From: Fodinibius salsisoli
Lineage (GTDB): Bacteria > Bacteroidota > Rhodothermia > Balneolales > Balneolaceae
DNA: 64,000 bases
Assembly (NCBI RefSeq): GCF_026229185.1
Contig: NZ_JAGGJA010000009.1
Span: 62,001 to 126,000 of the forward strand
Direction of reading: 5' to 3'
Shown: positions 1-64,000 of the stretch, in pieces
Position numbering within the stretch: position 1 is the first letter of the stretch
How the letters are laid out: the number at the start of each line of letters is the position of its first letter
The notes under the pieces: model-generated
Told to the model about the DNA's origin: nothing
Databases searched by the model: none
Seen by the model: the letters and a program-made list of their open reading frames with translations, nothing else
Translations under genes and position numbers: made by a program

Positions 1-622
1 CAAATTTAATGAGTAAAAAATGGCTTTATGAAAATGTAAAGACCAACCATGGCCCTTTAGGTGCCTGGTATCCTCAAGATAATATAAGTGAGGGGGGACA
101 CACCGGCTTTCTTAAGCTTTGTAAATAATGGTCTGGAAGCTTATGAAAATTATTCATTAGGCGGATGGGGAGGCCGATATATTTCCGTTAATGGTAACTA
201 TTGGATGGATGCACACGACGATAATAATACCCATAAAACACTTTGGAGGTGGATTCCTGATGTGCAAAATAATTTTGCAGCGCGAATGGATTGGACGGTA
301 CAATCCTATGAGGAAGCAAATCATGCACCGGTAATTGATAGGGTAACTTCTGCCGAGTCCATAAAACCCGGTGAACAGGTGGAATTAAATGCAACCGCTA
401 CTGATCCAGATGGAGATAATATTTACTATCATTGGTGGCATTATTCCGATACCGTCAGGTATGGATCAACCTATTAAGATCGATCATGAATCGTCGAATG
501 ACGCGTCTTTTACAGTTCCAGAAAATGCAAGTGAGAATATTCACATCGTATTGGAAGTTACAGACGATGGTAATCCAAAACTAAAGAGATATAGAAGACT
601 GATCTTTAATGTCGAAAATTAA
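1..622 (+). pseudogene. 3' fragment of a DUF1593/Sde182-like secreted protein with two frameshifts
   Basis: This is the C-terminal part of a DUF1593 (Sde182-like, nucleoside-hydrolase-fold plus Ig-like C-terminal domain) protein entering from the left edge. Family-like text is split over three frames. From position 3 it reads NHGPLGAWYPQDNISEG. After a run of six G (92-97) it continues in another frame as DTPAFLSFVNNGL and on to WWHYSDT. Between about 446 and 460 it shifts again to GMDQPIKIDHESS and ends YRRLIFNVEN with a TAA at 620-622. Each shift fits one extra base. The IHIVLEVTDDGNPKLKRYRR ending is typical of the family's C-terminal domain. It may be a real pseudogene or two sequencing errors near a contig end. 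The family's catalytic N-terminal domain lies outside the window. Confidence 0.72.
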
Positions 623-927
623 ACTATGGCGCTTTCATATAACGCGCCCAGTAACAATTATTTCAACACGAACGTGGTTGTTGTTTGTAGTTCAATACTT
701 ACAGGCTGAAAGAAATTTTGAGACTTAAAACTATTACCTGCCAGTAAGCTGAAACCTGCTAAACCACAGATGGTCATTGGGTTACTTAATATTTCCTGCT
801 CGCATATAGAGAATGCTGGGTTGGTTGTATGGCTGACATTGCATTCTCTATATTGTTATTATTGAATTCTGGAAAAATATTTCTGATATATTCCCAATGG
901 TAAAAGTTGAAAACAAAAGATTCGCTA
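623..927. other. Intergenic region with one strong hairpin
   Basis: No convincing ORF is seen in this 305-base gap. It holds a perfect 13-bp inverted repeat (804-853, listed separately). No clear Shine-Dalgarno site precedes the next gene, which is common in this bacterial group. Confidence 0.5.
804..853. terminator. Inverted repeat, possible terminator or attenuator
   Basis: ATATAGAGAATGC (804-816) and GCATTCTCTATAT (841-853) are perfect 13-bp arms around a 24-base loop. The downstream sequence is T-rich (TGTTATTATTG) but has no uninterrupted T run, so factor-independent termination is only possible. A similar AGAGAAT-armed hairpin stands before the other FG-GAP/UnbV gene, at 48961-49026. 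Confidence 0.5.
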
Positions 928-3900
928 ATGAGTCAACGTCTTATTCAAGCGTTCAGCATGATAGCACTTGCATTGGCGGTTGGAGCATGCCAATGGTTAA
1001 AAACTGAGGAGCCCGCTACACTTTTTGAAAAGGTATCAGCGGATGAGACCTCCATTCACTTCTCAAACGATATCAGTTACGATAAAGAGTTCAATGTGCT
1101 CAACTATTCTTACATCTATAATGGGGGAGGAGTAGCAGCGGGTGATATCAATAATGATGGCTTGCCGGACTTGTATTTTACGGGCAACATGGTATCGAGT
1201 CGGTTATATCTGAATAAAGGCAACTTTGAGTTCGAGGATATTACCGAGTCTTCAGGGACGGGTACATCCCATTGGGCCGGGGGCGTGTCGATGGTCGATA
1301 TCAATCAGGATGGCTACCTGGATATTTATGTTTCAGTGAGTGGGCCAGAGCAAACCACCGGCAAAGAGCGGGCAAACAGGCTGTTTATCAATAATGGAGA
1401 TAGCACCTTTACCGAATCAGCAAGGGCGTATGGTCTCGCCGACACCAGTTATACCAGCCACACCGCCTTCCTGGATTATGACAAGGATGGAGATCTGGAT
1501 GCTTTTTTAATGAATAATTTTACGGGCTCTTTTTCTTTAGACAGTAAAAAAGGCGTACGTCCGGAAGTAAATGACGGTAGTTCACCGAGTGTTGATCGCT
1601 TGTATCGTAACAACGGGGATGGAACGTTTACCGAAGTTTCCCGGCAGGCGGGAATCCTGAAGGAGGGGTACAGCCTGGGAATTGCGGTGTCGGATGTCAA
1701 CCGGGATGGCTGGCCGGATGTCTTCGTATCTAATGACATCCAGACGGATGACCTGCTCTACATAAACAATGGTGACGGCACATTTACCGATCGGGCTGCA
1801 GCGTTTTTAAAACATACGAGCTATGCCGGGATGGGAACCGATATTGCGGACTTTAATAAGGATGGCTGGCCGGATATACTGCAAGTAGATATGATGCCAC
1901 CGTCATTGAAGGACCAGCATCTGGTGAGCGGTGCTACCAGTTATGAATATTTGAGTGAACTGGAAGAAAAGGGGTATCAGCCGCAGTTTACCCTCAATAC
2001 GTTGCAGCTGAATAATGGAGTTGACCCAAAGGGTAGGGCCAGATTTAGTGAAATTGGTCAGATGGCAGGCATCGCTCATACGGATTGGAGCTGGAGCGGC
2101 CTGTTCGGAGATTATGACAACGACGGCCTGAAAGATATCATGATAACCAATGGATATCCTAAAACCGTAAACAACTATGACTATCTGATGAAGCTTAATC
2201 GTTCAACCATGTTCGGGACCGATAGCTCGCGAGCCGTACGTAGGTACAACACGATGGACAATCTGCCAACCTTAAAACTTTCCAACTATATATTTAGAAA
2301 TAATGGAGATTTGACATTCAGGGATATGTCTCAGGCATGGGGAAGTGATGAACAGACCTTCTCTTATGGTGCCGCGCAGGTTGATTTGGATAATGACGGG
2401 GATCTGGATGTTGCCATCAATAATATTAATGGAAAAGCAACTATCCTGAACAACCGAGCGGATACATTGCGCAATAACCAATACTTGAAGGTCAGATTTG
2501 AAGGCAACTCTTTAAATCCGGGGGGCATAGGAGCACAGCTCATGTTGAGTGTCGATGGTCAAAAACAATACCGGTATCATAATCCTTACCGCGGCTATCA
2601 GTCAACGATGAGCAGTGAGATGCATATTGGACTTGGAAAACAGCCAGTGGTTGATTCACTTTCCGTTATTTGGCCAGACGGATATAGGCAACAGCTTACA
2701 GCCATACCGGCAAATCAAACCTTGACGCTTCGATACCGGGATGCCAGCAAACCCAGGGAAACAGAGAGAGCCTCCTCGGGTAATCCGTTTTTTAGACAAG
2801 CCCATAACCTCGGCATAGATTATACGCATACTGAAAACAACTATAATGACTTTGCCAAAGAGCCTCTGATTCCATACATGCACTCACGTCTGGGGCCAGC
2901 TGTAGCGATTGGGGATGTTAACCACGATGGCCGGGATGATATTTTCCTGGGAGGCGCCCGTGGAAGCGCAGCGCAACTCTATTTGCAACAGGAAGATGGG
3001 ACCTTTGCAGTATCGGGAGGCCAACCCTGGCAGGACGATGACGCCTACGAAGATATTGATGCTACCTTCTTCGATGCCAACGGAGATGAGTTATGCGATT
3101 TGTATGTAGTAAGTGGGGGAAACAGCTTTTCACCAACGTCAGCCCAGCTGCAGGACCGGTTGTACCTCAATACGGGTTCCGGATCGTTTATTAAAGCTGA
3201 TGATATGCTTCCACGTATGTACACGAGCGGATCAACCGTGAAGGAGGGAGATTTTGATGCGGATGGAGACCAGGATCTGTTCGTAGCAGGCCGGCAGGTG
3301 CCCGGGCAATATGGGGGGGATGCGGAAAGCTATATTCTGCGAAATGACGGAGGAAATTTTACCAATGTAACAGCCGATATTGCACCGGACCTGGTTAAAC
3401 CGGGCAGTTTGACTGATGGGGTCTGGATAGATTTTAACAGAGATGGGGCGCTGGACTTGATAATTGCGGGAGAGTGGATGCCGATACGATTTTTTGCCAA
3501 CCAATCGGGTCGTTTTCAGGAGGTAACACAAACGCTTGGGATTGAAGAGCATCAAGGTTGGTGGCAAAGTCTTGCAAAAGGAGATATCGACGGGGATGGA
3601 GATATGGATTTGGCAGCGGGCAATATAGGCTTGAATAATCGATATAGCATAATGGGAGATTCAGGCCTGCATCTCTTGTCAGCTGATTTTGACCGGAACC
3701 GGCAACGGGATGCTATTTTGACTATCCGGAAACAGAACGGGTATTATGCCCTTCCCGGGATGCGAAGTATGGCTAAACAGCTGCCGCGCATGACTCAACA
3801 TGTGCAGTCTTTTAAGACCTTTTCAAAATCCAGTATTGCAGATATCTTTGGTGAAGATGCCGTTAATTCAGCGGATAAAAAAAGTGCAAATTATTTTGCA

Positions 3901-4263
3901 AGTGCCCTTCTGATCAATGAAAAAAAGGAGGGGTTTAAGGTAAAGGCGTTGCCGCACAAAGCCCAGATATCTTCAGTTAACGATATTATCATGGAGGATA
4001 TGGACGGTGATCAGGATTTGGACCTTGTGGTAGCTGGCAATATGTATGGCATGAATTCGGAGGTCCCCCCCAACGATGCCGGGAATGGCTTGGTGTTGCT
4101 TGGGGACGGAAAGGGGGAGTTTAAGGCTCTCTCATCACAACGAAGTGGTTTTTGGGCGCCGGATCAAGTCAATACGCTAGCTTCATTTCAGATAGGAAAT
4201 AGAAAATATGTCCTCGTCGCTAATAATAAGGGCCAGCCTGGATTGATGAGAGTTAGAAGATAA
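928..4263 (+). CDS. FG-GAP/VCBS-repeat lipoprotein with UnbV/ASPIC domain (CRTAC1-like)
   Basis: A large surface or periplasmic lipoprotein of about 1111 residues, probably a beta-propeller scaffold or glycan-binding protein. The ATG at 928 gives MSQRLIQAFSMIALALAVGAC with a lipobox ending at Cys21; an in-frame TTG at 907 would add seven residues. At least a dozen FG-GAP calcium-binding loops are visible, such as DINNDGLPDLYF, DVNRDGWPDVFV, DLDNDGDLDVAI and DIDGDGDMDLAA. An ASPIC/UnbV domain lies around residues 516-602 (NPGGIGAQLMLSVDG, then VIWPDG). In this group such proteins are commonly encoded beside SusC/SusD loci or carbohydrate-degradation genes. Here it precedes the sugar-acid gene cluster, and a paralogue lies at 49128. 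Enzymatic activity is not indicated. Confidence 0.88.
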   Translation: MSQRLIQAFSMIALALAVGACQWLKTEEPATLFEKVSADETSIHFSNDISYDKEFNVLNYSYIYNGGGVAAGDINNDGLPDLYFTGNMVSSRLYLNKGNFEFEDITESSGTGTSHWAGGVSMVDINQDGYLDIYVSVSGPEQTTGKERANRLFINNGDSTFTESARAYGLADTSYTSHTAFLDYDKDGDLDAFLMNNFTGSFSLDSKKGVRPEVNDGSSPSVDRLYRNNGDGTFTEVSRQAGILKEGYSLGIAVSDVNRDGWPDVFVSNDIQTDDLLYINNGDGTFTDRAAAFLKHTSYAGMGTDIADFNKDGWPDILQVDMMPPSLKDQHLVSGATSYEYLSELEEKGYQPQFTLNTLQLNNGVDPKGRARFSEIGQMAGIAHTDWSWSGLFGDYDNDGLKDIMITNGYPKTVNNYDYLMKLNRSTMFGTDSSRAVRRYNTMDNLPTLKLSNYIFRNNGDLTFRDMSQAWGSDEQTFSYGAAQVDLDNDGDLDVAINNINGKATILNNRADTLRNNQYLKVRFEGNSLNPGGIGAQLMLSVDGQKQYRYHNPYRGYQSTMSSEMHIGLGKQPVVDSLSVIWPDGYRQQLTAIPANQTLTLRYRDASKPRETERASSGNPFFRQAHNLGIDYTHTENNYNDFAKEPLIPYMHSRLGPAVAIGDVNHDGRDDIFLGGARGSAAQLYLQQEDGTFAVSGGQPWQDDDAYEDIDATFFDANGDELCDLYVVSGGNSFSPTSAQLQDRLYLNTGSGSFIKADDMLPRMYTSGSTVKEGDFDADGDQDLFVAGRQVPGQYGGDAESYILRNDGGNFTNVTADIAPDLVKPGSLTDGVWIDFNRDGALDLIIAGEWMPIRFFANQSGRFQEVTQTLGIEEHQGWWQSLAKGDIDGDGDMDLAAGNIGLNNRYSIMGDSGLHLLSADFDRNRQRDAILTIRKQNGYYALPGMRSMAKQLPRMTQHVQSFKTFSKSSIADIFGEDAVNSADKKSANYFASALLINEKKEGFKVKALPHKAQISSVNDIIMEDMDGDQDLDLVVAGNMYGMNSEVPPNDAGNGLVLLGDGKGEFKALSSQRSGFWAPDQVNTLASFQIGNRKYVLVANNKGQPGLMRVRR

Positions 4264-4804
4264 TACGAAGTTAGCCAACCGATCTAGCATTTACGTTGCT
4301 ACCATTTTTATGAAGTCACATCCTTTTGAAAGGAAGTAAAACTTTTTTCGTGAGAAGATGGTTAAAGAGAAATAAATTTTAAAAAAGTAGGCTTTTTCTG
4401 TAGAGCAGTTTTGCCACTCGTACGTATTTATATCAGAAGTTGGGTGTAAAGAAAAGCTTAATTCCAAAATGGCAATACATACGGCTTATGTGAGGGTAGA
4501 TCGTCTAGTCCAATCGTTAGGTTGAACTCATGAATTTAGCCCCTTCAAATGACTGATTTTTCTGAGTTAATCTGCTGAGACAGTTTGTGAGCGTGTCTTT
4601 TGGGTACTTCCGAAAATTAAACAGGCGATGATATAGGAGGAAAGGCCCATATAGTAGTAAAAAATTAGCGCATAAATTTTTTCCCCATTGACTCAAATTA
4701 ATTAAAATTAAGGCAAGCGGTTAGGCGTCGTTTGGGAATACGATTAAAATAGGCCTGATACCTTATCAAAATTAATTAGACCATTAAAGTATAAGCCAGT
4801 AAAT
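4264..4804. other. Long intergenic region before the sugar-acid cluster
   Basis: This 541-base stretch is AT-rich and contains no convincing ORF. A weak hairpin (TCCTTT 4321-4326, AAAGGA 4329-4334) lies 8 bases before a run of six T at 4343-4348 and could help terminate the upstream gene. I could not recognise a clear Bacteroidota-type -33/-7 promoter, though the promoter for the downstream cluster must lie here or within the upstream gene. Confidence 0.4.
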
Positions 4805-5743
4805 ATGAGATATTTAAAATCCTACTCAATCTTTGTTTTTGCTTTTTGTGTACTCTTCCAGTTTTCATCGGAAGCCCAGACTATTCCAGAGGAAAAGCTT
4901 ATAGCGCTAACCCCGGAGTGGGAAGGCGAACGGTTTGACGATGGCCGGCCCAAAGTGCCAGCTAACATTCTGGAACGGATGGAGCATGTAACCATAGAAG
5001 AAGCCTGGGGTATCATACGTGAGGAAGGATATCATAACCAGTTTGAAGGCGGTAAGTGGGAAGTCCTTCATCCGGATGAACCCATTGTTGGTCGGGCACT
5101 AACGGCAACCTATACGCCGGCACGTCCCGCAGTGCAAGAACAAATTAAAGCCCAGGGAGAAAAAGATGGTCGTTCGGGCCCACCCAACACCTGGCCAATC
5201 GATATGCTGGAGCAGGGCGATGTCTATATCGCTGACGGCTACGGAAAAGTTAAGGATGGTACCTTAATTGGGGATCGGTTAGGCAATACCATTTATGCTA
5301 ACTCCGGGAATGGCGTTGTATTTCATGGCTCCTCACGTGATCGGGAAGGACTTTCGGAAATAGAAGGATTTAATGCTTTTGTTCGGGCCTGGCATCCTTC
5401 TTTTATCCAGGAGATGATGCTCATCGGACTCAATACCCCCACACGTCTTGGATCGGTTACCGTAATGCCGGGTGACGTGGTGCTTGCGAAGAAAGAAGGG
5501 GTGATTTTTATTCCGGCTCACCTGGCCCAAAAGGTAGTGGATGAGTCAGAAGTCATTCGGGTCAGGGATACGTTCGCCCATGAAAAAGTACGCAGCGGAA
5601 CCTATACCGCAGGGCAAATGGACACCGAATGGACCGAAGAGATAGAAGTAGATTTCAAAAATTGGGTAGAAGAAAACAGCCAGCGACTGAAAGAAGAAGT
5701 AGGGGTGAGCCAGGTAACCATTGACAATTTAGTAGAAGAATAA
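4805..5743 (+). CDS. Exported RraA-family aldolase-like protein
   Basis: A member of the RraA/HMG-aldolase family (metal-dependent pyruvate or oxaloacetate aldolases and related folds), 312 residues. The family signature is visible around residues 150-180: GTLIGDRLGN, then GNGVVFHGSSRDREG, equivalent to the G-D...V-x-x-G-x-x-R-D active-site strand. Unlike classical cytoplasmic RraA (about 160 residues), it has a Sec signal peptide (hydrophobic residues 9-20, cut probably after SSEA) and an extended N-terminal region. It is first in the run of exported sugar-acid enzymes; the next start codon follows in 48 bases. I infer retro-aldol cleavage of a 2-keto-3-deoxy or related acid, but a non-catalytic role is possible. 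Confidence 0.82.
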   Translation: MRYLKSYSIFVFAFCVLFQFSSEAQTIPEEKLIALTPEWEGERFDDGRPKVPANILERMEHVTIEEAWGIIREEGYHNQFEGGKWEVLHPDEPIVGRALTATYTPARPAVQEQIKAQGEKDGRSGPPNTWPIDMLEQGDVYIADGYGKVKDGTLIGDRLGNTIYANSGNGVVFHGSSRDREGLSEIEGFNAFVRAWHPSFIQEMMLIGLNTPTRLGSVTVMPGDVVLAKKEGVIFIPAHLAQKVVDESEVIRVRDTFAHEKVRSGTYTAGQMDTEWTEEIEVDFKNWVEENSQRLKEEVGVSQVTIDNLVEE

Positions 5744-5790
5744 GTGAATCCGGGAATTTTAACGATGACAATAATATAAATTGGTGATTT

Positions 5791-7215
5791 ATGGATAATA
5801 GTAGAAGGAATGGTAAGGGCGAAGATCGAAGAAGTTTTCTTAAAAGAGCGGGCTTGGGGGGCTTGGGACTCGGCTCCATGATAATGGCACCCTATCGGAA
5901 TCAGATAGAGCACGCTACCTCAAAAGTAAACCGCAATTCCTCTCCCTCTGAGCTGGAAATAACCGACATGCGTATTGCCGAAGTGGATGGCATCCCATTC
6001 CGCATCCCGATTATCCGTATTGATACCAACCAGGGAATTTCCGGATATGGCGAGGTGCGTGACGATGGTGATCCGCGCTATGCCTTAATGCTGAAAAGCC
6101 GCATTTTGGGCGAAAATCCTTGTAATGTGGAAAAACTGTTTAAAATGATCCGACAGTTTGGCTTCCACGGTCGCCAGGGTGGAGGCGTTGCCGGGGTCGA
6201 AACTGCCCTGTGGGATTTAGCCGGTAAAGCCTATGGCGTGCCCGTTTACCAATTATTGGGTGGTAAATACCGCGACAAAGTTCGCCTCTATGCGGATACG
6301 GCAGGGGCCGACGATCCTCATGTTTTTGCCAATCGGATGAAAAAGACGCGGGTTGATAAAGGATATACCGCCTTAAAGATGGATATCGGTATTGGCCTGG
6401 TGGACGACATTTCCGGAGCGTTGACCAATACACATCACCATGCGCCGCAGGGCGAGCGGGGACTGCAAAGTCAATATTCGGGCACCCCCGGAGAGTATGG
6501 GCAGATCGACCATCCTTTTACCCGCATTCAGATTACCGAGAAGGGTCTCGACAGGATTGAAGAGTTTGTAAGCGTCATGCGTGATACCATCGGCTATGAA
6601 ATTCCGCTGGGTATCGATCATACCGGTCATTTCGATACGGATGAGGCTATTAAATTGGCCCGTCGGCTGGAGCCTTACACGCTGTCCTATATGGAGGATC
6701 TGGTTGCCTGGGAATGGGTGGATAAGTGGAAGGAAATCACCACTTCAACCACGACCCCGACTGTTACCGGGGAAGATATATTTGGACTGGAGGGTGGTTT
6801 TAAAGAGCTGATTGACAAGCAAGCCGTAAATATAGTGCATCCGGATCTTGGATCGGCGGGCGGTATCCTGGAATCAAAACGTATTGGTGATTATGCCGAA
6901 GACGGAGGCATCGGTATGATGCTGCACTACGCGGGATCGCCCATTGGATTTTTTGGGTCCGTCCACGCTGCTGCAGCCACGCAAAACTTCCTCTGGCTGG
7001 AGCACCATTCGGTAGAAAATGAGGCTTGGTACAGCCTGATATCTGATGATACGGTTGTATTTGATGAGGGCTATGTGCCCGTTCCGGAGAAACCGGGCCT
7101 TGGATTTGAGTTGAATGAAGAAGCAATAAAAGAGAACCTGACCGATGATTCAGGCTTTTTTGAGCCAACACCCGAATGGGACGAGCGTCGGTCATGGGAT
7201 CGTCTCTGGAGTTAG
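5791..7215 (+). CDS. Tat-exported enolase-superfamily (mandelate racemase/MLE type) sugar-acid dehydratase
   Basis: A 474-residue enolase-superfamily protein, probably an aldonate dehydratase or epimerase acting outside the cytoplasm. A twin-arginine signal RRSFLK is followed by a Gly-rich hydrophobic stretch ending near residue 33. The N-terminal capping domain contains VETALWDLAGKAYGVPVYQ. The barrel shows LKMDIG (general-base strand) and metal ligands in GIDHTGHF (about 275), YMEDL (about 302) and TGEDIF (about 328), with a late His in LHYAGSP (about 378). The protein ends WDERRSWDRLWS, almost as in its paralogue at 8521, and the two are clearly a duplication. Substrate cannot be read from sequence. 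The Asp-His pairing of the first ligand resembles acid-sugar dehydratases rather than muconate cycloisomerases. Confidence 0.85.
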   Translation: MDNSRRNGKGEDRRSFLKRAGLGGLGLGSMIMAPYRNQIEHATSKVNRNSSPSELEITDMRIAEVDGIPFRIPIIRIDTNQGISGYGEVRDDGDPRYALMLKSRILGENPCNVEKLFKMIRQFGFHGRQGGGVAGVETALWDLAGKAYGVPVYQLLGGKYRDKVRLYADTAGADDPHVFANRMKKTRVDKGYTALKMDIGIGLVDDISGALTNTHHHAPQGERGLQSQYSGTPGEYGQIDHPFTRIQITEKGLDRIEEFVSVMRDTIGYEIPLGIDHTGHFDTDEAIKLARRLEPYTLSYMEDLVAWEWVDKWKEITTSTTTPTVTGEDIFGLEGGFKELIDKQAVNIVHPDLGSAGGILESKRIGDYAEDGGIGMMLHYAGSPIGFFGSVHAAAATQNFLWLEHHSVENEAWYSLISDDTVVFDEGYVPVPEKPGLGFELNEEAIKENLTDDSGFFEPTPEWDERRSWDRLWS

Positions 7216-7331
7216 TCTCCAGGGAAATACAAGCCGTATTAAATGGAGTCAGGCCGGAGGAGGAGAAATTCGGTCATGGCTTTTATTCTTATTATCGGAA
7301 AATATAACGTTAAGTATTAAAATATTTAGTT

Positions 7332-8471
7332 ATGCAGACGTTTTATCGGGCGCTATTATATTTAAGTGGATGCTTTTTCCTCGCAATATTGATTGCCTTA
7401 GTGGCAGGCTTTGGAGCGGGAGTAATCGGTCCGCTGACGATCGCAATGTTCGTAGCCCTTGCTCTGGGCGTTCGGAGTACGGATACGTTATTTAAATCAT
7501 TTTCTTTTTCCATCTGGATTTTTGCTTCCGTCTCACTGGCGATGTTTTATCCGGCCATGATTGTTGAGGTCGGTGGCTTCGATACCAGCCAGCTGATTGT
7601 TCCCCTTATTCAACTCATTATGTTTGGGATGGGCACCCAGTTGAGCCTGAGTGATTTTAAAGGCGTCCTGAAACGTCCACGTGGTGTGTTGGTCGGGATG
7701 GCCTGTCAGTTTACCATTATGCCGCTGGTGGGTATCAGTCTGGCACTGACCTTCGGCTTTCCAGCCGAAATAGCCGCTGGTGTGGTACTTATCGGATCCT
7801 GTCCGGGCGGGGTAGCCTCCAATGTAATGGCCTTTATTGCCGAGGCAGACTTAGCTCTCTCCATCAGCCTGACAGCTGTCGCTACTATGGTTTCGCCCTT
7901 TGTAACACCAATGCTGATGCAGCTTTTGGCCGGCCAGTTTGTGCCCATTGACGCCTTGGGTATGATGTGGAGTATCCTCAATATGATTATTCTGCCCATC
8001 GTACTGGGACTGATATTTAACCACTTTCTGCATGGTAAAGCCAAATGGCTGGATGATATAATGCCGGTGGTCTCCATGGTCGGCATTGCCGTCATTATCA
8101 CCGTCATTACCGCCGCTGGAAGAGATTCATTAGTCTCTATCGGACTGCTGTTGGTTCTGGCAGCTATCATTCATAATGCTGTGGGCTACTTCCTGGGTTA
8201 TTGGGGAGGACGAATGTTGGGGATGGACGAGAAATCGTGCCGTACCATTGCCCTGGAGGTAGGGATGCAGAACGGAGGGATGGCTTCCGGGCTGGCCGCT
8301 GAAATGGGCAAAATTGCCACCGTTGGGCTGGCACCGGCCGTCTTTGGTCCATGGATGAATGTATCCGGCTCGACTTTAGCTAACTGGTGGCGACGAAAGG
8401 CCCTGAAAAAAGAGGGTTCCGAACAGTCGCCTCAGGCTGAACCCACACCAACGGTTAGTGAGTCTAAATGA
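7332..8471 (+). CDS. BASS-family sodium:organic anion symporter
   Basis: An inner-membrane transporter of the bile acid:sodium symporter (BASS) family, 379 residues with about ten or more hydrophobic segments. The family signatures are present: GSCPGGVASNVMAF (about residues 155-170, sodium-site region) and ALEVGMQNGGMASGLA (about 305-320). The two N-terminal hydrophobic segments (residues 8-60) form an extension before the usual BASS core, and a charged tail (KKEGSEQSPQ) closes the protein. It sits between two paralogous enolase-superfamily genes. I infer uptake of a small carboxylate product (a keto acid, 2-keto-3-deoxy acid or similar) generated in the periplasm. BASS members known to carry pyruvate or pantoate make this plausible; a true bile-acid role is unlikely. 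Confidence 0.88.
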   Translation: MQTFYRALLYLSGCFFLAILIALVAGFGAGVIGPLTIAMFVALALGVRSTDTLFKSFSFSIWIFASVSLAMFYPAMIVEVGGFDTSQLIVPLIQLIMFGMGTQLSLSDFKGVLKRPRGVLVGMACQFTIMPLVGISLALTFGFPAEIAAGVVLIGSCPGGVASNVMAFIAEADLALSISLTAVATMVSPFVTPMLMQLLAGQFVPIDALGMMWSILNMIILPIVLGLIFNHFLHGKAKWLDDIMPVVSMVGIAVIITVITAAGRDSLVSIGLLLVLAAIIHNAVGYFLGYWGGRMLGMDEKSCRTIALEVGMQNGGMASGLAAEMGKIATVGLAPAVFGPWMNVSGSTLANWWRRKALKKEGSEQSPQAEPTPTVSESK

Positions 8472-8520
8472 TGAGAAGTTTAAATGTTAACAACAAGTAT
8501 AAGTAAGAGAAAAGGGATTT

Positions 8521-9918
8521 ATGAACAAAAATAGTAGTAGCAATGGTCGCCGGAGTTTTTTGAAAAAGATGGGATTAGGCGGATTAAGTTTGGCCGGTTT
8601 CACATTGGCTCCAATGCAAGATCAGGTAGCCTATGCCACTCAAAATGTACAGCAGAATTCCAGTCCTTCAGATCTAAAGATTACAGATTTACGGGTGACG
8701 AGAGTCCTGCGGACTCCAATCATCAGAATTTATACCAACCAGGGCATCGTTGGGCACGGGGATGTCCGCGATATTGGTGATTATCGCTATGCCCTGATGC
8801 TTAAGAGCCGCATCCTGGGACAAAATCCGTGTAATGTTGAAAAGCTCTTTAAAATTATAAGCCAGTTTGGCCACCATGGGCGCCAGGGCGGAGGTGTTTC
8901 GGGAGTAGAGACCGCCCTCTGGGATTTAGCCGGTAAGGCGTATGGCGTGCCGGTATATCAAATGCTGGGCGGCAAGTACCGGGATAAGGTTCGTATCTAC
9001 TGCGATACCACCATGTCCAAAGATCCACAGGAGTATGCTCGTCGCATGCAGGAGCGGGTCGATGCCGGCTATACTTCCCTGAAGATGGATATCGGCATCA
9101 GCTTGGTTGAGGATGTTGAAGGGGCACTTGTAAATGCGGAGTTCTGGAAAAACAGGCCGGGCGGTATGAGCGGCTGGAATTCTATACCGGGCAGTTACTC
9201 AAATACGGAGCATCCCTTTACGCGGGTACAAGTTACCGAAAAAGGGATTGACAAGCTGATGGAGTATGTGGATGTCATGCGGTCGCAGATTGGTTATGAA
9301 ATTCCGATGGGCACCGATCACTGGGGACATTTTGGGGTTAACGAAGCTATTAAGCTGGCCCGGGCTGCTGAGCCTTATAACCTGGCCTATATGGAAGATC
9401 TGATTCCATGGACCTACACCAACCAGTGGAAGAGAATTACGGATTCAACCACAACTCCAACCCAAACGGGCGAAGATATATTTATGCTCAAAGGGGGATT
9501 CAAAGAACTGATCGATAACCAGGCGATTAATGTGATTCATCCCGACCCGGTCGGCTGTGGCGGCCTGCTGGAGACGAAAAAGATTGGGGACTATGCTCAA
9601 AAACAAGGCATCCCCATGCAGCTGCACCACGCCTCTTCACCAGTGTCTTTTTTAGGCGCTGTTCATGCAGCCGCAGCAACTGAAAACTTTCTGTGGTTGG
9701 AGCATCATTTCGTAGATACGCCCTGGTACGATGATCTGGTTACGGGCGTAAAAAAGCCGATTGTTCAGGATGGGTATGTGCCGGTGCCCGAAAAACCTGG
9801 TCTTGGGGTAGAGCTTAATGAAGAGGTTGTGAAGAAACACATGGATCAGGAGATAGGCTTTTTCGAACCAACCCCGGAATGGGACGAATCGCAATCTTGG
9901 GATCGCTTATGGAGTTAG
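8521..9918 (+). CDS. Second Tat-exported enolase-superfamily sugar-acid dehydratase
   Basis: A 465-residue paralogue of the protein encoded at 5791, with the same architecture. The Tat signal is RRSFLKKMGLGGLSLAG. Shared landmarks include VETALWDLAGKAYGVPVYQ, LKMDIG, the ligands in GTDHWGHF, YMEDL and TGEDIF, the late LHHASSP, and the WDESQSWDRLWS ending. Differences cluster near the active site: DHTGHF becomes DHWGHF, LVAWEW becomes LIPWTY, HYAGSP becomes HHASSP, and the loop after residue 200 (EFWKNRPGGMSGW) is different. The pair therefore probably handles two different substrates or epimers. The gene follows the BASS transporter by 49 bases and likely shares its transcript. Confidence 0.85.
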   Translation: MNKNSSSNGRRSFLKKMGLGGLSLAGFTLAPMQDQVAYATQNVQQNSSPSDLKITDLRVTRVLRTPIIRIYTNQGIVGHGDVRDIGDYRYALMLKSRILGQNPCNVEKLFKIISQFGHHGRQGGGVSGVETALWDLAGKAYGVPVYQMLGGKYRDKVRIYCDTTMSKDPQEYARRMQERVDAGYTSLKMDIGISLVEDVEGALVNAEFWKNRPGGMSGWNSIPGSYSNTEHPFTRVQVTEKGIDKLMEYVDVMRSQIGYEIPMGTDHWGHFGVNEAIKLARAAEPYNLAYMEDLIPWTYTNQWKRITDSTTTPTQTGEDIFMLKGGFKELIDNQAINVIHPDPVGCGGLLETKKIGDYAQKQGIPMQLHHASSPVSFLGAVHAAAATENFLWLEHHFVDTPWYDDLVTGVKKPIVQDGYVPVPEKPGLGVELNEEVVKKHMDQEIGFFEPTPEWDESQSWDRLWS

Positions 9919-9990
9919 GTTATTGGATGACTTTAAAAAACAGCTACTCATTCTTCCATCCTAATTTACTTGAAAATAAAATTGAAACTT

Positions 9991-11364
9991 ATGAGGTCAT
10001 TCGTCCAGTGGTACACGATAATAGCAGGCTTTTTGGTATTGGTGATATCATCAGCATGCGAACAGAAGCAGGCTGATTCAAGCCTAAATTTGCTTTTTCA
10101 ACAAAAAAAGATTGCTGCTGAGATTGATAGCGTACTCAATGATCAATATCAGCTGTGGTATCCCCGGACGGTTGACGAGGAATATGGCGGTTTTCTAAGC
10201 CAGTTTAGCCGTGACTGGCAGCTTTCGGGTTCTCAAGACAAATTTATTGTCACCCAGGCGCGGCATGTATGGTCCAGCTCTAAAGTTGCCCGCCATGATA
10301 GCACACACAAAGATTTCGTACAATACGGACAGCATGGTTTTGAGTTTCTGCAAAATATAATGTGGGATAAGGAGTACGGCGGATTTTATGATCTTGTGAG
10401 TAGAGATGGCAAGGTGCTGCCTGATGAGGCCGGCAACATCCGGAAGCAGCTATATGGCAATGCGTTTGCCATTTATGGATTGGCCTCGTACTACGAAGTG
10501 TCTCAAAATAAAGAAGCCCTGGACTTGGCTAAAAAGGCGTTTAACTGGCTTGAAAAAGGATCTTATGATAAGCAGCATGGAGGCTATTTTAATAGTCTTA
10601 CACGCGAAGGTCAGCCTTATGAATCCGGGCTTGCCAAAGATTACAACAGCGGGATCCATATCCTGGAAGCGTTGGCTGAGCTGTACCAGGTATGGCCCGA
10701 CAGCGTTGTGCGAGACCGGCTCTATGAGATGTTCAGGATTGTACGCGATTCCATTGTGACGGACCAAGGATATATGAACCTGTATTTTCGCGCTGATTGG
10801 CAGCCGGTGACGTATGAAGATTCATCCCGCACGCTGCAGCAGGAAAATCAAGACATCGACCATATTACCTTTGGGCACGATATTGAGACAGCTTTCTTGT
10901 TACTGGAGGCCGCGCATGCCCTGGGTTTTGAGGCAGATTCTACTCTATCGAAGGCCAAGAAAATGGTCGATCATACCATTGAGCATGCTTGGGATCATGA
11001 GGACGGAGGCATATATGATTATGGCTATTACTTCCAGGGCGATGATAGCCTGACGGTGACTTCAACATCCAAAGAGTGGTGGTCACAGGTAGAAGCCCTG
11101 CATTCCCTGTTGATTATGGCCCGGTATTTTCCCGATGATCCGCATAACTATTTCGATCTCTTTGCCAAACAGTGGGCCTATATTAAGGAATACATGCTCG
11201 ACCATGAATATGGCGGCTGGTACCGGAGCGGAATCGATGAAGACCCCGAAGTCCGGGGAGCGTCCAAGGCTTCGATCTGGAAAGGGAACTACCATACGGT
11301 ACGAGGATTGCTGAGATCGAAGGAGCTTCTGGAAACCATGATTCAAAACAGAAATTCAGAATAG
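9991..11364 (+). CDS. AGE-family (N-acylglucosamine/cellobiose 2-epimerase-like) lipoprotein
   Basis: An alpha/alpha-barrel sugar 2-epimerase or aldose-ketose isomerase of the AGE superfamily, about 457 residues. The ATG at 9991 gives a compact lipoprotein signal with ISSAC at Cys23; an in-frame TTG at 9970 is a possible earlier start. Conserved AGE features are RHVWSSSKVAR near the N-terminus, KQLYGNAFAIYGLA, HITFGHDIETAFLLLEA (about residue 289; catalytic His region), WWSQVEALHSLL and the C-terminal WKGNYHTVRG (about residue 431; second catalytic His). Most AGE enzymes are cytoplasmic, so a lipid-anchored version is unusual. Within this cluster it would interconvert a free hexose or oligosaccharide before oxidation. 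It ends 16 bases before the PQQ dehydrogenase gene. Confidence 0.85.
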   Translation: MRSFVQWYTIIAGFLVLVISSACEQKQADSSLNLLFQQKKIAAEIDSVLNDQYQLWYPRTVDEEYGGFLSQFSRDWQLSGSQDKFIVTQARHVWSSSKVARHDSTHKDFVQYGQHGFEFLQNIMWDKEYGGFYDLVSRDGKVLPDEAGNIRKQLYGNAFAIYGLASYYEVSQNKEALDLAKKAFNWLEKGSYDKQHGGYFNSLTREGQPYESGLAKDYNSGIHILEALAELYQVWPDSVVRDRLYEMFRIVRDSIVTDQGYMNLYFRADWQPVTYEDSSRTLQQENQDIDHITFGHDIETAFLLLEAAHALGFEADSTLSKAKKMVDHTIEHAWDHEDGGIYDYGYYFQGDDSLTVTSTSKEWWSQVEALHSLLIMARYFPDDPHNYFDLFAKQWAYIKEYMLDHEYGGWYRSGIDEDPEVRGASKASIWKGNYHTVRGLLRSKELLETMIQNRNSE

Positions 11365-11380
11365 AGTTGTCTGTCCGTCT

Positions 11381-13552
11381 ATGAAAATTGTTGATTTCTG
11401 CCGGGGGAACGTAAAGTCTTATGCTTTTCCCGGATGTATTGCGGTTCTTTTACTGCTATTACTGATCGGATGCCAATCCGGGGAGGATCGGAATTGGGCA
11501 ACATATAAAAGTGATGCCGCCAGTTCCAGCTATTCTGCGCTCAGGCAGATCGATAAACAGAATGTAGACCAGCTGCAGGTGGCCTGGAAATACGAGGTCG
11601 GAGATGCCGAAGAAGAGGCTTATTCGACTATTGAAACGAATCCCCTGGTCGTCGATGATGTGCTTTACGGGGCGTCTCCCTTTCTGAAAGTCTTTGCCTT
11701 GGATGCAGCAACAGGAGAAGAGTTGTGGCGCTTTGATCCTTTTGAGGGCGAACGTGCCAGTGGTTACATGCGATCGGTTGTGTACTGGGAAGACGGTAGT
11801 GACCAGCGGATACTGTTCTCAGCAGGCACCAACCTTTATGCACTGGATGCTTCCACCGGCGAACTGATAACAGACTTTGGGAATCAGGGAAAAGTGGATT
11901 TAAATGTTGGGCTTGGGAGAAATCCGGATGAAATTTCCGTCAAAGCGTCTTCACCCGGCATTATCCACAACGATCTGCTTATTATGGGGTCCGCTGTGGG
12001 AGAGGGATACAATGCTGCACCCGGACACATCCGCGCGTACAATGTTCGGACAGGAGAAATTAAGTGGACGTTTCATACCATCCCACAGCCCGGAAAACCC
12101 GGCGCGGAAACATGGGCCGGCGGGGCCCCTGATTCGCTTCAGAACCGTGGAGGGGTGAATAGCTGGGCCGGAATGAGCCTGGATACGGAACGAGGTATTG
12201 TGTATATCCCGCTGGGTTCGCCAGTCTATGATTTTTACGGCGGAGATCGAAAGGGAAAGAATCTGTATGGTAACTCCCTGTTGGCTTTGAATGCTACATC
12301 AGGGGAATACATTTGGCACTACCAGACTGTTCATCATGATTTATGGGATTATGATTTGCCGGCGCCTCCAAATCTGGTAACAGTAGAACACGATGGCAGG
12401 GAGATCGATGCCGTAGCCCAGGTAACCAAAACGGGTTTTACATTTGTATTTAATAGAGAAACGGGCGAGCCCCTTTTTCCCATTGAAGAAAAGCCGTTCC
12501 CTGCATCCAGTATTGCATCTGAGCAGACATGGCCAACACAACCAATTCCAACTAAACCTGAGCCTTTCGTTCGGCAGGGGCTCCATAAGGAAGATATTAC
12601 AACCAGAACGCCGGAAGCCCATGATTCTGTTCAGGCTAAGCTGCAAACCTATCGCAACGAAGGACTTTTTACTCCGCCCGATCCCAAAGGAACGGTGCTG
12701 TTTCCCAGTACTCGGGGAGGAGCTAACTGGGGAGGGGCCGCATATGATCCGGAATCGGGTTTTCTCTTCATCAATGCTAATGAGACCCCCGAAATTACTA
12801 CAGTCAAGCAGGTGAAACGAGAACCAGCACCCGGCAAGTCGCTTTTTGATCGGGGTAAAAACTTCTACCTGCAAAACTGTGCTACTTGCCACGGAGGGGA
12901 CCTCGAGGGGCAGCATCCTATTTACCCACCATTGACCAATATTGCAGAGCAGCGGTCGGAGGAAGAAGTGATAGAAGTAATAGAGCAGGGCGGAGGCATG
13001 ATGCCGGCTTTTACCAATATTTCGGATGCCGAAAAAGAGGCAATTATTACGTTCTTATACAAACAAGGAGAAAATGCCCGTGCTGATAAAGAGGGCGTTC
13101 ATCAGCGAGTAGCTGAAAGCGAAAATGAAGGCCGATATATTAATTTAACCGCCTACAGCCGCTTGGAGGATCCCGATGGATTCCCGGGGGTTACTCCACC
13201 TTGGGGAACATTGAATGCCATCAACTTAAATACCGGAGAAATTGCGTGGCGTATTCCACTGGGGACGGAACCTAAATTGGAAACTAAAAATCCTACAGGA
13301 TTAGAAAGCTGGGGCGGGCCCATCGCTACAGCGGGTGGGTTGGTCTTCATCGGGGGGACTAAAGACAAGAAGTTTCGTGCTTTTGATAAGGATAGCGGTG
13401 AGCTGCTCTGGGAAACCACACTGCCAACGGGAGGTTTTGCAACTCCTTCAACCTATATGAGCAATGACAAACAGTACGTTGTGATAGCCGTGGGAGGAGG
13501 CAGAGGAACAAGGCCCGATGATTACTATGTGGCCTTTACGCTGCCCGATTAA
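11381..13552 (+). CDS. PQQ-dependent dehydrogenase lipoprotein with inserted cytochrome c domain
   Basis: A quinoprotein aldose/alcohol dehydrogenase-like eight-bladed propeller, 723 residues. A lipobox LLIGC follows the hydrophobic signal. Propeller text starts NWATYKSDAASSSYSALRQI and repeats W-rich, DAATGELLWRF-type blade motifs. A mono-haem cytochrome c domain is inserted near residues 485-565, with NCATCHGG (Cys500, Cys503, His504) and a distal Met in GGMMPAF (about residue 540). After it the propeller resumes (PPWGTLNAINLNTGEIAW). Membrane quinoprotein glucose dehydrogenases oxidise sugars to lactones; here the inserted haem would pass electrons on internally. The neighbouring lactonase supports lactone formation. 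No PQQ biosynthesis gene is seen in the window. Confidence 0.87.
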   Translation: MKIVDFCRGNVKSYAFPGCIAVLLLLLLIGCQSGEDRNWATYKSDAASSSYSALRQIDKQNVDQLQVAWKYEVGDAEEEAYSTIETNPLVVDDVLYGASPFLKVFALDAATGEELWRFDPFEGERASGYMRSVVYWEDGSDQRILFSAGTNLYALDASTGELITDFGNQGKVDLNVGLGRNPDEISVKASSPGIIHNDLLIMGSAVGEGYNAAPGHIRAYNVRTGEIKWTFHTIPQPGKPGAETWAGGAPDSLQNRGGVNSWAGMSLDTERGIVYIPLGSPVYDFYGGDRKGKNLYGNSLLALNATSGEYIWHYQTVHHDLWDYDLPAPPNLVTVEHDGREIDAVAQVTKTGFTFVFNRETGEPLFPIEEKPFPASSIASEQTWPTQPIPTKPEPFVRQGLHKEDITTRTPEAHDSVQAKLQTYRNEGLFTPPDPKGTVLFPSTRGGANWGGAAYDPESGFLFINANETPEITTVKQVKREPAPGKSLFDRGKNFYLQNCATCHGGDLEGQHPIYPPLTNIAEQRSEEEVIEVIEQGGGMMPAFTNISDAEKEAIITFLYKQGENARADKEGVHQRVAESENEGRYINLTAYSRLEDPDGFPGVTPPWGTLNAINLNTGEIAWRIPLGTEPKLETKNPTGLESWGGPIATAGGLVFIGGTKDKKFRAFDKDSGELLWETTLPTGGFATPSTYMSNDKQYVVIAVGGGRGTRPDDYYVAFTLPD

Positions 13553-13606
13553 AGCTGAAGAACAGGTCAATGACCAGCATTTGTTAACCTTAAATACTAT
13601 ACCAAT

Positions 13607-14599
13607 ATGAAAAAGCTCACATTTGTTTCTTTATCTATACTGGCCGTCTTGCTTATAATGACAGGATGTAGTGAGAAGTCGGAACAAAAACCCCAAGAGC
13701 AACAAAAAGTATCTGCCTCAGAGGCAGGGCACCATCCGGAAGCTATTGTCTCTCCTGGGGCTGCTCTGACAAAGGTAACGGGCGATTATATTTTTGATAC
13801 TGCCGGCTCCCCGCTTTTTATGGACGGGCGGCTCTATTTTACCAATAATAATTTTGATCAGCCGGAGGTCAGCCGCACGCTGCGCCAAAATCCGGATGGC
13901 TCGATTGATACCCTGGCCATGGATAATGGCGTGACCACAACCCTGCAAGCCAGCGGAAAAGGAACCATCTATGCCTGCCAGATGCTGGGTCATAAGGTGG
14001 TGGAGCTGGATACCGATGGACAAATAATCAATACCGTGGCGGCGAAATATAACGGAACACGCATTGACGGGCCGAATGATATCGTCGTGGACCAAAAGGG
14101 AGGGTTGTATTTTAGTGATTCACAGTTTATCGCAGGAGGCCAGAAGATGCAGGAAACTCCAGCAGTCTACTATGTAAATGAGGAAGGAGAACTAAGCAGG
14201 GTTATTGATGATATTCCCTTTCCCAACGGAATGGCGCTGTCACCGGAGGGAACGACGCTGTATGTAGCGAACACGCAAGGCGGTCATCTTCTGGCCTATG
14301 ATGTGAGGGAAGATGGAACCGTCCATAATAAACGGGATTTTGGAGCACTTAAGCTCGCTGAAGGGGAAGAAGAAAGCGGGGCTGACGGCATGGCGGTGGA
14401 TACGGAGGGTAATGTGTATGTGGCGACGACCAAAGGAGTTGGAGTACAGATTTTTAATCCACAGGGGAAGTATCTGGGCAACATAGAGACACCGACTCCT
14501 TCGAACAACGTGAGTTTTGGAGGCAATAATAATCAAATATTGTATATTACTGCCCAAGACGGTATCTACAGTATTCCGGTACAAATAAAGGGGTTGTGA
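13607..14599 (+). CDS. SMP-30/gluconolactonase-like lipoprotein
   Basis: A six-bladed propeller lactonase of the SMP-30/gluconolactonase/LRE family, 330 residues. The lipobox is LLIMTGC after a short basic N-terminus. Metal-site motifs are visible: GPNDIVVDQKGGLYFSDS (about residues 154-172, Asn ligand), PNGMALSPEGTTLYVANT (about 206-223) and ADGMAVDTEGNVYVATT (about 260-276, Asp ligand), ending with SNNVSFGG. It would hydrolyse aldonolactones made by the PQQ dehydrogenase encoded 54 bases upstream, outside the cytoplasm. The pairing of oxidase and lactonase is a standard functional couple. The next gene begins 7 bases after its stop, so they are almost certainly co-transcribed. Confidence 0.86.
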   Translation: MKKLTFVSLSILAVLLIMTGCSEKSEQKPQEQQKVSASEAGHHPEAIVSPGAALTKVTGDYIFDTAGSPLFMDGRLYFTNNNFDQPEVSRTLRQNPDGSIDTLAMDNGVTTTLQASGKGTIYACQMLGHKVVELDTDGQIINTVAAKYNGTRIDGPNDIVVDQKGGLYFSDSQFIAGGQKMQETPAVYYVNEEGELSRVIDDIPFPNGMALSPEGTTLYVANTQGGHLLAYDVREDGTVHNKRDFGALKLAEGEEESGADGMAVDTEGNVYVATTKGVGVQIFNPQGKYLGNIETPTPSNNVSFGGNNNQILYITAQDGIYSIPVQIKGL

Positions 14600-14606
14600 T
14601 GATTTT

Positions 14607-15752
14607 ATGGTAACATTCCTGCACACACTGGACAAACCAAGTCTATCAACAGCTTTTGTCATTTGGATGAGCCTTTTGTTAGGTGCTCCAAGCCTGATCT
14701 ACGGTCAGGAAAAAAGCCGTAACTTTCCAGTTCCACAAACACCTTTTGCTCCCCAAGAATATGTGGTTTATCAGACCCGAGACTCAATAACAATCGATGG
14801 GAAAATGGATGAAGCTTCGTGGCAGCAGGCAAAATGGACAGATTCCTTTGTAAAAGCAGCGAGCAAAGGAAATGTTATGCCAGAATATGCGACCAAAGTA
14901 AAGGTACTTTGGGATGAGGACTATTTATATGTGGGAGCTTACCTGGAAGATCCCCACCTGTGGAGCACGATGCATGAACGGGATATGCCGCTACATTTGG
15001 CCAATGCGTTTGAGATATTTATCGATCCTGATAAAGACACCTACAACTATATTGAGCTTCAAATCAATGCGTTGGGCACCATCTGGGACCTCTATCTGTC
15101 CAGACCCTACCGGGATGGCGGACAAGGGATAAGCGACTACAATCTGTTGAATTATCATTCCGCCGTGCATCTGGATGGAACTATCAACGAGCCGGGCCCA
15201 GAGGATGAAGGCTGGTCGCTCGAGTATGCCATCCCTATCCCGTCGATTTTGGCATTGGATACGGACAAGCAGTCTTTATCTGATGGCGACCAGTGGAAAG
15301 TGAACTTTCAGCGAGCACAACGACGGTTAGAAGTTACAGATGGAGAATATCAGCTTGCCCAAGATCCCACAACCAACAAACCTTATCCCCCGGATTACTC
15401 CGTATGGTCGCCCCAGGGCATTATAAATATTCACTATCCCGAAATGTGGGGATTGCTACAGTTTTCAGAAGCAACAGTGGGCGACGACGAGGTGCCGTTT
15501 GAAGCGGATCCGGGGCAGCCGTATAAATGGTTATTACGACAACTTTATTATGAGATGAAGGAATTTCAATCATACCATGGCTATTTTCCCAATAATATCC
15601 AGGCCCTGAATATTAAAGATCCATTGTGGGCTGAATATCAAGATCGTATTATGGTAGAAACAACCCGGTCGCTCTTTCAAATAACGCTTATGATTAAGGA
15701 AAGCGAAACGGTTTGGCATATCAACCATTTGGGTAGAATTTGGAGCAATTAA
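14607..15752 (+). CDS. Secreted carbohydrate-binding family 9-like protein
   Basis: A 381-residue exported protein with a CBM9-like domain, as found in xylanases and in stand-alone binding proteins. A signal peptide (hydrophobic residues about 14-32, cleavage after LIYGQ or so) precedes the domain. The domain signature is ITIDGKMDEASWQQAKWTDSF (21 residues shown in two parts: ITIDGKMDEASW and QQAKWTDSF), then VKVLWDEDYLYVGAYLEDP, NAFEIFIDPD and WSLEYAIP. No catalytic motif is apparent. It is the last clear gene of the sugar-acid cluster and may bind the sugar or glycan feeding the pathway. The start at 14607 lies only 7 bases after the lactonase stop. Confidence 0.8.
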   Translation: MVTFLHTLDKPSLSTAFVIWMSLLLGAPSLIYGQEKSRNFPVPQTPFAPQEYVVYQTRDSITIDGKMDEASWQQAKWTDSFVKAASKGNVMPEYATKVKVLWDEDYLYVGAYLEDPHLWSTMHERDMPLHLANAFEIFIDPDKDTYNYIELQINALGTIWDLYLSRPYRDGGQGISDYNLLNYHSAVHLDGTINEPGPEDEGWSLEYAIPIPSILALDTDKQSLSDGDQWKVNFQRAQRRLEVTDGEYQLAQDPTTNKPYPPDYSVWSPQGIINIHYPEMWGLLQFSEATVGDDEVPFEADPGQPYKWLLRQLYYEMKEFQSYHGYFPNNIQALNIKDPLWAEYQDRIMVETTRSLFQITLMIKESETVWHINHLGRIWSN

Positions 15753-15757
15753 CACAG

Positions 15758-16069
15758 ATGATTACTCGCAAAATATTAATAGTTTTCGTCTGGTTAACGT
15801 TAGTCAGTCTCCCTGTTCACAAGTGGTTCCAGAGCGGGCAGATCGCGGTATTCAGCACGCTACCTGAACAGAAACGGAGAAAGAAATCTTGGGTAATTAA
15901 TTTATCTGAAAAATTGAGGATAAATGGGAATAAAAGCCAAAATCATGGCTTAAAAGTTGATTGTTATCTTTTTATTAGTAATTTGTTAAAAGGATTATTT
16001 GATAGAATAAAACCGGGATTTAAAGAACACATCCTAAGAGAAAAACGCCACTGTGGATTCTGCTCCTAA
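15758..16069 (+). CDS. Uncertain short ORF, possibly the remnant 5' end of an exported protein
   Basis: I do not recognise this 103-residue ORF. It starts 5 bases after the CBM9 gene with a signal-like sequence (MITRKILIVFVWLTLVSLPV). After about residue 45 the composition turns AT-rich and looks non-coding (many Lys, Asn and Ile), and it overlaps the start of the sigma-factor gene by 17 bases. It could be the stump of a truncated gene, or chance. No domain is visible. Confidence 0.25.
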   Translation: MITRKILIVFVWLTLVSLPVHKWFQSGQIAVFSTLPEQKRRKKSWVINLSEKLRINGNKSQNHGLKVDCYLFISNLLKGLFDRIKPGFKEHILREKRHCGFCS

Positions 16070-16625
16070 ATTTAATTCTTTGCCGACAGATAATACCCTC
16101 GTTGAGCAAATAAAGAATCATGATGAGGAAGCTTTTGAAAAGCTTTTCCGCAGGTATTATTCGGGCTTACACCGTTTTTTGTGGGGATATGTGAAGAACA
16201 ATCAAATCGCGGAAGACCTGGTTCAGGAAGTGTTTGTGAGAGTCTGGGAAAACAGGGATGCTTTAAATCCCAATGAAAAAATAAAGACCTACATTTATAA
16301 AGTGGGCCGGAATCTTGCCATAGATCATAGCCGTCACCAAAAAGTGGTTCGGGAGTGGGAAGAAGAAAAGAAAGCGCTCCATAGTATTCCCATCCTGGGG
16401 AAAAAAATCGATGATCGTCTCCACAAGAAATTGATGCTGAAAGAAGTGAAACAGGCTATCGAAGATCTTCCGGAAAAGCGTCGCCTGGTGTTTATGCTAA
16501 GTCGTTATGAAGGGATGACCTACAAAGAAATAGCTGAAAAACTTGATATATCCGTCAATACCGTTGATACACAGATTTGCAGAGCCCTCAAAACGCTTCG
16601 CGACAAATTCTCTTCTTTCCTGTAA
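16053..16625 (+). CDS. FecI-type ECF RNA polymerase sigma factor (orphan)
   Basis: A 190-residue sigma-70 family ECF factor of the Bacteroidota expansion type. Region 2 is visible as DEEAFEKLFRRYYSGLHRFLW and IAEDLVQEVFVRVWENRD (shown as separate pieces), and region 4 as RRLVFMLSRYEGMTYKEIAE with the helix-turn-helix LDISVNTVDTQICRALKTLR. The GTG at 16053 is the first start after an in-frame stop; a TTG at 16080 is an alternative. These factors normally sit directly before a fecR anti-sigma gene and a SusC/SusD operon, as at 36069 and 61686. Here the next gene is hsdM of a restriction island on the opposite strand, so its partner is missing or displaced. Confidence 0.88.
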   Translation: MDSAPKFNSLPTDNTLVEQIKNHDEEAFEKLFRRYYSGLHRFLWGYVKNNQIAEDLVQEVFVRVWENRDALNPNEKIKTYIYKVGRNLAIDHSRHQKVVREWEEEKKALHSIPILGKKIDDRLHKKLMLKEVKQAIEDLPEKRRLVFMLSRYEGMTYKEIAEKLDISVNTVDTQICRALKTLRDKFSSFL

Positions 16626-17015
16626 ATTGCTAAGCTAATAATAGCAACTTATCTGCACCTTTCGATAGCCTCGCTAAACTGCATCATATGCAGTGCAGTA
16701 GCGATATTCTCCAACCTTGATACAATGCCTATCGTAGTTAAGAATTCTGCTATCTGCATTTTGTATTGAATGTGTAATCTTAAATGGATATTCCATACAA
16801 AATATAAACGTTTTTAATAAAAACACCCCCTTATATAAACGATTTTTATAAAAAGTAATCAATTTTTGTAATATTGGTATCAATATAATTGGTAATCGAT
16901 ATTTGTAAATAATGCCCGAAAATAATCGATTTTCAGATACTGTAACCGTTTTTCGTAAATATACCCTTCCAGAAACCGATATGAAGCTGGCTGGGTATAG
17001 TGCATTGATACTTAT
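16626..17015. other. AT-rich intergenic region between the sigma gene and hsdM
   Basis: This 390-base gap lies between convergent genes and holds no convincing gene. Its right half (about 16803-16990) carries a degenerate repeated motif, listed separately. The sharp fall in GC marks a border of the restriction-modification island. Confidence 0.5.
16803..16990. repeat. Array of degenerate TAAYCGATTTTTGTAAATA-like motifs
   Basis: At least six related copies can be read on the plus strand, starting near 16803 (TATAAACGTTTTTAATAAA), 16834 (TATAAACGATTTTTATAAA), 16856 (TAATCAATTTTTGTAATA), 16893 (TAATCGATATTTGTAAATA), 16923 (TAATCGATTTTCAGATA) and 16943 (TAACCGTTTTTCGTAAATA). A partial seventh, AAACCGATATGAAG, begins near 16973. 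Spacing varies from 20 to 37 bases. This could be a multi-site binding region for a DNA-binding protein. It is not a CRISPR array, because spacing and repeats are irregular. Confidence 0.5.
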
Positions 17016-18491
17016 TTACTCGTCTAATTCATCCACAATCTGACGAAAGCTTTCTAATCCGGCTTCCAAATTTTCAACAATATCCCCGGCCAGTACCTCA
17101 GGCTCCGGCAAGTTTTCCAGATCAGTTAGACTGTCATCTTTAATCCAGGTGATATCCAAGCTGGTTTTATCCCGATCGATGATCTCTTCATACGTGTACT
17201 TTCGCCATCGGCCGTCCTCATTTTCTTCGTTCCAGGTTTCTTCTCTATTATGGCGCTGACCGGGCTTGTAGCATTCAATGAAATCTTTTAAATGCTCATA
17301 AGTCATCGGTTTACGCTTCAGCGTATGATGGACGTTGGTCCGATAATCATAAAACCATACTTCTTTCGTTTGGGCATCTTTAGAAGCCGGTTTGGCATCG
17401 AAGAATATCACATTTGCTTTGACACCGTTGGCATAAAAAATACCGGTCGGTAACCTTAAAATGGTATGCAGATCTGTTGTTTGTAACAATTTTTTGCGAA
17501 CGGTTTCACCGGAACCACCTTCAAATAAGACGTTATCAGGAACAACCACAGCAGCCTGACCGGTATTTTTAAGGATGCTCTTTATGTGTTGGACAAAATT
17601 AAGCTGCTTGTTGGAGCTGGTCGTCCAGAAATCCTGACGGTTATAGGTCAGTTTTTCTTTGCTTTGGGTACCGTCTTCGTTGGTGATGGTAATACTGCTT
17701 TTCTTACCGAAGGGCGGATTCGCCAGTACGTAATCAAAGCGGTCACCGGGATCAGAGATAAGGCTGTCTTCCCGTTCTATGGGCGGTTCGGATGTTAGAT
17801 CCCCAATGTTATGCAGGAAGAGATTCATTAAACACATCCGTGCGGTATTGGCCACAATCTCCCAGCCTTTGAAGGTATCATATTTTAAAAACTCTTTCTG
17901 CTCTTTATCCAGCTCGTAATTGTCGAGGATAAAATCATAGGAAGCCAGGAAAAATCCACCGGTCCCGCAAGCGGGATCTCCGATCGTTTTCATAGGCTCC
18001 GGTTGTACGCATTCCACCATAGCCTTGATAAGCGGACGGGGTGTAAAATATTGTCCAGCCCCGCTCTTGGTATCCTCAGCATTTTTCTCCAGCAGGCCTT
18101 CATAAATATCGCCCTTCACATCAGCCCCAAGCATCACCCAATCTTCGCCATCAATCATCTGGATAAGCTTATACAGCTTGGCCGGATCGGTAATCTTGTT
18201 TTGTGCTTTGACGAATATTTGCCCGATCATGCCTTCTCTTTTACCCAACTCCCGAAGCAGCGTAACATAATGCTGTTCAAGCTCTGAGCCGCTTTTCTCA
18301 GTGAGACTTTTCCAGTTATGTTCCTCGGGGATGTGGGTGTCTCTGTTGTAAGGCGGTTGGCTGTATTCCCAGGCCATTTTGAGAAAAAGCAGATAGGTAA
18401 TCTGTTCCAGGTAGTCCCCGTAGCCAACCCCATCATCTCTGAGGGTGTCGCAAAAATTCCAAACCTTCTGTACAATACCGTTCGTAGTCAT
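17016..18491 (-). CDS. hsdM: Type I restriction-modification DNA methyltransferase subunit M
   Basis: The N6-adenine methyltransferase subunit of a type I restriction-modification system, 491 residues. The SAM-binding motif I is DPACGTGGFFLASYD (about residues 171-185) and the catalytic motif IV is NPPFGKK (about 257-263). An HsdM N-terminal helical domain (VQKVWNFCDTLRDDG onward) and the usual GAGQYFTPRPLI stretch are present. It is last in the minus-strand island and separated from hsdS by a RAYT transposase gene and REP-like palindromes. It would form the M2S methylase, with HsdR added for restriction. Length is normal for the family and nothing suggests inactivation. Confidence 0.95.
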   Translation of the reverse strand: MTTNGIVQKVWNFCDTLRDDGVGYGDYLEQITYLLFLKMAWEYSQPPYNRDTHIPEEHNWKSLTEKSGSELEQHYVTLLRELGKREGMIGQIFVKAQNKITDPAKLYKLIQMIDGEDWVMLGADVKGDIYEGLLEKNAEDTKSGAGQYFTPRPLIKAMVECVQPEPMKTIGDPACGTGGFFLASYDFILDNYELDKEQKEFLKYDTFKGWEIVANTARMCLMNLFLHNIGDLTSEPPIEREDSLISDPGDRFDYVLANPPFGKKSSITITNEDGTQSKEKLTYNRQDFWTTSSNKQLNFVQHIKSILKNTGQAAVVVPDNVLFEGGSGETVRKKLLQTTDLHTILRLPTGIFYANGVKANVIFFDAKPASKDAQTKEVWFYDYRTNVHHTLKRKPMTYEHLKDFIECYKPGQRHNREETWNEENEDGRWRKYTYEEIIDRDKTSLDITWIKDDSLTDLENLPEPEVLAGDIVENLEAGLESFRQIVDELDE

Positions 18492-18523
18492 TTTATATTC
18501 AGATTTATAGATTTATTATTAAT

Positions 18524-18552
18524 GGATTGACACACGGGTCAATCTGTACTAA
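18524..18552. repeat. REP-like palindrome just downstream of the RAYT gene
   Basis: GATTGAC (18525-18531) and GTCAATC (18538-18544) enclose ACACGG, followed by TGTACTA. This pattern (arm, A-C-R-C-R-G, arm, YSTRCTA) matches the palindromes at 19286 and 19402. It abuts the stop codon of the transposase gene. Confidence 0.7.
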
Positions 18553-19172
18553 AAATTGATATTCTGAGGATTATTGTTGTCTTTTTGCCATTGGGTCGGG
18601 TAGTGGGTGATATAATAGCGGATACGTTCTAATGATTCTTCATCCCGGATGATGTGATCGTGGTAATTGCGTTGCCATAATTTACGATCAAATGGCGGGT
18701 ACTGGCCATTTTTGACGCCTTTAATATATTTATTGGTCGTCATGGTTTTAAACCATTGAACAATTTTCGGAATAGACGCCTGCCGCGGTTCAAAATCCCG
18801 TTGGGGCGATGCCGGTTGGGATGGACCCGCGTGTCCATCCTGATTATGGCGGTCGTTTTTGTCAGGGCAGAGACGCGGGCCTGCTCCTACGGTTTTATCG
18901 GAATCGATAATTTCGACGATGGCGTGAAAATGGTTAGGCATGATCTGGTAAACATCTAACCGGACGTTGGGAAATTTTTCAGGGATTTTATTCCACCATT
19001 CATCTGTTAACAGGCCAGCGGTATTTAAAATCATTTTGCCATTTTCGACATTCCCGAACAGGCAGGCACGGTTTTGCAGGCACAGGGTCAGAAAATACAA
19101 CCCCGGCGAGGCATAATCATAACCCTCCAGGCGGATGGAACGTCGGTTATGTTTTTTGGGGTCGTAGGTCAT
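18549..19172 (-). CDS. REP-associated tyrosine transposase (RAYT, Y1/IS200-like HUH family)
   Basis: A 207-residue single-strand transposase of the Y1/RAYT family, thought to mobilise or amplify REP palindromes. The metal-binding HUH motif is MPNHFHAIVE (His81, His83). The catalytic Tyr is most likely Tyr170 in LWQRNYHDHIIRDEESL. The N-terminus is typical: RRSIRLEGYDYASPGLYFLT. Residues about 94-118 (VGAGPRLCP, then QDGHAGPSQ) are encoded by two REP-like palindromes lying in frame inside the gene. REP-like palindromes also flank the gene on both sides. It stands between hsdS and hsdM in the same orientation. The reading frame is intact, so the element may still be active. Confidence 0.88.
   Translation of the reverse strand: MTYDPKKHNRRSIRLEGYDYASPGLYFLTLCLQNRACLFGNVENGKMILNTAGLLTDEWWNKIPEKFPNVRLDVYQIMPNHFHAIVEIIDSDKTVGAGPRLCPDKNDRHNQDGHAGPSQPASPQRDFEPRQASIPKIVQWFKTMTTNKYIKGVKNGQYPPFDRKLWQRNYHDHIIRDEESLERIRYYITHYPTQWQKDNNNPQNINF
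18819..18840. repeat. REP-like palindrome inside the RAYT coding sequence (1)
   Basis: GGATGGAC (18819-18826) and GTCCATCC (18833-18840) are perfect 8-bp arms around CCGCGT. It encodes residues 111-118 of the transposase in frame. Its orientation is opposite to the copies at 18525 and 19402. Confidence 0.7.
18865..18891. repeat. REP-like palindrome inside the RAYT coding sequence (2)
   Basis: GGGCAG (18865-18870), AGACGCGGGC and CTGCTCC (18881-18887), then TACG. The arms pair with one bulged base. The centre and the CCTACG tail match the REP-like copies outside the gene. It encodes residues 94-103 of the transposase in frame. Confidence 0.55.
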
Positions 19173-19285
19173 TGGTCAACCAATTATTGCTAATAGTAAT
19201 ATATATAATCCGAATTCGGGTATTTTTTATCCTTGGTTATCGTTTCTAACGGAGACAATATCTTGGTTTTTTATCGTTTTCTTCA

Positions 19286-19313
19286 GGGCTGATACGTGGA
19301 TCGCCCCCTACGA
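19286..19313. repeat. REP-like palindrome upstream of the RAYT gene
   Basis: GGGCTGAT (19286-19293), ACGTGG and ATCGCCCC (19300-19307), then CTACGA. The arms pair with wobble. The central motif and tail are the same as in the neighbouring copies. Confidence 0.65.
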
Positions 19314-19355
19314 TTTTTGAATTCGTACCCAGTTGGGATAACCCCGGTTCCCGTT

Positions 19356-19379
19356 GGGGCGATCCCACGTGATCGCCCC
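19356..19379. repeat. REP-like palindrome, inverted copy
   Basis: GGGGCGAT (19356-19363) and ATCGCCCC (19372-19379) are perfect 8-bp arms around CCCACGTG. The asymmetric centre shows it is inverted relative to the copy at 19286, so the two form a BIME-like pair 42 bases apart. Confidence 0.7.
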
Positions 19380-19401
19380 GAATAGGACAATCCACTTTAT
19401 C

Positions 19402-19430
19402 GGGTTGGCACGCAGGTCAACCCCTGCTAT
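19402..19430. repeat. REP-like palindrome near the hsdS 3' end
   Basis: GGGTTG (19402-19407) and CAACCC (19418-19423) enclose GCACGCAGGT, followed by CTGCTAT. It mirrors the copy at 18525, so the transposase gene is bracketed by like-oriented REP copies. It ends about 40 bases from the hsdS stop. Confidence 0.7.
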
Positions 19431-19469
19431 TTAATAATTTTTGCGATGTCAATTAAATGATAATCCTTT

Positions 19470-20906
19470 TCAATTTACCAATCGCCCCTCAAACGCTTTC
19501 TTTAAAATGCTTTGGCGTAAGGACTCTGCTTTTACTAATTCTTGTTCAATTGTGGTAGCTACTTGTTGGATAATTGAAACTTTTGATTCAATTTCATCAA
19601 TTAGTTTTTCTTGTTCTTTTGGAGAACATACCGGTATAGGATAATCCTTTATTGCCTGCGTTTTAATACTTTCAACCGTTGTCCCATCTTTAGAGCATTC
19701 TCTTCTAATTTTGAAATCATTCGCTTTGCAATACCAGTAGATATATTCTGGTGACATATCTACAACAGGGGTAAGGGCTTTTAAATCCTGATTAATAGTC
19801 AAATCATTTTTTGCAATAGCTACCGGCAATGTTCTTCTCAGAATTCCACTTCGTGTAACAAAAAGGACAGATCCTTTATCTACCATTCTTGCAGACGAAC
19901 TTTCAGACAATGCCTTTTCTGTCATCAGGTCTTGGGTTGTAGCAATATCTTTTCGCTTCATATCTTTGGGAGATACCCAGGGTATTGATCCATCTTCCCA
20001 ATATTCAGCATTACTTCTTCTTGGAGTGCCACCTCCATTCCATTCACCGATTTCTTGTGTTCTCAACCATAACCAAGAAGAAGGAATGTTATCCAAATTT
20101 TCTAATTCATTCTTTTTTATTGCTTTGAAAGCGGGCATTTTCCTCGGCTTGCGGGGCTTCCGTCTCGGCTCTCCCTGTTCTTGCCACTCCTCAACTTCCT
20201 GCTCCCATTCCTTAAGCTGTTGCTCTCGGTAATTTTTATGCTCTTTTTTTATTTGTCGCTTCAGTTCTTCTGGAGTAGGCAAATTTTTTTGTTGCTCCCG
20301 CCATTCTTTTGTCAGCTTGCCTTCAAAAGCGGCTTTAAGGACGGACTGTTTATAGGTTTCAAGCTGTTTCCGGGCTTTTTTGAGGTTCTCAATGCCATTG
20401 TCGAGATCGGAGAAAAGTTCTTCTATTTTTTCAACTATGCGATGTTGTATGAAGGGAGGGGGGAGTAATACATCAATCTTTTTCATTGATGTTTGTGTAA
20501 GCTTTAGTCTGGTTGTGCCCGAGACATAATCTCTATAGTCAATGTAGTTTAAATAGTAGCAAAGGTACTTATTAGAATCATAAGCTTTCAAAATATGAGC
20601 ATGATTATTTACCCATATTTTACCTTTTACTATATATGCCGTGTTCTTAAGTGAATCTAAAAAGGGTGCACCATCTTCTCCAAGGAGAACATACTCACCA
20701 TCATATATATAATCATCAATCCATCCAACTTGACCTGTAGCTCCATAATACGGATATAGTTCTTCTTCTGATTTTCCTTTTATCCTTTCATTTCGTTCGG
20801 TTGAATTAATTGGAATTCTATCGCTATCTAATATTTCACAAGCATCTTCTAGTTTTACAGTTTTCCAATCTTTTGAATCAACGATCTTATGCTCAGTAAG
20901 TTCCAT
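19470..20906 (-). CDS. hsdS: Type I restriction-modification specificity subunit S
   Basis: The DNA-recognition subunit, 478 residues with two target-recognition domains. The first spans about residues 1-155 and ends with KLTQTSMKKIDVLLPP. It is followed by the conserved helical spacer (FIQHRIVEKIEELFSDLDNG, residues about 157-176, and LKAAFEGKLTKEW). The second domain begins around LDNIPSSWLWL, contains EWNGGGTPRRSNAEYW and ends with the C-terminal helix QSILKKAFEGRLVN. A long charged linker (residues about 200-262, rich in Glu, Lys and Arg with PRRKPRKPRKMP) lies between them. Two different halves imply a bipartite asymmetric target. It follows the DUF6161 gene by 10 bases on the same strand. 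Confidence 0.94.
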   Translation of the reverse strand: MELTEHKIVDSKDWKTVKLEDACEILDSDRIPINSTERNERIKGKSEEELYPYYGATGQVGWIDDYIYDGEYVLLGEDGAPFLDSLKNTAYIVKGKIWVNNHAHILKAYDSNKYLCYYLNYIDYRDYVSGTTRLKLTQTSMKKIDVLLPPPFIQHRIVEKIEELFSDLDNGIENLKKARKQLETYKQSVLKAAFEGKLTKEWREQQKNLPTPEELKRQIKKEHKNYREQQLKEWEQEVEEWQEQGEPRRKPRKPRKMPAFKAIKKNELENLDNIPSSWLWLRTQEIGEWNGGGTPRRSNAEYWEDGSIPWVSPKDMKRKDIATTQDLMTEKALSESSSARMVDKGSVLFVTRSGILRRTLPVAIAKNDLTINQDLKALTPVVDMSPEYIYWYCKANDFKIRRECSKDGTTVESIKTQAIKDYPIPVCSPKEQEKLIDEIESKVSIIQQVATTIEQELVKAESLRQSILKKAFEGRLVN

Positions 20907-20916
20907 TAGTATAAGG

Positions 20917-22197
20917 CTATATATTTCTAAATTTTTCTAATACAGATGCTGGCATCGTTGGGGCAGCATCATCTTTTAATAGACCCGTCTCAGCGCGACT
21001 AAACAGAGCTTGAAGAATCAAATGCCGATCCTCTTCTTCCACATTAGAATCTTTCTTAAGAGCAAGATAAATATGGGTGAGTTGTTCACGCTCTTCCGCA
21101 TCCCGTGCCAAGTGATAAGAACTGAAAGTTAGTTTGGAAAATGTTCTCACACCATAGGCAAGAAAGGAAATAAATGTTACAAAAAGTAAGGTCCATTTAA
21201 TAGCTTCTGGATCACCCTTGAATAATGAAGCAGTCATGCTATCTGGTACCAACCACAAAAGTAAAAATATTGAACTGGCTGCTAAAATTATAGATCCACC
21301 AAACCATCTCATCCACCACTCACCATTTTGTTTCATATCAGATGCTCTTTCCTGCCAATATTCAACAGGGCCAGCAAACCGTAATCTTTCTCTATAAACC
21401 TCTCGAAGATTCTGTGCATCTTCCTTAGCATTTTCGAAAAAAGAAATAAAATCTTGTTTTGATTGTCCAAACCATTTTTCAAATGATTCTTCTTTTGCTT
21501 TTTCTAATTCATCTATAGCCTGAACATATTCGTCATAATTAGCTTTTGTCTTTTTAATCGTATCCTGTAAATCTTTCTCAGCTTGCTGTAGATAATCCTC
21601 ATATTTACTTCTTATATGACCAAGACTAATTTTTTCGTTGTCCCTTCTCTGCTGGATTTCAGTGTGATCTTGCAACCGAAATTCATATCCCAAGATGTAT
21701 CCCTTTAATTTAGACGGAGAGGCATTTCTTAGGTCAATATTTTGATTATCGGGTGTAACAATAAATTCATGGAGCCCACCAAAAGCTTCTGGATAGTCAT
21801 TATAAATCTCAATTAAATAGCTGGTTTCAGGAGCTTCTGCTAAAAAAATCGGCGTTCCACCATTCATTGTCTTTCGACGCTTTAATTGATTACTAAGGTT
21901 TCGCCAATTGTTTTGGAGGGCATTACCATTAACGTTGAGGTTTTGCTCAACAAAATTAGCAATTCTATCCCGCAGATTTGAAAAGTGGTTTTTGGAGTTT
22001 TTCAGTGTCCCTGGTATTTCATTATTGACTTTTTCCCAAGCCTGCGCCTGCTGTCGGAAAAACCGATAAATATCATTAATGCCTTCAAATTGCTTTTGAA
22101 AGTCAAGATGAGGACAATTAACTGTAATATTTAAGCTCTTGAAGTGCTCGTAGTTGTCTGAGCCAGATATTTTTTCTCTTAAGGCTTTATAGGTCAT
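20917..22197 (-). CDS. DUF6161-type membrane-anchored coiled-coil protein
   Basis: A 426-residue protein of unknown function that I assign to DUF6161 on the C-terminal text AREQLTHIYLALKKD-like (EREQLTHIYLALKKDS) and ILQALFSRAETGLLKDDA. A charged coiled coil runs through about residues 180-285. Two transmembrane helices follow (about 300-320, IILAASSIFLLLWLV, and 336-356, WTLLFVTFISFLAYGV). The C-terminal segment carries the conserved block. Its position between fic and hsdS, 10 bases from hsdS, ties it to the restriction island. I infer a membrane-associated accessory or second defence function; no enzymatic motif is visible. Confidence 0.72.
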   Translation of the reverse strand: MTYKALREKISGSDNYEHFKSLNITVNCPHLDFQKQFEGINDIYRFFRQQAQAWEKVNNEIPGTLKNSKNHFSNLRDRIANFVEQNLNVNGNALQNNWRNLSNQLKRRKTMNGGTPIFLAEAPETSYLIEIYNDYPEAFGGLHEFIVTPDNQNIDLRNASPSKLKGYILGYEFRLQDHTEIQQRRDNEKISLGHIRSKYEDYLQQAEKDLQDTIKKTKANYDEYVQAIDELEKAKEESFEKWFGQSKQDFISFFENAKEDAQNLREVYRERLRFAGPVEYWQERASDMKQNGEWWMRWFGGSIILAASSIFLLLWLVPDSMTASLFKGDPEAIKWTLLFVTFISFLAYGVRTFSKLTFSSYHLARDAEEREQLTHIYLALKKDSNVEEEDRHLILQALFSRAETGLLKDDAAPTMPASVLEKFRNI

Positions 22198-22267
22198 TAT
22201 AACAGTTTCTAATTATACATATGTAACAGCAAAAATATTGATAATATTGACAACTCTTGTCACCCCT

Positions 22268-23350
22268 TTACTTAATGATTCCCAGTAACTCCCGAAACGC
22301 ATAAACTTTATTCCGCTTATTTCCCGTTATTTCATAAATAATCTCTTGGGTCTCAAATTTGTCCACAAGGTTATAGACCGTTTGTCGGCTCGGCTGATCC
22401 AGTTGCTTTAAAATTTCTTTAGAGGAAATAATGGGTTTTTCAAATAGCAGGTCCAACAATAGCTGAGAATATTGGGAATTAAGATCCACCAGTTCTTCTT
22501 TTAAACGTCCATATAGCCGGTACATTTTTACAACTTTGTCCTGCATCTGTTCAGATGTTTCTTTAACGCCATAAAGAAAAAAGCTGATCCAGCTGTCCCA
22601 ATCCCGGTCGCGATCCACGCCCCGCAGAGCATCGTAATAGTGTTTCCTGTTTTGTTCAAAAAAGTCACTGATATACAGATAAGGATAGGGTATGACATCC
22701 TTGGCATATAGCAATATGGGAATAAGTAATCTTCCGATACGGCCGTTACCGTCCATAAATGGGTGGATGGCTTCGAACTGGTAATGGGCAATTCCGGCCT
22801 GAATTAAAGGATCCATCTCTTTATCATGAACAAACTCCACCCAGTTTTTCATAAGGTCTGTTATCTCATTAGGCTTTGGAGGTACATACTCTGCTTCTTC
22901 CGCTGAACTGTCGGGAGGTCCCAGGTGAACGGCCATCCTTCTAAAATTGCCCAGATCTTTTTCTTTGCCCCGCACAGAGGCCATGAGCGTAGCATGAAGA
23001 TTACGGATCAGGTGTTCGCCCAGCGGCTTTTTCTCCAGAAACTCAATAGACTCCTGAATAGCTTTCCGGTAGTTGACCACCTCTCGAATGTCTGAATCTT
23101 CTTTTTTAGGCTCCTCCGCCTCATATTTTAATACTTCTTCAACGGTCGTTTGTGTGCCTTCAATTTTTGAACTGGCGACCGCTTCTTTGGTCAACAGAGG
23201 GGCGATGATCAGGCTTGGATTAATAACATCCCGCGTTATACGCCCTTTTATTTCACCCAATGCGTGATGAGCAGAGGTTAATGACTTAAGATCAGGCGTT
23301 ATATCCTCCGAAGGAGGTAAGTGCTCCAGTTTATGATGCTTTATATCCAC
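22268..23350 (-). CDS. Fic-family protein (AMP-transferase type) with winged-helix C-terminus
   Basis: A 360-residue Fic protein that probably AMPylates a protein target. The catalytic motif is intact: HPFMDGNGRIGR (about residues 195-206). An N-terminal inhibitory helix motif, SSKIEGTQ (about 57-64, S-x-x-x-E-G type), implies autoinhibition, as in class II Fic proteins. A Fic N-terminal domain precedes it, and the last 70 residues (EILKQLDQPSRQTVYNLVDKF) look like a winged helix. The gene lies between GxxExxY and DUF6161 genes in the type I island. Fic proteins are common passengers of such islands in Bacteroidota, so a role in defence or toxin-like regulation is inferred. Confidence 0.92.
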   Translation of the reverse strand: MDIKHHKLEHLPPSEDITPDLKSLTSAHHALGEIKGRITRDVINPSLIIAPLLTKEAVASSKIEGTQTTVEEVLKYEAEEPKKEDSDIREVVNYRKAIQESIEFLEKKPLGEHLIRNLHATLMASVRGKEKDLGNFRRMAVHLGPPDSSAEEAEYVPPKPNEITDLMKNWVEFVHDKEMDPLIQAGIAHYQFEAIHPFMDGNGRIGRLLIPILLYAKDVIPYPYLYISDFFEQNRKHYYDALRGVDRDRDWDSWISFFLYGVKETSEQMQDKVVKMYRLYGRLKEELVDLNSQYSQLLLDLLFEKPIISSKEILKQLDQPSRQTVYNLVDKFETQEIIYEITGNKRNKVYAFRELLGIIK

Positions 23351-23451
23351 CTTATTCTAATGAATTAGATTATAGATTTTACTAATCTAATATATGGCGT
23401 TTTATTAGATTAAGAAATTTTTTAGTCTAACAGACTTGATTAAGCGATCAA

Positions 23452-23545
23452 TTGTCAGAACTGTGATGATTGGGATAAAATATGATGTGCATGATCATTT
23501 ACGATCCTGTATACCTCAATTATCACGGTAATCACAGTTCAAAAC
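23452..23545. repeat. Palindromic element A downstream of the GxxExxY gene
   Basis: GAACTGTGAT (23458-23467) and ATCACAGTTC (23531-23540) are perfect 10-bp arms about 63 bases apart. The left edge reads TTGTCAGAACTGTGAT, the same as in element B on the other side of the GxxExxY gene. The interior of both is rich in ATGAT and GAT words. Confidence 0.75.
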
Positions 23546-23558
23546 TTTTGGCCTATCA

Positions 23559-23972
23559 TCATGTCGGTTCAAATTTCTTATTCTCCAACCGATGAAACTG
23601 CAGCCGGGTGTTGCCAAAATTAATCAACAATCCGATTTCAAGATTATACGCCTCCAAATAATTAATCGCCTGTGCCAAATGTACCTTTTCTAATTCTACT
23701 ACTGCTTTCAGCTCAACGCTGATCTTATCCTCCACCAGAAAATCAACCCGCCGTGTGCCAATCCGGAGATCTTTATAGATCACTGGCATCTTAAATTCTC
23801 GCTCGAAATTTAATTCCTTGTATCCGAGTTCATGAGCCAGTGCTCGCTGGTAAATAACTTCCTGGAACCCATTGCCCAGCGTATTGTGAACTTCCATCGC
23901 ACAGCCGATAATAAGCTCGGTGATATCGGAATATTTATATTGCTTCGAACTCAATTTATTATCTTTCTTCAT
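23559..23972 (-). CDS. GxxExxY protein (small PD-(D/E)XK-like)
   Basis: A 137-residue protein of the GxxExxY family. The naming motif is GFQEVIY within GNGFQEVIYQRALAHEL. The rest (RVDFLVEDKISVELKAV) has the D...E-x-K pattern of the restriction-nuclease fold, though function is not established. The N-terminal region IIGCAMEVHNTLG is typical. It is flanked closely on both sides by matching palindromic elements (23452-23545 and 23979-24062), so gene plus repeats may move or be copied as a unit. It interrupts the hsdR to fic direction of the island. Confidence 0.9.
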   Translation of the reverse strand: MKKDNKLSSKQYKYSDITELIIGCAMEVHNTLGNGFQEVIYQRALAHELGYKELNFEREFKMPVIYKDLRIGTRRVDFLVEDKISVELKAVVELEKVHLAQAINYLEAYNLEIGLLINFGNTRLQFHRLENKKFEPT

Positions 23973-23978
23973 TTATCA

Positions 23979-24062
23979 TTGTCAGAACTGTGATGCACAG
24001 GATGATTTTGATCTACATGATATCCTGGCTATCATATTATATCATCATGATCACAGTTCAGA
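23979..24062. repeat. Palindromic element B upstream of the GxxExxY gene
   Basis: GAACTGTGAT (23985-23994) and ATCACAGTTC (24050-24059) are perfect arms. Extended arms GTCAGAACTGTGAT and ATCACAGTTCAGAC differ by one base. The edges match element A. It ends at the hsdR stop codon. Confidence 0.75.
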
Positions 24063-24063
24063 C

Positions 24064-26808
24064 CTACGCCACTAATTCCTCATTCATCTCTTCGATAATA
24101 TCATCCATCTGATTGCCAAAAAGCTTATACATACGTCCTATGCCGCCTTTGGCATCAAATGGAGCAAACTCCAGATCATTTTTAGAAAAGTGCATGGAGG
24201 TAGCGATATGGTTTTTAATCATGCGTAGCCACTCCATCTGTTGGTCGTTGAACTTTAACGAGCCGGCCTGTTTATCGAATACCCAATCCTGGAAGTTCTT
24301 ATCCACCGTGGCGTCAAAGGGGCGTAGTTCGCTGTCCAGTCCACAAACTTTACGCAGCAGTGCTACCAAAGCCGTGAGTTCTGACTGAGGATCTTTGCCC
24401 TGGTAATTCTCCAGTTGTGCATAGGCTTTCCATACGTGCAGGGGAGCCAGGTTAGGCTTATCCTGCCTGATCTTTGCTACCACCTCTTTGATCATTTGGT
24501 AGGTTACTTCTTTCAGGCGGTGCGGCTGGTCATAAAATATCTTGAAGGCGGTAATCTCATCCTTGTTTTCCCGGATGTAGGTCTTGAAGTTTTCCGCCAC
24601 CGTTTCAGAAAGCTGTTTTTGTTCTTTATCCCAGCCAACATGCGTTACCTTATCCCGATTAGTCGTATCAATGATTTGAAACTTCTGTTTGCGAGCCTCC
24701 TGAATGTATTCGATTAGCTCTCCGGTAAAGGTAGAAGACGCCTTTTCTTTTAGCTGCTCATGTGCTTTTTCTTCATCCCCCTCGGTACCACCTTCAGCAG
24801 CAGACTTGTCGGCCAGCTCCTGGATTTTATCCGGGTTATGGGCATCCAACAGCTCATTCACGACCGTATTAATGGATTTGCCGGCTATTGCTTCAAAGGT
24901 TGACTTCTGTTCCGCATCCAACTCCTTATTCAGTCGAGCCAGACGATTAGCCGCGGAATCAAAATATTCCTCATCAGCACTACCCATCATAATGTGATGC
25001 AGCAGGTCTTTTGTTTTAACGGATTTATTTTGCTCCAGCGGACGGCTGTCCGTTTTCACGCTTTTGGTCACCCCAACGGCATCCACAATAACAAAATGAG
25101 TCTTATCCGTTTTGGCTGAAGGTGTTACCCGTTCCAGGTCCTCTTTTTGCAGTGTTCGGGTCCCGCGGCCTTTCATCTGCTCAAAATAGTTGCGGCTTTT
25201 TACATCCCGCATAAACAGCAGGCATTCGATCGGCTTTACATCTGTCCCAGTGGCAATCATGTCCACCGTCACCGCAATGCGCGGATAGTATTCATTGCGA
25301 AACTGCTGCAGTACCGACTTGGGGTCTTCTTCCGTCTTGTAAGTTACTTTTTTGCAGAAGTCATTGCCCTCACCGAACTCCTCACGTACGGTCTTGATGA
25401 TATCATCACAATGGCTGTCGGTTTTGGCAAAGATGAGCGTTTTGGGTACCTTATCCCGATTGGGAAAGATTATGGGCAAGTTATCTTTAAAAGTTCGTAT
25501 AATATTCCGGATCTGACTGGGATTGACAACATCCCGATCTAACTGCGAAGCTGAGTATTCCACATCTTCATCCAGTTGCTCCCAGCGCTTTTCGCGGGTT
25601 AGTTTTTCTCGCTTCTCTACATATTCTTTGGCCCTAATCTCTTTGCCGTTCTGGGTAATCTCCGTTTCAATGGTAAATACATCATAACCAACGTTCACGC
25701 CGTCAGCCACCGCCCGTTCATGAGAATATTCACTAACCACGTTTTCTTTAAAATAGCCGAAGGTTCGATTGTCCGGCGTAGCCGTTAAGCCTACTTGGAA
25801 GGCATCAAAATAGTCCAATACCTGTCGCCAAAGATTATAAATAGAGCGATGGCATTCATCAATGACGATAAAATCAAAAAATTCTATAGGCACCTCTTCA
25901 TTATAGGCCACCGGAACCGGCTTATCCGGCTGAAATTGTTCATTAGGATTTTCCTGTTCAGACCATTCATTCAACTCTTCTCCTTTCAGAATAGAGTACA
26001 TTCGCTGAATAGTACTAATGCACACCTTACTATCAGGCGCAATGTAACTGGAGCGAAGCAGCTGCACCGGGTAGAGCTCGGTAAACTTTCGGTTTTCACC
26101 TTTGGGCGTATACTTCATAAACTCCTGCTCAGCCTGCTCTCCCAGATTCGTCGTATCCACCAAGAATAGAATGCGTTTGGCATCGGCATACTTCAGGAGC
26201 CGATAAATAGAGGTAATGGCTGTAAATGTCTTTCCGGAACCTGTAGCCATCTGTATAAGGGCACGCGGCCGGCCTTCTTTAAAAGATTGCTCTAAATTCT
26301 GAATAGCAGTGACCTGACAGTCTCTTAATCCATCGGCATTCAACCCCGGCAACCCTTGAAGGCGTTCCCGAATCGTCCTTTCCTGATTTAACCATTTCTC
26401 CAGGGTCTCGGGCTTGTGGAATGAAAAGACTTCCCTGGACCGCGGCTTGGGATCGTTTAGATTTGTGAAACGTGTAATCTCACCGTTGCTTTCATAAATA
26501 AAAGGTAGTGATGTTTCTCCAACATATTGAAGGTCGCTGGATGAATAGCGGTTTGACTGTTCTTCAACCTGCAATAACCGGTGCCCCTCTTCGGCTCGTT
26601 TAGCTTCAATAACGGCGGCCGGCCTTTTGTTTATAAAAGAGATATAATCTGCAGGTCCGGTGTCTGTCTGATATTCACGTATAGCAAGGCCCTTCGACTC
26701 GTTGAAGTTGATGTCATCTTTGCCTTGAATATCCCATCCGGACTGATTGAGCCTTCGATCTATTTTCCTCCTTGCCTGCTGCTCAGGTGTAAGATTATCT
26801 GAACTCAT
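24064..26808 (-). CDS. hsdR: Type I restriction enzyme subunit R
   Basis: The motor and nuclease subunit, 914 residues. The N-terminal nuclease region shows TGPADYISF followed by AAVIEAKRAEE (PD-(D/E)XK type, about residues 50-75). The helicase core has Walker A MATGSGKTFTAI (about 186-197), DECHRSIYNLWRQ (about 316; DECH box) and later QMKGRGTRTL (motif VI). The C-terminal half matches EcoEI-type R subunits. It is the first gene of the minus-strand island, so the promoter should lie in 26809-27180. Length and all motifs look intact. With HsdM and HsdS it should cut unmodified foreign DNA after translocation. Confidence 0.94.
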   Translation of the reverse strand: MSSDNLTPEQQARRKIDRRLNQSGWDIQGKDDINFNESKGLAIREYQTDTGPADYISFINKRPAAVIEAKRAEEGHRLLQVEEQSNRYSSSDLQYVGETSLPFIYESNGEITRFTNLNDPKPRSREVFSFHKPETLEKWLNQERTIRERLQGLPGLNADGLRDCQVTAIQNLEQSFKEGRPRALIQMATGSGKTFTAITSIYRLLKYADAKRILFLVDTTNLGEQAEQEFMKYTPKGENRKFTELYPVQLLRSSYIAPDSKVCISTIQRMYSILKGEELNEWSEQENPNEQFQPDKPVPVAYNEEVPIEFFDFIVIDECHRSIYNLWRQVLDYFDAFQVGLTATPDNRTFGYFKENVVSEYSHERAVADGVNVGYDVFTIETEITQNGKEIRAKEYVEKREKLTREKRWEQLDEDVEYSASQLDRDVVNPSQIRNIIRTFKDNLPIIFPNRDKVPKTLIFAKTDSHCDDIIKTVREEFGEGNDFCKKVTYKTEEDPKSVLQQFRNEYYPRIAVTVDMIATGTDVKPIECLLFMRDVKSRNYFEQMKGRGTRTLQKEDLERVTPSAKTDKTHFVIVDAVGVTKSVKTDSRPLEQNKSVKTKDLLHHIMMGSADEEYFDSAANRLARLNKELDAEQKSTFEAIAGKSINTVVNELLDAHNPDKIQELADKSAAEGGTEGDEEKAHEQLKEKASSTFTGELIEYIQEARKQKFQIIDTTNRDKVTHVGWDKEQKQLSETVAENFKTYIRENKDEITAFKIFYDQPHRLKEVTYQMIKEVVAKIRQDKPNLAPLHVWKAYAQLENYQGKDPQSELTALVALLRKVCGLDSELRPFDATVDKNFQDWVFDKQAGSLKFNDQQMEWLRMIKNHIATSMHFSKNDLEFAPFDAKGGIGRMYKLFGNQMDDIIEEMNEELVA

Positions 26809-27181
26809 TATGGGTTAGTTTATAGCCTTGATGATACTAAATACCAACGTTTTTACTTAATTTGCTGTAATGTAGTAAAAAGTTAGAGAATGGCAAGAAG
26901 TAAAGGGTACAAAGCCTAATATTCATTTATAGAATCTGGCTTAGAATGTTGTTTTCGTTTCGACAGAAGTATAGTACCTGAAAAGCACGCCAAGATGGGG
27001 CCTTAATAGTTGAGCACTTATATACAAGTCAAGGATATAGTAACCTCTGGTCAGGTTTCTGCTTCAAAATGATGATCAGTTATCCAAGTGAGTAAAGTTA
27101 AGTAAGAAGAAAGGAGTATTGCACCCTTATTTATGCCAAAAACGATAAATTGTTGGTAGGCAGTAATTTAGCGTTTATAAA
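26809..27181. other. Intergenic region upstream of hsdR
   Basis: No gene is supported in this 373-base AT-rich gap. It should contain the hsdR promoter on the minus strand, but I cannot point to clear -33/-7 elements. TTTTCGTTTCG near 26953-26963 resembles part of the AgaR-like operator described elsewhere but has too many mismatches to call. Confidence 0.4.
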
Positions 27182-27254
27182 GTGGGCCCGGAGGGATTTG
27201 AACCCCCGGCCAATCGATTATGAGTCGACTGCTCTAACCACTGAGCTACGGGCC
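27182..27254 (-). tRNA. tRNA with CAU anticodon, probably tRNA-Ile2 (lysidine type)
   Basis: The minus strand folds as a 73-nt cloverleaf. The acceptor stem is GGGCCCG/CGGGCCC with discriminator A. The D arm is GCTCAGTGGTTAGAGC. The anticodon arm is GTCGA-CTCATAA-TCGAT with anticodon CAU, and the T arm is GGGGG-TTCAAAT-CCCTC. CCA is not encoded. The D arm is identical to, and the GACTCATAATCG anticodon-arm region and GGCCC-type acceptor closely resemble, bacterial tRNA-Ile2 (CAU modified by TilS) rather than elongator tRNA-Met. Confidence 0.9.
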
Positions 27255-27413
27255 CAAAGGATAAGTTTATGCAAGCCAGAACTAAAATTAGCACGGCTGC
27301 ATCAATCGTTCAGTATCAATAAGAAATGGTACATCTTAGCAAAAAGCCGCTACTAAAATTGCGATTTTTACTGGTAATGCAAATCGAAACTACTGAACAA
27401 GTCAGTTAAAAAG

Positions 27414-27501
27414 TACCCGAGGCCGGACTCGAACCGGCACTGGCATTTAAATACCAATCGGATTTTAAGTCCGACGCGTCTACCAATTCCGCCACTCGGG
27501 C
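27414..27501 (-). tRNA. tRNA-Leu (UAA)
   Basis: An 88-nt class II tRNA on the minus strand. The acceptor stem GCCCGAG pairs with CTCGGGT (one G-U), with discriminator A. The anticodon arm is CGGA-CTTAAAA-TCCG with anticodon UAA, followed by a long variable arm (TTGGTATTTAAATGCCAGT region) and a GCCGG-TTCGAGT-CCGGC T arm. CCA is not encoded. Confidence 0.95.
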
Positions 27502-27717
27502 ACATCACCTGTAACGCCTATAAAAATAAGCATTGCTAAAATGAGACGCTAAATATAATGGATTACAACCATTAACTACAACATTCTTTTCAGGTATTTG
27601 TTATCTGCATCCAAAGCAGAGGAGGGAGTCGTCAATTACCAAAGGGATCCAAAAAATTGCTAAACTTTCGTTATTATTATCTGTCGATATTATAAACAGT
27701 AGAATGAATAATGAATA

Positions 27718-27746
27718 TTTGTTTAATTTCATTATCTTTCTATTTG
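27718..27746 (+). promoter_or_regulatory. Possible Bacteroidota-type promoter for kbl
   Basis: TTTG (27718-27721) and TCTATTTG (27739-27746), with a 17-base gap, resemble the -33 TTTG and -7 TAnnTTTG elements with one mismatch. It lies just upstream of the AgaR-like operator and 44 bases before the ATG. Confidence 0.35.
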
Positions 27747-27750
27747 ATGC

Positions 27751-27774
27751 ATAAAAGAAACAAAACGAAATTCA
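27751..27774. promoter_or_regulatory. AgaR/DeoR-type operator before kbl
   Basis: GAAACAAAACGAAA (27757-27770) is the reverse complement of TTTCGTTTTGTTTC. This is a full match to the core TTTCRTTTYRTTTY that I recall for E. coli AgaR operators. Flanking bases also fit well. It sits between the candidate -7 box and the start codon, a typical repressor position. The DeoR-type regulator is encoded 2.3 kb downstream. Confidence 0.6.
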
Positions 27775-27789
27775 ATAAAAGGAAAAGAG

Positions 27790-28968
27790 ATGTATAGTAG
27801 CTTAAAAGGACGCCTTCAAAGTGAGTTAGAAGAATTGAAAAAAGAAGGACTCTATAAAGAAGAGCGCGTTATTACGACTCCTCAGGGGGCCGTGATCAAT
27901 ACAGAGAAAGGAGACGAAGTCATAAACTTTTGTTCGAATAACTATTTGGGACTTTCATCACATCCCAGGGTGCTAAAAGCCGCCAAAGAAACGGTCGATG
28001 AATATGGCTACGGCATGTCATCCGTACGGTTTATCTGTGGTACACAAACCATTCACAAAACGCTGGAGCAGAAATTAGCGGACTTCCTGGGTACCGACGA
28101 TACCATTCTCTATGCCGCGGCTTTCGATGCCAATGGAGGCATTTTTGAACCGCTGCTGGGGCCGGAAGATGCCATTATCTCGGACCGACTCAATCATGCA
28201 TCCATTATTGATGGCGTTCGCCTCTGTAAGGCGCAACGGTATGTGTACGCCCATAATGACATGGAGGCACTGGAAGAAAAGTTACAAGAAGCCGCTGATG
28301 CCGAAGTTAAGGTAATCGCCACCGACGGCGTCTTTTCGATGGATGGCACCATCGCTCAGCTGGATAAAATCTGTGACCTGGCGGACAAATATGATGCCTT
28401 GGTAATGTCAGACGAATGCCACGCCACAGGATTTATCGGGAAGACAGGCCGTGGAGTGCACGAGTATCGTGATGTGATAGGACGTGTTGACATCATCACC
28501 GGAACGCTTGGCAAAGCCCTTGGAGGGGCCTCCGGCGGATTTACGGCAGCCCGTCAGGAAATTGTGGATATACTGCGCCAGAAGTCGCGTCCCTATCTCT
28601 TTTCAAATACACTGGCTCCATCCATAACGGGAGCTTCTATCGAAGTACTAAATCTGTTGAATGAAACGACTGAGCTTCGGGATAAGCTGGAAGAAAATAC
28701 CACCTATTTCCGCAAGGGCATGGCAGAGGCCGGCTTTGATATTAAAGAGGGAACGCATCCCATTGTGCCCATCATGCTGTATGACGCCCCCAAAGCCCAG
28801 GCATTTGCCGAGCGGCTGTTAGAGAAAGGTATTTACGTTATTGGATTCTATTATCCGGTGGTTCCGAAAGGCGAAGCCCGTATCCGGGTACAACTTTCGG
28901 CCGGACACGAAATAGAAGACCTGGATAAAGCCATCGAAGCATTTAAAGAAGTAAAAGAAGAAATTTAG
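27790..28968 (+). CDS. kbl: Glycine C-acetyltransferase (2-amino-3-ketobutyrate CoA ligase)
   Basis: A PLP-dependent alpha-oxoamine synthase, 392 residues, close to the usual Kbl length. It converts 2-amino-3-ketobutyrate plus CoA into glycine and acetyl-CoA. The PLP lysine is Lys242 in [14 protein letters not shown]. Other landmarks are [16 protein letters not shown] near the N-terminus, [34 protein letters not shown] (Asp-x-x-His) and the C-terminal [12 protein letters not shown]-like region ([12 protein letters not shown]). The neighbouring epimerase-type dehydrogenase 24 bases downstream supplies its substrate from threonine. Homologous 8-amino-7-oxononanoate synthases are excluded by the context and the SVRFICGTQ motif. 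Confidence 0.93.
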
Positions 28969-28992
28969 ACTTAGAACCCGGAGAACTACATT

Positions 28993-29955
28993 ATGGCTAA
29001 GATATTAATAACCGGAGCCAGTGGACAGCTGGGCAGTGAATTGACGGCGCGGTTGCGCCAGATCCATGGGAAAAGTAAGGTCATCGCCTCCGACATCCGG
29101 AAGCCGGGGGGAGAGGCTGCTGATGGACCATTTGAGTCTGTTGATGTGCTGAATAAGGATCGGCTTGCACAAGTTGTTGAGGATCATGGAATCAGGCAGG
29201 TTTATCATTTGGCAGCGTTACTGTCTGCCAAGGCCGAACAAAATATAGAGCTGGGCTGGAAACTCAATATGGATGGGTTGTTGAATGTGCTAAATATAGC
29301 GAAGGAGCAGTCTCTGGATCGTATCTTCTGGCCCAGTTCCATTGCGGTTTTTGGTCCGGATGCACCCAAAGAGCAGACGCCTCAGAATACGGCGCTTAAT
29401 CCGACTACGGTTTATGGTATTAGTAAGGTGGCTGGCGAACAGTGGTGTTCCTATTACCATCAGCAGTTTGGGGTGGATGTGCGTAGCGTCCGCTATCCCG
29501 GACTCATTGGCTACAAGTCATTGCCCGGGGGCGGCACCACGGACTATGCGGTGGATATTTATCATAAAGCCTTAAAAGGAGAACGATTTAGCTGTTTTTT
29601 AGGCCCGGAGAGCAAGCTCCCCATGATGTACATGGAAGATGCCGTGAACGCAACGGTGCAACTGATGGAAGCACCTGGAGATGCAATTGACATCCGTACA
29701 AGCTATAATTTGGCAGCGACCAGTTTCACTCCGGCTGAAATTGCTGAAGCTATTAAACAACATATACCGGACTTTACCATCGAGTACGAACCAGACTATC
29801 GCCAAAAGATTGCGAATTCCTGGCCCGATTCCATCGACGACAGTCCGGCCCGTGAACAGTGGGGGTGGGAACCTCAGTTTACACTGGAAAAGATGGTGGC
29901 CGATATGCTGGAGAACCTGGCCGCACAGTTGGATATAAACCCAGCCAGCGTCTAA
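28993..29955 (+). CDS. L-threonine 3-dehydrogenase, NAD-dependent epimerase (SDR) type
   Basis: A 320-residue extended short-chain dehydrogenase that oxidises L-threonine to 2-amino-3-ketobutyrate with NAD. The nucleotide fold is ITGASGQLGSEL, and the catalytic residues are in TTVYGISKVAGEQW (Tyr141, Lys145) with SSIAVFGP supplying the Ser. The region VRYPGLIGYKSLPGGGTTDY is characteristic of the bacterial GalE-like threonine dehydrogenases rather than nucleotide-sugar epimerases. It is 24 bases downstream of kbl, the usual functional partner. The classical zinc-type Tdh is unrelated, so I give no symbol. Confidence 0.9.
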   Translation: MAKILITGASGQLGSELTARLRQIHGKSKVIASDIRKPGGEAADGPFESVDVLNKDRLAQVVEDHGIRQVYHLAALLSAKAEQNIELGWKLNMDGLLNVLNIAKEQSLDRIFWPSSIAVFGPDAPKEQTPQNTALNPTTVYGISKVAGEQWCSYYHQQFGVDVRSVRYPGLIGYKSLPGGGTTDYAVDIYHKALKGERFSCFLGPESKLPMMYMEDAVNATVQLMEAPGDAIDIRTSYNLAATSFTPAEIAEAIKQHIPDFTIEYEPDYRQKIANSWPDSIDDSPAREQWGWEPQFTLEKMVADMLENLAAQLDINPASV

Positions 29956-30030
29956 GATATACAGAATCTTGGATGTAGAAATGGGAAAAATTGCTTTCTT
30001 TGCAACTATGTCTCTAAAAGGGATTGAAAA

Positions 30031-30052
30031 AAAGCAATAAAATTGCGTTTTA
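30031..30052. terminator. Weak hairpin after the threonine dehydrogenase gene
   Basis: GCAAT (30034-30038) and ATTGC (30042-30046) form a short stem with a 3-base loop, preceded by an A run and followed by GTTTTA. It may be a weak terminator before the DeoR-type regulator gene. Confidence 0.3.
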
Positions 30053-30115
30053 TAATCATTTGGCATATATATGTTGAAAACACTAAAACGATTCTTAATA
30101 ATAAACAGTCTGTAG

Positions 30116-30880
30116 ATGAAATCAACAGTAGATAGAAGAGATAAAATTATACATAAGATTCAGAGTGAGGGATCGGTACGGGTTGATGAATTGAGCGAAG
30201 AATTTGACGTATCCACGGTAACCATTCGAAATGACTTGGACTTTTTCGAAGAAAAGGGATTGATCCATCGTACCTATGGTGGGGCATTGTTGCGCAATAA
30301 CGTTTACAATGATCCCTCTTTGGAGGAGAAGCAAAAGATTAACGTTGATAAAAAGCGACGTATCGGGGAGTATGCAGCCGGACTGGTCAATGACGGGGAC
30401 TCCATTATCCTTGATTCGGGAACCACAACCCGTGAAATTGCGCTTCGTCTGAAGGATAAAAAGAATATGGTGTTGATGACCAATGCCATTAATACAGCCG
30501 TCGAGCTGGCCGGGGTTTCCGAGATTCAGCTGATGCTGACGGGAGGTGTCTTGCGAGATAAATCCTACTCGCTTGTTGGTCCCGAAGCCGAACGGACCAT
30601 GAAGAATTACTATTTTGATAAGCTCTTTTTAGGCGTCGACGGCATGGACTTCGAACATGGATTAACCACCTTTAATCCACAAGAGGCCCAACTTAACCGG
30701 TTGATGGTAGAGCGATCCAACCAGGTTATTGCGGTAACAGATTCATCAAAATTTGGCCGCCACAGCTTTTCATTTATTTGTGATCTATCGCCTATTGGTA
30801 TGGTCATTACCGACGACGAGATCTCTCCAGAGTTTGAACAGGGACTCAAGAAAAGAGACATCGAAGTGGTGAAAGTTTAG
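30116..30880 (+). CDS. DeoR/GlpR-family transcriptional regulator (AgaR-like)
   Basis: A 254-residue DeoR-family repressor. The N-terminal winged helix reads RRDKIIHKIQSEGSVRVDEL, SEEFDVSTVTIRNDLDFFEE and GLIHRTYGGALL. The C-terminal sugar-phosphate sensor domain has the family signature DSGTTTREIALRL, TNAINTAVELA, LTGGVLRDKSYSLVGPEAE and FLGVDGMDFEHGLTTFNPQEA. It is encoded after kbl and the threonine dehydrogenase and faces the agaS-like operon. AgaR-like operators precede kbl, the agaS operon and the GH109 gene, so I infer it controls all three in response to a galactosamine or tagatose phosphate. Its own upstream region lacks an obvious copy. Confidence 0.9.
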   Translation: MKSTVDRRDKIIHKIQSEGSVRVDELSEEFDVSTVTIRNDLDFFEEKGLIHRTYGGALLRNNVYNDPSLEEKQKINVDKKRRIGEYAAGLVNDGDSIILDSGTTTREIALRLKDKKNMVLMTNAINTAVELAGVSEIQLMLTGGVLRDKSYSLVGPEAERTMKNYYFDKLFLGVDGMDFEHGLTTFNPQEAQLNRLMVERSNQVIAVTDSSKFGRHSFSFICDLSPIGMVITDDEISPEFEQGLKKRDIEVVKV

Positions 30881-30892
30881 TGTGGGATGTTT

Positions 30893-30942
30893 GTTATTAG
30901 TTATTGGTTGGTTTTATGAGCTATTAACCAATAACTAATAAC
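30893..30942. terminator. Large inverted repeat between convergent genes
   Basis: GTTATTAGTTATTGGTT (30893-30909) and AACCAATAACTAATAAC (30926-30942) are perfect 17-bp arms with a 16-base loop. It lies between the stop codons of the DeoR-type gene and the minus-strand amidohydrolase, fitting a bidirectional terminator, though the stem is AT-rich. The TTATTAGTTATTGG word may also be a dispersed repeat. Confidence 0.6.
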
Positions 30943-30952
30943 CTCTAACTAC

Positions 30953-31945
30953 TCACAAATTATATCTCTTCTCGGCATTGGTACGATAGATTTTCTCCAG
31001 GATTTCTTTTGGCAGTGCCAATCCTTTGAATGAGGAGTCAATTTGTGAAGACGTCATTTCTTTATCACTGCTAAAAAATTGCCAGTGTTCCGTCCACCGC
31101 CGCTCCAGTTCTTCATTAATGGACTCGGGTGATTGTTCGGGATCATCGATGATATCCGTCCCGTAAATAATCCGATCCTGGTAGGTCTCAAAAAAATCGA
31201 TCACCTTCTGCCGATCCTGGGCCGCATGGAAGTAGAGGTGCGACTGCCGTTCGGCGAGGTCAACTGCCAAATTAGGATAACAGTCCAGTCGGTCAGCAAC
31301 CTGATCGAGGTTCCATTCCAGGCTGGCCAGGTGTAGGCCTACGAACTGCAGGTTAGGATGACGGTCCAGGATACGATCGCGTGCTTCAATGTGGTCCCAG
31401 TAATCCGGGTATTCATCATGCTTGTACATGTGGTACTGAGGGTGAGCCGAAAAATACTCCCGGTCGCTGTTGACGGTCATCTTATCCACAGGAAGCCAAC
31501 AGTTTTTGGGTTCGCCCTGGTGACCAAGGGTAGGAATTTGTTCTTCCTCCAGGAAGGAGAAAATAGGTTCCAGCTCAGGAGCATCCGGCATCAGAAAGGA
31601 GCCATTCGGTCGCTGGATTGACATTCCGATATTTTTCCAGAACTTAACACCACAGGCTCCTTCCGCAAGCCGTCTTTTGATATTGGCAATTGCTTTCTCA
31701 GCCCAATCCTCTTCAAACACCCCCTCCGTAGAGACCGTAGCCGCATGAGCGAGGTCGACTTCAGATTTCCGGTGATGATCATTGGCAAGCGTATGTTGCT
31801 TTTCAACCGAAGGAAATTCAGGTACTTCAGTATTAATGCTCAGTAGTGAAAAGCCAAACTGATCGGCGAGCTGAAGCACATTGGTTCGGTCCGCATTAAA
31901 GTGGATATGTGCATCAATTTTAGAAAAGGAGTCAATAGGTATCAT
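30953..31945 (-). CDS. Amidohydrolase-2 family TIM-barrel hydrolase
   Basis: A 330-residue metal-dependent hydrolase of the amidohydrolase superfamily (amidohydrolase_2 branch: lactonases, decarboxylases and some deacetylases). Metal ligands are visible as DAHIHF (residues 11-16), GVKFWKN, TLGHQGEP, VGLHLASLEW and YGTDIIDDP. It is the last gene of the five-gene agaS operon, 4 bases after the aldolase stop. A galactosamine pathway would need an N-acetylgalactosamine-6-phosphate deacetylase, and no NagA/AgaA-type enzyme is present here. This protein is a candidate, but it lacks the NagA-type sequence and could instead handle a lactone. Confidence 0.82.
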   Translation of the reverse strand: MIPIDSFSKIDAHIHFNADRTNVLQLADQFGFSLLSINTEVPEFPSVEKQHTLANDHHRKSEVDLAHAATVSTEGVFEEDWAEKAIANIKRRLAEGACGVKFWKNIGMSIQRPNGSFLMPDAPELEPIFSFLEEEQIPTLGHQGEPKNCWLPVDKMTVNSDREYFSAHPQYHMYKHDEYPDYWDHIEARDRILDRHPNLQFVGLHLASLEWNLDQVADRLDCYPNLAVDLAERQSHLYFHAAQDRQKVIDFFETYQDRIIYGTDIIDDPEQSPESINEELERRWTEHWQFFSSDKEMTSSQIDSSFKGLALPKEILEKIYRTNAEKRYNL

Positions 31946-31949
31946 AAAA

Positions 31950-32771
31950 TTACGCTTGGTTGATCATCGCGATTTTATTTTCCAGCAGACTTTGAACGTG
32001 GTCGATGGCAGCCGGAAAGACCTTTCGGAGGTCAATTTCATCGGATTTGGGCAGTTCTTCGCGAAGGGTGTTCATGAAGCCATTCTTAACTTCCGTGGCG
32101 AGATTGATCTTTCGAATACCATTTCGGATGGCTTCTTGAATTTGGGCATCAGGGATACCGGAACCGCCGTGCAGCACCAGGGCGGCGGGGGTTGCCTGCT
32201 GGATACGGCTCAGAAGTTCAATATCCAGTTCGGGGTCTTGGTCATAAAATCCGTGCGCAGAGCCGATAGCTACGGCCAGGGCATTCACTCCGGTATCTTC
32301 TACAAAAGACTGGGCTTCATCGGGCTGGGTAAAGGCTACATCCTCTTTAGATTGTCCCAGCTTGGCGATGTAGCCCAGCTCGGCTTCAACATTAGCACCA
32401 TAAGGTTTGGCCATTTCAACAACCTTGCGGCTGACTTCCCGATTTTCGTTAATAGGCTTTTCGCTGGCGTCAATCATCACTGAGTCATAGCCGGCATCGA
32501 GCGCTCGTTTGATAAGATCGACATCCTGGGCATGGTCCAGGTGAAGCCACGCCTCCACATCGTACTGGCTGATCGCCGCCCGTGCTAATTTAGCGGTCAC
32601 TTCTAAACCCAGGTAGTTGATGGTACTTTTTGTGGACTGCAGGATAATGGGCACTTCTTGCGCTGATGCCGCTTTTAAAACCGCAGAGAGCGTTTCGAAA
32701 TTATAAAAATTGACCGCCAGCAACGCATCATTCTGTTGATCAAGTTGCGAAAATTTTTCCTGTAAAGTCAT
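31950..32771 (-). CDS. Class II ketose-bisphosphate aldolase (tagatose-bisphosphate type)
   Basis: A zinc-dependent class II aldolase of 273 residues, close to GatY/KbaY length. Motifs are AVNFYNFETLSAV near the N-terminus, WLHLDHAQD (catalytic Asp and zinc His), VEAELGYIA (zinc Glu), AIGSAHGFY (zinc His), VLHGGSGIP (zinc His and phosphate site) and KINLATEVK. It would split tagatose 1,6-bisphosphate, or fructose 1,6-bisphosphate, into triose phosphates. The agaS-like and 1-phosphofructokinase-like neighbours favour the tagatose route. Its stop and the PfkB gene's stop are separated tightly: one base lies between its start and the upstream gene. Confidence 0.88.
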   Translation of the reverse strand: MTLQEKFSQLDQQNDALLAVNFYNFETLSAVLKAASAQEVPIILQSTKSTINYLGLEVTAKLARAAISQYDVEAWLHLDHAQDVDLIKRALDAGYDSVMIDASEKPINENREVSRKVVEMAKPYGANVEAELGYIAKLGQSKEDVAFTQPDEAQSFVEDTGVNALAVAIGSAHGFYDQDPELDIELLSRIQQATPAALVLHGGSGIPDAQIQEAIRNGIRKINLATEVKNGFMNTLREELPKSDEIDLRKVFPAAIDHVQSLLENKIAMINQA

Positions 32772-32772
32772 C

Positions 32773-33735
32773 TTATTTTGTTATTGAAAGTTTGTTCTTG
32801 GCAATGTTATGCACTTCTTCTAAACTTTTGATGGCCGTGGTTCCTCCCGGAGCGGTAGTTGAAACGGCCCCGGTAATATTTCCAAATTTGATACACTCAT
32901 CGATGGGTTTGCCCTGCAAAAATTGATAGATAACGCCCGAGTTAAAGCTGTCTCCGGCACCCACGGTATCAACAGGATCTTGGTTCAAGTATCCCGGCAC
33001 TTGGGTTACTTCGTCCTTAGTAATACCGGTAGCGCCATTAATCCCTTGTTTTACGACAATAGTGCCATCAGTTAGGTGGGGCTGAAATGCAGCAATAGCT
33101 TCTTCGATATTGGAGCTGTCTGCTATATGTAGAAATTCATCTTCATTGGGCAGAAAAAAGTCTATTTGCGAAACCAGCTTTTTAAAATCGACGTCCCACT
33201 TTTCCTCTGGATCCCACTGCGGATCAATGGAAATGGTTAAGCCATTAGCTTTTGCCTGTTGGATAATTTCAAACAGATGCTCTTTAATGCCGGGCTGCAG
33301 AAAAAGAGAAGAAACATGAAGATGGCGCGCTTGTTGAAAAGCCTTCTTGGGAATATCAGCGATAGAGAAATGCTGCATGGCCCCTGGATAAGTAACCATC
33401 GCTCGGTCATCCGCATGACGAATGATAGCAGTAAGCCCTGTTTTATATTGCTCGGACATCGTTACCAGTGAGGTGTCGACTTCATATTCTTTCAGCTGAG
33501 TGATGACGGCGTCTCCAAAATCATCCTCGCCGACCATGCCGCAAAATCCGACGGAAAGCCCCAGTCTGGCACTGTTCCCGGCAAAGATAGCGGATGAGCT
33601 GCCGAGCGTAAGGTTCATGTCGCCCGCAATCTTTTCTTTTCCCAGCTCGGGGAATGAGGCAACCTCATTAAAGATGAGGTCCATATTGAGCTCTCCAATT
33701 ACCAGCAGATCTATTTTAGCGTTCTTCTTATCCAT
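32773..33735 (-). CDS. PfkB-family sugar kinase (ribokinase-like)
   Basis: A 320-residue PfkB kinase. Signatures include VIGELNMDLIF at the N-terminus and VDTVGAGDSFNSGVIYQF (ATP/anion hole with the catalytic Asp) near the C-terminus. The ATG at 33735 overlaps the upstream gene's TGA by one base (TGATG); the preceding in-frame TTG is less likely. It is the second PfkB protein in the operon and differs from its FruK-like neighbour in resembling free-sugar kinases. If the operon degrades GalNAc or galactosamine brought in without a PTS, this protein could make the 6-phosphate. That assignment is inference; a nucleoside or keto-deoxy acid kinase is possible. Confidence 0.86.
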   Translation of the reverse strand: MDKKNAKIDLLVIGELNMDLIFNEVASFPELGKEKIAGDMNLTLGSSSAIFAGNSARLGLSVGFCGMVGEDDFGDAVITQLKEYEVDTSLVTMSEQYKTGLTAIIRHADDRAMVTYPGAMQHFSIADIPKKAFQQARHLHVSSLFLQPGIKEHLFEIIQQAKANGLTISIDPQWDPEEKWDVDFKKLVSQIDFFLPNEDEFLHIADSSNIEEAIAAFQPHLTDGTIVVKQGINGATGITKDEVTQVPGYLNQDPVDTVGAGDSFNSGVIYQFLQGKPIDECIKFGNITGAVSTTAPGGTTAIKSLEEVHNIAKNKLSITK

Positions 33736-34664
33736 CAAAGTTTGACTATGTTAAGCGTTACCTGCTCAAAAATTTGTTCTACCTCTTCTGCTTTAAGCAT
33801 CCCAAGTTCCGGATGAATACAGTTGGCACTTCCACAGGCTGCAGCATATTTGGCCCATTGTCCTGGTTTATCGTATCGGAAGATGGCGAGGCTGAGTCCG
33901 GCAAGCAAGCAATCGCCCGAACCAATAGTACTGATAATTTCTTTCTCATCCAGGGTGTAAAACGCATGATAGATCTTGCCCTCATATGCAAGGTACAAAC
34001 CATCGGCACCCGCCGTAACAGCTGCCAGGGTGCAGTATTTACTTAACCACCGGGCTATAGCAGCGGGCTTTTCTTTTCCTGAAAGCTCGTGTCCTTCATG
34101 GTGATTAAGGTGGATAGCATACGGATGTTTGGGCAGTGTATGTTCCAGAAGTGGGCCCGAAGCATCTACAAAGACCGGAATGTCTTTCTTTTGAGCTTTG
34201 CGCACAAGTTCGCTATAAATGTCATTTTTAAATCCTCTTGGGGTTGATCCACTTATAAGGATAGCCCTGATATCTTTATGCTGAAGACACTTGATGTAGT
34301 CTTCCCTGAAGGATGCAATATCATCAGTATGAACCTCCGGTCCACCACCTAAAAGTTCTGTTTCATTCCATGGGGAGTCCGAATCAACAGTGATGCAAAG
34401 GCGGGTCCAGGCTTCAACAGATGGACCTATAGTTGAAATACCTTGATTCTGGCATTCACTTTTCAGCCATTGGCCGGTCTGTCCGCCCCAAACACCAAGT
34501 GTACTTACATTTTCTCCTAACTCATTTATAGCCAATGCGGTATGGATCCCTTTTCCACCCGGGAAAAAGGATTCCTGTGTCGAGCGATTGGTTGTTCCTT
34601 GTTGTATCTGGTCAATAGACCAAAAAGAGTCCACCGATGGATTCGCACAGACTGTAAGAAACAT
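33735..34664 (-). CDS. 1-phosphofructokinase/tagatose-6-phosphate kinase-like PfkB protein
   Basis: A 309-residue PfkB kinase of the FruK/LacC/PfkB hexose-phosphate branch. The N-terminal VCANPSVDSFWSID and PGGKGIHTALAINELG (substrate and lid motifs) identify the branch. ISGSTPRGF corresponds to the conserved SGSLP motif, and STIGSGDCLLAGLSL holds the catalytic Asp. Cys replaces the usual Ser or Ala after Asp in this last motif. Expected role: tagatose 6-phosphate to tagatose 1,6-bisphosphate, feeding the aldolase encoded in the same operon. It lies 5 bases from the agaS-like gene and overlaps the next gene by one base. Confidence 0.86.
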   Translation of the reverse strand: MFLTVCANPSVDSFWSIDQIQQGTTNRSTQESFFPGGKGIHTALAINELGENVSTLGVWGGQTGQWLKSECQNQGISTIGPSVEAWTRLCITVDSDSPWNETELLGGGPEVHTDDIASFREDYIKCLQHKDIRAILISGSTPRGFKNDIYSELVRKAQKKDIPVFVDASGPLLEHTLPKHPYAIHLNHHEGHELSGKEKPAAIARWLSKYCTLAAVTAGADGLYLAYEGKIYHAFYTLDEKEIISTIGSGDCLLAGLSLAIFRYDKPGQWAKYAAACGSANCIHPELGMLKAEEVEQIFEQVTLNIVKL

Positions 34665-34669
34665 AGCTG

Positions 34670-35851
34670 TTATTGGGCCAAAGGTTCGGAATTGTCATAG
34701 ATCGTCACTCCTTCTACCACTCTTGAGATGGTTCCATCCGGAGAGGGGTTGTCGGGACTGTAACCCAAGAGCAGGCATTTATACAATCCGATGATTTGGG
34801 CGGGAAGGGTACAGAGTATAGCCCAGAAATCTTCCCTGATGTTGCCCTCTTGAGCCAGATTCAGGCAGAAATCTATTTGAGAATCCAAACAGTCGGATTC
34901 TGTGATAGCAAGGGTTGTCAGATCGACATCATGCTGGGCAACCTGTTCGATAAGGTCTTTTTCATAACGGTTGGTTGCCTCGTTATTGGAAAGTAAATAG
35001 ACCAAAAGTGTTTCGTCATTAATAATAGCTTTGGGTCCATGCCGGAAGCCCAGGAATGAGTCAAACTTACCGACGACGTTGCCATTGGTCAGTTCCTGTA
35101 CTTTTAAATGTGATTCTTTGGCAATGCCCCAGTTTGGCCCGCTGCCGAGAAAGATAATCCGGTTAAAATCTGTTTGGGCAGCTTCATAAAGCATGGTGGA
35201 AAATTCGTTGATCACCTCTTCTCCATATTCAGATAGCAGATCAACTTGCCGTGCAAGACTTGCGGTATTATCGGTAACAATTTTGGGTATTAAGGTAGCA
35301 GCCAAGGCCATGCTGGTGAAACTATTGGTCATGGCCAGGCTCTGATCTTCAGCCTCTGGGGGAAGCAAAAATACATGGGTATTATCCTTCGTTTCCATTT
35401 GAGCAAGAGCTCCGTCCGGGTTACAGGTAATAATAAGATGATACACTTCATCGCAGTATTGATTGGCTTTGTCCACAGCCGCCGTACTCTCTGGACTGTT
35501 ACCCGAGCGAGCAAAAGAAATTAAAAGCAGGGGTTTTGAGGTAGCAATCCTACTTTTAAAATGAGTGACTAAATCAGTAGTAGGAATAGCATGAACGGGG
35601 CAGCCAAAGTCCTTAACCCATGCAGAGGAGACAGTGTCTCCGATGAAGGCTGAAGAACCGGCACCGGTTAGAGCTATATTTAACTCGGGATTGGCTCGAA
35701 GGGGATTCAGAAATGTTAATAACTCTCCGGCTTCATTTTGAAGCTTTTTCCAAACTTTTTTCCAGGTAGAAGGCTGTCGTTCAATCTCTGAAGATGTAAA
35801 TAAGTCGATGTTCTTTTCTTTAGAATCGAAAGCGTTTAATAATAGGCTCAT
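34670..35851 (-). CDS. agaS: AgaS-like SIS-domain sugar-phosphate isomerase/deaminase
   Basis: A 393-residue double-SIS protein resembling AgaS, which converts galactosamine 6-phosphate into tagatose 6-phosphate and ammonia. The N-terminal SEIERQPSTWKKVWKKL, IALTGAGSSAFIGDT, ISFARSGNSPESTAAV, SFTSMALAATLIP and FLGSGPNWGIAKESHLK match the family. A later FLGFRHGPKAIINDETLLV is typical for this subfamily. I prefer the ATG at 35851; an upstream in-frame ATG at 35917 would add 22 residues that do not resemble the family. It heads the operon and has an AgaR-like operator about 90-113 bases before this start. Confidence 0.84.
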   Translation of the reverse strand: MSLLLNAFDSKEKNIDLFTSSEIERQPSTWKKVWKKLQNEAGELLTFLNPLRANPELNIALTGAGSSAFIGDTVSSAWVKDFGCPVHAIPTTDLVTHFKSRIATSKPLLLISFARSGNSPESTAAVDKANQYCDEVYHLIITCNPDGALAQMETKDNTHVFLLPPEAEDQSLAMTNSFTSMALAATLIPKIVTDNTASLARQVDLLSEYGEEVINEFSTMLYEAAQTDFNRIIFLGSGPNWGIAKESHLKVQELTNGNVVGKFDSFLGFRHGPKAIINDETLLVYLLSNNEATNRYEKDLIEQVAQHDVDLTTLAITESDCLDSQIDFCLNLAQEGNIREDFWAILCTLPAQIIGLYKCLLLGYSPDNPSPDGTISRVVEGVTIYDNSEPLAQ

Positions 35852-35940
35852 GATAAATACAGATGCAGATAGATTAATAAATAAATCATTCTTCTTCGAC
35901 AATACCCCTTTGACCATGTATCGTACAATATAGTAACTTC

Positions 35941-35964
35941 CTCAAAGAAACGAAACGAAAGTTT
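35941..35964. promoter_or_regulatory. AgaR/DeoR-type operator before the agaS operon
   Basis: GAAACGAAACGAAA (35947-35960) is the reverse complement of TTTCGTTTCGTTTC, a full match to the core TTTCRTTTYRTTTY. It lies in the divergent region between agaS and the ECF sigma gene, so it could also touch the sigma promoter. Confidence 0.65.
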
Positions 35965-36068
35965 TTTAATGATGTAGTAAAGGGAAATAAAGTTTAAGGT
36001 TGTATTTATGTAAATTTATTTTAATTTAGGAAAGGTAATGCAATAAAAAGGGTAAGGTATTGAAATCT

Positions 36069-36707
36069 ATGATCGAGTTTGAAAAAATAAAAAAAAGGGT
36101 GGAGAAGTCTTCTTATTCCGAGGAAGAGTTGATAAGAAGAGTTCGCGAAGAAAACGATCGAGCAGCCTTTCAACAAATATTTAGTACCTATTACAAACGC
36201 TTGCATGGTTATGCCTATAGTTTCGTAAAGCAAAAGCAGGGAGCAGAGGATATTGTCCAAAGTATATTTCTGAATATTTGGGCTCAGAGGGAAGACTGGA
36301 ATCCACCGGGTACGATAAAGCATTACCTGTTTTCGGCTGTACGGAATAAAGCATTGAATGTGATTCGGCATCAAAGGATTGTAAAAGAAAAAGAAGATGA
36401 AGTCACCCGGATATTTAAAGAGATTAAAACGGAGACTGTTTCAAAGAATAAACGTCAATTAGAAAAACTCCGAAGTGATATTCAGGAGGGAATCAACCAG
36501 CTACCTTCTAAACGGAAAGAGATTTTTTTATTGAATCGTCGAAGCGGTTTAACTTATTCTGAAATAGCTGAATTCTTAGATATTTCTGTTAATACAGTTG
36601 GTACACAAATGACGCGTGCCTTAAAATTTTTACGAAATCATCTCGCTGATTATCTGCCTCTTATAGTAATGGTTACGGAATTTTCGGTAGCATTGCTATA
36701 TGTTTAA
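36069..36707 (+). CDS. FecI-type ECF RNA polymerase sigma factor
   Basis: A 212-residue ECF sigma factor of the SusC/SusD-linked type. Region 2 has DRAAFQQIFSTYYKRLHGYA and AEDIVQSIFLNIWAQRE; region 4 has KRKEIFLLNRRSGLTYSEIA and the helix LDISVNTVGTQMTRALKFL. A hydrophobic tail (LPLIVMVTEFSVALLYV) ends the protein, which is unusual. The ATG at 36069 is preferred over an in-frame TTG at 36060. A FecR anti-sigma and a SusC/SusD operon follow downstream, the classical transmembrane cell-surface signalling layout. A shared 50-base upstream motif (36973 and 53141) may be its target promoter. Confidence 0.9.
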   Translation: MIEFEKIKKRVEKSSYSEEELIRRVREENDRAAFQQIFSTYYKRLHGYAYSFVKQKQGAEDIVQSIFLNIWAQREDWNPPGTIKHYLFSAVRNKALNVIRHQRIVKEKEDEVTRIFKEIKTETVSKNKRQLEKLRSDIQEGINQLPSKRKEIFLLNRRSGLTYSEIAEFLDISVNTVGTQMTRALKFLRNHLADYLPLIVMVTEFSVALLYV

Positions 36708-37048
36708 AATCCTTTCTGAGCTCAAAGGGAGTTGTACTCCCGGTTGTCTTGCCCTCAAGTTTACTCACAAATTATTATTAAAACTAACAGGAGTGTAACT
36801 CCCTCGGAGCCGTAGAATACCAGGTGCGCCAGTATGGTTAAAGGGTTGGGACGGGGTGGTATTTCAAAGCTCTCTTTTAACCACTCGACGCGGTTTCTTT
36901 AAAATAGCTATATACAGCAGTCCAAGAGAAGCTTATAACCCGCAGTTAAAAGTTTTTTGAAAAAATATTCTTTTTGTCACAGAGGTGCCATTCTCAAGTG
37001 TATTAGCTTATAGAAGATGTTTTTAAAGATTTAAGACACGGTAAGCAA
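36708..37048. other. Intergenic region between sigma and fecR with two small hairpins and a promoter-like repeat
   Basis: This 341-base gap has two related hairpins, GGGAGT-TGT-ACTCCC (36727-36741) and GGAGT-GTA-ACTCC (about 36790-36802). It also holds the dispersed motif at 36973-37023, listed separately. No ORF is supported. Confidence 0.5.
36973..37023 (+). promoter_or_regulatory. Shared upstream motif, candidate ECF sigma promoter (copy 1, before fecR)
   Basis: The block begins TTTGTCACAGAGGT and contains TTAGCTTATAGAAGAT. About 45 of 50 bases match a second copy at 53141-53191 upstream of the first metallopeptidase gene. It ends about 25 bases before the fecR ATG. Conservation of both halves and their spacing suggests a promoter for the ECF sigma factor encoded at 36069. 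Confidence 0.6.
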
Positions 37049-38122
37049 ATGAAACAGCAGATACCTTGGGAACAGTTGGTGAAATATTTTGCCGGAGAGT
37101 TAACCAGGGAAGAAAATCGCGAAATGGAATCCTGGATTAGCGCTAATCCTCAAAGAGAAGAGCAAGTAGGAAAGCTTTATGAGATTTGGCAGGAATCGGG
37201 GACGTTACCCTATCAGCTTGATGTTGATGAGGGCTGGGGAAAGCTGGAAAAGGGAATGAACGAATTGGAGAAGCAAGAGCAGAGGATTAAGCATCACCAA
37301 GAAGCCGATCGTAGGAATCAAAGAAAGTCATTTCAGCCCTATGATTATGGCAGGAAACCTCAAAGCCGCAGCCCCAAACGTTTTATAATAGCAGCAGCTG
37401 CAGTTATTCTGATGGCCGTTGGATTGTACGTTTATAACGGTAGTTATGAAAATAGCAAAAATACCCCTGTTGGAGTTCGTGAAATTGTTGCTAATCAGGG
37501 AGAGCGTGCTACATACATTCTGAATGATAGTTCTAAGATTGTCTTGCATGCCGGTAGTCGGATAGAGGTTCCTACAAACTTTAATATTGATAGTCGGGAG
37601 CTTTACCTGGAAGGGGAGGCTTATTTTGAGGTAACCGCTAATCCCGATAAGCCTTTTATCGTTCATTCCGAGGAGACCTATACAAAAGTTCTGGGAACAA
37701 AATTTTTGGTCCAGGCGTGGTCAGGAGTTCGTAAGAAATTAGAGGTCGTTGTTTCAGAAGGAAAGGTTGCACTGGGAACTGAAAAAAGGCCAACCGGGGA
37801 AGAGGCTATTGTTACACGTAATCAAAAGGGCGTGCTCTCGGGAGATCAAGAACCTGTCATTTATGACAATGTTGATCTGGACTGGTATTTGGGCTGGACA
37901 CAAGGGCGTCTGATTTTTAATAATCGTCCACTTAGTGAGATTATTCCCAAGCTTGAGCGCTGGTATGATATAGATATTAAAACAGCAACCAGAGAGATTG
38001 CTTCCCAAAAATTAACGGCAGAAATAGACTATAGTCAATCCATGAGAGAGGTAGTACAAAATATTGCCTTATCGCTTGGTTTAAGCGTAGGCAAAGAAGG
38101 TGATACCATTACGTTCAGTTAA
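37049..38122 (+). CDS. FecR-family anti-sigma factor
   Basis: A 357-residue inner-membrane anti-sigma regulator. The cytoplasmic N-terminus (WEQLVKYFAGELTREENREM, about residues 6-25) would bind the ECF factor. One transmembrane helix (RFIIAAAAVILMAVGLYVY, about 111-129) is followed by a periplasmic FecR domain (VVANQGERATYILNDSSKIV-like, EIVANQGERATYILND onward) and a C-terminal STN-like part (IFNNRPLSEIIPKLERWYDI). It would relay the substrate-bound state of the SusC receptor encoded just downstream to the sigma factor. Confidence 0.93.
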   Translation: MKQQIPWEQLVKYFAGELTREENREMESWISANPQREEQVGKLYEIWQESGTLPYQLDVDEGWGKLEKGMNELEKQEQRIKHHQEADRRNQRKSFQPYDYGRKPQSRSPKRFIIAAAAVILMAVGLYVYNGSYENSKNTPVGVREIVANQGERATYILNDSSKIVLHAGSRIEVPTNFNIDSRELYLEGEAYFEVTANPDKPFIVHSEETYTKVLGTKFLVQAWSGVRKKLEVVVSEGKVALGTEKRPTGEEAIVTRNQKGVLSGDQEPVIYDNVDLDWYLGWTQGRLIFNNRPLSEIIPKLERWYDIDIKTATREIASQKLTAEIDYSQSMREVVQNIALSLGLSVGKEGDTITFS

Positions 38123-38186
38123 AGAGGGGAAACGGATAAATAATTAGTGGTCATAAAAGTTAAGTAGAACAAAAACAATAAATATA

Positions 38187-41100
38187 ATGGATGATATGAT
38201 AGTGATACAAAGGATGGGGTTCCAGTTTCGAATCCTCGGGTTGATAGGATTAGTATGTCTGTTGGGGGTTGCCCCCCCATTGCTTCATGGGCAGCAGGCA
38301 AAAGTCCATCTGCAACAGTCTATTGCTATGCATGATAAGATGCAGCAAAATGAAGCTGTTGCCAATGAGCTACAGCAGGTCATCGAAATTGATTTAACTG
38401 ATGTAGGTATTGAACAGGCTTTGATGAATATAGCGAGGAAGGCGGATCTCAAATTGATGTACAGCAAGGCGCTTCTCCCATCCTCAAAGAAAGTGACATT
38501 ACATGAGCAAGAGATCAGTCTTAATAATGCACTCTGGAAGATACTCGATGGAACGGGACTCCGTTTTGCACTGTCTCAAAATCGGCAGCTGATACTGATG
38601 AAAATGGAGGAGGCGACTAAGGTCGATGCTCTTCAGGAAACAATTACCGGCAGCGTAACTGACGCAGCGTCGGGAGAGACCTTGCCAGCTGTAAATGTCT
38701 CTGTTAAAGGAACTACCATCGGTACCTCAACAGATAATGAGGGACAGTATCAACTTGAAGTTCCTTCGCTGCAGGATACCCTTGTCTTCTCTTTTGTTGG
38801 TTATCAAACACGGGAGGAGCCTATTGCTGGAAGGACAGAGGTTGAGGTAGTAATAGAGCCGCAAGTACTCGAAGGAGAAGAACTTGTGGTTGTGGCCTAT
38901 GGTGAGCAGAGGAAGGAAACGTTAACGGGATCAATAACCAGTGTGCAGACAGAAGAGCTTAAACAGTCTCCGGTTGCAAATTTGGGTAACAGTCTGGGAG
39001 GGCGTTTACCGGGATTGATCGTGCAGCAACGTGGCGGCCAGCCGGGAGAAGATGCGCCGACTATTAGGATTCGGGGAATCGGGACAATCAATAGCTCCAG
39101 TCCTCTGGTATTAGTGGATGGAGTGGAACGAGACTTTGACCAGATAGATCCAGCGGCTGTAGAGTCTATTTCTATCCTCAAAGATGCTTCTGCAACGGCC
39201 GTATATGGTGTTCGCGGGGCTAACGGGGTTGTTTTGGTGACAACAAAGCGTGGCTCTGAGGGTGCGCCTGTTATTGATTTTTCCTATAACTACTCGTTGC
39301 AGACGCCTACACAGCTTCCGGAATACGTGGGGTCATATGAGTATGCTATGCTGTATAATGAGGCACAGCTGAATGAAGGCACATCGGAAGAAGATTTGAG
39401 ATTTTCCGAAGAACAGTTAGAAGCGTATAGAACCGGTAGCGACCCCTATCTGTATCCCGATACTGATTGGTATGGAGAGCTGTTGGATAAGACCGCTGCA
39501 CAGACCAAAACTAATTTGAATATAAGTGGGGGGACCGATTTTGCGCGTTATTTTGTCTCGGGCAGTTATCTGTTTCAGCAGGGTTTATTTGATGCAGCCG
39601 AGCATGATAACTATTCGGCCAACGCTAACTTTAAGCGTTTTAACTTTCGATCAAATCTTGATTTTGATATTACGCCCGACTTTAAGGCTAAGTTAAACTT
39701 GTCAGGTCGAAAAGAAATACGTAACCAGCCCGGAGCCGGCGTAGATGGTGAAATTCTAGCCCAGGCTTCACGTATCCCTCCCAATGGGGGTACGCCTTAT
39801 AACCCCAATGGAACGGTAAGGTCGCAGGCCTCGGGCGGTAACCCGGTTGCATTGGCTCGAGAAACGGGCTATAGCCAGGAAGATTTAAATACACTTGAGG
39901 TGACTGCTCGCTTAAATCATAAGCTTGATTTTATTACTCAGGGATTAGAGGCCCGGGCCATGATATCCTACGATAACATTTATCGTTATGCTGAAGGATG
40001 GAATCGGGATTATCAAACCGTAACCTTGTTAGGTAAGGATGAAGATACCGGAGAGTATATATATGATGAACCGGTGGGTAGAAATACCCCGCTTTCTTAC
40101 TTTGGTACTCTGGGCGGACGGAACGATCGCAAGTACAGCGGCGAGGTGGCCCTCGAATATGCGCGGGACTTTGGTCCGCATTCAACATCAGGGTTAGCAA
40201 TGTTCCGGGCCGACCGTCACTGGATTAATTCGGCTTGGCCCCGGTCTGAAATGGGGTTTGTAGGCCGTGTGACTTACGACTACAAGGACAAATATCTGGC
40301 AGAATTCAACCTTGGTTACAACGGGACTGATAACTTTGCTCCCGGCCGTCGTTTTGGTTTTTTTCCCGCTTTCTCAGCCGGCTGGGTCGTAAGTAACGAG
40401 TCTTGGTTTAATGCCGGTGACGGATGGATCACCTTTCTAAAAGTCCGAGGTTCCTACGGAATCGTTGGAAATGATGATATTGGCGGCCGCCGATGGCTCT
40501 ATTTCTCTGATACCTATGGAGACCAGGGTGGATACTATTTCGGGGAAAACCCGCAGTGGGGCACCGGGCTTGGTCAGACCGAACTCGGAAACCCATTAGT
40601 AACCTGGGAGACCGCCGAAAAGACCAATATTGGTTTTGAAATAAATCTGTTTGAAGACTTTTTAGCGTTAGAAGCTGATCTGTTCCACGAATACCGCAAT
40701 GATATTCTGATAACCCGGGATGATGTACCTTCTATTGTAGGACAGAGTAATCTCCCGCCTGGTAATATTGCAGAAATGGTCAATCGTGGTTATGAAATAG
40801 AGCTGGTTCACCGCAATGCGGTCGGCAATAACTTCCAATACTGGTTGAAAGGAAATTACTCCTTTGCCAGGAACGAGCGGAAAAATTTAGCTGACCCGGA
40901 ACCCGCCTTCCCCTGGCTCTCAGCAGAGGGAACTCCAAGAGGACAACTGTTCGGTTTTGAAACGGCTGGCTTCTTTGACAGCCAGGAAGACATTGATAAC
41001 TGGGCAGACCAGTCTACCTATGGAACCACGCTGCCCGGTGATATCAAGTATATCGATCAGAACGGGGATGGTGTCATCAACAGTGATGATCGTCTTCCTA

Positions 41101-41615
41101 TCGGGTATCCTTTGTTCCCGGAAGTGCAATTCGGCTTCTCGCTTGGATTCGACTACAAAGGGCTTGATTTTAGCGCGCTCTTCCAGGGCGTAACCAACGG
41201 GAGTTCTTATTTTCAGAATGAAGCAGGGTGGGAGTTCTTTAATGGAGGTAAAGTAATGGAACATCACCTGGGGCGCTGGACGCCGGAAACCAAAGAGTCA
41301 GCTACCTATCCTCGAATCAGTACGTCTTCCAGCGGTTCAGCTAACAACTTCCAAGTTTCCGAATTTTGGATGAAAGATGCTTCTTATCTGCGTCTTAAAA
41401 ATCTTGAAATCGGATATACGCTGCCGGTTGAATTACTGTCACGAGCAGGAGTTAAACAGCTGAGAGTTTATCTCAATGGTACTAATTTGTTGACATGGGA
41501 TGATGTGGAATGGCAGGACCCGGAAATCAGAAATAATAGTGGTAGTAGAAATTTCCGCGGCTGGCAATATCCACTTCAGAAGGTATTCAACGTTGGTGTA
41601 AACATAAAGTTATAA
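38187..41615 (+). CDS. SusC/RagA-family TonB-linked outer membrane protein with STN domain
   Basis: A 1142-residue TonB-dependent transporter. After a signal peptide (residues about 1-36, ending HGQQ) comes an STN signalling domain (VIEIDLTDVGIEQALMNIAR and LWKILDGTGLRFAL). A carboxypeptidase-regulatory-like domain follows (ITGSVTDAASGETLPAVNVS; DNEGQYQL). The plug starts near VVVAYGEQRKETLTGSI, with GLIVQQRGGQPGEDAPTIRI and ILKDASATAVYGVRGANGVV typical of SusC. The beta-barrel runs to the terminal strand FNVGVNIKL. The STN domain fits direct signalling to the FecR protein encoded upstream. It pairs with the SusD encoded 96 bases downstream. The glycan or peptide cargo is unknown. Confidence 0.95.
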   Translation: MDDMIVIQRMGFQFRILGLIGLVCLLGVAPPLLHGQQAKVHLQQSIAMHDKMQQNEAVANELQQVIEIDLTDVGIEQALMNIARKADLKLMYSKALLPSSKKVTLHEQEISLNNALWKILDGTGLRFALSQNRQLILMKMEEATKVDALQETITGSVTDAASGETLPAVNVSVKGTTIGTSTDNEGQYQLEVPSLQDTLVFSFVGYQTREEPIAGRTEVEVVIEPQVLEGEELVVVAYGEQRKETLTGSITSVQTEELKQSPVANLGNSLGGRLPGLIVQQRGGQPGEDAPTIRIRGIGTINSSSPLVLVDGVERDFDQIDPAAVESISILKDASATAVYGVRGANGVVLVTTKRGSEGAPVIDFSYNYSLQTPTQLPEYVGSYEYAMLYNEAQLNEGTSEEDLRFSEEQLEAYRTGSDPYLYPDTDWYGELLDKTAAQTKTNLNISGGTDFARYFVSGSYLFQQGLFDAAEHDNYSANANFKRFNFRSNLDFDITPDFKAKLNLSGRKEIRNQPGAGVDGEILAQASRIPPNGGTPYNPNGTVRSQASGGNPVALARETGYSQEDLNTLEVTARLNHKLDFITQGLEARAMISYDNIYRYAEGWNRDYQTVTLLGKDEDTGEYIYDEPVGRNTPLSYFGTLGGRNDRKYSGEVALEYARDFGPHSTSGLAMFRADRHWINSAWPRSEMGFVGRVTYDYKDKYLAEFNLGYNGTDNFAPGRRFGFFPAFSAGWVVSNESWFNAGDGWITFLKVRGSYGIVGNDDIGGRRWLYFSDTYGDQGGYYFGENPQWGTGLGQTELGNPLVTWETAEKTNIGFEINLFEDFLALEADLFHEYRNDILITRDDVPSIVGQSNLPPGNIAEMVNRGYEIELVHRNAVGNNFQYWLKGNYSFARNERKNLADPEPAFPWLSAEGTPRGQLFGFETAGFFDSQEDIDNWADQSTYGTTLPGDIKYIDQNGDGVINSDDRLPIGYPLFPEVQFGFSLGFDYKGLDFSALFQGVTNGSSYFQNEAGWEFFNGGKVMEHHLGRWTPETKESATYPRISTSSSGSANNFQVSEFWMKDASYLRLKNLEIGYTLPVELLSRAGVKQLRVYLNGTNLLTWDDVEWQDPEIRNNSGSRNFRGWQYPLQKVFNVGVNIKL

Positions 41616-41711
41616 GATTGTCTGTGAGTTTTAGGTCAGCTGAACGGTCTTATCTGAACGGTTAGCCGGCCAAGGATCAATCATAAATAGTTAATTGATA
41701 AGGTTTTAGTT

Positions 41712-43334
41712 ATGAAAAAGATAAATCGATACGAAATCTTGGTACCGGTGCTGGCTCTGTTACTATTTACCGGTTTGCTGGGTTGCGAGAATTTTCTCGA
41801 CCCGGAGCCGCGCCGAAACGTAGTGACCGAAGAAGAGGTATACAGTGATATACTACAGGCCGAGCGGGTACTCAGCAATATCTACTCAGGCATTCGCAGT
41901 GGGCTTAGTTCGGGTTCTTATCATTATTGTATGCTGGGATCTGTTACCGATGAGGGTATAAATGCTTATAATTGGGCGGGATCTTGGAGCATAAACAGTG
42001 GGGCTTGGAGTCCATCAAATACTTTTGATAGTGCCTGGAGTGGACATTATGCTTCGTTGCGGAAAATTCACCTATTTTTGCAGAATATTGAGCAGACGCC
42101 AGGTGACCAGGCGTTGATCAATCGGATGAAGGCGGAGGCTCGTTTTATGCGTGCTTATTATTACTTTGCACTCTTTAAACGGTATGGTGGTGTACCACTT
42201 ATCACAAAGGTGATCAATGTGCAGGATGATCTGGATATCCCCCGTGCCAGTGCCGGGGAAGTCGTTGATTTTATTGCCGCAGAAGTAGATACCGTGTCTA
42301 ACCGCCTGCCCGAACAATACGGGCCTTCCGACTTGGGACGAGCAACAAAAGGGGCAGCGTTAGCTCTGAAAGCCCGTACGCTGCTTTACTGGGCCAGTCC
42401 GCTGCACAACCCGTCGAATGAGACCGGAAGGTGGCAGGCAGCGGCCGATGCGGCCAAAGAGGTAATCGACCTGGGGATCTATGAGTTATACCCCGATTAC
42501 CGGCAGCTTTTCCTGGAGCCTTTTAACCGGGAAATTATTTTTGCCAAGCCGGATTATGGGAATACTTTTTTCGGTACGATGAACTTAAACAACCGGCTGG
42601 GTTGGGGCGGGACCAACCCGCTGGTAAACCTGATTGAAGATTACGATATGGCCAACGGGAAGTCTATTGAGGATCCAACGTCCGGCTTTGACGAAGATAA
42701 GCCTATGGAGAACCGGGATCCGCGGCTATATCAAACGGTGGTTGTACCGGGAACAGAGTGGCAGGGTTATATCTATGAGCCTTGGGGCGTAGACGGGCGT
42801 GACTCTGAAGCAGGCGGTGGCGGTGATGGTACCCGTACCGGCTTTAACCTCAAAAAGTTTCTGTATGAGCCCGACCGTGAAAATTTGCAGCCCAATTCCA
42901 GGACCTGGCCCATCTTCCGTCTTGGAGAAATGTACCTGAATCATGCCGAGGCGCTGAACGAGGCTCAGGGACCTGTTTCCGAGGTTTGTGAAGCCTTAAA
43001 TGAAGTGCGGGGAAGAGAAACTGTAGAACTCCCGCCTTTGAACTGTGGGGCTTATACCAAGGAAAAGATGCGAGAGCGTATTCATAAAGAACGGCGCATT
43101 GAGCTGGCCTTTGAAGAACATCGCTGGTTCGACGTGATGCGTTGGAAAAAGGGAGAAGAATTCGCCGGGGATATGTACGGCTATGATGTGACGCTGAATG
43201 AGGATAGTTCTATTACGTACGAAAAACAGGTGATTCAGACCAGACGGTATGACACACCTGAATTTTACCGGTACCCCATACCTCAGAGTGAAATGAATAT
43301 AAATCCTGAATTAGAACAAAATCCGGGGTGGTAG
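41712..43334 (+). CDS. SusD/RagB-family lipoprotein (first)
   Basis: A 540-residue surface lipoprotein that caps the SusC barrel and binds the nutrient. The lipobox is FTGLLGC (Cys about 24). SusD features include FLDPEPRRNVVTEEEVY, RMKAEARFMRAYYYFALFKRYGG, ALKARTLLYWASPLHNPSN and the C-terminal IHKERRIELAFEEHRWFDVMRW. It ends YPIPQSEMNINPELEQNPGW, the standard SusD terminus. It belongs with the SusC encoded upstream and possibly also the second SusC immediately downstream, 2 bases after its stop. Confidence 0.95.
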   Translation: MKKINRYEILVPVLALLLFTGLLGCENFLDPEPRRNVVTEEEVYSDILQAERVLSNIYSGIRSGLSSGSYHYCMLGSVTDEGINAYNWAGSWSINSGAWSPSNTFDSAWSGHYASLRKIHLFLQNIEQTPGDQALINRMKAEARFMRAYYYFALFKRYGGVPLITKVINVQDDLDIPRASAGEVVDFIAAEVDTVSNRLPEQYGPSDLGRATKGAALALKARTLLYWASPLHNPSNETGRWQAAADAAKEVIDLGIYELYPDYRQLFLEPFNREIIFAKPDYGNTFFGTMNLNNRLGWGGTNPLVNLIEDYDMANGKSIEDPTSGFDEDKPMENRDPRLYQTVVVPGTEWQGYIYEPWGVDGRDSEAGGGGDGTRTGFNLKKFLYEPDRENLQPNSRTWPIFRLGEMYLNHAEALNEAQGPVSEVCEALNEVRGRETVELPPLNCGAYTKEKMRERIHKERRIELAFEEHRWFDVMRWKKGEEFAGDMYGYDVTLNEDSSITYEKQVIQTRRYDTPEFYRYPIPQSEMNINPELEQNPGW

Positions 43335-43336
43335 CA

Positions 43337-46309
43337 ATGAGGGATATATTAAGTCAATCGGGATTTACAAAAATGAATAGTAACCGAAATTATCATAACA
43401 GGATGTATATGAAAGGATTGGTACATAGTTTTCGGCTTTGGGCAAGCGGGGCAGTATTGCTGCTGCTTGTACTGGGTGGGGCTAATACGGCAGCTGCCCA
43501 GACCGAACAGGCTATTAGAGATAGCCTGAACCGTCAGACCCAGAAGCTGGATTCGCTAAGAGCACAAGGATACGATCTCATTTCGACGCAGCAATGGGAC
43601 CAAACCATAGCACTGCCGTGGGATGAGGTACAGGAAAAATATTCAACAGCCTCAACGGCTTCAGTTAGTGGCGATAAGCTGGGACGGCTCCCGCAGACCA
43701 ACTTGACTAATGCCCTAACAGGACAGCTGCCGGGTTTGATCGTGCAGCAGACCACCTCAGAGCCAGGGTTCAATACGGCCAGGCTGTGGGTGCGAGGTCT
43801 CTCTACTTTTGGAAATAGCAGCAGCAGGGTATTTGTGGATGGATACGAACGCAGCTTCCACCAGCTTGATCCTAATGAAATTGAATCAATTACCATCTTA
43901 AAAGATGCAGCCGCCAATGCCCAGTACGGCATCATGGGTGCGAACCGTACTATACTGGTGCGCACCAAACGCGGGGCCAGTGGGGGTACGAAAATTCGAT
44001 TTTCCACGGAAGCGGGGATACAAGAACCGTTGAGTATGCCCGATTTTCTGGGTTCGCACGATTATGCGGTACTTTATAATGAGGCCCTGCGCAATGATGG
44101 CCTCCCGGAACGCTTTGACAGCCAGGCCATTGAAGCCTATCGAACCGGAAGCGATCCCTTGCTGTACCCCGATGTGGACTGGCAGAACAAGCTGCTCAAA
44201 AACAGAACCACACAAAGTCGCCATAACTTTAATATCAGCGGCGGCAATGATGTGGCCCGATATTTCGTTTCACTCGGTTTGACAGACCAGCAGGGGTTGT
44301 TTAAACATGCCGATCTGAACGATGGGTTCAGCACGGCCAGCGATTATTCGCGTTACAATTTCCGTAGTAATGTTGATATCGACTTAGATGAGGCCACCTC
44401 TGTAACCTTGGATTTGGCTGCCCGTCTTGAAGAACGAAATACACCTGGAGATTTTGGGGTGCGAGGTAACCAAAATGCTCAGTTCTTTAATCCAATTTTT
44501 AATAACATCTCGACCTATCCGCCGGGGTTATTTCCCATGAGACTGGAAGGAGAAGACGGGGAAACGCTGATCGGGGGTAATGCCCAATATACCCAAAACC
44601 CTTATGGATTGATCACCAATACCGGGTATGTAGATAATAAATCCAATTTTTTCTTGGGCACAGTAGAAGTGAACCGAGAGCTGGACGGATTGCTGGAAGG
44701 TCTTTCGGCCATGGTCGGCTATTCGTTTGACTATTTCCACCGGCAGTCTATTTATCAACGGGCTGGATTCGCCGTTTACCAGCCGAATGGTGATGGAACT
44801 GTCAGTTCTTTTGGCAGTGAGGATCCGCTGTCCGGGAGGGGACAGAATGAGAGCCAGGATAATCGCTCTGCTTTCAGGGCGGGCTTAAACTACCAGAAGG
44901 GTTTTGACAACGCCAGCAGCTTTGAAGCAGGCTTGCAATACTATCAGTCTAAGCTGGCGCCGGCATATATCCCAGATCCTTTTGCCCAGCAGCTGTTGTC
45001 TTTTAACAGCCGCTACGTTCATAACGGCAAATACATCGGGCAACTGGCCGTCTCTTATTCCGGTTCTGAGAATTTTGCCCCGGGCGAACGATTCGGGTTC
45101 TTCCCGGTCGCCTCGGCAGCATGGATCATGTCTAAGGAAGACTTTTTGAGTGAAAATGAGACCATTGACTTCCTGAAGCTCCGTGCTTCCTTCGGTTTAT
45201 TGGGTAACGAAAATACGGGCGGCCGTCGCTATCCTTATACGGCTCTTTATGATAATGCCTCGGGTTCAACCTTCGGTGACCAACAGGGAGTTGGGGGAAT
45301 AGCAGAAGGAGCTTTGCCTAATCCTGATGCTACCTGGGAAACTGCCAAACAGGCCAATATCGGCATTGATTTAACGGCCTTTAATGAACGTCTCAACGTA
45401 TCGTTGGACGGCTTCTTTGAGCGGCGTGAAGATATCCTTTCATCCATCAGTTCTGTTCCAGACTTAATCGGGGCCACTTTACCGGCACAAAATGTGGGGA
45501 TTGTAGAAAATAAAGGTGTGGAGTGGGATGTAACATGGAGCCAGACTCATGAGGATTTCAACTGGTTTGTGCGTGCATTGGGTTCTTTTGCTCGCAACGA
45601 AATTGTGTACCAGGATGAGCCCTTCCGTGAAAACCCCTGGGAGTATCGCCGGGGACATTCGGTCGGGCAACCGTTTGGCCTGGTGGCTGAAGGTTTCTTT
45701 CAGGATGAAGCAGAGATCGCCAACAGTCCGGTGCAAACCTTTGGAGATGTGCAGCCCGGAGATATTAAATACCGTGATCTGGATGACAACGGTATTATTA
45801 ACGACCGTGATGTGCGCCCAATTGGTAATTCAGGTTTGCCAGAGTTGTACTATGGCGCGCAGTTGGGCTTCGAGTATAAAGGCTTTAGCCTGAGTGCGCT
45901 GTTACAGGGAACCGGCAGTCACGACTTTTTTATGCTGAACGGTGCCACCCGGGGGTTTGTCAACGCCCGCCCCACTGAATTTGTAATGAATCGATGGACA
46001 CCGGAAACAGCGGGCTCTGCAGACTACCCGCGGCTTACCACTGGTTCCAGTCCAAACAACTACCGGGCGTCTACGTTCTGGCTGCGCGATGCGCAGTATC
46101 TACGCTTGCGTCATGCTGAAATTGGCTACCGCCTTCCCGTGGAGTTTACCTCTAAATTCGGGGTGGATAACCTTCGAATATACGTTAACGGTTACAATCT
46201 GTTGACGTTTACGGATCTGGATAGTGTTGATCCTGAAAACCAGAGAGCCGGTATCAGTCAGTATCCGTTGATGAGAGTATTTAATCTTGGAATTAATATA
46301 GGGTTATAA
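43337..46309 (+). CDS. SusC/RagA-family protein, short form without STN or regulatory domain (second)
   Basis: A TonB-linked outer membrane protein of about 990 residues. The signal peptide lies around MKGLVHSFRLWASG and ends TAAAQ. A GTG at 43328 overlaps susD; ATGs at 43337, 43373 and 43409 are all possible. Unlike the upstream SusC it has neither STN nor the usual carboxypeptidase-like domain. After about 70 residues it goes straight into the plug (LTNALTGQLPGLIVQQTTSE; ITILKDAAANAQYGIMGANR). The barrel and terminal strand (VFNLGINIGL) are complete. It probably transports without signalling to FecR. The motif before the plug (SVSGDKLGRLPQTN) may act as a minimal linker. Confidence 0.92.
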   Translation: MRDILSQSGFTKMNSNRNYHNRMYMKGLVHSFRLWASGAVLLLLVLGGANTAAAQTEQAIRDSLNRQTQKLDSLRAQGYDLISTQQWDQTIALPWDEVQEKYSTASTASVSGDKLGRLPQTNLTNALTGQLPGLIVQQTTSEPGFNTARLWVRGLSTFGNSSSRVFVDGYERSFHQLDPNEIESITILKDAAANAQYGIMGANRTILVRTKRGASGGTKIRFSTEAGIQEPLSMPDFLGSHDYAVLYNEALRNDGLPERFDSQAIEAYRTGSDPLLYPDVDWQNKLLKNRTTQSRHNFNISGGNDVARYFVSLGLTDQQGLFKHADLNDGFSTASDYSRYNFRSNVDIDLDEATSVTLDLAARLEERNTPGDFGVRGNQNAQFFNPIFNNISTYPPGLFPMRLEGEDGETLIGGNAQYTQNPYGLITNTGYVDNKSNFFLGTVEVNRELDGLLEGLSAMVGYSFDYFHRQSIYQRAGFAVYQPNGDGTVSSFGSEDPLSGRGQNESQDNRSAFRAGLNYQKGFDNASSFEAGLQYYQSKLAPAYIPDPFAQQLLSFNSRYVHNGKYIGQLAVSYSGSENFAPGERFGFFPVASAAWIMSKEDFLSENETIDFLKLRASFGLLGNENTGGRRYPYTALYDNASGSTFGDQQGVGGIAEGALPNPDATWETAKQANIGIDLTAFNERLNVSLDGFFERREDILSSISSVPDLIGATLPAQNVGIVENKGVEWDVTWSQTHEDFNWFVRALGSFARNEIVYQDEPFRENPWEYRRGHSVGQPFGLVAEGFFQDEAEIANSPVQTFGDVQPGDIKYRDLDDNGIINDRDVRPIGNSGLPELYYGAQLGFEYKGFSLSALLQGTGSHDFFMLNGATRGFVNARPTEFVMNRWTPETAGSADYPRLTTGSSPNNYRASTFWLRDAQYLRLRHAEIGYRLPVEFTSKFGVDNLRIYVNGYNLLTFTDLDSVDPENQRAGISQYPLMRVFNLGINIGL

Positions 46310-46311
46310 AA

Positions 46312-47991
46312 ATGATGCGAATTAAGAAAAATATGTTAAGAATCGTTGCAGTACTGTTGGCTATAACCGCTACTTCCTGCGATGTGTCGAGTCCGCTGGA
46401 CCGTAATATTGTGGGAGACTTGGATAAAGAACGAGTATTCACGGACATGAACTTGACCTACGAGTTCGTAAATAATATATATTCCGTTCGTACGGATGGA
46501 TATACCCAGCCGGTAGGTGCCGCGATGCTGGCATCCGCTACGGATGATGCTTATTACTCTAACCAGTCTGGGGTTGTGCATTTTATGAATAATGACAGTT
46601 GGTCATCCACCTTTAATCCCGCGGATATTTGGGATGAAATGTACGAAGGCATCCGCAAGACCAATCTGTTTTTCGAGAATTCAGACCAGATGGTGCTGGA
46701 GGAAGGAGGATACCCCGTGCGTCACGGCGAAGAAACCGGTCAGGACGGAGGACTTATTACCGCCGAACAACTGAGGTCTCGTTTAACGGGAGAGGTTCAC
46801 TTCCTGCGTGCTTTTTTCTACTTTCAGCTGTTGAAGCGATATGGCGGCGTGCCGTTATATACCCAGACCTTCGATCTTGGGGAGTCCATTGATGCAACCC
46901 GTGCTTCTGCCGAAGAGACGGTATCGTTCATCATTGATGATTTGGATCAGGCGATTAATACTTTGCCGATGAACTACGATCATTATACGGCCAACCGGGG
47001 ACGGGCAACGACACCCATGGCTATGGCTCTTAAAGCACAGGTTCTGCTCTGGGCCGCCAGTCCATTGCATAATCCTTCGGGCGATACCCAGAAGTGGGTG
47101 GATGCCGCTGAGGCAGCTAAAGCTGTGATGGACCTGGGGGTCTATGAGCTGGATTCCGATTATAAAAGTGTCTTTGTACGAAATTTGGATAGTCCGGAAA
47201 TTATATTTTCTCTTCGCAGTGGTCCAACTAACGTTATTGAACAGGCTCATACCCCGGTGGGATACGAAAGCGGGGGCGGAGGGATAAATCCCACGCAGGA
47301 CCTGGTGGACGCCTATGAAATGGCCAACGGTGAATCCTTTGACTGGGATAATCCGACGCACGCTGCTGACCCTTATGCCAACCGCGATCCCCGCTTTTAT
47401 ACATCCATTCTGCATAACGGTGCACAGTGGAGAGACCGTGCTGTAGAAACCTATGTAGGCGGCCAGGATGGTGAAGGCGTACAGAACGCTACTTTGACCG
47501 GTTACTATATGGGTAAATTCCTGGACCCTGATCTGGATCTGCTGCGTAATCAGACCAGTGTCAAAAACTGGGTCATTTTGCGATATGCAGAGATATTACT
47601 CGGTTATGCCGAAGCACAGAACGAAGCAGTTGGTCCGGACCAGTCGGTCTACGATGCGGTGAATGCAGTGCGAAGCCGGGTGGGAATGCCCGACCTTCCG
47701 ACCGGGCTTTCTCAGGAGCAAATGAGACAGCGTATCCGTCACGAACGCCGTATTGAATTTGCTTTTGAAGGTCAGCGATTCTTCGATGTGCGCCGCTGGG
47801 ATATCGGTACTGATACATTTGACGGGCCTATTCGCGGGGTGCGTATTACCGAGGAGGGCGAAGGCAACTATAATTACAATATTATTGAACTGCAGAATCG
47901 TGTTTACACAGAAAAAATGAATCTGTTCCCTATTCCGCAGTCCGAAATTAATAATACGGATGGCGTATTAACGCAAAACCCGGGATGGTAG
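46312..47991 (+). CDS. SusD/RagB-family lipoprotein (second)
   Basis: A 559-residue SusD-type nutrient-binding lipoprotein, partner of the short SusC whose stop is 2 bases upstream. The lipobox is ITATSC (Cys about 24). Family blocks include RLTGEVHFLRAFFYFQLLKR, ALKAQVLLWAASPLHNPSGD, MRQRIRHERRIEFAFEGQRF and the terminal FPIPQSEINNTDGVLTQNPGW-type ending (PIPQSEINN, then LTQNPGW). ATG at 46312 or 46315 are equivalent choices. Confidence 0.95.
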   Translation: MMRIKKNMLRIVAVLLAITATSCDVSSPLDRNIVGDLDKERVFTDMNLTYEFVNNIYSVRTDGYTQPVGAAMLASATDDAYYSNQSGVVHFMNNDSWSSTFNPADIWDEMYEGIRKTNLFFENSDQMVLEEGGYPVRHGEETGQDGGLITAEQLRSRLTGEVHFLRAFFYFQLLKRYGGVPLYTQTFDLGESIDATRASAEETVSFIIDDLDQAINTLPMNYDHYTANRGRATTPMAMALKAQVLLWAASPLHNPSGDTQKWVDAAEAAKAVMDLGVYELDSDYKSVFVRNLDSPEIIFSLRSGPTNVIEQAHTPVGYESGGGGINPTQDLVDAYEMANGESFDWDNPTHAADPYANRDPRFYTSILHNGAQWRDRAVETYVGGQDGEGVQNATLTGYYMGKFLDPDLDLLRNQTSVKNWVILRYAEILLGYAEAQNEAVGPDQSVYDAVNAVRSRVGMPDLPTGLSQEQMRQRIRHERRIEFAFEGQRFFDVRRWDIGTDTFDGPIRGVRITEEGEGNYNYNIIELQNRVYTEKMNLFPIPQSEINNTDGVLTQNPGW

Positions 47992-48012
47992 AATAAATTA
48001 GAGGTTAAAACT

Positions 48013-48954
48013 ATGTTACAGATGAATAAACTTTTTCGCTATTTCAGCTTTGCATCCGTTGCCGTTCTACTCATGTTTACTGCATGTGATCCGGCGGGGA
48101 GCGGTACCGATATTGAAAATCCTGAACAATACAAGCAAGTGTACATGCCGCAGGCCAATAGTATGCCGGCTGAGGAAATACTAATTCTCAAAGATGAGGT
48201 TCAAAACATTACCTATGGAGCCGGCTACGGCGGTCCGTCGGCACCAGCCAGTGATATCAAGGTAAGCTTTGAATTCACTCCGGCACTGGCCGACTCCTTT
48301 AACGAAGCGCAGGGAACCGATTACCCGTTAATTCCGGAGCAGGCTTTTGAAATGGAGGCAAGCTCCGCTGTTATTCCTGCAGGAGAGCGTGCTTCTGCCC
48401 CTCTTAAATTGCGGGTAAATCCTTACGGAAGCTTAGAGTTGGATCAACCTTATCTGCTTCCTTTAAGCATGAGCAGTATAGAGGGAGGGTATATTGTGAA
48501 TCCGGACCTGGAAACAACCTATTTCTTACTCACTGCTTCGCTGGATTTCCTGGATCGTTCCGGCTGGTCGGTTGTGGAGGTTTCTTCAGAAGAGGTGAAT
48601 TCTCAAGGTGCTTCGACTTTGGATGGAGACGTCAATACTTTTTGGCATACGGCATGGTCGCAGTCACAACCTGATTACCCACATCATATCATAGTGGATA
48701 TGAAGAACATGCAAACAATTGGTGGTTTCCAAATTACTAATCGTCAAAATGATAGCCGGGGTATGACGCGCATCCGGTTGGAGGGGAGTACCGATGGTGA
48801 AACGTGGACCAGTTTTGGAGAGTTCGATTTCGAACAGATCAATGATCCACAACGGTATTTTATAGAGTCGAATCCGAAAATCCGATATTTCAAGCTGGTA
48901 GCTCTGGAAGGCCCCAATTTCTTTACCTTTGTGTCTGAAATTGAAGCTTTTTAG
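48013..48954 (+). CDS. DUF1735 plus discoidin-domain surface lipoprotein
   Basis: A 313-residue lipoprotein (lipobox LMFTAC, Cys about 25). The N-terminal half resembles DUF1735 (VYMPQANSMPAEEILILKD onward), often found as a surface glycan-binding protein after SusD genes. The C-terminal half (about residues 185-313) is an F5/8 type C (discoidin-like) domain: GWSVVEVSSEEVNSQGAS, FWHTAWSQSQPDYPHHIIVD and IRLEGSTDGETWTSFGEF. The same kind of domain occurs in the two metallopeptidases encoded at 53290 and 55103, suggesting they bind a common target. It follows the second susD by 21 bases. Confidence 0.85.
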   Translation: MLQMNKLFRYFSFASVAVLLMFTACDPAGSGTDIENPEQYKQVYMPQANSMPAEEILILKDEVQNITYGAGYGGPSAPASDIKVSFEFTPALADSFNEAQGTDYPLIPEQAFEMEASSAVIPAGERASAPLKLRVNPYGSLELDQPYLLPLSMSSIEGGYIVNPDLETTYFLLTASLDFLDRSGWSVVEVSSEEVNSQGASTLDGDVNTFWHTAWSQSQPDYPHHIIVDMKNMQTIGGFQITNRQNDSRGMTRIRLEGSTDGETWTSFGEFDFEQINDPQRYFIESNPKIRYFKLVALEGPNFFTFVSEIEAF

Positions 48955-48960
48955 GAGTAA

Positions 48961-49026
48961 TAGAGAATCTTTATAAAACTACTATCCGTAATCCCGGTTC
49001 GCCTTCAAGCGGATTGGGATTCTCTA
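48961..49026. terminator. Nested inverted repeat after the SusCD operon
   Basis: TAGAGAATC (48961-48969) pairs with GATTCTCTA (49018-49026). An inner AATCCC/GGGATT pair and a CGC-CTTCAA-GCG hairpin lie between them. It is followed by TAGTAGTATATTTCC without a clear T run. It may end the SusCD transcript or attenuate the next gene. Confidence 0.5.
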
Positions 49027-49127
49027 TAGTAGTATATTTCCTTTCCCAATCGAGAAGGGGATTTTATTTTTTGTACTTTGAATCGACTGTAAGTGTTGGC
49101 TTAGGTGATTGTTAAATAAGTTTTTAT

Positions 49128-52100
49128 ATGGATAGAACTGGACTTGTAGCCTTAATTACTTATAAAAGAATATTCGTCCGATGCCTGTATCTGATGATAT
49201 GCGTGGTAATATTATCGACCTGTACACCGCCTTCCCAACCAGAATTGCAGTGGCAGCAGGAAGAAGGCTATCGCTGGGCCGAGCTACAGCCTGAAAAAGA
49301 TGGGACAGTAGGCTTTGAATATATTAGTTCTGCAACCACGAATATTGAATTTGCCAATGAAGTAAGCACCGACAGTATTCGTAAAAATCGTCACTATTTG
49401 AACGGTTCCGGCGTGGCAGCGGGTGATATCGATGGCGATGGGTTGGTAGATCTCTATTTTGCCAGTCTTGAAGGTCCCAATAAACTCTATAAGAATATAG
49501 GCGGATTTGAATTTAAGGATATCACCGAGCAGGCCGGGGTTGCTCATGAAGGGTATAATTCTACCGGTGTTGTGCTTACTGATGTGACCGGAGACGGATT
49601 TCCGGATCTATTGGTAACTTCTCTGACAAAGACTAATGAGCTCTATATTAATGACGGCAAGGGACATTTTTCTCTTAAAAAGGATAGTGGATTAGGGAAA
49701 AGTAAAGGATCCAAAACGATGACGCTGGCAGATATCAACAGTGATGGACTATTGGATTTATATATTACAAACTACAAGCTGCGCACCGTTCGTGACCTCT
49801 ACAGTACCGAAGAGCTTGACTATGATAACACGGTAACAATCAAAGATGGCGAGCTCATCGTTAATCCACCATTTGATGAATATTACACCGTCATTGAAAC
49901 GGAAGGTGGGCCATATATGAATGAAGTTGGGACCTCTGATGAACTCTATATTAATCAGGGAGAGGGGAGCTTCAAAAAAACAAATTCGAAGGACTATTTT
50001 TTGAACCAGGATGGGGGACCAACAGAGCTTCCCAGAGATTGGGGCTTGACAGCCAAGTTTCAGGATGTGACAGGTAATGGAGAGCCAGATTTATATGTAG
50101 CAAATGACTTCTGGACACCCGATCGGTTCTGGATTAATCAGGGGGATGGAACCTTTCAAGCACTTAACCCAGAGGCGAATCCCAACATTAGCTTTGCTTC
50201 TATGGGGGTGGACTTTTCGGATATCAATAAGGATGGGCATCTTGATTATATAACCACAGAAATGTTGAGCCAGAGCCACCGGATGAGAATGCGTCAGTTT
50301 GCGGAACATCTTGAAAAGCGTAAAGGACATATACTATATAATAGAAACTCGCTCTATCTGAACCGTAGGGACACCACCTTTGCACAGATTGCCCACTACA
50401 GCGGATTGGAAGCGAGTGAGTGGTCATGGGCTACCTATTTTATGGATGTTGATCTGGATGGCTATGAGGATGTCGTTATTGCTACCGGCTTCGCTTACGA
50501 TTACCAGGATATGGACACGCAGATAAAACATAGTGGCGAAGGGCAATCGTTAGGTCGGGGCAAGGGAGATGTGTTAGATTATCCGCCGCTAAAATTGAAA
50601 AATAAGGCCTTTAGAAATAATGGAGACCTTATGTTTTCTGATGTAAGTACAGAATGGGGCTTTAAAACGGAAGATGTTTCTATGGGAATGGCGCTCGCAG
50701 ACCTTAATAATGACGGGGACTTGGATTTAATAATGAATCGGTTTAATGATACACCTGCTGTGTATGAAAACCAAGCGGGTGCGCCCCGGATTGCAGTTCG
50801 TTTGAAAGGACAGTCTCCCAATACTGCAGGAATAGGAGCAAAAGTGCAACTTAAAGGTGGTCCCGTGCCCCAAAAAAAAGAGATAACGGCCGGTGGAAAT
50901 TATTTATCTGACTCTCAAAAGCAAGTAGTATTTGCTGCTCAAGAAGACGACTCTACTCAGATTTTGGTTGTGACTTGGCGAGACGGTGAGAAAAGTGTTA
51001 TTAGAAATGTAAAGGGCAATAGAATTTATGAGGTTTATGAATCAGGAGCCGTAGAGCCTTCAGGAAGTAGCGAGATTGATACTGTAACGCATGCTCCCAT
51101 TTTTGCGGATGAGTCTGATTTAATTAGCCATACTCATCATGAAAATGAATATGATGAGTTTCGATTCCATCCATTATTACCCAAAAAACTAAGCCGGCAG
51201 GGCCCGGGAGTAGCATGGGTTGATGTTAACGAGGATGGATTGGATGACCTGATCATAGGATCTGGTAAAGGAAGCGCAACGGATGTTTTTCAAAATACAG
51301 GCAATGGTTTCAAAGAGATACAGGTAGATCAATTAACAGATGAGGCGCCGGGCGATCAAACGTCTATCATTAGCTGGTCTACCGATAAAGAAACAAATAT
51401 TGTAGTTGGTAGTGCTAATTATGAGCAAGGAGATCCAAACGTTCCTTCGGCTTATATTTATGGCTTCTCTTCTGGTGGTAATGTAAGTAGTCAAGCTAAA
51501 ATACCCGGGGTGTTGTCAACGACCGGGCCTATAGCAGCTGCGGATTATAATGGGGATGACTGGATAGATTTATTTATTGGTGGTCGCTTTAAGCCGTTAC
51601 AGTACCCCAAAAATGCAACAAGCAGATTGGTAATTAATAATGGCGGAGAGTTTCAGTATGATGCCCGCAATACGCAGCTTTTTTCGGATATAGGGCTGGT
51701 AACAGGAGCTGTTTTTACGGATTTTGATTCAGACGGCGACCCAGATCTTTTATTAAGTATGGAATGGTATCCATTGAAATTATTTGAAAATGATGATGGA
51801 GTTTTCAACGAAATAACAAAAGAAGTCGGTTTGGATCAATGGTCAGGTTGGTGGAATGGCATTGCCACCGGAGATTTTAATAACGATGGGCGGCCGGATA
51901 TTGTAGCTACCAACCTGGGCTTAAACAGTCCGTACCAGATTGATGAAGAGCATCCGCCGCGGATGTACTACCAAGATTTTAATGGAGACGGCAAGCTGGA
52001 TATTGTGGAAGCCTATTATGATAGGGCAAGCAACGAATATGTGCCCAGAAATAAACTATATGATTTTGACTCGATGCCATCTATCCTGCGGAACGTGCCA

Positions 52101-52823
52101 TCACACCGAGCCTATGCTAAAGCTTCTGTAGGCGAAATTTTTGGCCGTAATTTTGCTAACATTCCCTACAAGGAAATCAAGACATTAAGACAAACGGTAT
52201 TCTTAAATACAAGCGATGGTTTTAAGGCCCACCCGCTTCCGGCTGAAGCCCAGTTTACATCAGCTTCGTATGTCGGGGTAGCTGACTTCAATAACGATGG
52301 AAATGAGGATCTTTTCTTAGGTCAGAATAATTTTTCATTTCGAAAATCAACACCGCGACTGGATGCAGGCAGAGGATTATTATTGCGGGGGGATGGACAG
52401 GGGCAATTTTTGCCTGTATTGGGCACGAAAAGCGGAATTAAAATATATGGAGAACAGCGTGGCGCAGGATTTAGTGATTTCAATGAAGATCGCAAGGTTG
52501 ACTTGGTTATATCCCAAAATAGTGGACAGACCAAAGTATACGTGAATCAAACCAAAAAGCCAGGCATCAGTATCCGGTTAGTTGGTCCGGAAAGTAACCG
52601 CGATGCTATAGGATCGAGTATCCGTATTGTTTATCAGGATGGGAGTAAGGGTCCTCGTAGAGAGATACAGGCTGGCTCGGGGTATTGGTCGCAAAACAGC
52701 AAAGTTCAGGTGATGGGTACAAGCAGAGAGCCGGATAAAATTCAAATTACCTGGTTTGATGGCACAACAACATTGGTCAATGTATCAGAAGATCAAGAGA
52801 ACGTTATATACTATTCTAAATAA
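49128..52823 (+). CDS. FG-GAP/VCBS-repeat lipoprotein with UnbV/ASPIC domains (CRTAC1-like), second
   Basis: A 1231-residue paralogue of the protein encoded at 928. The lipobox is VVILSTC near Cys33. FG-GAP calcium loops include DIDGDGLVDLYF, DINSDGLLDLYI, DVDLDGYEDVVI, DLNNDGDLDLIM, DFDSDGDPDLLL and DFNNDGNEDLFL. UnbV/ASPIC blocks occur around residues 555-620 (NTAGIGAKVQLKGG; VTWRDGEKSV) and again at the C-terminus (DAIGSSIRIVYQDG; ITWFDGTTTLVNV). A second ASPIC block distinguishes it from the first protein. It lies between the SusCD operon and the metallopeptidases and is presumably a surface scaffold or binding protein. Confidence 0.88.
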   Translation: MDRTGLVALITYKRIFVRCLYLMICVVILSTCTPPSQPELQWQQEEGYRWAELQPEKDGTVGFEYISSATTNIEFANEVSTDSIRKNRHYLNGSGVAAGDIDGDGLVDLYFASLEGPNKLYKNIGGFEFKDITEQAGVAHEGYNSTGVVLTDVTGDGFPDLLVTSLTKTNELYINDGKGHFSLKKDSGLGKSKGSKTMTLADINSDGLLDLYITNYKLRTVRDLYSTEELDYDNTVTIKDGELIVNPPFDEYYTVIETEGGPYMNEVGTSDELYINQGEGSFKKTNSKDYFLNQDGGPTELPRDWGLTAKFQDVTGNGEPDLYVANDFWTPDRFWINQGDGTFQALNPEANPNISFASMGVDFSDINKDGHLDYITTEMLSQSHRMRMRQFAEHLEKRKGHILYNRNSLYLNRRDTTFAQIAHYSGLEASEWSWATYFMDVDLDGYEDVVIATGFAYDYQDMDTQIKHSGEGQSLGRGKGDVLDYPPLKLKNKAFRNNGDLMFSDVSTEWGFKTEDVSMGMALADLNNDGDLDLIMNRFNDTPAVYENQAGAPRIAVRLKGQSPNTAGIGAKVQLKGGPVPQKKEITAGGNYLSDSQKQVVFAAQEDDSTQILVVTWRDGEKSVIRNVKGNRIYEVYESGAVEPSGSSEIDTVTHAPIFADESDLISHTHHENEYDEFRFHPLLPKKLSRQGPGVAWVDVNEDGLDDLIIGSGKGSATDVFQNTGNGFKEIQVDQLTDEAPGDQTSIISWSTDKETNIVVGSANYEQGDPNVPSAYIYGFSSGGNVSSQAKIPGVLSTTGPIAAADYNGDDWIDLFIGGRFKPLQYPKNATSRLVINNGGEFQYDARNTQLFSDIGLVTGAVFTDFDSDGDPDLLLSMEWYPLKLFENDDGVFNEITKEVGLDQWSGWWNGIATGDFNNDGRPDIVATNLGLNSPYQIDEEHPPRMYYQDFNGDGKLDIVEAYYDRASNEYVPRNKLYDFDSMPSILRNVPSHRAYAKASVGEIFGRNFANIPYKEIKTLRQTVFLNTSDGFKAHPLPAEAQFTSASYVGVADFNNDGNEDLFLGQNNFSFRKSTPRLDAGRGLLLRGDGQGQFLPVLGTKSGIKIYGEQRGAGFSDFNEDRKVDLVISQNSGQTKVYVNQTKKPGISIRLVGPESNRDAIGSSIRIVYQDGSKGPRREIQAGSGYWSQNSKVQVMGTSREPDKIQITWFDGTTTLVNVSEDQENVIYYSK

Positions 52824-53289
52824 GAGGGATATAATAGGTAAATCAATATCCATACAACCGGGAAAGCTTCTATAATTGTGTTCTATCTTCTTCCTGATAG
52901 AGATTAAATTTAAAAGAATATTGATTGCCCGTAATATAATCTGAAGGCTCAGATAGGTATCACCCCGAGAGGTTAAGTACACATGCTTGAAGCTCAAGTA
53001 TAGATGTAGATAAAAGGTATAAGCATGAACGTTTATACGAGCAAAGACGCCTGTCTATACATAGACTGATCGCTTCCGCAAGATAAAAATAATACGGGAT
53101 GTTACCGTGATTTTTAAATTTCTTTTAAAAATTGCTCCTGTTTGTCACAGAGGTACAATTCTGAAGTGTAATAGCTTATAGAAGATATTTAGAAATAAAG
53201 AAGGGGGGCAAGGAGCGGCTGGATTATCGGTTGCCTTTTATACCCTGGATATATTTACATGTTAAATTATTCATTTTAGTATTAATATT
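52824..53289. other. Intergenic region before the metallopeptidase genes
   Basis: This 466-base gap has no supported gene. It contains a perfect 14-base palindrome, GTCTATACATAGAC (53053-53066), a small hairpin TCTATC/GATAGA (52882-52901) and the ECF-promoter-like motif at 53141-53191. Confidence 0.5.
53141..53191 (+). promoter_or_regulatory. Shared upstream motif, candidate ECF sigma promoter (copy 2)
   Basis: TTTGTCACAGAGGT and TAGCTTATAGAAGAT with the same internal spacing as the copy before fecR at 36973. It lies about 100 bases before the first metallopeptidase gene and could place the peptidases under the same sigma/FecR system as the SusCD genes. Confidence 0.6.
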
Positions 53290-54891
53290 ATGATTATTAT
53301 AAAAAAATGGGGATTCAAGTCAATTTTAATTTTATCAATAGGAGTTGTCTTTGCTTTAATATTAAATGGCTGTAATGATCCTGCATCAAATCTAAGTTCC
53401 GGTAAAAATATTTCGAATGCCAATTCTTCAGAAAAACAAAAGGGCGGCTTTGATTCTGTCTCTGAATATAGTTTGAACGTCGTCTATTTCTCCTCGGCTG
53501 ATCAGGGCCCACACCAGGATTACCGTAAACGCATCAGTGAAATCATGTTATACCTCCAGGATTACTATGCCGACTGGATGCAACAGTGGGGATACGGAGA
53601 TAAAACCTTTGGTTTGGAAGTAAATCAAGCGAGCCAGATGGTTGACATTATCCATATTGAAGGACAGTATCCGGTGGATGATTATCCCTACAGCGGAGGA
53701 GCTGGCAAGGTGATGGATGAGGTAAATGCTTATTTTGATGAGCATCCGGAGGAAAAAACGAGTGATCATATTCTGGTCATCATGCCAGATGAAGTGGGGA
53801 ATCCGGGTGTTCCGTTCTATGGAATCGGACGTTGGTGTTTCGCCCTCGATAGCGGCCCGGAGATGACTATAGATAACCTCGGGGTTGGTGGAGAAGCAGG
53901 TGATCAGGCATCCTGGATCGGTGGTTTAGCCCATGAATTAGGCCATGGACTGAATTTACCCCATAATTCCCACAAGATGAGTGAGGAACAACAGTATGGT
54001 ACCGCCCTCATGGATAACGGAAATCATGTGTTTGATCAGCCCACCTTTTTAACCCCGGTGGATGCCGCTATCCTTAATACCAATCAAGTATTTAGCCCAA
54101 ACAGCGGATCATTTTATGGGGAGGTGGACGCGTCTCTTGAAGAAATTTCTGGCTCCTATCAAAATGGGAGTATTGTAGTAGATGGAAAATTTCAGACGGA
54201 TACGCCTGTCACGGATGTTATTGTCTATCTGGATCCCGAGGGACGTTCAACCTACAACCAAATTGGCTGGACGGTAAAACCGAACAGTGATAATACATTT
54301 AGTGTGAGCATGTCAACAAGCGAGCTGTTTGAGACCACCGATAAGGACTATCAGCTAAAGGTACGACTGGTTTTTGAAAATGGAAGTACTAAACAATTTA
54401 GTATACAGAATTATACTTATAACAACGGTATTCCCGATTTGGATTTTGATTATGGGCCCCGGCCAATAAATTCACGAGACAGCTGGGAGGTCGTTGACTT
54501 TAGCTCTGAAGAGGTGGCCACGGGTTCTGTAGCAAGCCTGATCCTGGATGGCGATTATGATACCATCTGGCATTCACGCTGGGCTGATGTGAATCCTGAT
54601 CCAGGTCACCCGCATTATTTAACCGTTGATATGGGAGAGTCGCTGAATGTAGAGGGCTTCCAATTCGTACAGCGGCAAGACGGTCGGCGCAACATTAAAG
54701 ATGTTAGTATTGAGGTAAGTTCCGACGGACAAACCTGGCAAGAGCTTGGATCCTACGAGTTAGCGCACACATCTCTTCCACAAAGTCTCATTCTTGAACA
54801 GCAGCAGACGTTCCGATACTTCAAGCTAACCACACATTCTGCCTGGGATGAGGCAAAGTTTGCAGCCTTAGCTGAAGTAGGCACTTTTTAA
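53290..54891 (+). CDS. Zinc metallopeptidase lipoprotein with one discoidin domain
   Basis: A 533-residue exported lipoprotein (lipobox LILNGC). The zinc motif HELGHGLNLPH (residues 215-225) is of the metzincin HExxHxxGxxH-like type with Asn and Leu within the spacer, and a possible Met-turn lies in TALMDNGNH downstream. The sequence before it (SLNVVYFSSADQ, YLQDYYADWMQQWGYG, KTFGLEVN) has no family I can name. After an all-beta region, a discoidin-like domain covers about residues 395-533 (IWHSRWADVNPDPGHPHYLT; FVQRQDGRRNIKDVSIEVS). I infer cleavage of surface-bound glycoproteins with glycan-directed binding. A paralogue follows at 55103. Confidence 0.8.
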   Translation: MIIIKKWGFKSILILSIGVVFALILNGCNDPASNLSSGKNISNANSSEKQKGGFDSVSEYSLNVVYFSSADQGPHQDYRKRISEIMLYLQDYYADWMQQWGYGDKTFGLEVNQASQMVDIIHIEGQYPVDDYPYSGGAGKVMDEVNAYFDEHPEEKTSDHILVIMPDEVGNPGVPFYGIGRWCFALDSGPEMTIDNLGVGGEAGDQASWIGGLAHELGHGLNLPHNSHKMSEEQQYGTALMDNGNHVFDQPTFLTPVDAAILNTNQVFSPNSGSFYGEVDASLEEISGSYQNGSIVVDGKFQTDTPVTDVIVYLDPEGRSTYNQIGWTVKPNSDNTFSVSMSTSELFETTDKDYQLKVRLVFENGSTKQFSIQNYTYNNGIPDLDFDYGPRPINSRDSWEVVDFSSEEVATGSVASLILDGDYDTIWHSRWADVNPDPGHPHYLTVDMGESLNVEGFQFVQRQDGRRNIKDVSIEVSSDGQTWQELGSYELAHTSLPQSLILEQQQTFRYFKLTTHSAWDEAKFAALAEVGTF

Positions 54892-54903
54892 AAGGGGACG
54901 AAT

Positions 54904-54950
54904 AATGTAATACGAATGGGTGATGGGGCCCAGCTCCTCACCCATACATT
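54904..54950. terminator. Hairpin after the first metallopeptidase gene
   Basis: ATGGGTGA (54916-54923) pairs with TCACCCAT (54938-54945); an inner GGGGC/GCTCC stem and an outer AATGT/ACATT extension strengthen it. No T run follows, so it may act as a processing or stabilising hairpin rather than a terminator. Confidence 0.45.
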
Positions 54951-55102
54951 AAGGGATATAGCATACACAAAAAATATATGCAACAATAAACGGGATTGGA
55001 CAAAATAAAAAGGAGGTAAAGGTAAACCAATAAGTTGCAGGATCTATGTTCAAAAAAGAATAGGGATTATTCAATATTATCTTAATAGCAGATCAAGTTA
55101 TC

Positions 55103-57127
55103 ATGTTACAGACCATAACAAATCAATACAGAATTCACCTTGGCTTAATTATAGTTTTAATAGTTGCCAGTTTTACAAGTTCATGTGATAAGCCTAATCT
55201 ATCTTCATCGCCTCAACAAATCGGGGAGCAGGGGCCGATTACTGCATTGGGTAGTGTAAATGCAACTTCTGTAACCAACGCCTATAACTTAAACGTAGTA
55301 TACTTTTCGCCCACCGATCATCCTCCGCATGCCAACTATGAGGAACGTATCAGCGAAATTATGCTCTACCTGCAGGACTATTATGGGCAGTGGATGCAGC
55401 AATGGGGATATGGCAATAAAACATTTGGTTTGAACATGAAGCCCGATACGTCCATGGTGGATATCATCCATATAGAGGCGGATCATTCGGTAGATCATTA
55501 TCCCTACAATGGCGGTGCCGACGAAGTGATGGATGAAGTTAATGCCTATTTTAACGCAAATCCATCTAAGAAAACCAGCGATCATATTTTAGTCCTTATG
55601 TCGGATGAAGTCGGTAATCCGGGTGTTCCTTTCTATGGAATAGGCCGGTGGTGCTTTGCTTTGGATGCCGGACCGCTCATGGATGTTGACAATCTTGGCG
55701 CCGGAGGTGATGCCGGGGAACAGGCCGGTTGGATCGGAGGCTTGGCCCATGAATTGGGACACGGGTTGAATCTGCCCCATAATTCGCACAAGCAGAGCGA
55801 AGAACAGCAGCATGGTACTGCACTCATGGACAACGGCAATCACGTTTTTGATCAGCCTACCTTTTTGACGCCAGTGGATGCAGCCATCCTCAATACCAAT
55901 CAAGTGTTTAGTTCAACTACAGGGTCGTTCTACGGACAGGTCAATGCTTCCCTGCAGGAGGTATCGGGTAGTTATCAAAACGGATATGTTGCAATGGAGG
56001 GTAAATTCCAGACGGATACCCCGGTGACTGATGTGATTGTTTATCAAGATCCAGAAGGTAATTCAACATACAATCAGATTGGGTGGACTGTCGAGCCCAA
56101 CCTTGACAACACCTTTAGCGTAAGTATGCCTGCCAGTGAGCTGTACGAAACGACGGATAAAAATTATCAATTGAAGGTACGATTGGTTTTTCAAAATGGG
56201 ATAACGAAGGTCTTTAGTGTCCAGAACTATACTTATACCAATGGCGTGCCGGATCTGGCATTCGACTATGGTCCGCGGCCTATTTACGACCGTGCCAACT
56301 GGCAGGTTATTGACTTTAGTTCTCAGGAAGGGTCGTCAGCTTCTTCCATTCTGGATGATGATCCCGGTACAACTTGGCATTCTCGTTGGTCAGATATTGA
56401 TCCCGACCCTACTCATCCACACTATTTAACCGTGGATATGGGCGAAGAGCTACCTGTTGATGGTCTACAGTTTGTCCAGCGCCAAGACGGACGACGCAAT
56501 ATCAAAGATCTGAAGATAGAGATTAGCTCAGATGGTCAAAGTTGGCAAACGCTTGGAACTTATGAGCTGGCCCATACCTCTTTGTCACAAAGCCTGACGT
56601 TTAGTAGTGCTCAGCAATTCCGGTATTTCAGGATGACGACCCAGTCAGCATGGGATACCGAACAATATGCGGCACTGGCCGAAGTAGGTGCTTTTGGTAA
56701 AGGATTTTGGGAGGTCACAAGCTTTTCTTCCGAAGAACCTGCCGGTGAAGGAGCAAATAACGGTCGTGCTACAGATGCCATTGATTCAGACTCTACTACA
56801 TTTTGGCATTCGCAATGGTACAACATATCGCCTGTGCCCGATTACCCTCATTCTCTTACGATAGATATGAAGGGGGTGACCGAGGTGTCAGGTTTCACAT
56901 TTATCCAACGCCAAAATGGGCAGCGACATATCAAAGATTTGGAAATTAAGGTGAGTGTTAATGGTACCAATTGGACAAGCCTGGGCACTTTTCAATTGGC
57001 TAATACGGTATCGGAACAGACTGTTTCGCTTGGCGCTGTTGAAACTTTTCAATACTTCAAATTAATTGCCCAATCTGCTTGGGATGGAGAACAATTTGCA
57101 GCCTTGGCCGAAGTGGGCGTGTATTAG
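55103..57127 (+). CDS. Zinc metallopeptidase lipoprotein with two discoidin domains
   Basis: A 674-residue paralogue of the protein encoded at 53290, similar over its whole length and extended by a second discoidin domain. The signal ends with a lipobox-like VASFTSSC. The zinc motif HELGHGLNLPH (residues 216-226) and TALMDNGNHVFDQPTFLTP are conserved exactly. Discoidin domain 1 covers about residues 395-533 (WHSRWSDIDPDPTHPHYLT) and domain 2 about 535-674 (FWHSQWYNISPVPDYPHSLT; FIQRQNGQRHIKDLEI). Gene duplication followed by domain gain or loss is evident. A terminator follows, so the two peptidases form a unit. Confidence 0.82.
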   Translation: MLQTITNQYRIHLGLIIVLIVASFTSSCDKPNLSSSPQQIGEQGPITALGSVNATSVTNAYNLNVVYFSPTDHPPHANYEERISEIMLYLQDYYGQWMQQWGYGNKTFGLNMKPDTSMVDIIHIEADHSVDHYPYNGGADEVMDEVNAYFNANPSKKTSDHILVLMSDEVGNPGVPFYGIGRWCFALDAGPLMDVDNLGAGGDAGEQAGWIGGLAHELGHGLNLPHNSHKQSEEQQHGTALMDNGNHVFDQPTFLTPVDAAILNTNQVFSSTTGSFYGQVNASLQEVSGSYQNGYVAMEGKFQTDTPVTDVIVYQDPEGNSTYNQIGWTVEPNLDNTFSVSMPASELYETTDKNYQLKVRLVFQNGITKVFSVQNYTYTNGVPDLAFDYGPRPIYDRANWQVIDFSSQEGSSASSILDDDPGTTWHSRWSDIDPDPTHPHYLTVDMGEELPVDGLQFVQRQDGRRNIKDLKIEISSDGQSWQTLGTYELAHTSLSQSLTFSSAQQFRYFRMTTQSAWDTEQYAALAEVGAFGKGFWEVTSFSSEEPAGEGANNGRATDAIDSDSTTFWHSQWYNISPVPDYPHSLTIDMKGVTEVSGFTFIQRQNGQRHIKDLEIKVSVNGTNWTSLGTFQLANTVSEQTVSLGAVETFQYFKLIAQSAWDGEQFAALAEVGVY

Positions 57128-57169
57128 TTCTAATTCATAGCCCATACTTAAATTATTAATATTTAGTTC

Positions 57170-57213
57170 GTCGAAAAGTGGTCCAGCTAAATGAGGCTGT
57201 TTTTCGACTTTTT
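57170..57213 (+). terminator. Rho-independent terminator after the metallopeptidase genes
   Basis: GTCGAAAA (57170-57177) pairs with TTTTCGAC (57201-57208), followed by a T run (57209-57213). The loop is 23 bases with a small AGC/GCT inner pair. Confidence 0.65.
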
Positions 57214-57327
57214 ATTTGGGAATGGTAGCTATTTGCAAGTATATAAGAAATTAGATATCAATTATTCCTGTACCAGTTTGTTTAGCCAATTTAATGACAT
57301 CCACAATTTTAGATCTATTCTAATATT

Positions 57328-59943
57328 ATGCAGAGAAAAAATGCAATTAAAGCAATGGCATTTAGTGCCTTAAGTCCCCAACTATTAATAAAGAAAGGCG
57401 AAAATGAAAGCTTTTTATCGCAGGTCAAGTCGTTTTTTAATTCCAAAGATAAAGCCTTTAAAAGCAACTGGCACCGAATGCAGGATATGGAGTGGGTAGG
57501 GCCCGAGTATTGGGGGAATCGCTTGCAGGATTGGCAAATAAGGAGTGGAAAGGCTCAATGTTCAGTTAGCAGTAATAATAGGACATTACACTGCCTGACG
57601 CATCAGCTCTCAGACCGGTTGGAACCGTTTAAGACCACTGTTGATATTCACCTTCAAAACCAAACAAATACTGCAGAAGATTACCTGGGGTTTCGGCTGG
57701 GAGCCAAAGGAAAGTTCGAGGACTACCGATCCGCTGCCGTTTTTGGAAAAGGACTGGATGTAGGCATTACAACCGAAGGCAAGCTATTTATTGGAGATCA
57801 GAAAAGTACAGGTCAGGTGGCGCTTAATGAGCAGATAGCACTCCAGATTACCGCCATGCCGGTAGAAAATCGGTATAAACTTGTCCTTTCTTTGTTCAAA
57901 AGTGATGATGAACATCCCATTGCCCGTTTAGAATCTGAGGATGTGGACCCAGAGCATCTGGTTGGAAATATAGCCTTGCTCTCTCACTTTGGTTCAAAAC
58001 AAGAGAACGCCAGTACGCCATCGGCCCATTTTTCTGACTGGACCATTCAGGGAGAGAAAGTTGATCACTATCCCGATCGAGCCTTTGGTCCCATCTGTTT
58101 TGCACAATATACCCTGCACAAGAAGACGCTGAAGCTTACGGCGCAATGTGCTCCGGTTGAGGCAATTGAGGGGCACCAGGTCCACTTCCAAATTAAGCAG
58201 GGATATGGGTGGATCACCGTTAAAGCCACTACCGTCGATTCCTATGCGCGAACCGCACGCTTTCGTATAGAAGGCTGGAACTACAGCAAGGATATCCCTT
58301 ATCGCATCAAACTGGACCTGCCGATGGGGGGAGAAGACGAATTGTTTTATTATGAGGGAACAATAGCAGCTAACCCGATATCTTCAGACGAGCTTAAAAC
58401 GGCTGTATTTAGTTGCAACAGTCATTATGGATTTCCCAATAATGAAGTGGTTCAACATGTGGCTAAGCACCAACCGGATATGGCAGTCTTCCTGGGCGAT
58501 CAGATTTATGAAAGTCACGGTGGATTTGGCGTGCAGCGCTCACCGGTAGATAAAGCCTGCCTCGATTACCTGCGCAAATGGTATATGTTTGGATGGTCGT
58601 ACCGGGATATTTTTCGTGATATTCCCTGTGCTATTATCCCGGATGATCATGATGTGTACCACGGTAATGTGTGGGGAGCAGGAGGTAAAGATGCCCCTAC
58701 CGGGGAGGGATGGGGATATGCAGCACAGGATCAGGGCGGATATAAAATGCCCCCCGAATGGGTTAATGTTATTCAGCGTACGCAAACCTCAAACCTTCCT
58801 GATCCCTATGATCCAACACCGGTTAAGCAGGACATCGGGGTCTACTATACCGATTGGAGTTACGGAGGGGTGAGTTTTGCCGTTTTGGAGGATCGGAAGT
58901 TTAAATCCGCACCCCAAAATGTGCTGCCCAAGGAGGCAAAGGTAAAAAATGGCTTCATCCAGAATCCGGATTTTGATATAACTCAACATTACGATGTGGA
59001 TGCCGAGTTGTTGGGAGAACGTCAGCTTCAGTTTTTGGAGGAATGGTCAGCCGACTGGAGTGGACAAACCCAAATGAAGGCGGTATTGTCGCAGACTAAC
59101 TTTTGTACGGTTGCAACGCTTCCGGAAGGATCGCTTATTGATGAGATAGTGCCCAGCCTGCCAACCCCGGAAAAAGGAGAGTATGTTGAAGGAGATGCGC
59201 CAACCACCGATATGGATTCAAATGGGTGGCCTCAAAAAGGCCGGGATGAAGCCCTTCGTAAAATCAGGAAGAGCTTTGCTTTTCATATTGCCGGGGATCA
59301 ACATCTGGCAAGTACTGTACAATATGGTATTGATGAGTTTGGTGACTCTGGCTTTGCCTTTGCGGGACCTGCGTTGAATAATATTTGGCCCCGACGCTGG
59401 TGGCCTCAGGTTGGCGAAGATCACCAGCCATTGCCGGGCCGCCCTAAGAATACGGGTAATTTTACCGATGGATTTGGAAACCAGATGTCCATTTATGCGG
59501 TAGCAAATCCCGTGCAGACGAATCGGGAGCCATCTATCATTTATGATCGGGCCACCGGTTATGGCATAGTGACCTTCAATAAAACCGAACGTTCCATTCG
59601 TATAGAATGCTGGCCAAGGTATGTGGATCCGGAAGCCAACCCCGAGGGACAGTATGATGGCTGGCCGATTGTGATTCGGCAGGAAGATAACTACGGTCGC
59701 CGAGCAGTCACTTATTTACCGGAAATTCAAGTAGAGGGCATGGAAAAGCCCGTAGTGCAGATTTATAACCAGGATCGCGATGAGTTGGTCTATACGCTTC
59801 GTCTAAAAGGTCAGCCGTTTCGGCCTAAAGTTTTTGAGCGCTCAAATTATAAAATACGGATAGGGGATCCGGACCGGAACCTTTGGCAAGAGTATGAGGG
59901 TATTACTTCTGCTGATAAAGGTCCGGTAGTGGTTTCTTTTTAA
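57328..59943 (+). CDS. PhoD-like alkaline phosphatase/phosphodiesterase family protein
   Basis: An 871-residue protein with a PhoD-like metallophosphatase domain in its C-terminal two thirds. Metal-site motifs are SCNSHYG (about 366), FLGDQIYE (about 388-395), IPDDHDVYHGNVWG (about 437-450) and HIAGDQHLAST (about 654-664). The first 340 residues look all-beta and contain FRLGAKGKFEDYRSAAVFGK, possibly a binding domain. The N-terminus (MQRKNAIKAMAFSALSPQLL) has RK instead of a twin Arg and could be a degenerate Tat signal; no ordinary Sec signal is seen. It might remove phosphate or sulfate-like groups from the substrate of this locus, but the true substrate is unknown. Confidence 0.82.
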   Translation: MQRKNAIKAMAFSALSPQLLIKKGENESFLSQVKSFFNSKDKAFKSNWHRMQDMEWVGPEYWGNRLQDWQIRSGKAQCSVSSNNRTLHCLTHQLSDRLEPFKTTVDIHLQNQTNTAEDYLGFRLGAKGKFEDYRSAAVFGKGLDVGITTEGKLFIGDQKSTGQVALNEQIALQITAMPVENRYKLVLSLFKSDDEHPIARLESEDVDPEHLVGNIALLSHFGSKQENASTPSAHFSDWTIQGEKVDHYPDRAFGPICFAQYTLHKKTLKLTAQCAPVEAIEGHQVHFQIKQGYGWITVKATTVDSYARTARFRIEGWNYSKDIPYRIKLDLPMGGEDELFYYEGTIAANPISSDELKTAVFSCNSHYGFPNNEVVQHVAKHQPDMAVFLGDQIYESHGGFGVQRSPVDKACLDYLRKWYMFGWSYRDIFRDIPCAIIPDDHDVYHGNVWGAGGKDAPTGEGWGYAAQDQGGYKMPPEWVNVIQRTQTSNLPDPYDPTPVKQDIGVYYTDWSYGGVSFAVLEDRKFKSAPQNVLPKEAKVKNGFIQNPDFDITQHYDVDAELLGERQLQFLEEWSADWSGQTQMKAVLSQTNFCTVATLPEGSLIDEIVPSLPTPEKGEYVEGDAPTTDMDSNGWPQKGRDEALRKIRKSFAFHIAGDQHLASTVQYGIDEFGDSGFAFAGPALNNIWPRRWWPQVGEDHQPLPGRPKNTGNFTDGFGNQMSIYAVANPVQTNREPSIIYDRATGYGIVTFNKTERSIRIECWPRYVDPEANPEGQYDGWPIVIRQEDNYGRRAVTYLPEIQVEGMEKPVVQIYNQDRDELVYTLRLKGQPFRPKVFERSNYKIRIGDPDRNLWQEYEGITSADKGPVVVSF

Positions 59944-60022
59944 GACGACATTAAAGGAGAAGATATCCTTAATACCCTTTGGAGTGAAAGCCTTATTTTC
60001 TATATAACATAACCTAATTTAA

Positions 60023-60046
60023 TAAAATGAAATACAACGAAATAAA
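60023..60046. promoter_or_regulatory. AgaR/DeoR-type operator 1 before the GH109-like gene
   Basis: GAAATACAACGAAA (60029-60042) is the reverse complement of TTTCGTTGTATTTC, which matches 13 of 14 positions of the core TTTCRTTTYRTTTY. It is oriented opposite to operator 2. Confidence 0.5.
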
Positions 60047-60087
60047 ATTTGCTTTTCATTCATAGAGTATTAACTTAACAAGTGGTT

Positions 60088-60111
60088 TGGGTTTCGTTTC
60101 ATTTTAAGTGA
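60088..60111. promoter_or_regulatory. AgaR/DeoR-type operator 2 before the GH109-like gene
   Basis: TTTCGTTTCATTTT (60092-60105) matches all 14 core positions on the plus strand, 22 bases before the ATG. The outer flanks fit the E. coli consensus less well than at kbl. Confidence 0.55.
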
Positions 60112-60127
60112 TTAACGTTTTTTTGAT

Positions 60128-61462
60128 ATGAGTAAAGGAATTGACAGGAAGGATTTTTTGAAAACATCAGCACTAACGGGGCTTGGTTTGTCGATGGCTC
60201 CTTTTTCGATAGCTGAAGGCAAGGATGATCGTACGGTATCATTGGGTTTTTTAGGAGTCGGTTCACGAGGAACCAGCCATCTGAACGGCATGCTGAACCG
60301 TGATGACGTAGAAATAAAAGCCATTCTGGATCCCAATCCAGATAATTTAAACCGTGCTTTGGATTTAGTGGAAGAAGCCGGCCAAGAGCGTCCCGAAGGC
60401 TATTCCAAAGAAGAAGAGTATATCGACCTCTGTGAACGGGATGATCTTGATGGAGTGATAATTGCATCTCCCTGGCGATTCCACGCCCAACAGGCCGTCG
60501 CAGCAATGGAAAATGGCAAGTATGCCGGCGTAGAAGTTCCCGCAGGTTTGACAATCGAAGAGTGCTGGCAGTTGGTCCGCACTTCGGAACGTACGGGCAT
60601 GCCCTGCATGATGTTAGAGAATGTATGTTACCGGCGTGATGTGTTGGCGGTTCTCAATATGGTGCGCGAGGGACTGTTTGGAGAAATGATTCATGCCCGC
60701 TGTGGTTATCAGCACGACTTGACTCCATTTATTTTTAATAAAGATCTTGAGTTTGGCCCCGGAACAGGAAGTGTCTCCAGTTGGAGAACCGAACACTACA
60801 CCAAGCGAAATGGAGATCACTATCCCACACATGGAATTGGTCCGGTAGCCCATTGGCTGGATATAAACAGAGGGAATCGTTTTGTAAAGCTAACCTCTAA
60901 TGCAACTAAAGCCAGAGGACTCGAAAGTCATATTGAGTATTATGGCGGAGAAGATCATCCGAATGAAGACGTAGACTGGCAAACGGGTGATGTCATTACT
61001 ACAACGATCACAACGGCTAATGGTGAAACGATTATTGTTACGCTTGATACCACCTTACCACGCCCGTATTCATTGGGATTCAGAGCCCAGGGAACTAATG
61101 GTCTCTGGGAGCTCGAGCGCGATGCCGTTCATATTCGTGGGCGTAGCGAACAGCATCAGTGGGAAGAATTTGGCAAATACCAGGATGAGTTTGATTCCAT
61201 TCTTTGGAAAAAGATGGAAAAACAAGCTGAAGGATCTGGCCATGGCGGAATGGACTTCTTTGTACGAAATGCGTTTGTAGAATCCATTAAACGAGGAGTT
61301 AACACGCCGATGGATGCCTATGATGCCGCCAGCTGGAGCGTGATTTTCCCACTTTCGGAAAACTCTATTGCCAAAGGAGGAGCTCCGGTTGAATTTCCGG
61401 ACTTTACCGGCGGTCAATGGCTGCGCAATGAACCGATTTTTCACACAAACGGAGAATATTAA
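60128..61462 (+). CDS. GH109-like Gfo/Idh/MocA enzyme, probable NAD-dependent alpha-N-acetylgalactosaminidase
   Basis: A 444-residue exported member of the Gfo/Idh/MocA fold. It closely resembles GH109 alpha-N-acetylgalactosaminidases, which use bound NAD in a redox mechanism. Telling text includes GFLGVGSRGTSHLNG (NAD fold), SPWRFHAQQAVAAMENGKYA, TIEECWQLVRTSERTGMP, MLENVCYRRDVLAVLNMVRE, GYQHDLTPFIFN, YPTHGIGPVAHWLDINRGNR and EKQAEGSGHGGMDFFV. The N-terminus DRKDFLKTSALTGLGLSMAP resembles a Tat signal. It would release terminal alpha-GalNAc outside the cytoplasm. It has paired AgaR-like operators upstream and fits the agaS pathway. Other GH109 activities are possible; a plain dehydrogenase is less likely. 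Confidence 0.88.
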   Translation: MSKGIDRKDFLKTSALTGLGLSMAPFSIAEGKDDRTVSLGFLGVGSRGTSHLNGMLNRDDVEIKAILDPNPDNLNRALDLVEEAGQERPEGYSKEEEYIDLCERDDLDGVIIASPWRFHAQQAVAAMENGKYAGVEVPAGLTIEECWQLVRTSERTGMPCMMLENVCYRRDVLAVLNMVREGLFGEMIHARCGYQHDLTPFIFNKDLEFGPGTGSVSSWRTEHYTKRNGDHYPTHGIGPVAHWLDINRGNRFVKLTSNATKARGLESHIEYYGGEDHPNEDVDWQTGDVITTTITTANGETIIVTLDTTLPRPYSLGFRAQGTNGLWELERDAVHIRGRSEQHQWEEFGKYQDEFDSILWKKMEKQAEGSGHGGMDFFVRNAFVESIKRGVNTPMDAYDAASWSVIFPLSENSIAKGGAPVEFPDFTGGQWLRNEPIFHTNGEY

Positions 61463-61509
61463 GCAACGTCTGCCTTTTCCCCTTGGGTAGGTGTCGCTAA
61501 TTCTTCGGT

Positions 61510-61541
61510 AAAAGCCCCCGTTTCACGATGGGGGTTTTTTA
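61510..61541 (+). terminator. Rho-independent terminator after the GH109-like gene
   Basis: CCCCC (61515-61519) pairs with GGGGG (61530-61534) over a 10-base loop. The stem is extended by the preceding A-rich bases pairing with TTTTTT (61535-61540). Confidence 0.85.
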
Positions 61542-61685
61542 TTTTCAGAGGTTGGTTGGAAGGATGGAATAACAAGGTAAAACTAACAATTTGATGAAGA
61601 GGTAGTGCGAAAACGTTAATTATAGTGATGTTCTAACAAAAAGAAATAGGTACGGAGCAATATAATATTTCTTTAATTCTGAGAT

Positions 61686-62276
61686 ATGTTTTTAACAACA
61701 GTTCTTAACAAGGATAAAGAAAATTGTTCGGAAGATATCCGGTTGTGGGAAGAACTGCGGGCGGGAGATCGTACGGCCTTGTCTTCTTTATTCAATAAAT
61801 ACTATACTCATCTGTTGAATTATGGGTTAAAGATCATCCCCAATACACAGCTTGTTAAGGACAGCATTCAGGAACTATTTATTTCTATTTGGGAGTACCG
61901 ATCTAACCTATCGCAAGTTGAGTATATCCGAAGTTATCTTTTTTCGTCACTTCGTCGTACCATTATCCGGCAGCATGATGTAGCAGAAACACGACAAGAA
62001 AGGGATGAGCGCTATTCGGAAGAGTCTTTCAAAAAATTAATCAATAAAGAGCAGCTCATGATTATGGATGAGCTGGAAGAGGAACAAAAGTATAGGCTCG
62101 AACAGGCCATAGAGCAGCTCTCAAAGAGACAAAAAGAAGCTGTGTTTTTGAAATTTTATAATGGATTCACTTCTGATGAAATTGCTGAAATTATGGGAGT
62201 GAATAAACAGAGCGTTTATAATTATATCTCCCGATCTATTGATACCCTCCGAGAACAGCTACTTGTGATGAGCTGA
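61686..62276 (+). CDS. FecI-type ECF RNA polymerase sigma factor
   Basis: A 196-residue ECF sigma factor. Region 2 shows LRAGDRTALSSLFNKYYTHL and VKDSIQELFISIWEYRSNL; region 4 shows LSKRQKEAVFLKFYNGFTSD and the helix IMGVNKQSVYNYISRSIDTL. The Q-S-V-Y-N-Y-I-S recognition helix differs from the NTVxTQ type of the other two sigma factors, so it should use a different promoter. A FecR gene follows after 148 bases, then a SusC gene. Confidence 0.9.
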   Translation: MFLTTVLNKDKENCSEDIRLWEELRAGDRTALSSLFNKYYTHLLNYGLKIIPNTQLVKDSIQELFISIWEYRSNLSQVEYIRSYLFSSLRRTIIRQHDVAETRQERDERYSEESFKKLINKEQLMIMDELEEEQKYRLEQAIEQLSKRQKEAVFLKFYNGFTSDEIAEIMGVNKQSVYNYISRSIDTLREQLLVMS

Positions 62277-62424
62277 TTATAAATAATTCCTTTATGATTT
62301 TGTTAAGGCCTTTCCTGTCCTGCGTACTTTTCTCAAAGTTTTATAAAATAAATTGAGTAGATCCTCGATTTGACTTCCTTTCTAAAAGTGAACGACTACC
62401 ATAACCACTAAAAAAGGAAGTGAT

Positions 62425-63474
62425 TTGTCTGAACGAAATCCTGATATAGCCAAACTTTTAGATGATGATTCATTTGTCCGGTGGATCAATAATGAAGCAA
62501 CACCGGAAGAACAGCAGCAATGGGAGTATTGGGAAAGCCAGGGAGAAGAATATCGGATGTTGAAAGAGCAGGCAAAGCTCTTGTATGAGCTTCCTATGGC
62601 CGATGATGCAGGGGAAGATAGAAAGCAGCAACTGGCTCGTTTAAACCGTTCTATTGATCAAAGGGAGCATAATGTTTGGAGGTTACCATTTGTGCAAAAG
62701 CGAAGTACAACGGCCTACTCTTATGCCGCTGCGACCATTGCACTCCTGATTGGAGTGCTGAGTATAATACTTTATTCAATTGAAGAAGGTCGTACTTCCA
62801 GCCAAGTCGCCTATCGAACCGTATCTATTGATTATGGTATGCGGGGAACGATCGAGATAAGTGATGGCTCTCAAATTACACTCAATTCAAATACTAAACT
62901 TCGGTATGCCCCGGAGCAGCTTAATGCAGATACGATAGAAGTGTGGCTGAATGGCGAGGGGTATTTCTCTATAACCCGCAATCCTCGGGGGCAACGCCGT
63001 TCTTTTATTGTCCATACCTCCGAAGGAAATGTTGAAGTGCTCGGAACAAGGTTTAATGTCAGTACGCGCGACCAGCAAACGAATGTTGTATTAGAAGAAG
63101 GAAAGGTAGGCCTGGAGCTGAAGGATTCAACACAGCAAGCCAGAGATAGCTATGTCATGAGACCCGGTGAGTTGGCTGTGCTCAGTAAAGACAATAAAGA
63201 AATTGGAGTTCAGGCTGTAGATCCGGCTTTATACACATCCTGGACGAACCACAAGATGATGTTTGACAGGACGGCTTTAGAGAAGATTGCCAAAGATATT
63301 GAACATACTTACGGAGTTGATATCCAGGTAGATGGGAGTAGCTTGAAAAGTGAAAAAATATCAGGATCAGTTAATAACCCTGACCTGCAAACTTTGCTCG
63401 ATGGCCTTTCAGAAGCATTGGATATTGAGATACGCCGAACGAACAATCATATCACTATTTCTCGCAATAAATAA
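62425..63474 (+). CDS. FecR-family anti-sigma factor (second)
   Basis: A 349-residue anti-sigma regulator paired with the sigma factor encoded at 61686. The likely TTG start at 62425 follows an AAGGAAG Shine-Dalgarno site (62414-62420), and the cytoplasmic head reads RWINNEATPEEQQQWEYW. One transmembrane helix lies about residues 94-113 (AAATIALLIGVLSIILYSI). The FecR domain follows (MRGTIEISDGSQITLNSNTK; EVLGTRFNVST) with a C-terminal STN-like end (KISGSVNNPDLQTLLDGLSE). Normal length. Confidence 0.92.
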   Translation: MSERNPDIAKLLDDDSFVRWINNEATPEEQQQWEYWESQGEEYRMLKEQAKLLYELPMADDAGEDRKQQLARLNRSIDQREHNVWRLPFVQKRSTTAYSYAAATIALLIGVLSIILYSIEEGRTSSQVAYRTVSIDYGMRGTIEISDGSQITLNSNTKLRYAPEQLNADTIEVWLNGEGYFSITRNPRGQRRSFIVHTSEGNVEVLGTRFNVSTRDQQTNVVLEEGKVGLELKDSTQQARDSYVMRPGELAVLSKDNKEIGVQAVDPALYTSWTNHKMMFDRTALEKIAKDIEHTYGVDIQVDGSSLKSEKISGSVNNPDLQTLLDGLSEALDIEIRRTNNHITISRNK

Positions 63475-63541
63475 CATTGATCACATTTTGATCAGCATCG
63501 CATCAGTAGTAGACAATTATAATCCAAAACCGAAGGGATCT

Positions 63542-64000
63542 ATGATAGGTAAATTTACAAAACTTGCAGCGATTGTTTTATTCATATTAGTGCAATCGTT
63601 GGCACAGGCACAAAAAATAGACAACAAGTGGGTGGTCCGAAGTACGCTGGACGAGCTCGACTTGGTGCAGGAAAAAGTAACACTCGAAAAAGAGCTTAGT
63701 CGTATTGAAAGGGCTTTCGAGATAGACTTTATGTACCCAAGTGAGCTGTTAAAAGGAAAATATGTCAGCCCTAAGGATCAGCTCTCCCAGAATTTAAGGA
63801 AGGAGCTAAAACGTTTATTAACTCCTAACAATTTAACCTTCAAGCGGATTAATAATCGTTCCTTTGTTTTATCGAAAGCAGATTCCGTTGAAGCAAGCGA
63901 AAAGACCAGGCAAGCATTAGAAGTTATTTCCGGGACGGTTACCGATGCCCAAACGGGCGGAACGCTACCTGGGGTTAATGTGATGGTTAAAGGAACAACA
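63542..64000 (+). CDS. SusC/RagA-family TonB-linked outer membrane protein, N-terminal part
   Basis: The first 153 codons of a third SusC-type receptor, cut by the right edge. An ATG at 63542 starts a signal peptide (MIGKFTKLAAIVLFILVQ, ending LAQAQ). An STN domain follows (VTLEKELSRIERAFEIDFMY; LKRLLTPNNLTFKRI). The start of the carboxypeptidase-regulatory-like domain (ISGTVTDAQTGGTLPGVNVM) reaches the border. It lies 67 bases after fecR, giving the classical sigma-FecR-SusC order with a signalling-competent receptor. Confidence 0.9.
   Translation, partial: MIGKFTKLAAIVLFILVQSLAQAQKIDNKWVVRSTLDELDLVQEKVTLEKELSRIERAFEIDFMYPSELLKGKYVSPKDQLSQNLRKELKRLLTPNNLTFKRINNRSFVLSKADSVEASEKTRQALEVISGTVTDAQTGGTLPGVNVMVKGTT

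Follow-up and report, generated by a model that had tools for sequence, protein, structure and literature searches.

An operon of Fodinibius salsisoli for candidate sugar-acid enzymes with export signals, a possible core of an extracytoplasmic Entner-Doudoroff-like pathway

An eight-gene operon with RraA, enolase-superfamily and accessory proteins

Fodinibius salsisoli is a salt-loving bacterium. We analysed a window of 64,000 nt of its genome (GCF_026229185.1, contig NZ_JAGGJA010000009.1, positions 62,001-126,000 of the forward strand). Between positions 4805 and 15752 of the window, the open reading frames form a single run of eight genes on the + strand with intergenic gaps of 47, 116, 49, 51, 16, 54 and 7 bases, in this order. 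All eight families scored above the gathering score in a Pfam profile search. Positions, strand and Pfam matches bear out the initial annotation, which had described RraA, two enolase-superfamily proteins, AGE, PQQ, SMP-30 and CBM9 proteins and a BASS transporter as encoded together. The genes, and a sigma factor gene that adjoins the operon, are:

4805..5743, + strand: exported RraA-family protein (PF03737, RraA-like, 58.7 bits; Sec signal; D157-X20-R178-D179 motif)
5791..7215, + strand: ENO1, Tat-exported enolase-superfamily protein (MR_MLE_N and MR_MLE_C)
7332..8471, + strand: BASS/SBF-family carboxylate transporter, a membrane protein (PF01758, SBF, 135 bits)
8521..9918, + strand: ENO2, Tat-exported enolase-superfamily protein (MR_MLE N and C; 63% identical to ENO1)
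9970..11364, + strand: AGE-family (cellobiose 2-epimerase-like) lipoprotein (PF07221, GlcNAc_2-epim, 145 bits; lipobox SSAC)
11381..13552, + strand: PQQ-type dehydrogenase lipoprotein with a cytochrome c domain (PF01011, 666 bits; PF13442; lipobox LIGC)
13607..14599, + strand: SMP-30/gluconolactonase-like lipoprotein (PF08450, SGL, 143 bits; lipobox MTGC)
14607..15752, + strand: CBM9-like exported protein (PF06452, CBM9_1, 44.8 bits; Sec signal, likely cleavage before Q)
16053..16625, + strand: ECF sigma factor adjoining the operon (TIGR02985, 164 bits, above cut-off)

Export signals of the operon proteins

Signals were called with a rule-based script and not with SignalP. By this lenient rule, under which 278 of the 595 unrelated ORFs from the fetched loci with a length of at least 200 aa also receive a signal, all 7 non-transporter proteins of the operon carry a Sec, Tat or lipoprotein signal. 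RraA has a likely cleavage site between SSEA and QTIP, and the Tat motifs read DRRSFLKRAG in ENO1 and GRRSFLKKMG in ENO2. The Sec signal of the CBM9-like protein was the weakest call of the operon. As controls, 14 cytosolic-type ORFs of the window, named by eye, were scored and 13 gave no signal; the exception was a SIS-domain gene with a Sec call. The 5 other enolase-superfamily proteins of the genome all scored none, and the glycolytic enolase, a sixth match below the cut-off, showed no signal by eye. After shuffling of residues 2-60, between 0.2 and 12% of the trials still gave the same signal class, with CBM9 at 12%, and between 1.4 and 14.4% gave a signal of any class. The export signals claimed earlier for the operon enzymes hold against these controls. 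The genome also encodes TatC. An SDR of locus L003 was flagged by the rule as well, probably falsely.

The signal was kept in 89 of 96 RraA rows from related loci, and the Tat signal in 17/17 rows for ENO1 and 19/23 for ENO2. These counts include the window's own proteins and a duplicate pair from one genome (L004/L109); they leave out matches below 60% coverage or 35% identity, the loci L072-L106, L001 and L002, and + strand ORFs truncated by the contig start. Two Latescibacterota RraA rows had no signal. Among 25 non-redundant full-length enolase-type proteins selected, 24 were aligned (L121 was left out), and the RR pair of the Tat motif was invariant in these 24. A cytoplasmic pathway with false signals was ranked lower, given this invariance and the signal-free enolase relatives and glycolytic enolase, and so was a Tat motif arising by chance, for which the background was 16 in 595 ORFs. 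The Latescibacterota loci L060 and L064 were considered as examples of what a cytosolic pathway might look like and set aside, since by eye their neighbours look like dioxygenases or unrelated genes.

RraA as a candidate aldolase

The AF2 model of RraA (pLDDT 93.1) matched RraAS2 (5x15) with a Z of 25.3 and the HMG/CHA aldolase 3noj, a LigK-type enzyme, with a Z of 22.4. The PF03737 score above cut-off and the RraA-like fold place the protein in the RraA/HMG-CHA superfamily. It scored 48.5 bits with the NCBIfam model ligK_PcmE, below the cut-off of 304.5. A D-X20-R-D motif, which we take to be the form of the metal/catalysis motif, is present in the window RraA and in 86 of 96 rows. The first Asp is missing in the other 10, among them the copies adjoining an amidohydrolase in the relative G011 (L115) and in F. 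sediminis (L116). The RraA alignment comprised 49 of 51 selected rows; L059 and L126, whose starts are too long, were not included. Besides the fold, RraA shares with HMG/CHA aldolase the R-D motif, presumably in the same form; it differs in sequence (14% identity over 214 residues), and the aromatic-acid pathway belongs to HMG/CHA aldolase. Metal and catalysis motifs have been described for HMG/CHA aldolase, and its motif Arg matters, as judged from R123K in the accessible part of PMC5065237.

Based on fold and motif, we propose that RraA is a candidate metal-dependent class II pyruvate aldolase. Some RraA-family members act as regulators of RNase E. Aldol cleavage by RraA is not certain, because the family includes these regulators as well as FlDet, a dehydratase/decarboxylase. 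FlDet is an RraA-family protein of a Flavobacterium, hence of the Bacteroidota, and like the proposed RraA it acts on a 2-keto-3-deoxy sugar acid, 2-keto-3-deoxy-D-glucarate; its reaction is a different one, within an alginate route (PMC8563752, in part).

ENO1 and ENO2 as candidate sugar-acid dehydratases

The top NCBIfam models for both ENO proteins were dehydratases (galactonate, gluconate/galactonate and mannonate), all below cut-off. ENO1 scored best with galactonate dehydratase DgoD (208 bits, cut-off 311) and had 154 bits with ManD (cut-off 550), and ENO2 reached 186 bits with DgoD and 154.5 with ManD against the same cut-offs. The AF2 model of ENO2 (pLDDT 85.6) had its best match in 2qq6 (Z 43.9, rmsd 1.7, 367 aligned). 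The acidic residues D266, E292 and E318 are invariant in the aligned enolase-type proteins. DgoD/ManD-type dehydratases have their catalytic His in a D-x-H motif of the third barrel strand. This motif is not in place in the aligned enolase-type proteins; the group has DHxGHF or DHxGHx, and ENO2 reads D266-H267-W268-G-H270, with position 268 varying.

We propose from these matches that ENO1 and ENO2 are sugar-acid dehydratases. They could also be epimerases or lactone cycloisomerases, so that the cluster would remodel sugar acids and not degrade them. The deviating His of the third strand would fit this, and so would the structural scores, where 3,6-anhydro-D-galactonate cycloisomerase (5olc, Z 40.6) and galactarolactone cycloisomerase (4ggb, Z 39.0) come close to the dehydratase 3rr1 (Z 40.9). 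However, the best NCBIfam models are dehydratases, albeit below cut-off, and DgaE chemistry in the partner branch described next should lead to keto acids, which leaves the epimerase or cycloisomerase reading improbable.

A second, amino-sugar-type branch

Outside the window, and hence out of view for the initial annotation, the genome has another branch (L131) some 25 kb upstream of the operon. It encodes a sugar dehydrogenase, an amidohydrolase, a DgaE-family ammonia-lyase, two RidA proteins and an SMP-30 protein, and is predicted to be exported. The amidohydrolase is of the PRK09237 type (NF006689, 423.6 bits, above the cut-off of 371). For the lyase, the best model was TIGR01437, a DgaE-family model, with 173.7 bits and a cut-off of 385.3 that was not reached. 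The L131 module has no RraA or BASS gene alongside, and the genome carries both branches with one RraA of this kind. In the relative G011, the same DgaE module ends with amidohydrolase, RraA and BASS genes. The L131 branch probably converts N-acetylamino sugars to a keto acid of the same kind and shares the RraA of the operon. A 2-keto-3-deoxy acid is the expected product of either branch.

Comparable steps are found in the oxidative chitin pathway of the ong cluster, in which GlcNAc1A is converted to KDG by the deacetylase OngB and the deaminase OngC, and growth on GlcNAc1A requires the RidA-family protein OngD (PMC9537276, in part). There, the steps are cytoplasmic after uptake by OngIT and KDG is phosphorylated by KdgK, as far as the same part of the paper tells, whereas in the branch described here the amidohydrolase and the DgaE-family protein carry export signals and RraA would take the place of kinase and aldolase.

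Linkage and co-occurrence with RraA

An exported enolase-type or DgaE-type branch lies within 10 kb of a related RraA in 78 of 88 loci, one of which has both, a linkage that is conserved in other genomes. Neither branch was seen in 10 of the 88 loci; of the 50 loci flanked by 6 kb or more on each side, 4 had neither. The 88 loci (L109 was left out) were gathered by peptide-pattern and protein searches with RraA itself, so the constancy of RraA among them proves nothing. The gene labels accept 24% identity, and the ENO label of L060 and several AGE labels stand for weak, signal-free relatives.

In a phylum sample of 392 genomes, 25 had RraA. All 16 genomes with the enolase type and all 9 with the DgaE type were inside these 25, neither type was found among the other 367, and 5 of the 25 had neither. 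Each of the three scans covered 392 genomes and all matches are in the RraA list, with the identity of the sets assumed. Fisher's test for the union of the branches against RraA gave 3e-29, which ignores kinship and is not a true probability. Among 92 Balneolaceae, a branch was present in 16 of 17 RraA genomes and in 1 of the 75 others (G053, 64% complete).

That two non-homologous exported branches are tied to the same RraA speaks for the proposed route more strongly than the order of the genes does, and the comparison supports a place for RraA after a step that would yield a 2-keto-3-deoxy acid outside the cytoplasm. The signals might instead be real but incidental, with exported paralogues scavenging leaked metabolites and sharing no pathway. 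The PQQ, SMP-30, AGE and CBM9 genes do vary between relatives, but across families RraA is tightly linked to exported ENO or DgaE proteins and co-occurs with them, which makes this extremely improbable.

Accessory proteins and the BASS transporter

The AGE protein scored 155 bits with the EpiA model (cut-off 800, not reached) and has the solved epimerase relatives 8h1n and 5zig. In the PQQ protein the cytochrome c domain (PF13442, residues 490-559) lies between two propeller parts. It scored 484 bits with TIGR03074, the glucose/quinate/shikimate family (cut-off 833, not reached), and its solved relatives are quinohemoprotein alcohol dehydrogenases. No pqqC match was found in this genome, by a search that gave no hit over cut-off in 392 genomes or 14 controls and hence had no positive control above that score. 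PQQ would therefore be scavenged, and synthesis by the cell itself was put lower. The closest solved structure to the SMP-30 protein is an exported gluconolactonase (3dr2). Compared with four further SMP-30 proteins from related loci, it has AGSP in place of the EGP motif and has lost the Glu. The amino-sugar-type clusters L118 and L119 contain relatives of the CBM9-like protein with 44% identity (PF06452, 55.4 bits for the L119 copy).

The BASS protein reached 256.6 bits with the PanS equivalog model (cut-off 400, not reached), is related to the solved ASBT structures 4n7w and 3zuy and is encoded near 64 of the 88 loci. The carrier is probably sodium-coupled. The pantoate contact is Asn265 of ASBT-NM, and other BASS carriers have a Ser at this site that may allow keto-acid binding (PMC10645422, in part). 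Placed by alignment, the Asn is present as EVG[ML]QN[GA]G in 63 of 64 BASS rows, and at the Thr112 position all 64 have L, M or V. A plant BASS2-type pyruvate carrier was ranked lower, since these residues do not match the account in the accessible part of PMC10645422. The cargo may be pyruvate, glycerate or a keto-sugar acid.

Such a carrier could also import the keto acid of the ENO proteins whole, leaving RraA as a side enzyme, for instance for the removal of oxaloacetate or a hydroxy-keto acid. BASS indeed groups with PanS/ASBT carriers of pantoate-sized acids, and the two KDPG-aldolase-family proteins of the genome could act on an imported keto acid once it is phosphorylated. We consider this rather unlikely, since RraA co-occurs near completely with both branches, while BASS is near 64 of the 88 loci.

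The initial annotation had called the pathway complete. This is an interpretation and not an observation, and it is not supported for this one operon: AGE, PQQ dehydrogenase, SMP-30 and CBM9 are accessories that vary from one relative to the next and are missing from some, the SMP-30 protein lacks the EGP Glu, BASS has the pantoate-type Asn, and no gene for handling the aldehyde was seen within the operon.

A proposed extracytoplasmic pathway

From the families, signals, linkage, co-occurrence, predicted folds and motifs we infer the reactions, their substrates and order, and the BASS cargo. AGE would epimerise an aldose, which the PQQ-cytochrome c dehydrogenase would oxidise at C1, passing electrons to the respiratory chain. 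The lactone would open via SMP-30 or spontaneously, and the Tat-exported enolase-superfamily dehydratase would convert the 2,3-dihydroxy acid to a 2-keto-3-deoxy acid. Cleavage of this acid by the Sec-exported RraA would then release pyruvate together with a short aldehyde, and BASS would import a small organic acid with sodium. We think it reasonably probable that the operon supplies the core of a non-phosphorylating Entner-Doudoroff-like pathway which runs outside the cytoplasm, in the periplasm, and has the RraA aldolase as its last enzyme. Of the periplasmic route suggested earlier, the families, the signals and the position of RraA after the keto-acid step are retained; the operon as the whole route is not. 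More tentatively, and perhaps just short of an even chance, Bacteroidota and related phyla would carry out central sugar breakdown, C-C cleavage included, outside the cytoplasm. An exported module for hexoses, with the enolase-type dehydratases, and one for N-acetylamino sugars, with amidohydrolase, DgaE-type lyase and RidA, would then feed one exported RraA aldolase, and only small acids would pass the inner membrane, at no cost in ATP and with no phosphorylation.

A non-phosphorylating Entner-Doudoroff pathway occurs in archaea. To our knowledge, the known versions are cytoplasmic, with dehydrogenases linked to NAD(P) and a KDG aldolase of the DHDPS type. The pathway proposed here would resemble the archaeal one in aldose oxidation, lactone opening, enolase-superfamily dehydration of the aldonate and an aldol cleavage that gives pyruvate and an aldehyde without phosphate, but would differ from it in the export signals of the enzymes, in a dehydrogenase of the PQQ/cytochrome c type and in an RraA-type candidate for the aldolase. 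The periplasmic 3'-ketolactose route (LacABC, DUF1080) of Bacteroidetes and Caulobacter likewise combines sugar oxidation with an exported downstream enzyme; as described in part of PMC9007349, it comprises oxidation and glycoside hydrolysis only, without extracytoplasmic dehydration or C-C cleavage. Among the matches listed, no title or abstract opening of an open-access paper described an exported pathway like this one. If the proposal is true, pyruvate-forming sugar catabolism would take place outside the inner membrane in widespread environmental bacteria, including marine Flavobacteriaceae, an RraA group would gain a sugar-acid role, many proteins named merely RraA family, mandelate racemase or RidA would be explained, and pyruvate and aldehydes should be released to neighbours. 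It opens clear, cheap enzyme assays.

Flanking genes and possible substrates

The substrates could instead be aldarates or uronates. An exported dehydrogenase would make an aldarate, ENO would dehydrate it, and a FlDet-like RraA would form alpha-ketoglutaric semialdehyde for import. FlDet itself dehydrates and decarboxylates 2-keto-3-deoxy-glucarate in a Flavobacterium (PMC8563752, in part), and the Spirosoma-type locus L048 pairs the gene order ENO-RraA-RraA-ENO-AGE with a GH92/alginate-lyase protein. We hold this to be unlikely, because the DgaE branch would give an aldonate-type keto acid (KDG) and not an aldarate, FlDet has about 27 kDa and the word periplasm is absent from the main text of PMC8563752, and no semialdehyde dehydrogenase was seen among the labelled cluster genes, which are part of the flanking genes. 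The flanking genes of L048, L014 and L013 point to no single sugar; L014 has an SSF symporter and L013 an FAD oxidoreductase.

A proposed exported sugar-acid operon

Eight genes on the forward strand, with intergenic gaps of 7 to 116 bases, lie at 4805-15752 of the window, which spans bases 62001-126000 of contig C43 in a genome of 4.85 Mb in 43 contigs. They encode RraA, the enolase-superfamily protein ENO1, the SBF-family transporter BASS, a second enolase-superfamily protein (ENO2), AGE, a PQQ dehydrogenase with cytochrome c, SMP-30 and CBM9. The family names given in the initial annotation were all confirmed with Pfam, and its observation of an exported sugar-acid gene set at this place was correct. 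In NCBIfam, related models were matched and the curated cut-off was reached by none of the eight proteins, so the substrate is certain for none of them. By RraA, the closest named relative is Fodinibius sediminis with 79% identity; its sequence is found in the genome G016, which belongs to the same genus. The window therefore comes from a Balneolaceae bacterium of Fodinibius type.

Export signals

Signals were scored with our own rule-based script, not with SignalP. By this rule, RraA and CBM9 had a Sec signal, ENO1 and ENO2 a Tat signal and AGE, the PQQ enzyme and SMP-30 a lipoprotein signal, whereas BASS is a membrane protein. The export signals named in the initial annotation were thus recovered for all seven non-transporter proteins. 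As controls, 14 ORFs of cytosolic type from the window were scored, and 13 of them gave no signal, nor was one found in the five other enolase-superfamily proteins of the genome (5/5); a sixth further match is the glycolytic enolase, which has no signal by eye. When the N-termini were shuffled, the same signal class returned in 0.2 to 12% of the trials. The rule is lenient: among 595 unrelated ORFs of the fetched regions it flagged 278, and it also flagged an SDR of the locus L003, probably a false positive. Conservation across relatives is the stronger argument.

RraA was signal-positive in 89 of 96 rows. Of the seven negatives, five either reveal a signal on inspection by eye or start too far upstream; the other two, both from Latescibacterota, truly begin at the domain. 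A Q after a small residue just ahead of the mature part was found in 72 of the 96 rows. This matches the Q-rule that PMC5837995 and PMC10653852 report for signal peptides of Bacteroidetes, the former stating that the rule does not extend to the entire FCB group. Tat was scored in 17/17 ENO1 and 19/23 ENO2 proteins, the RR pair is invariant across 24 aligned enolase-type proteins, and TatC is present in the window genome.

RraA is usually accompanied by one of two proposed keto-acid-forming branches

A peptide-pattern scan of genome contigs for close RraA relatives gave 68 loci, by their titles from Flavobacteriaceae, Cytophagales, Chitinophagales, Lewinella-type bacteria, Verrucomicrobiota, Latescibacterota and KSB1. 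Together with 20 Balneolaceae loci, 88 were compared (L109 was dropped as a duplicate), with neighbour labels assigned from 24% identity up. A proposed keto-acid-forming branch lies near RraA at most of the 88 loci. Within 10 kb, enolase-type genes were found at 36 loci, amidohydrolase and/or DgaE-type genes at 41, both at 1 and neither at 10. Where the sequence extends 6 kb or more to each side, at 50 loci, the numbers were 22, 24, 0 and 4. BASS was near RraA at 64 of the 88 and 39 of these 50 loci, AGE at 15/88 and SMP-30 at 20/88. Homologues of the PQQ enzyme were found in F. sediminis (77%) and in the genome G065 (52%), which also has a homologue of the window SMP-30 (70%). These counts indicate a steady core of RraA and a keto-acid-forming branch, usually with BASS. 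The epimerase, the PQQ enzyme, the lactonase and CBM9 are add-ons to this core. Relatives of CBM9 with 44% identity lie inside two amino-sugar-type RraA clusters, L118 and L119 (L119: 12090-13271), so CBM9 is found in both cluster types. At another locus, L048:14574-17915, a single protein that combines an alginate-lyase domain with GH92 (alpha-mannosidase) adjoins ENO-RraA-RraA-ENO-AGE, which hints at mannose or mannuronate as the substrate in that lineage.

The second branch, of amino-sugar type, usually has, in marine Flavobacteriaceae, the order sugar dehydrogenase with cytochrome c, amidohydrolase, BASS, RraA, RidA, DgaE-type and RidA. In a representative (L013), the dehydrogenase matched GSDH plus cytochrome c, the RidA proteins matched Ribonuc_L-PSP (the RidA family in Pfam), the amidohydrolase reached 443.9 with PRK09237 (amidohydrolase/deacetylase), above the cut-off of 371, and the DgaE-family match of 193 bits was below the cut-off of 385. 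By the rule, signals were positive in 35/38 amidohydrolases, 31/32 DgaE-type proteins (29 of them Tat), 33/35 and 25/28 RidA proteins and 22/26 GSDH proteins. The window genome also has this exported module:

Contig of the window, 29539-36793 (L131:1640-8894): RidA, GSDH-cytochrome c, DgaE-type, SMP-30, RidA, amidohydrolase

Lying upstream, roughly 25 kb from the window start, the module has neither RraA nor BASS beside it. In the relative G011, the same module ends in amidohydrolase-RraA-BASS. In the genome G068, two DgaE loci occur with only one RraA, which is placed with the enolase-type genes, an arrangement like that of the window genome. An unusual expansion was seen in the 4.1 Mb genome G069, with ten matches to the DgaE-type protein.

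Co-occurrence was surveyed in 392 genomes of the phylum with E-value limits of 1e-60 for RraA, 1e-100 for the enolase type and 1e-60 for the DgaE type. RraA was found in 25 genomes, and all 16 enolase-type and all 9 DgaE-type genomes fall within these. Taking the three 392-genome samples as the same, at least one branch was present in 20 of the 25 RraA genomes and in 0 of the 367 others. Among 92 Balneolaceae, RraA (limit 1e-40) was found in 17, the enolase type in 14 (13 shared) and the DgaE type in 8 (all shared); 16 of the 17 genomes with either branch share RraA. Both branches were present in 5 of these 16, the DgaE type only in 3 and the enolase type only in 8. The misfits were G073 with RraA alone and G053, a 64% complete genome with a partial enolase-type protein. 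The Fisher values for co-occurrence, which ignore kinship, were 9e-16 and 3e-29.

The proposed RraA reaction

Enolase-superfamily dehydratases convert a 2,3-dihydroxy acid to a 2-keto-3-deoxy acid, and DgaE-type ammonia-lyases form the same kind of product from a 2-amino-3-hydroxy acid. With RidA proteins, the enamine or imine is deaminated faster. The RraA family includes class II pyruvate aldolases. Since two unrelated gene sets with an expected common product type converge on one RraA, an aldolase-type reaction of RraA is suggested. In the chitin pathway described in PMC9537276, OngB and OngC convert GlcNAc1A to KDG and the RidA-family OngD is required for growth on GlcNAc1A.

The RraA model (pLDDT 93.1) matched RraAS2 with Z 25.3 and rmsd 1.7 over 196 residues, and the HMG/CHA aldolase 3noj with Z 22.4 and rmsd 4.4 over 214 residues at 14% identity. 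D157, R178 and D179 stand in the D-X20-R-D spacing. R178 and D179 are invariant among 49 aligned RraA proteins and the full motif is present in 86 of 96 rows. The ten rows without the first Asp (L115, L116, L117, L120, L124, L127, L053, L056, L062 and L063) come from both cluster types. For the P. putida enzyme, PMC5065237 gives a drop in HMG turnover from 15.6 to 0.086 per second with R123K.

Taken together, exported keto-acid formation followed by an exported RraA would form the core of the pathway. For the exported route of the initial annotation, this core is a well-supported inference, whereas the upstream steps and the import are weakly indicated. We infer from sequence a known kind of sugar-acid route, placed outside the cytoplasm.

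The genome encodes one more RraA-family protein, on contig C33 (L130:9493-10332, reverse strand). Its start also looks Sec-like by eye, with A|Q, and relatives of SusC, SusD and FecR are encoded nearby.

The ENO proteins

The ENO2 model (pLDDT 85.6) matched 2qq6 with Z 43.9 and rmsd 1.7 over 367 residues at 32% identity. It also matched the galactonate-dehydratase-type enolase 3rr1 with Z 40.9, and 3,6-anhydro-galactonate cycloisomerase was almost equally close (Z 40.6). K188, D190, D266, H267, H270, E292, E318, H369 and E394 are invariant in the 24 aligned enolase-type proteins. These have DHxGH where DgoD and ManD carry a DxH motif, so the group appears to be a distinct subgroup.

Transport, accessory enzymes and probable cytoplasmic routes

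None of the genes seen here accounts for the fate of the aldehyde. The cargo of BASS may be pyruvate, but its site retains in 63 of 64 rows an Asn that binds pantoate according to PMC10645422; speculatively, this would also suit glycerate. The SMP-30 protein of the operon differs in its motif:

13607-14599: SMP-30, AGSP in place of EGP, likewise in the G065 relative (L108)

The metal-ligand Glu seems to be lost in both, whereas L131, L115 and L013 encode SMP-30 with EGP. No match to pqqC was found in the window genome, and among the 392 genomes 30 gave below-cut-off matches only; PQQ would thus have to be taken up.

The window genome has two KDPG-aldolase-family genes. On contig C1, one of them is separated by about 2.5 kb from an enolase-superfamily gene whose product has no signal, so the genome probably encodes a conventional sugar-acid route in the cytoplasm as well. 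Upstream of the window, L003:8178-9881 and 2239-5055 hold an SDR of the L-fucose dehydrogenase type, which passes the cut-off of NF052481, a protein that resembles 2,4-diketo-3-deoxy-rhamnonate hydrolase but stays below cut-off and, by eye, lutABC-like genes, probably a separate cytoplasmic fucose/rhamnose-acid route nearby.

Other features of the window

The following were seen by eye:

17016-26808: hsdM, hsdS and hsdR (type I restriction-modification), interspersed with a REP-type transposase and a Fic-domain-like gene
30116-35917: DeoR-type regulator, amidohydrolase, GatY-like aldolase, two PfkB kinases and SIS-domain isomerase, which looks like a cytoplasmic galactosamine-type route
53290-57127: two similar tandem lipoproteins, close to two SusC/SusD pairs, that carry discoidin-like repeats and the motif HELGHGL, which resembles that of metallopeptidases
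60128-61462: Gfo/Idh-like oxidoreductase whose start (DRKDFLK) resembles a Tat signal and which may be a further exported sugar enzyme
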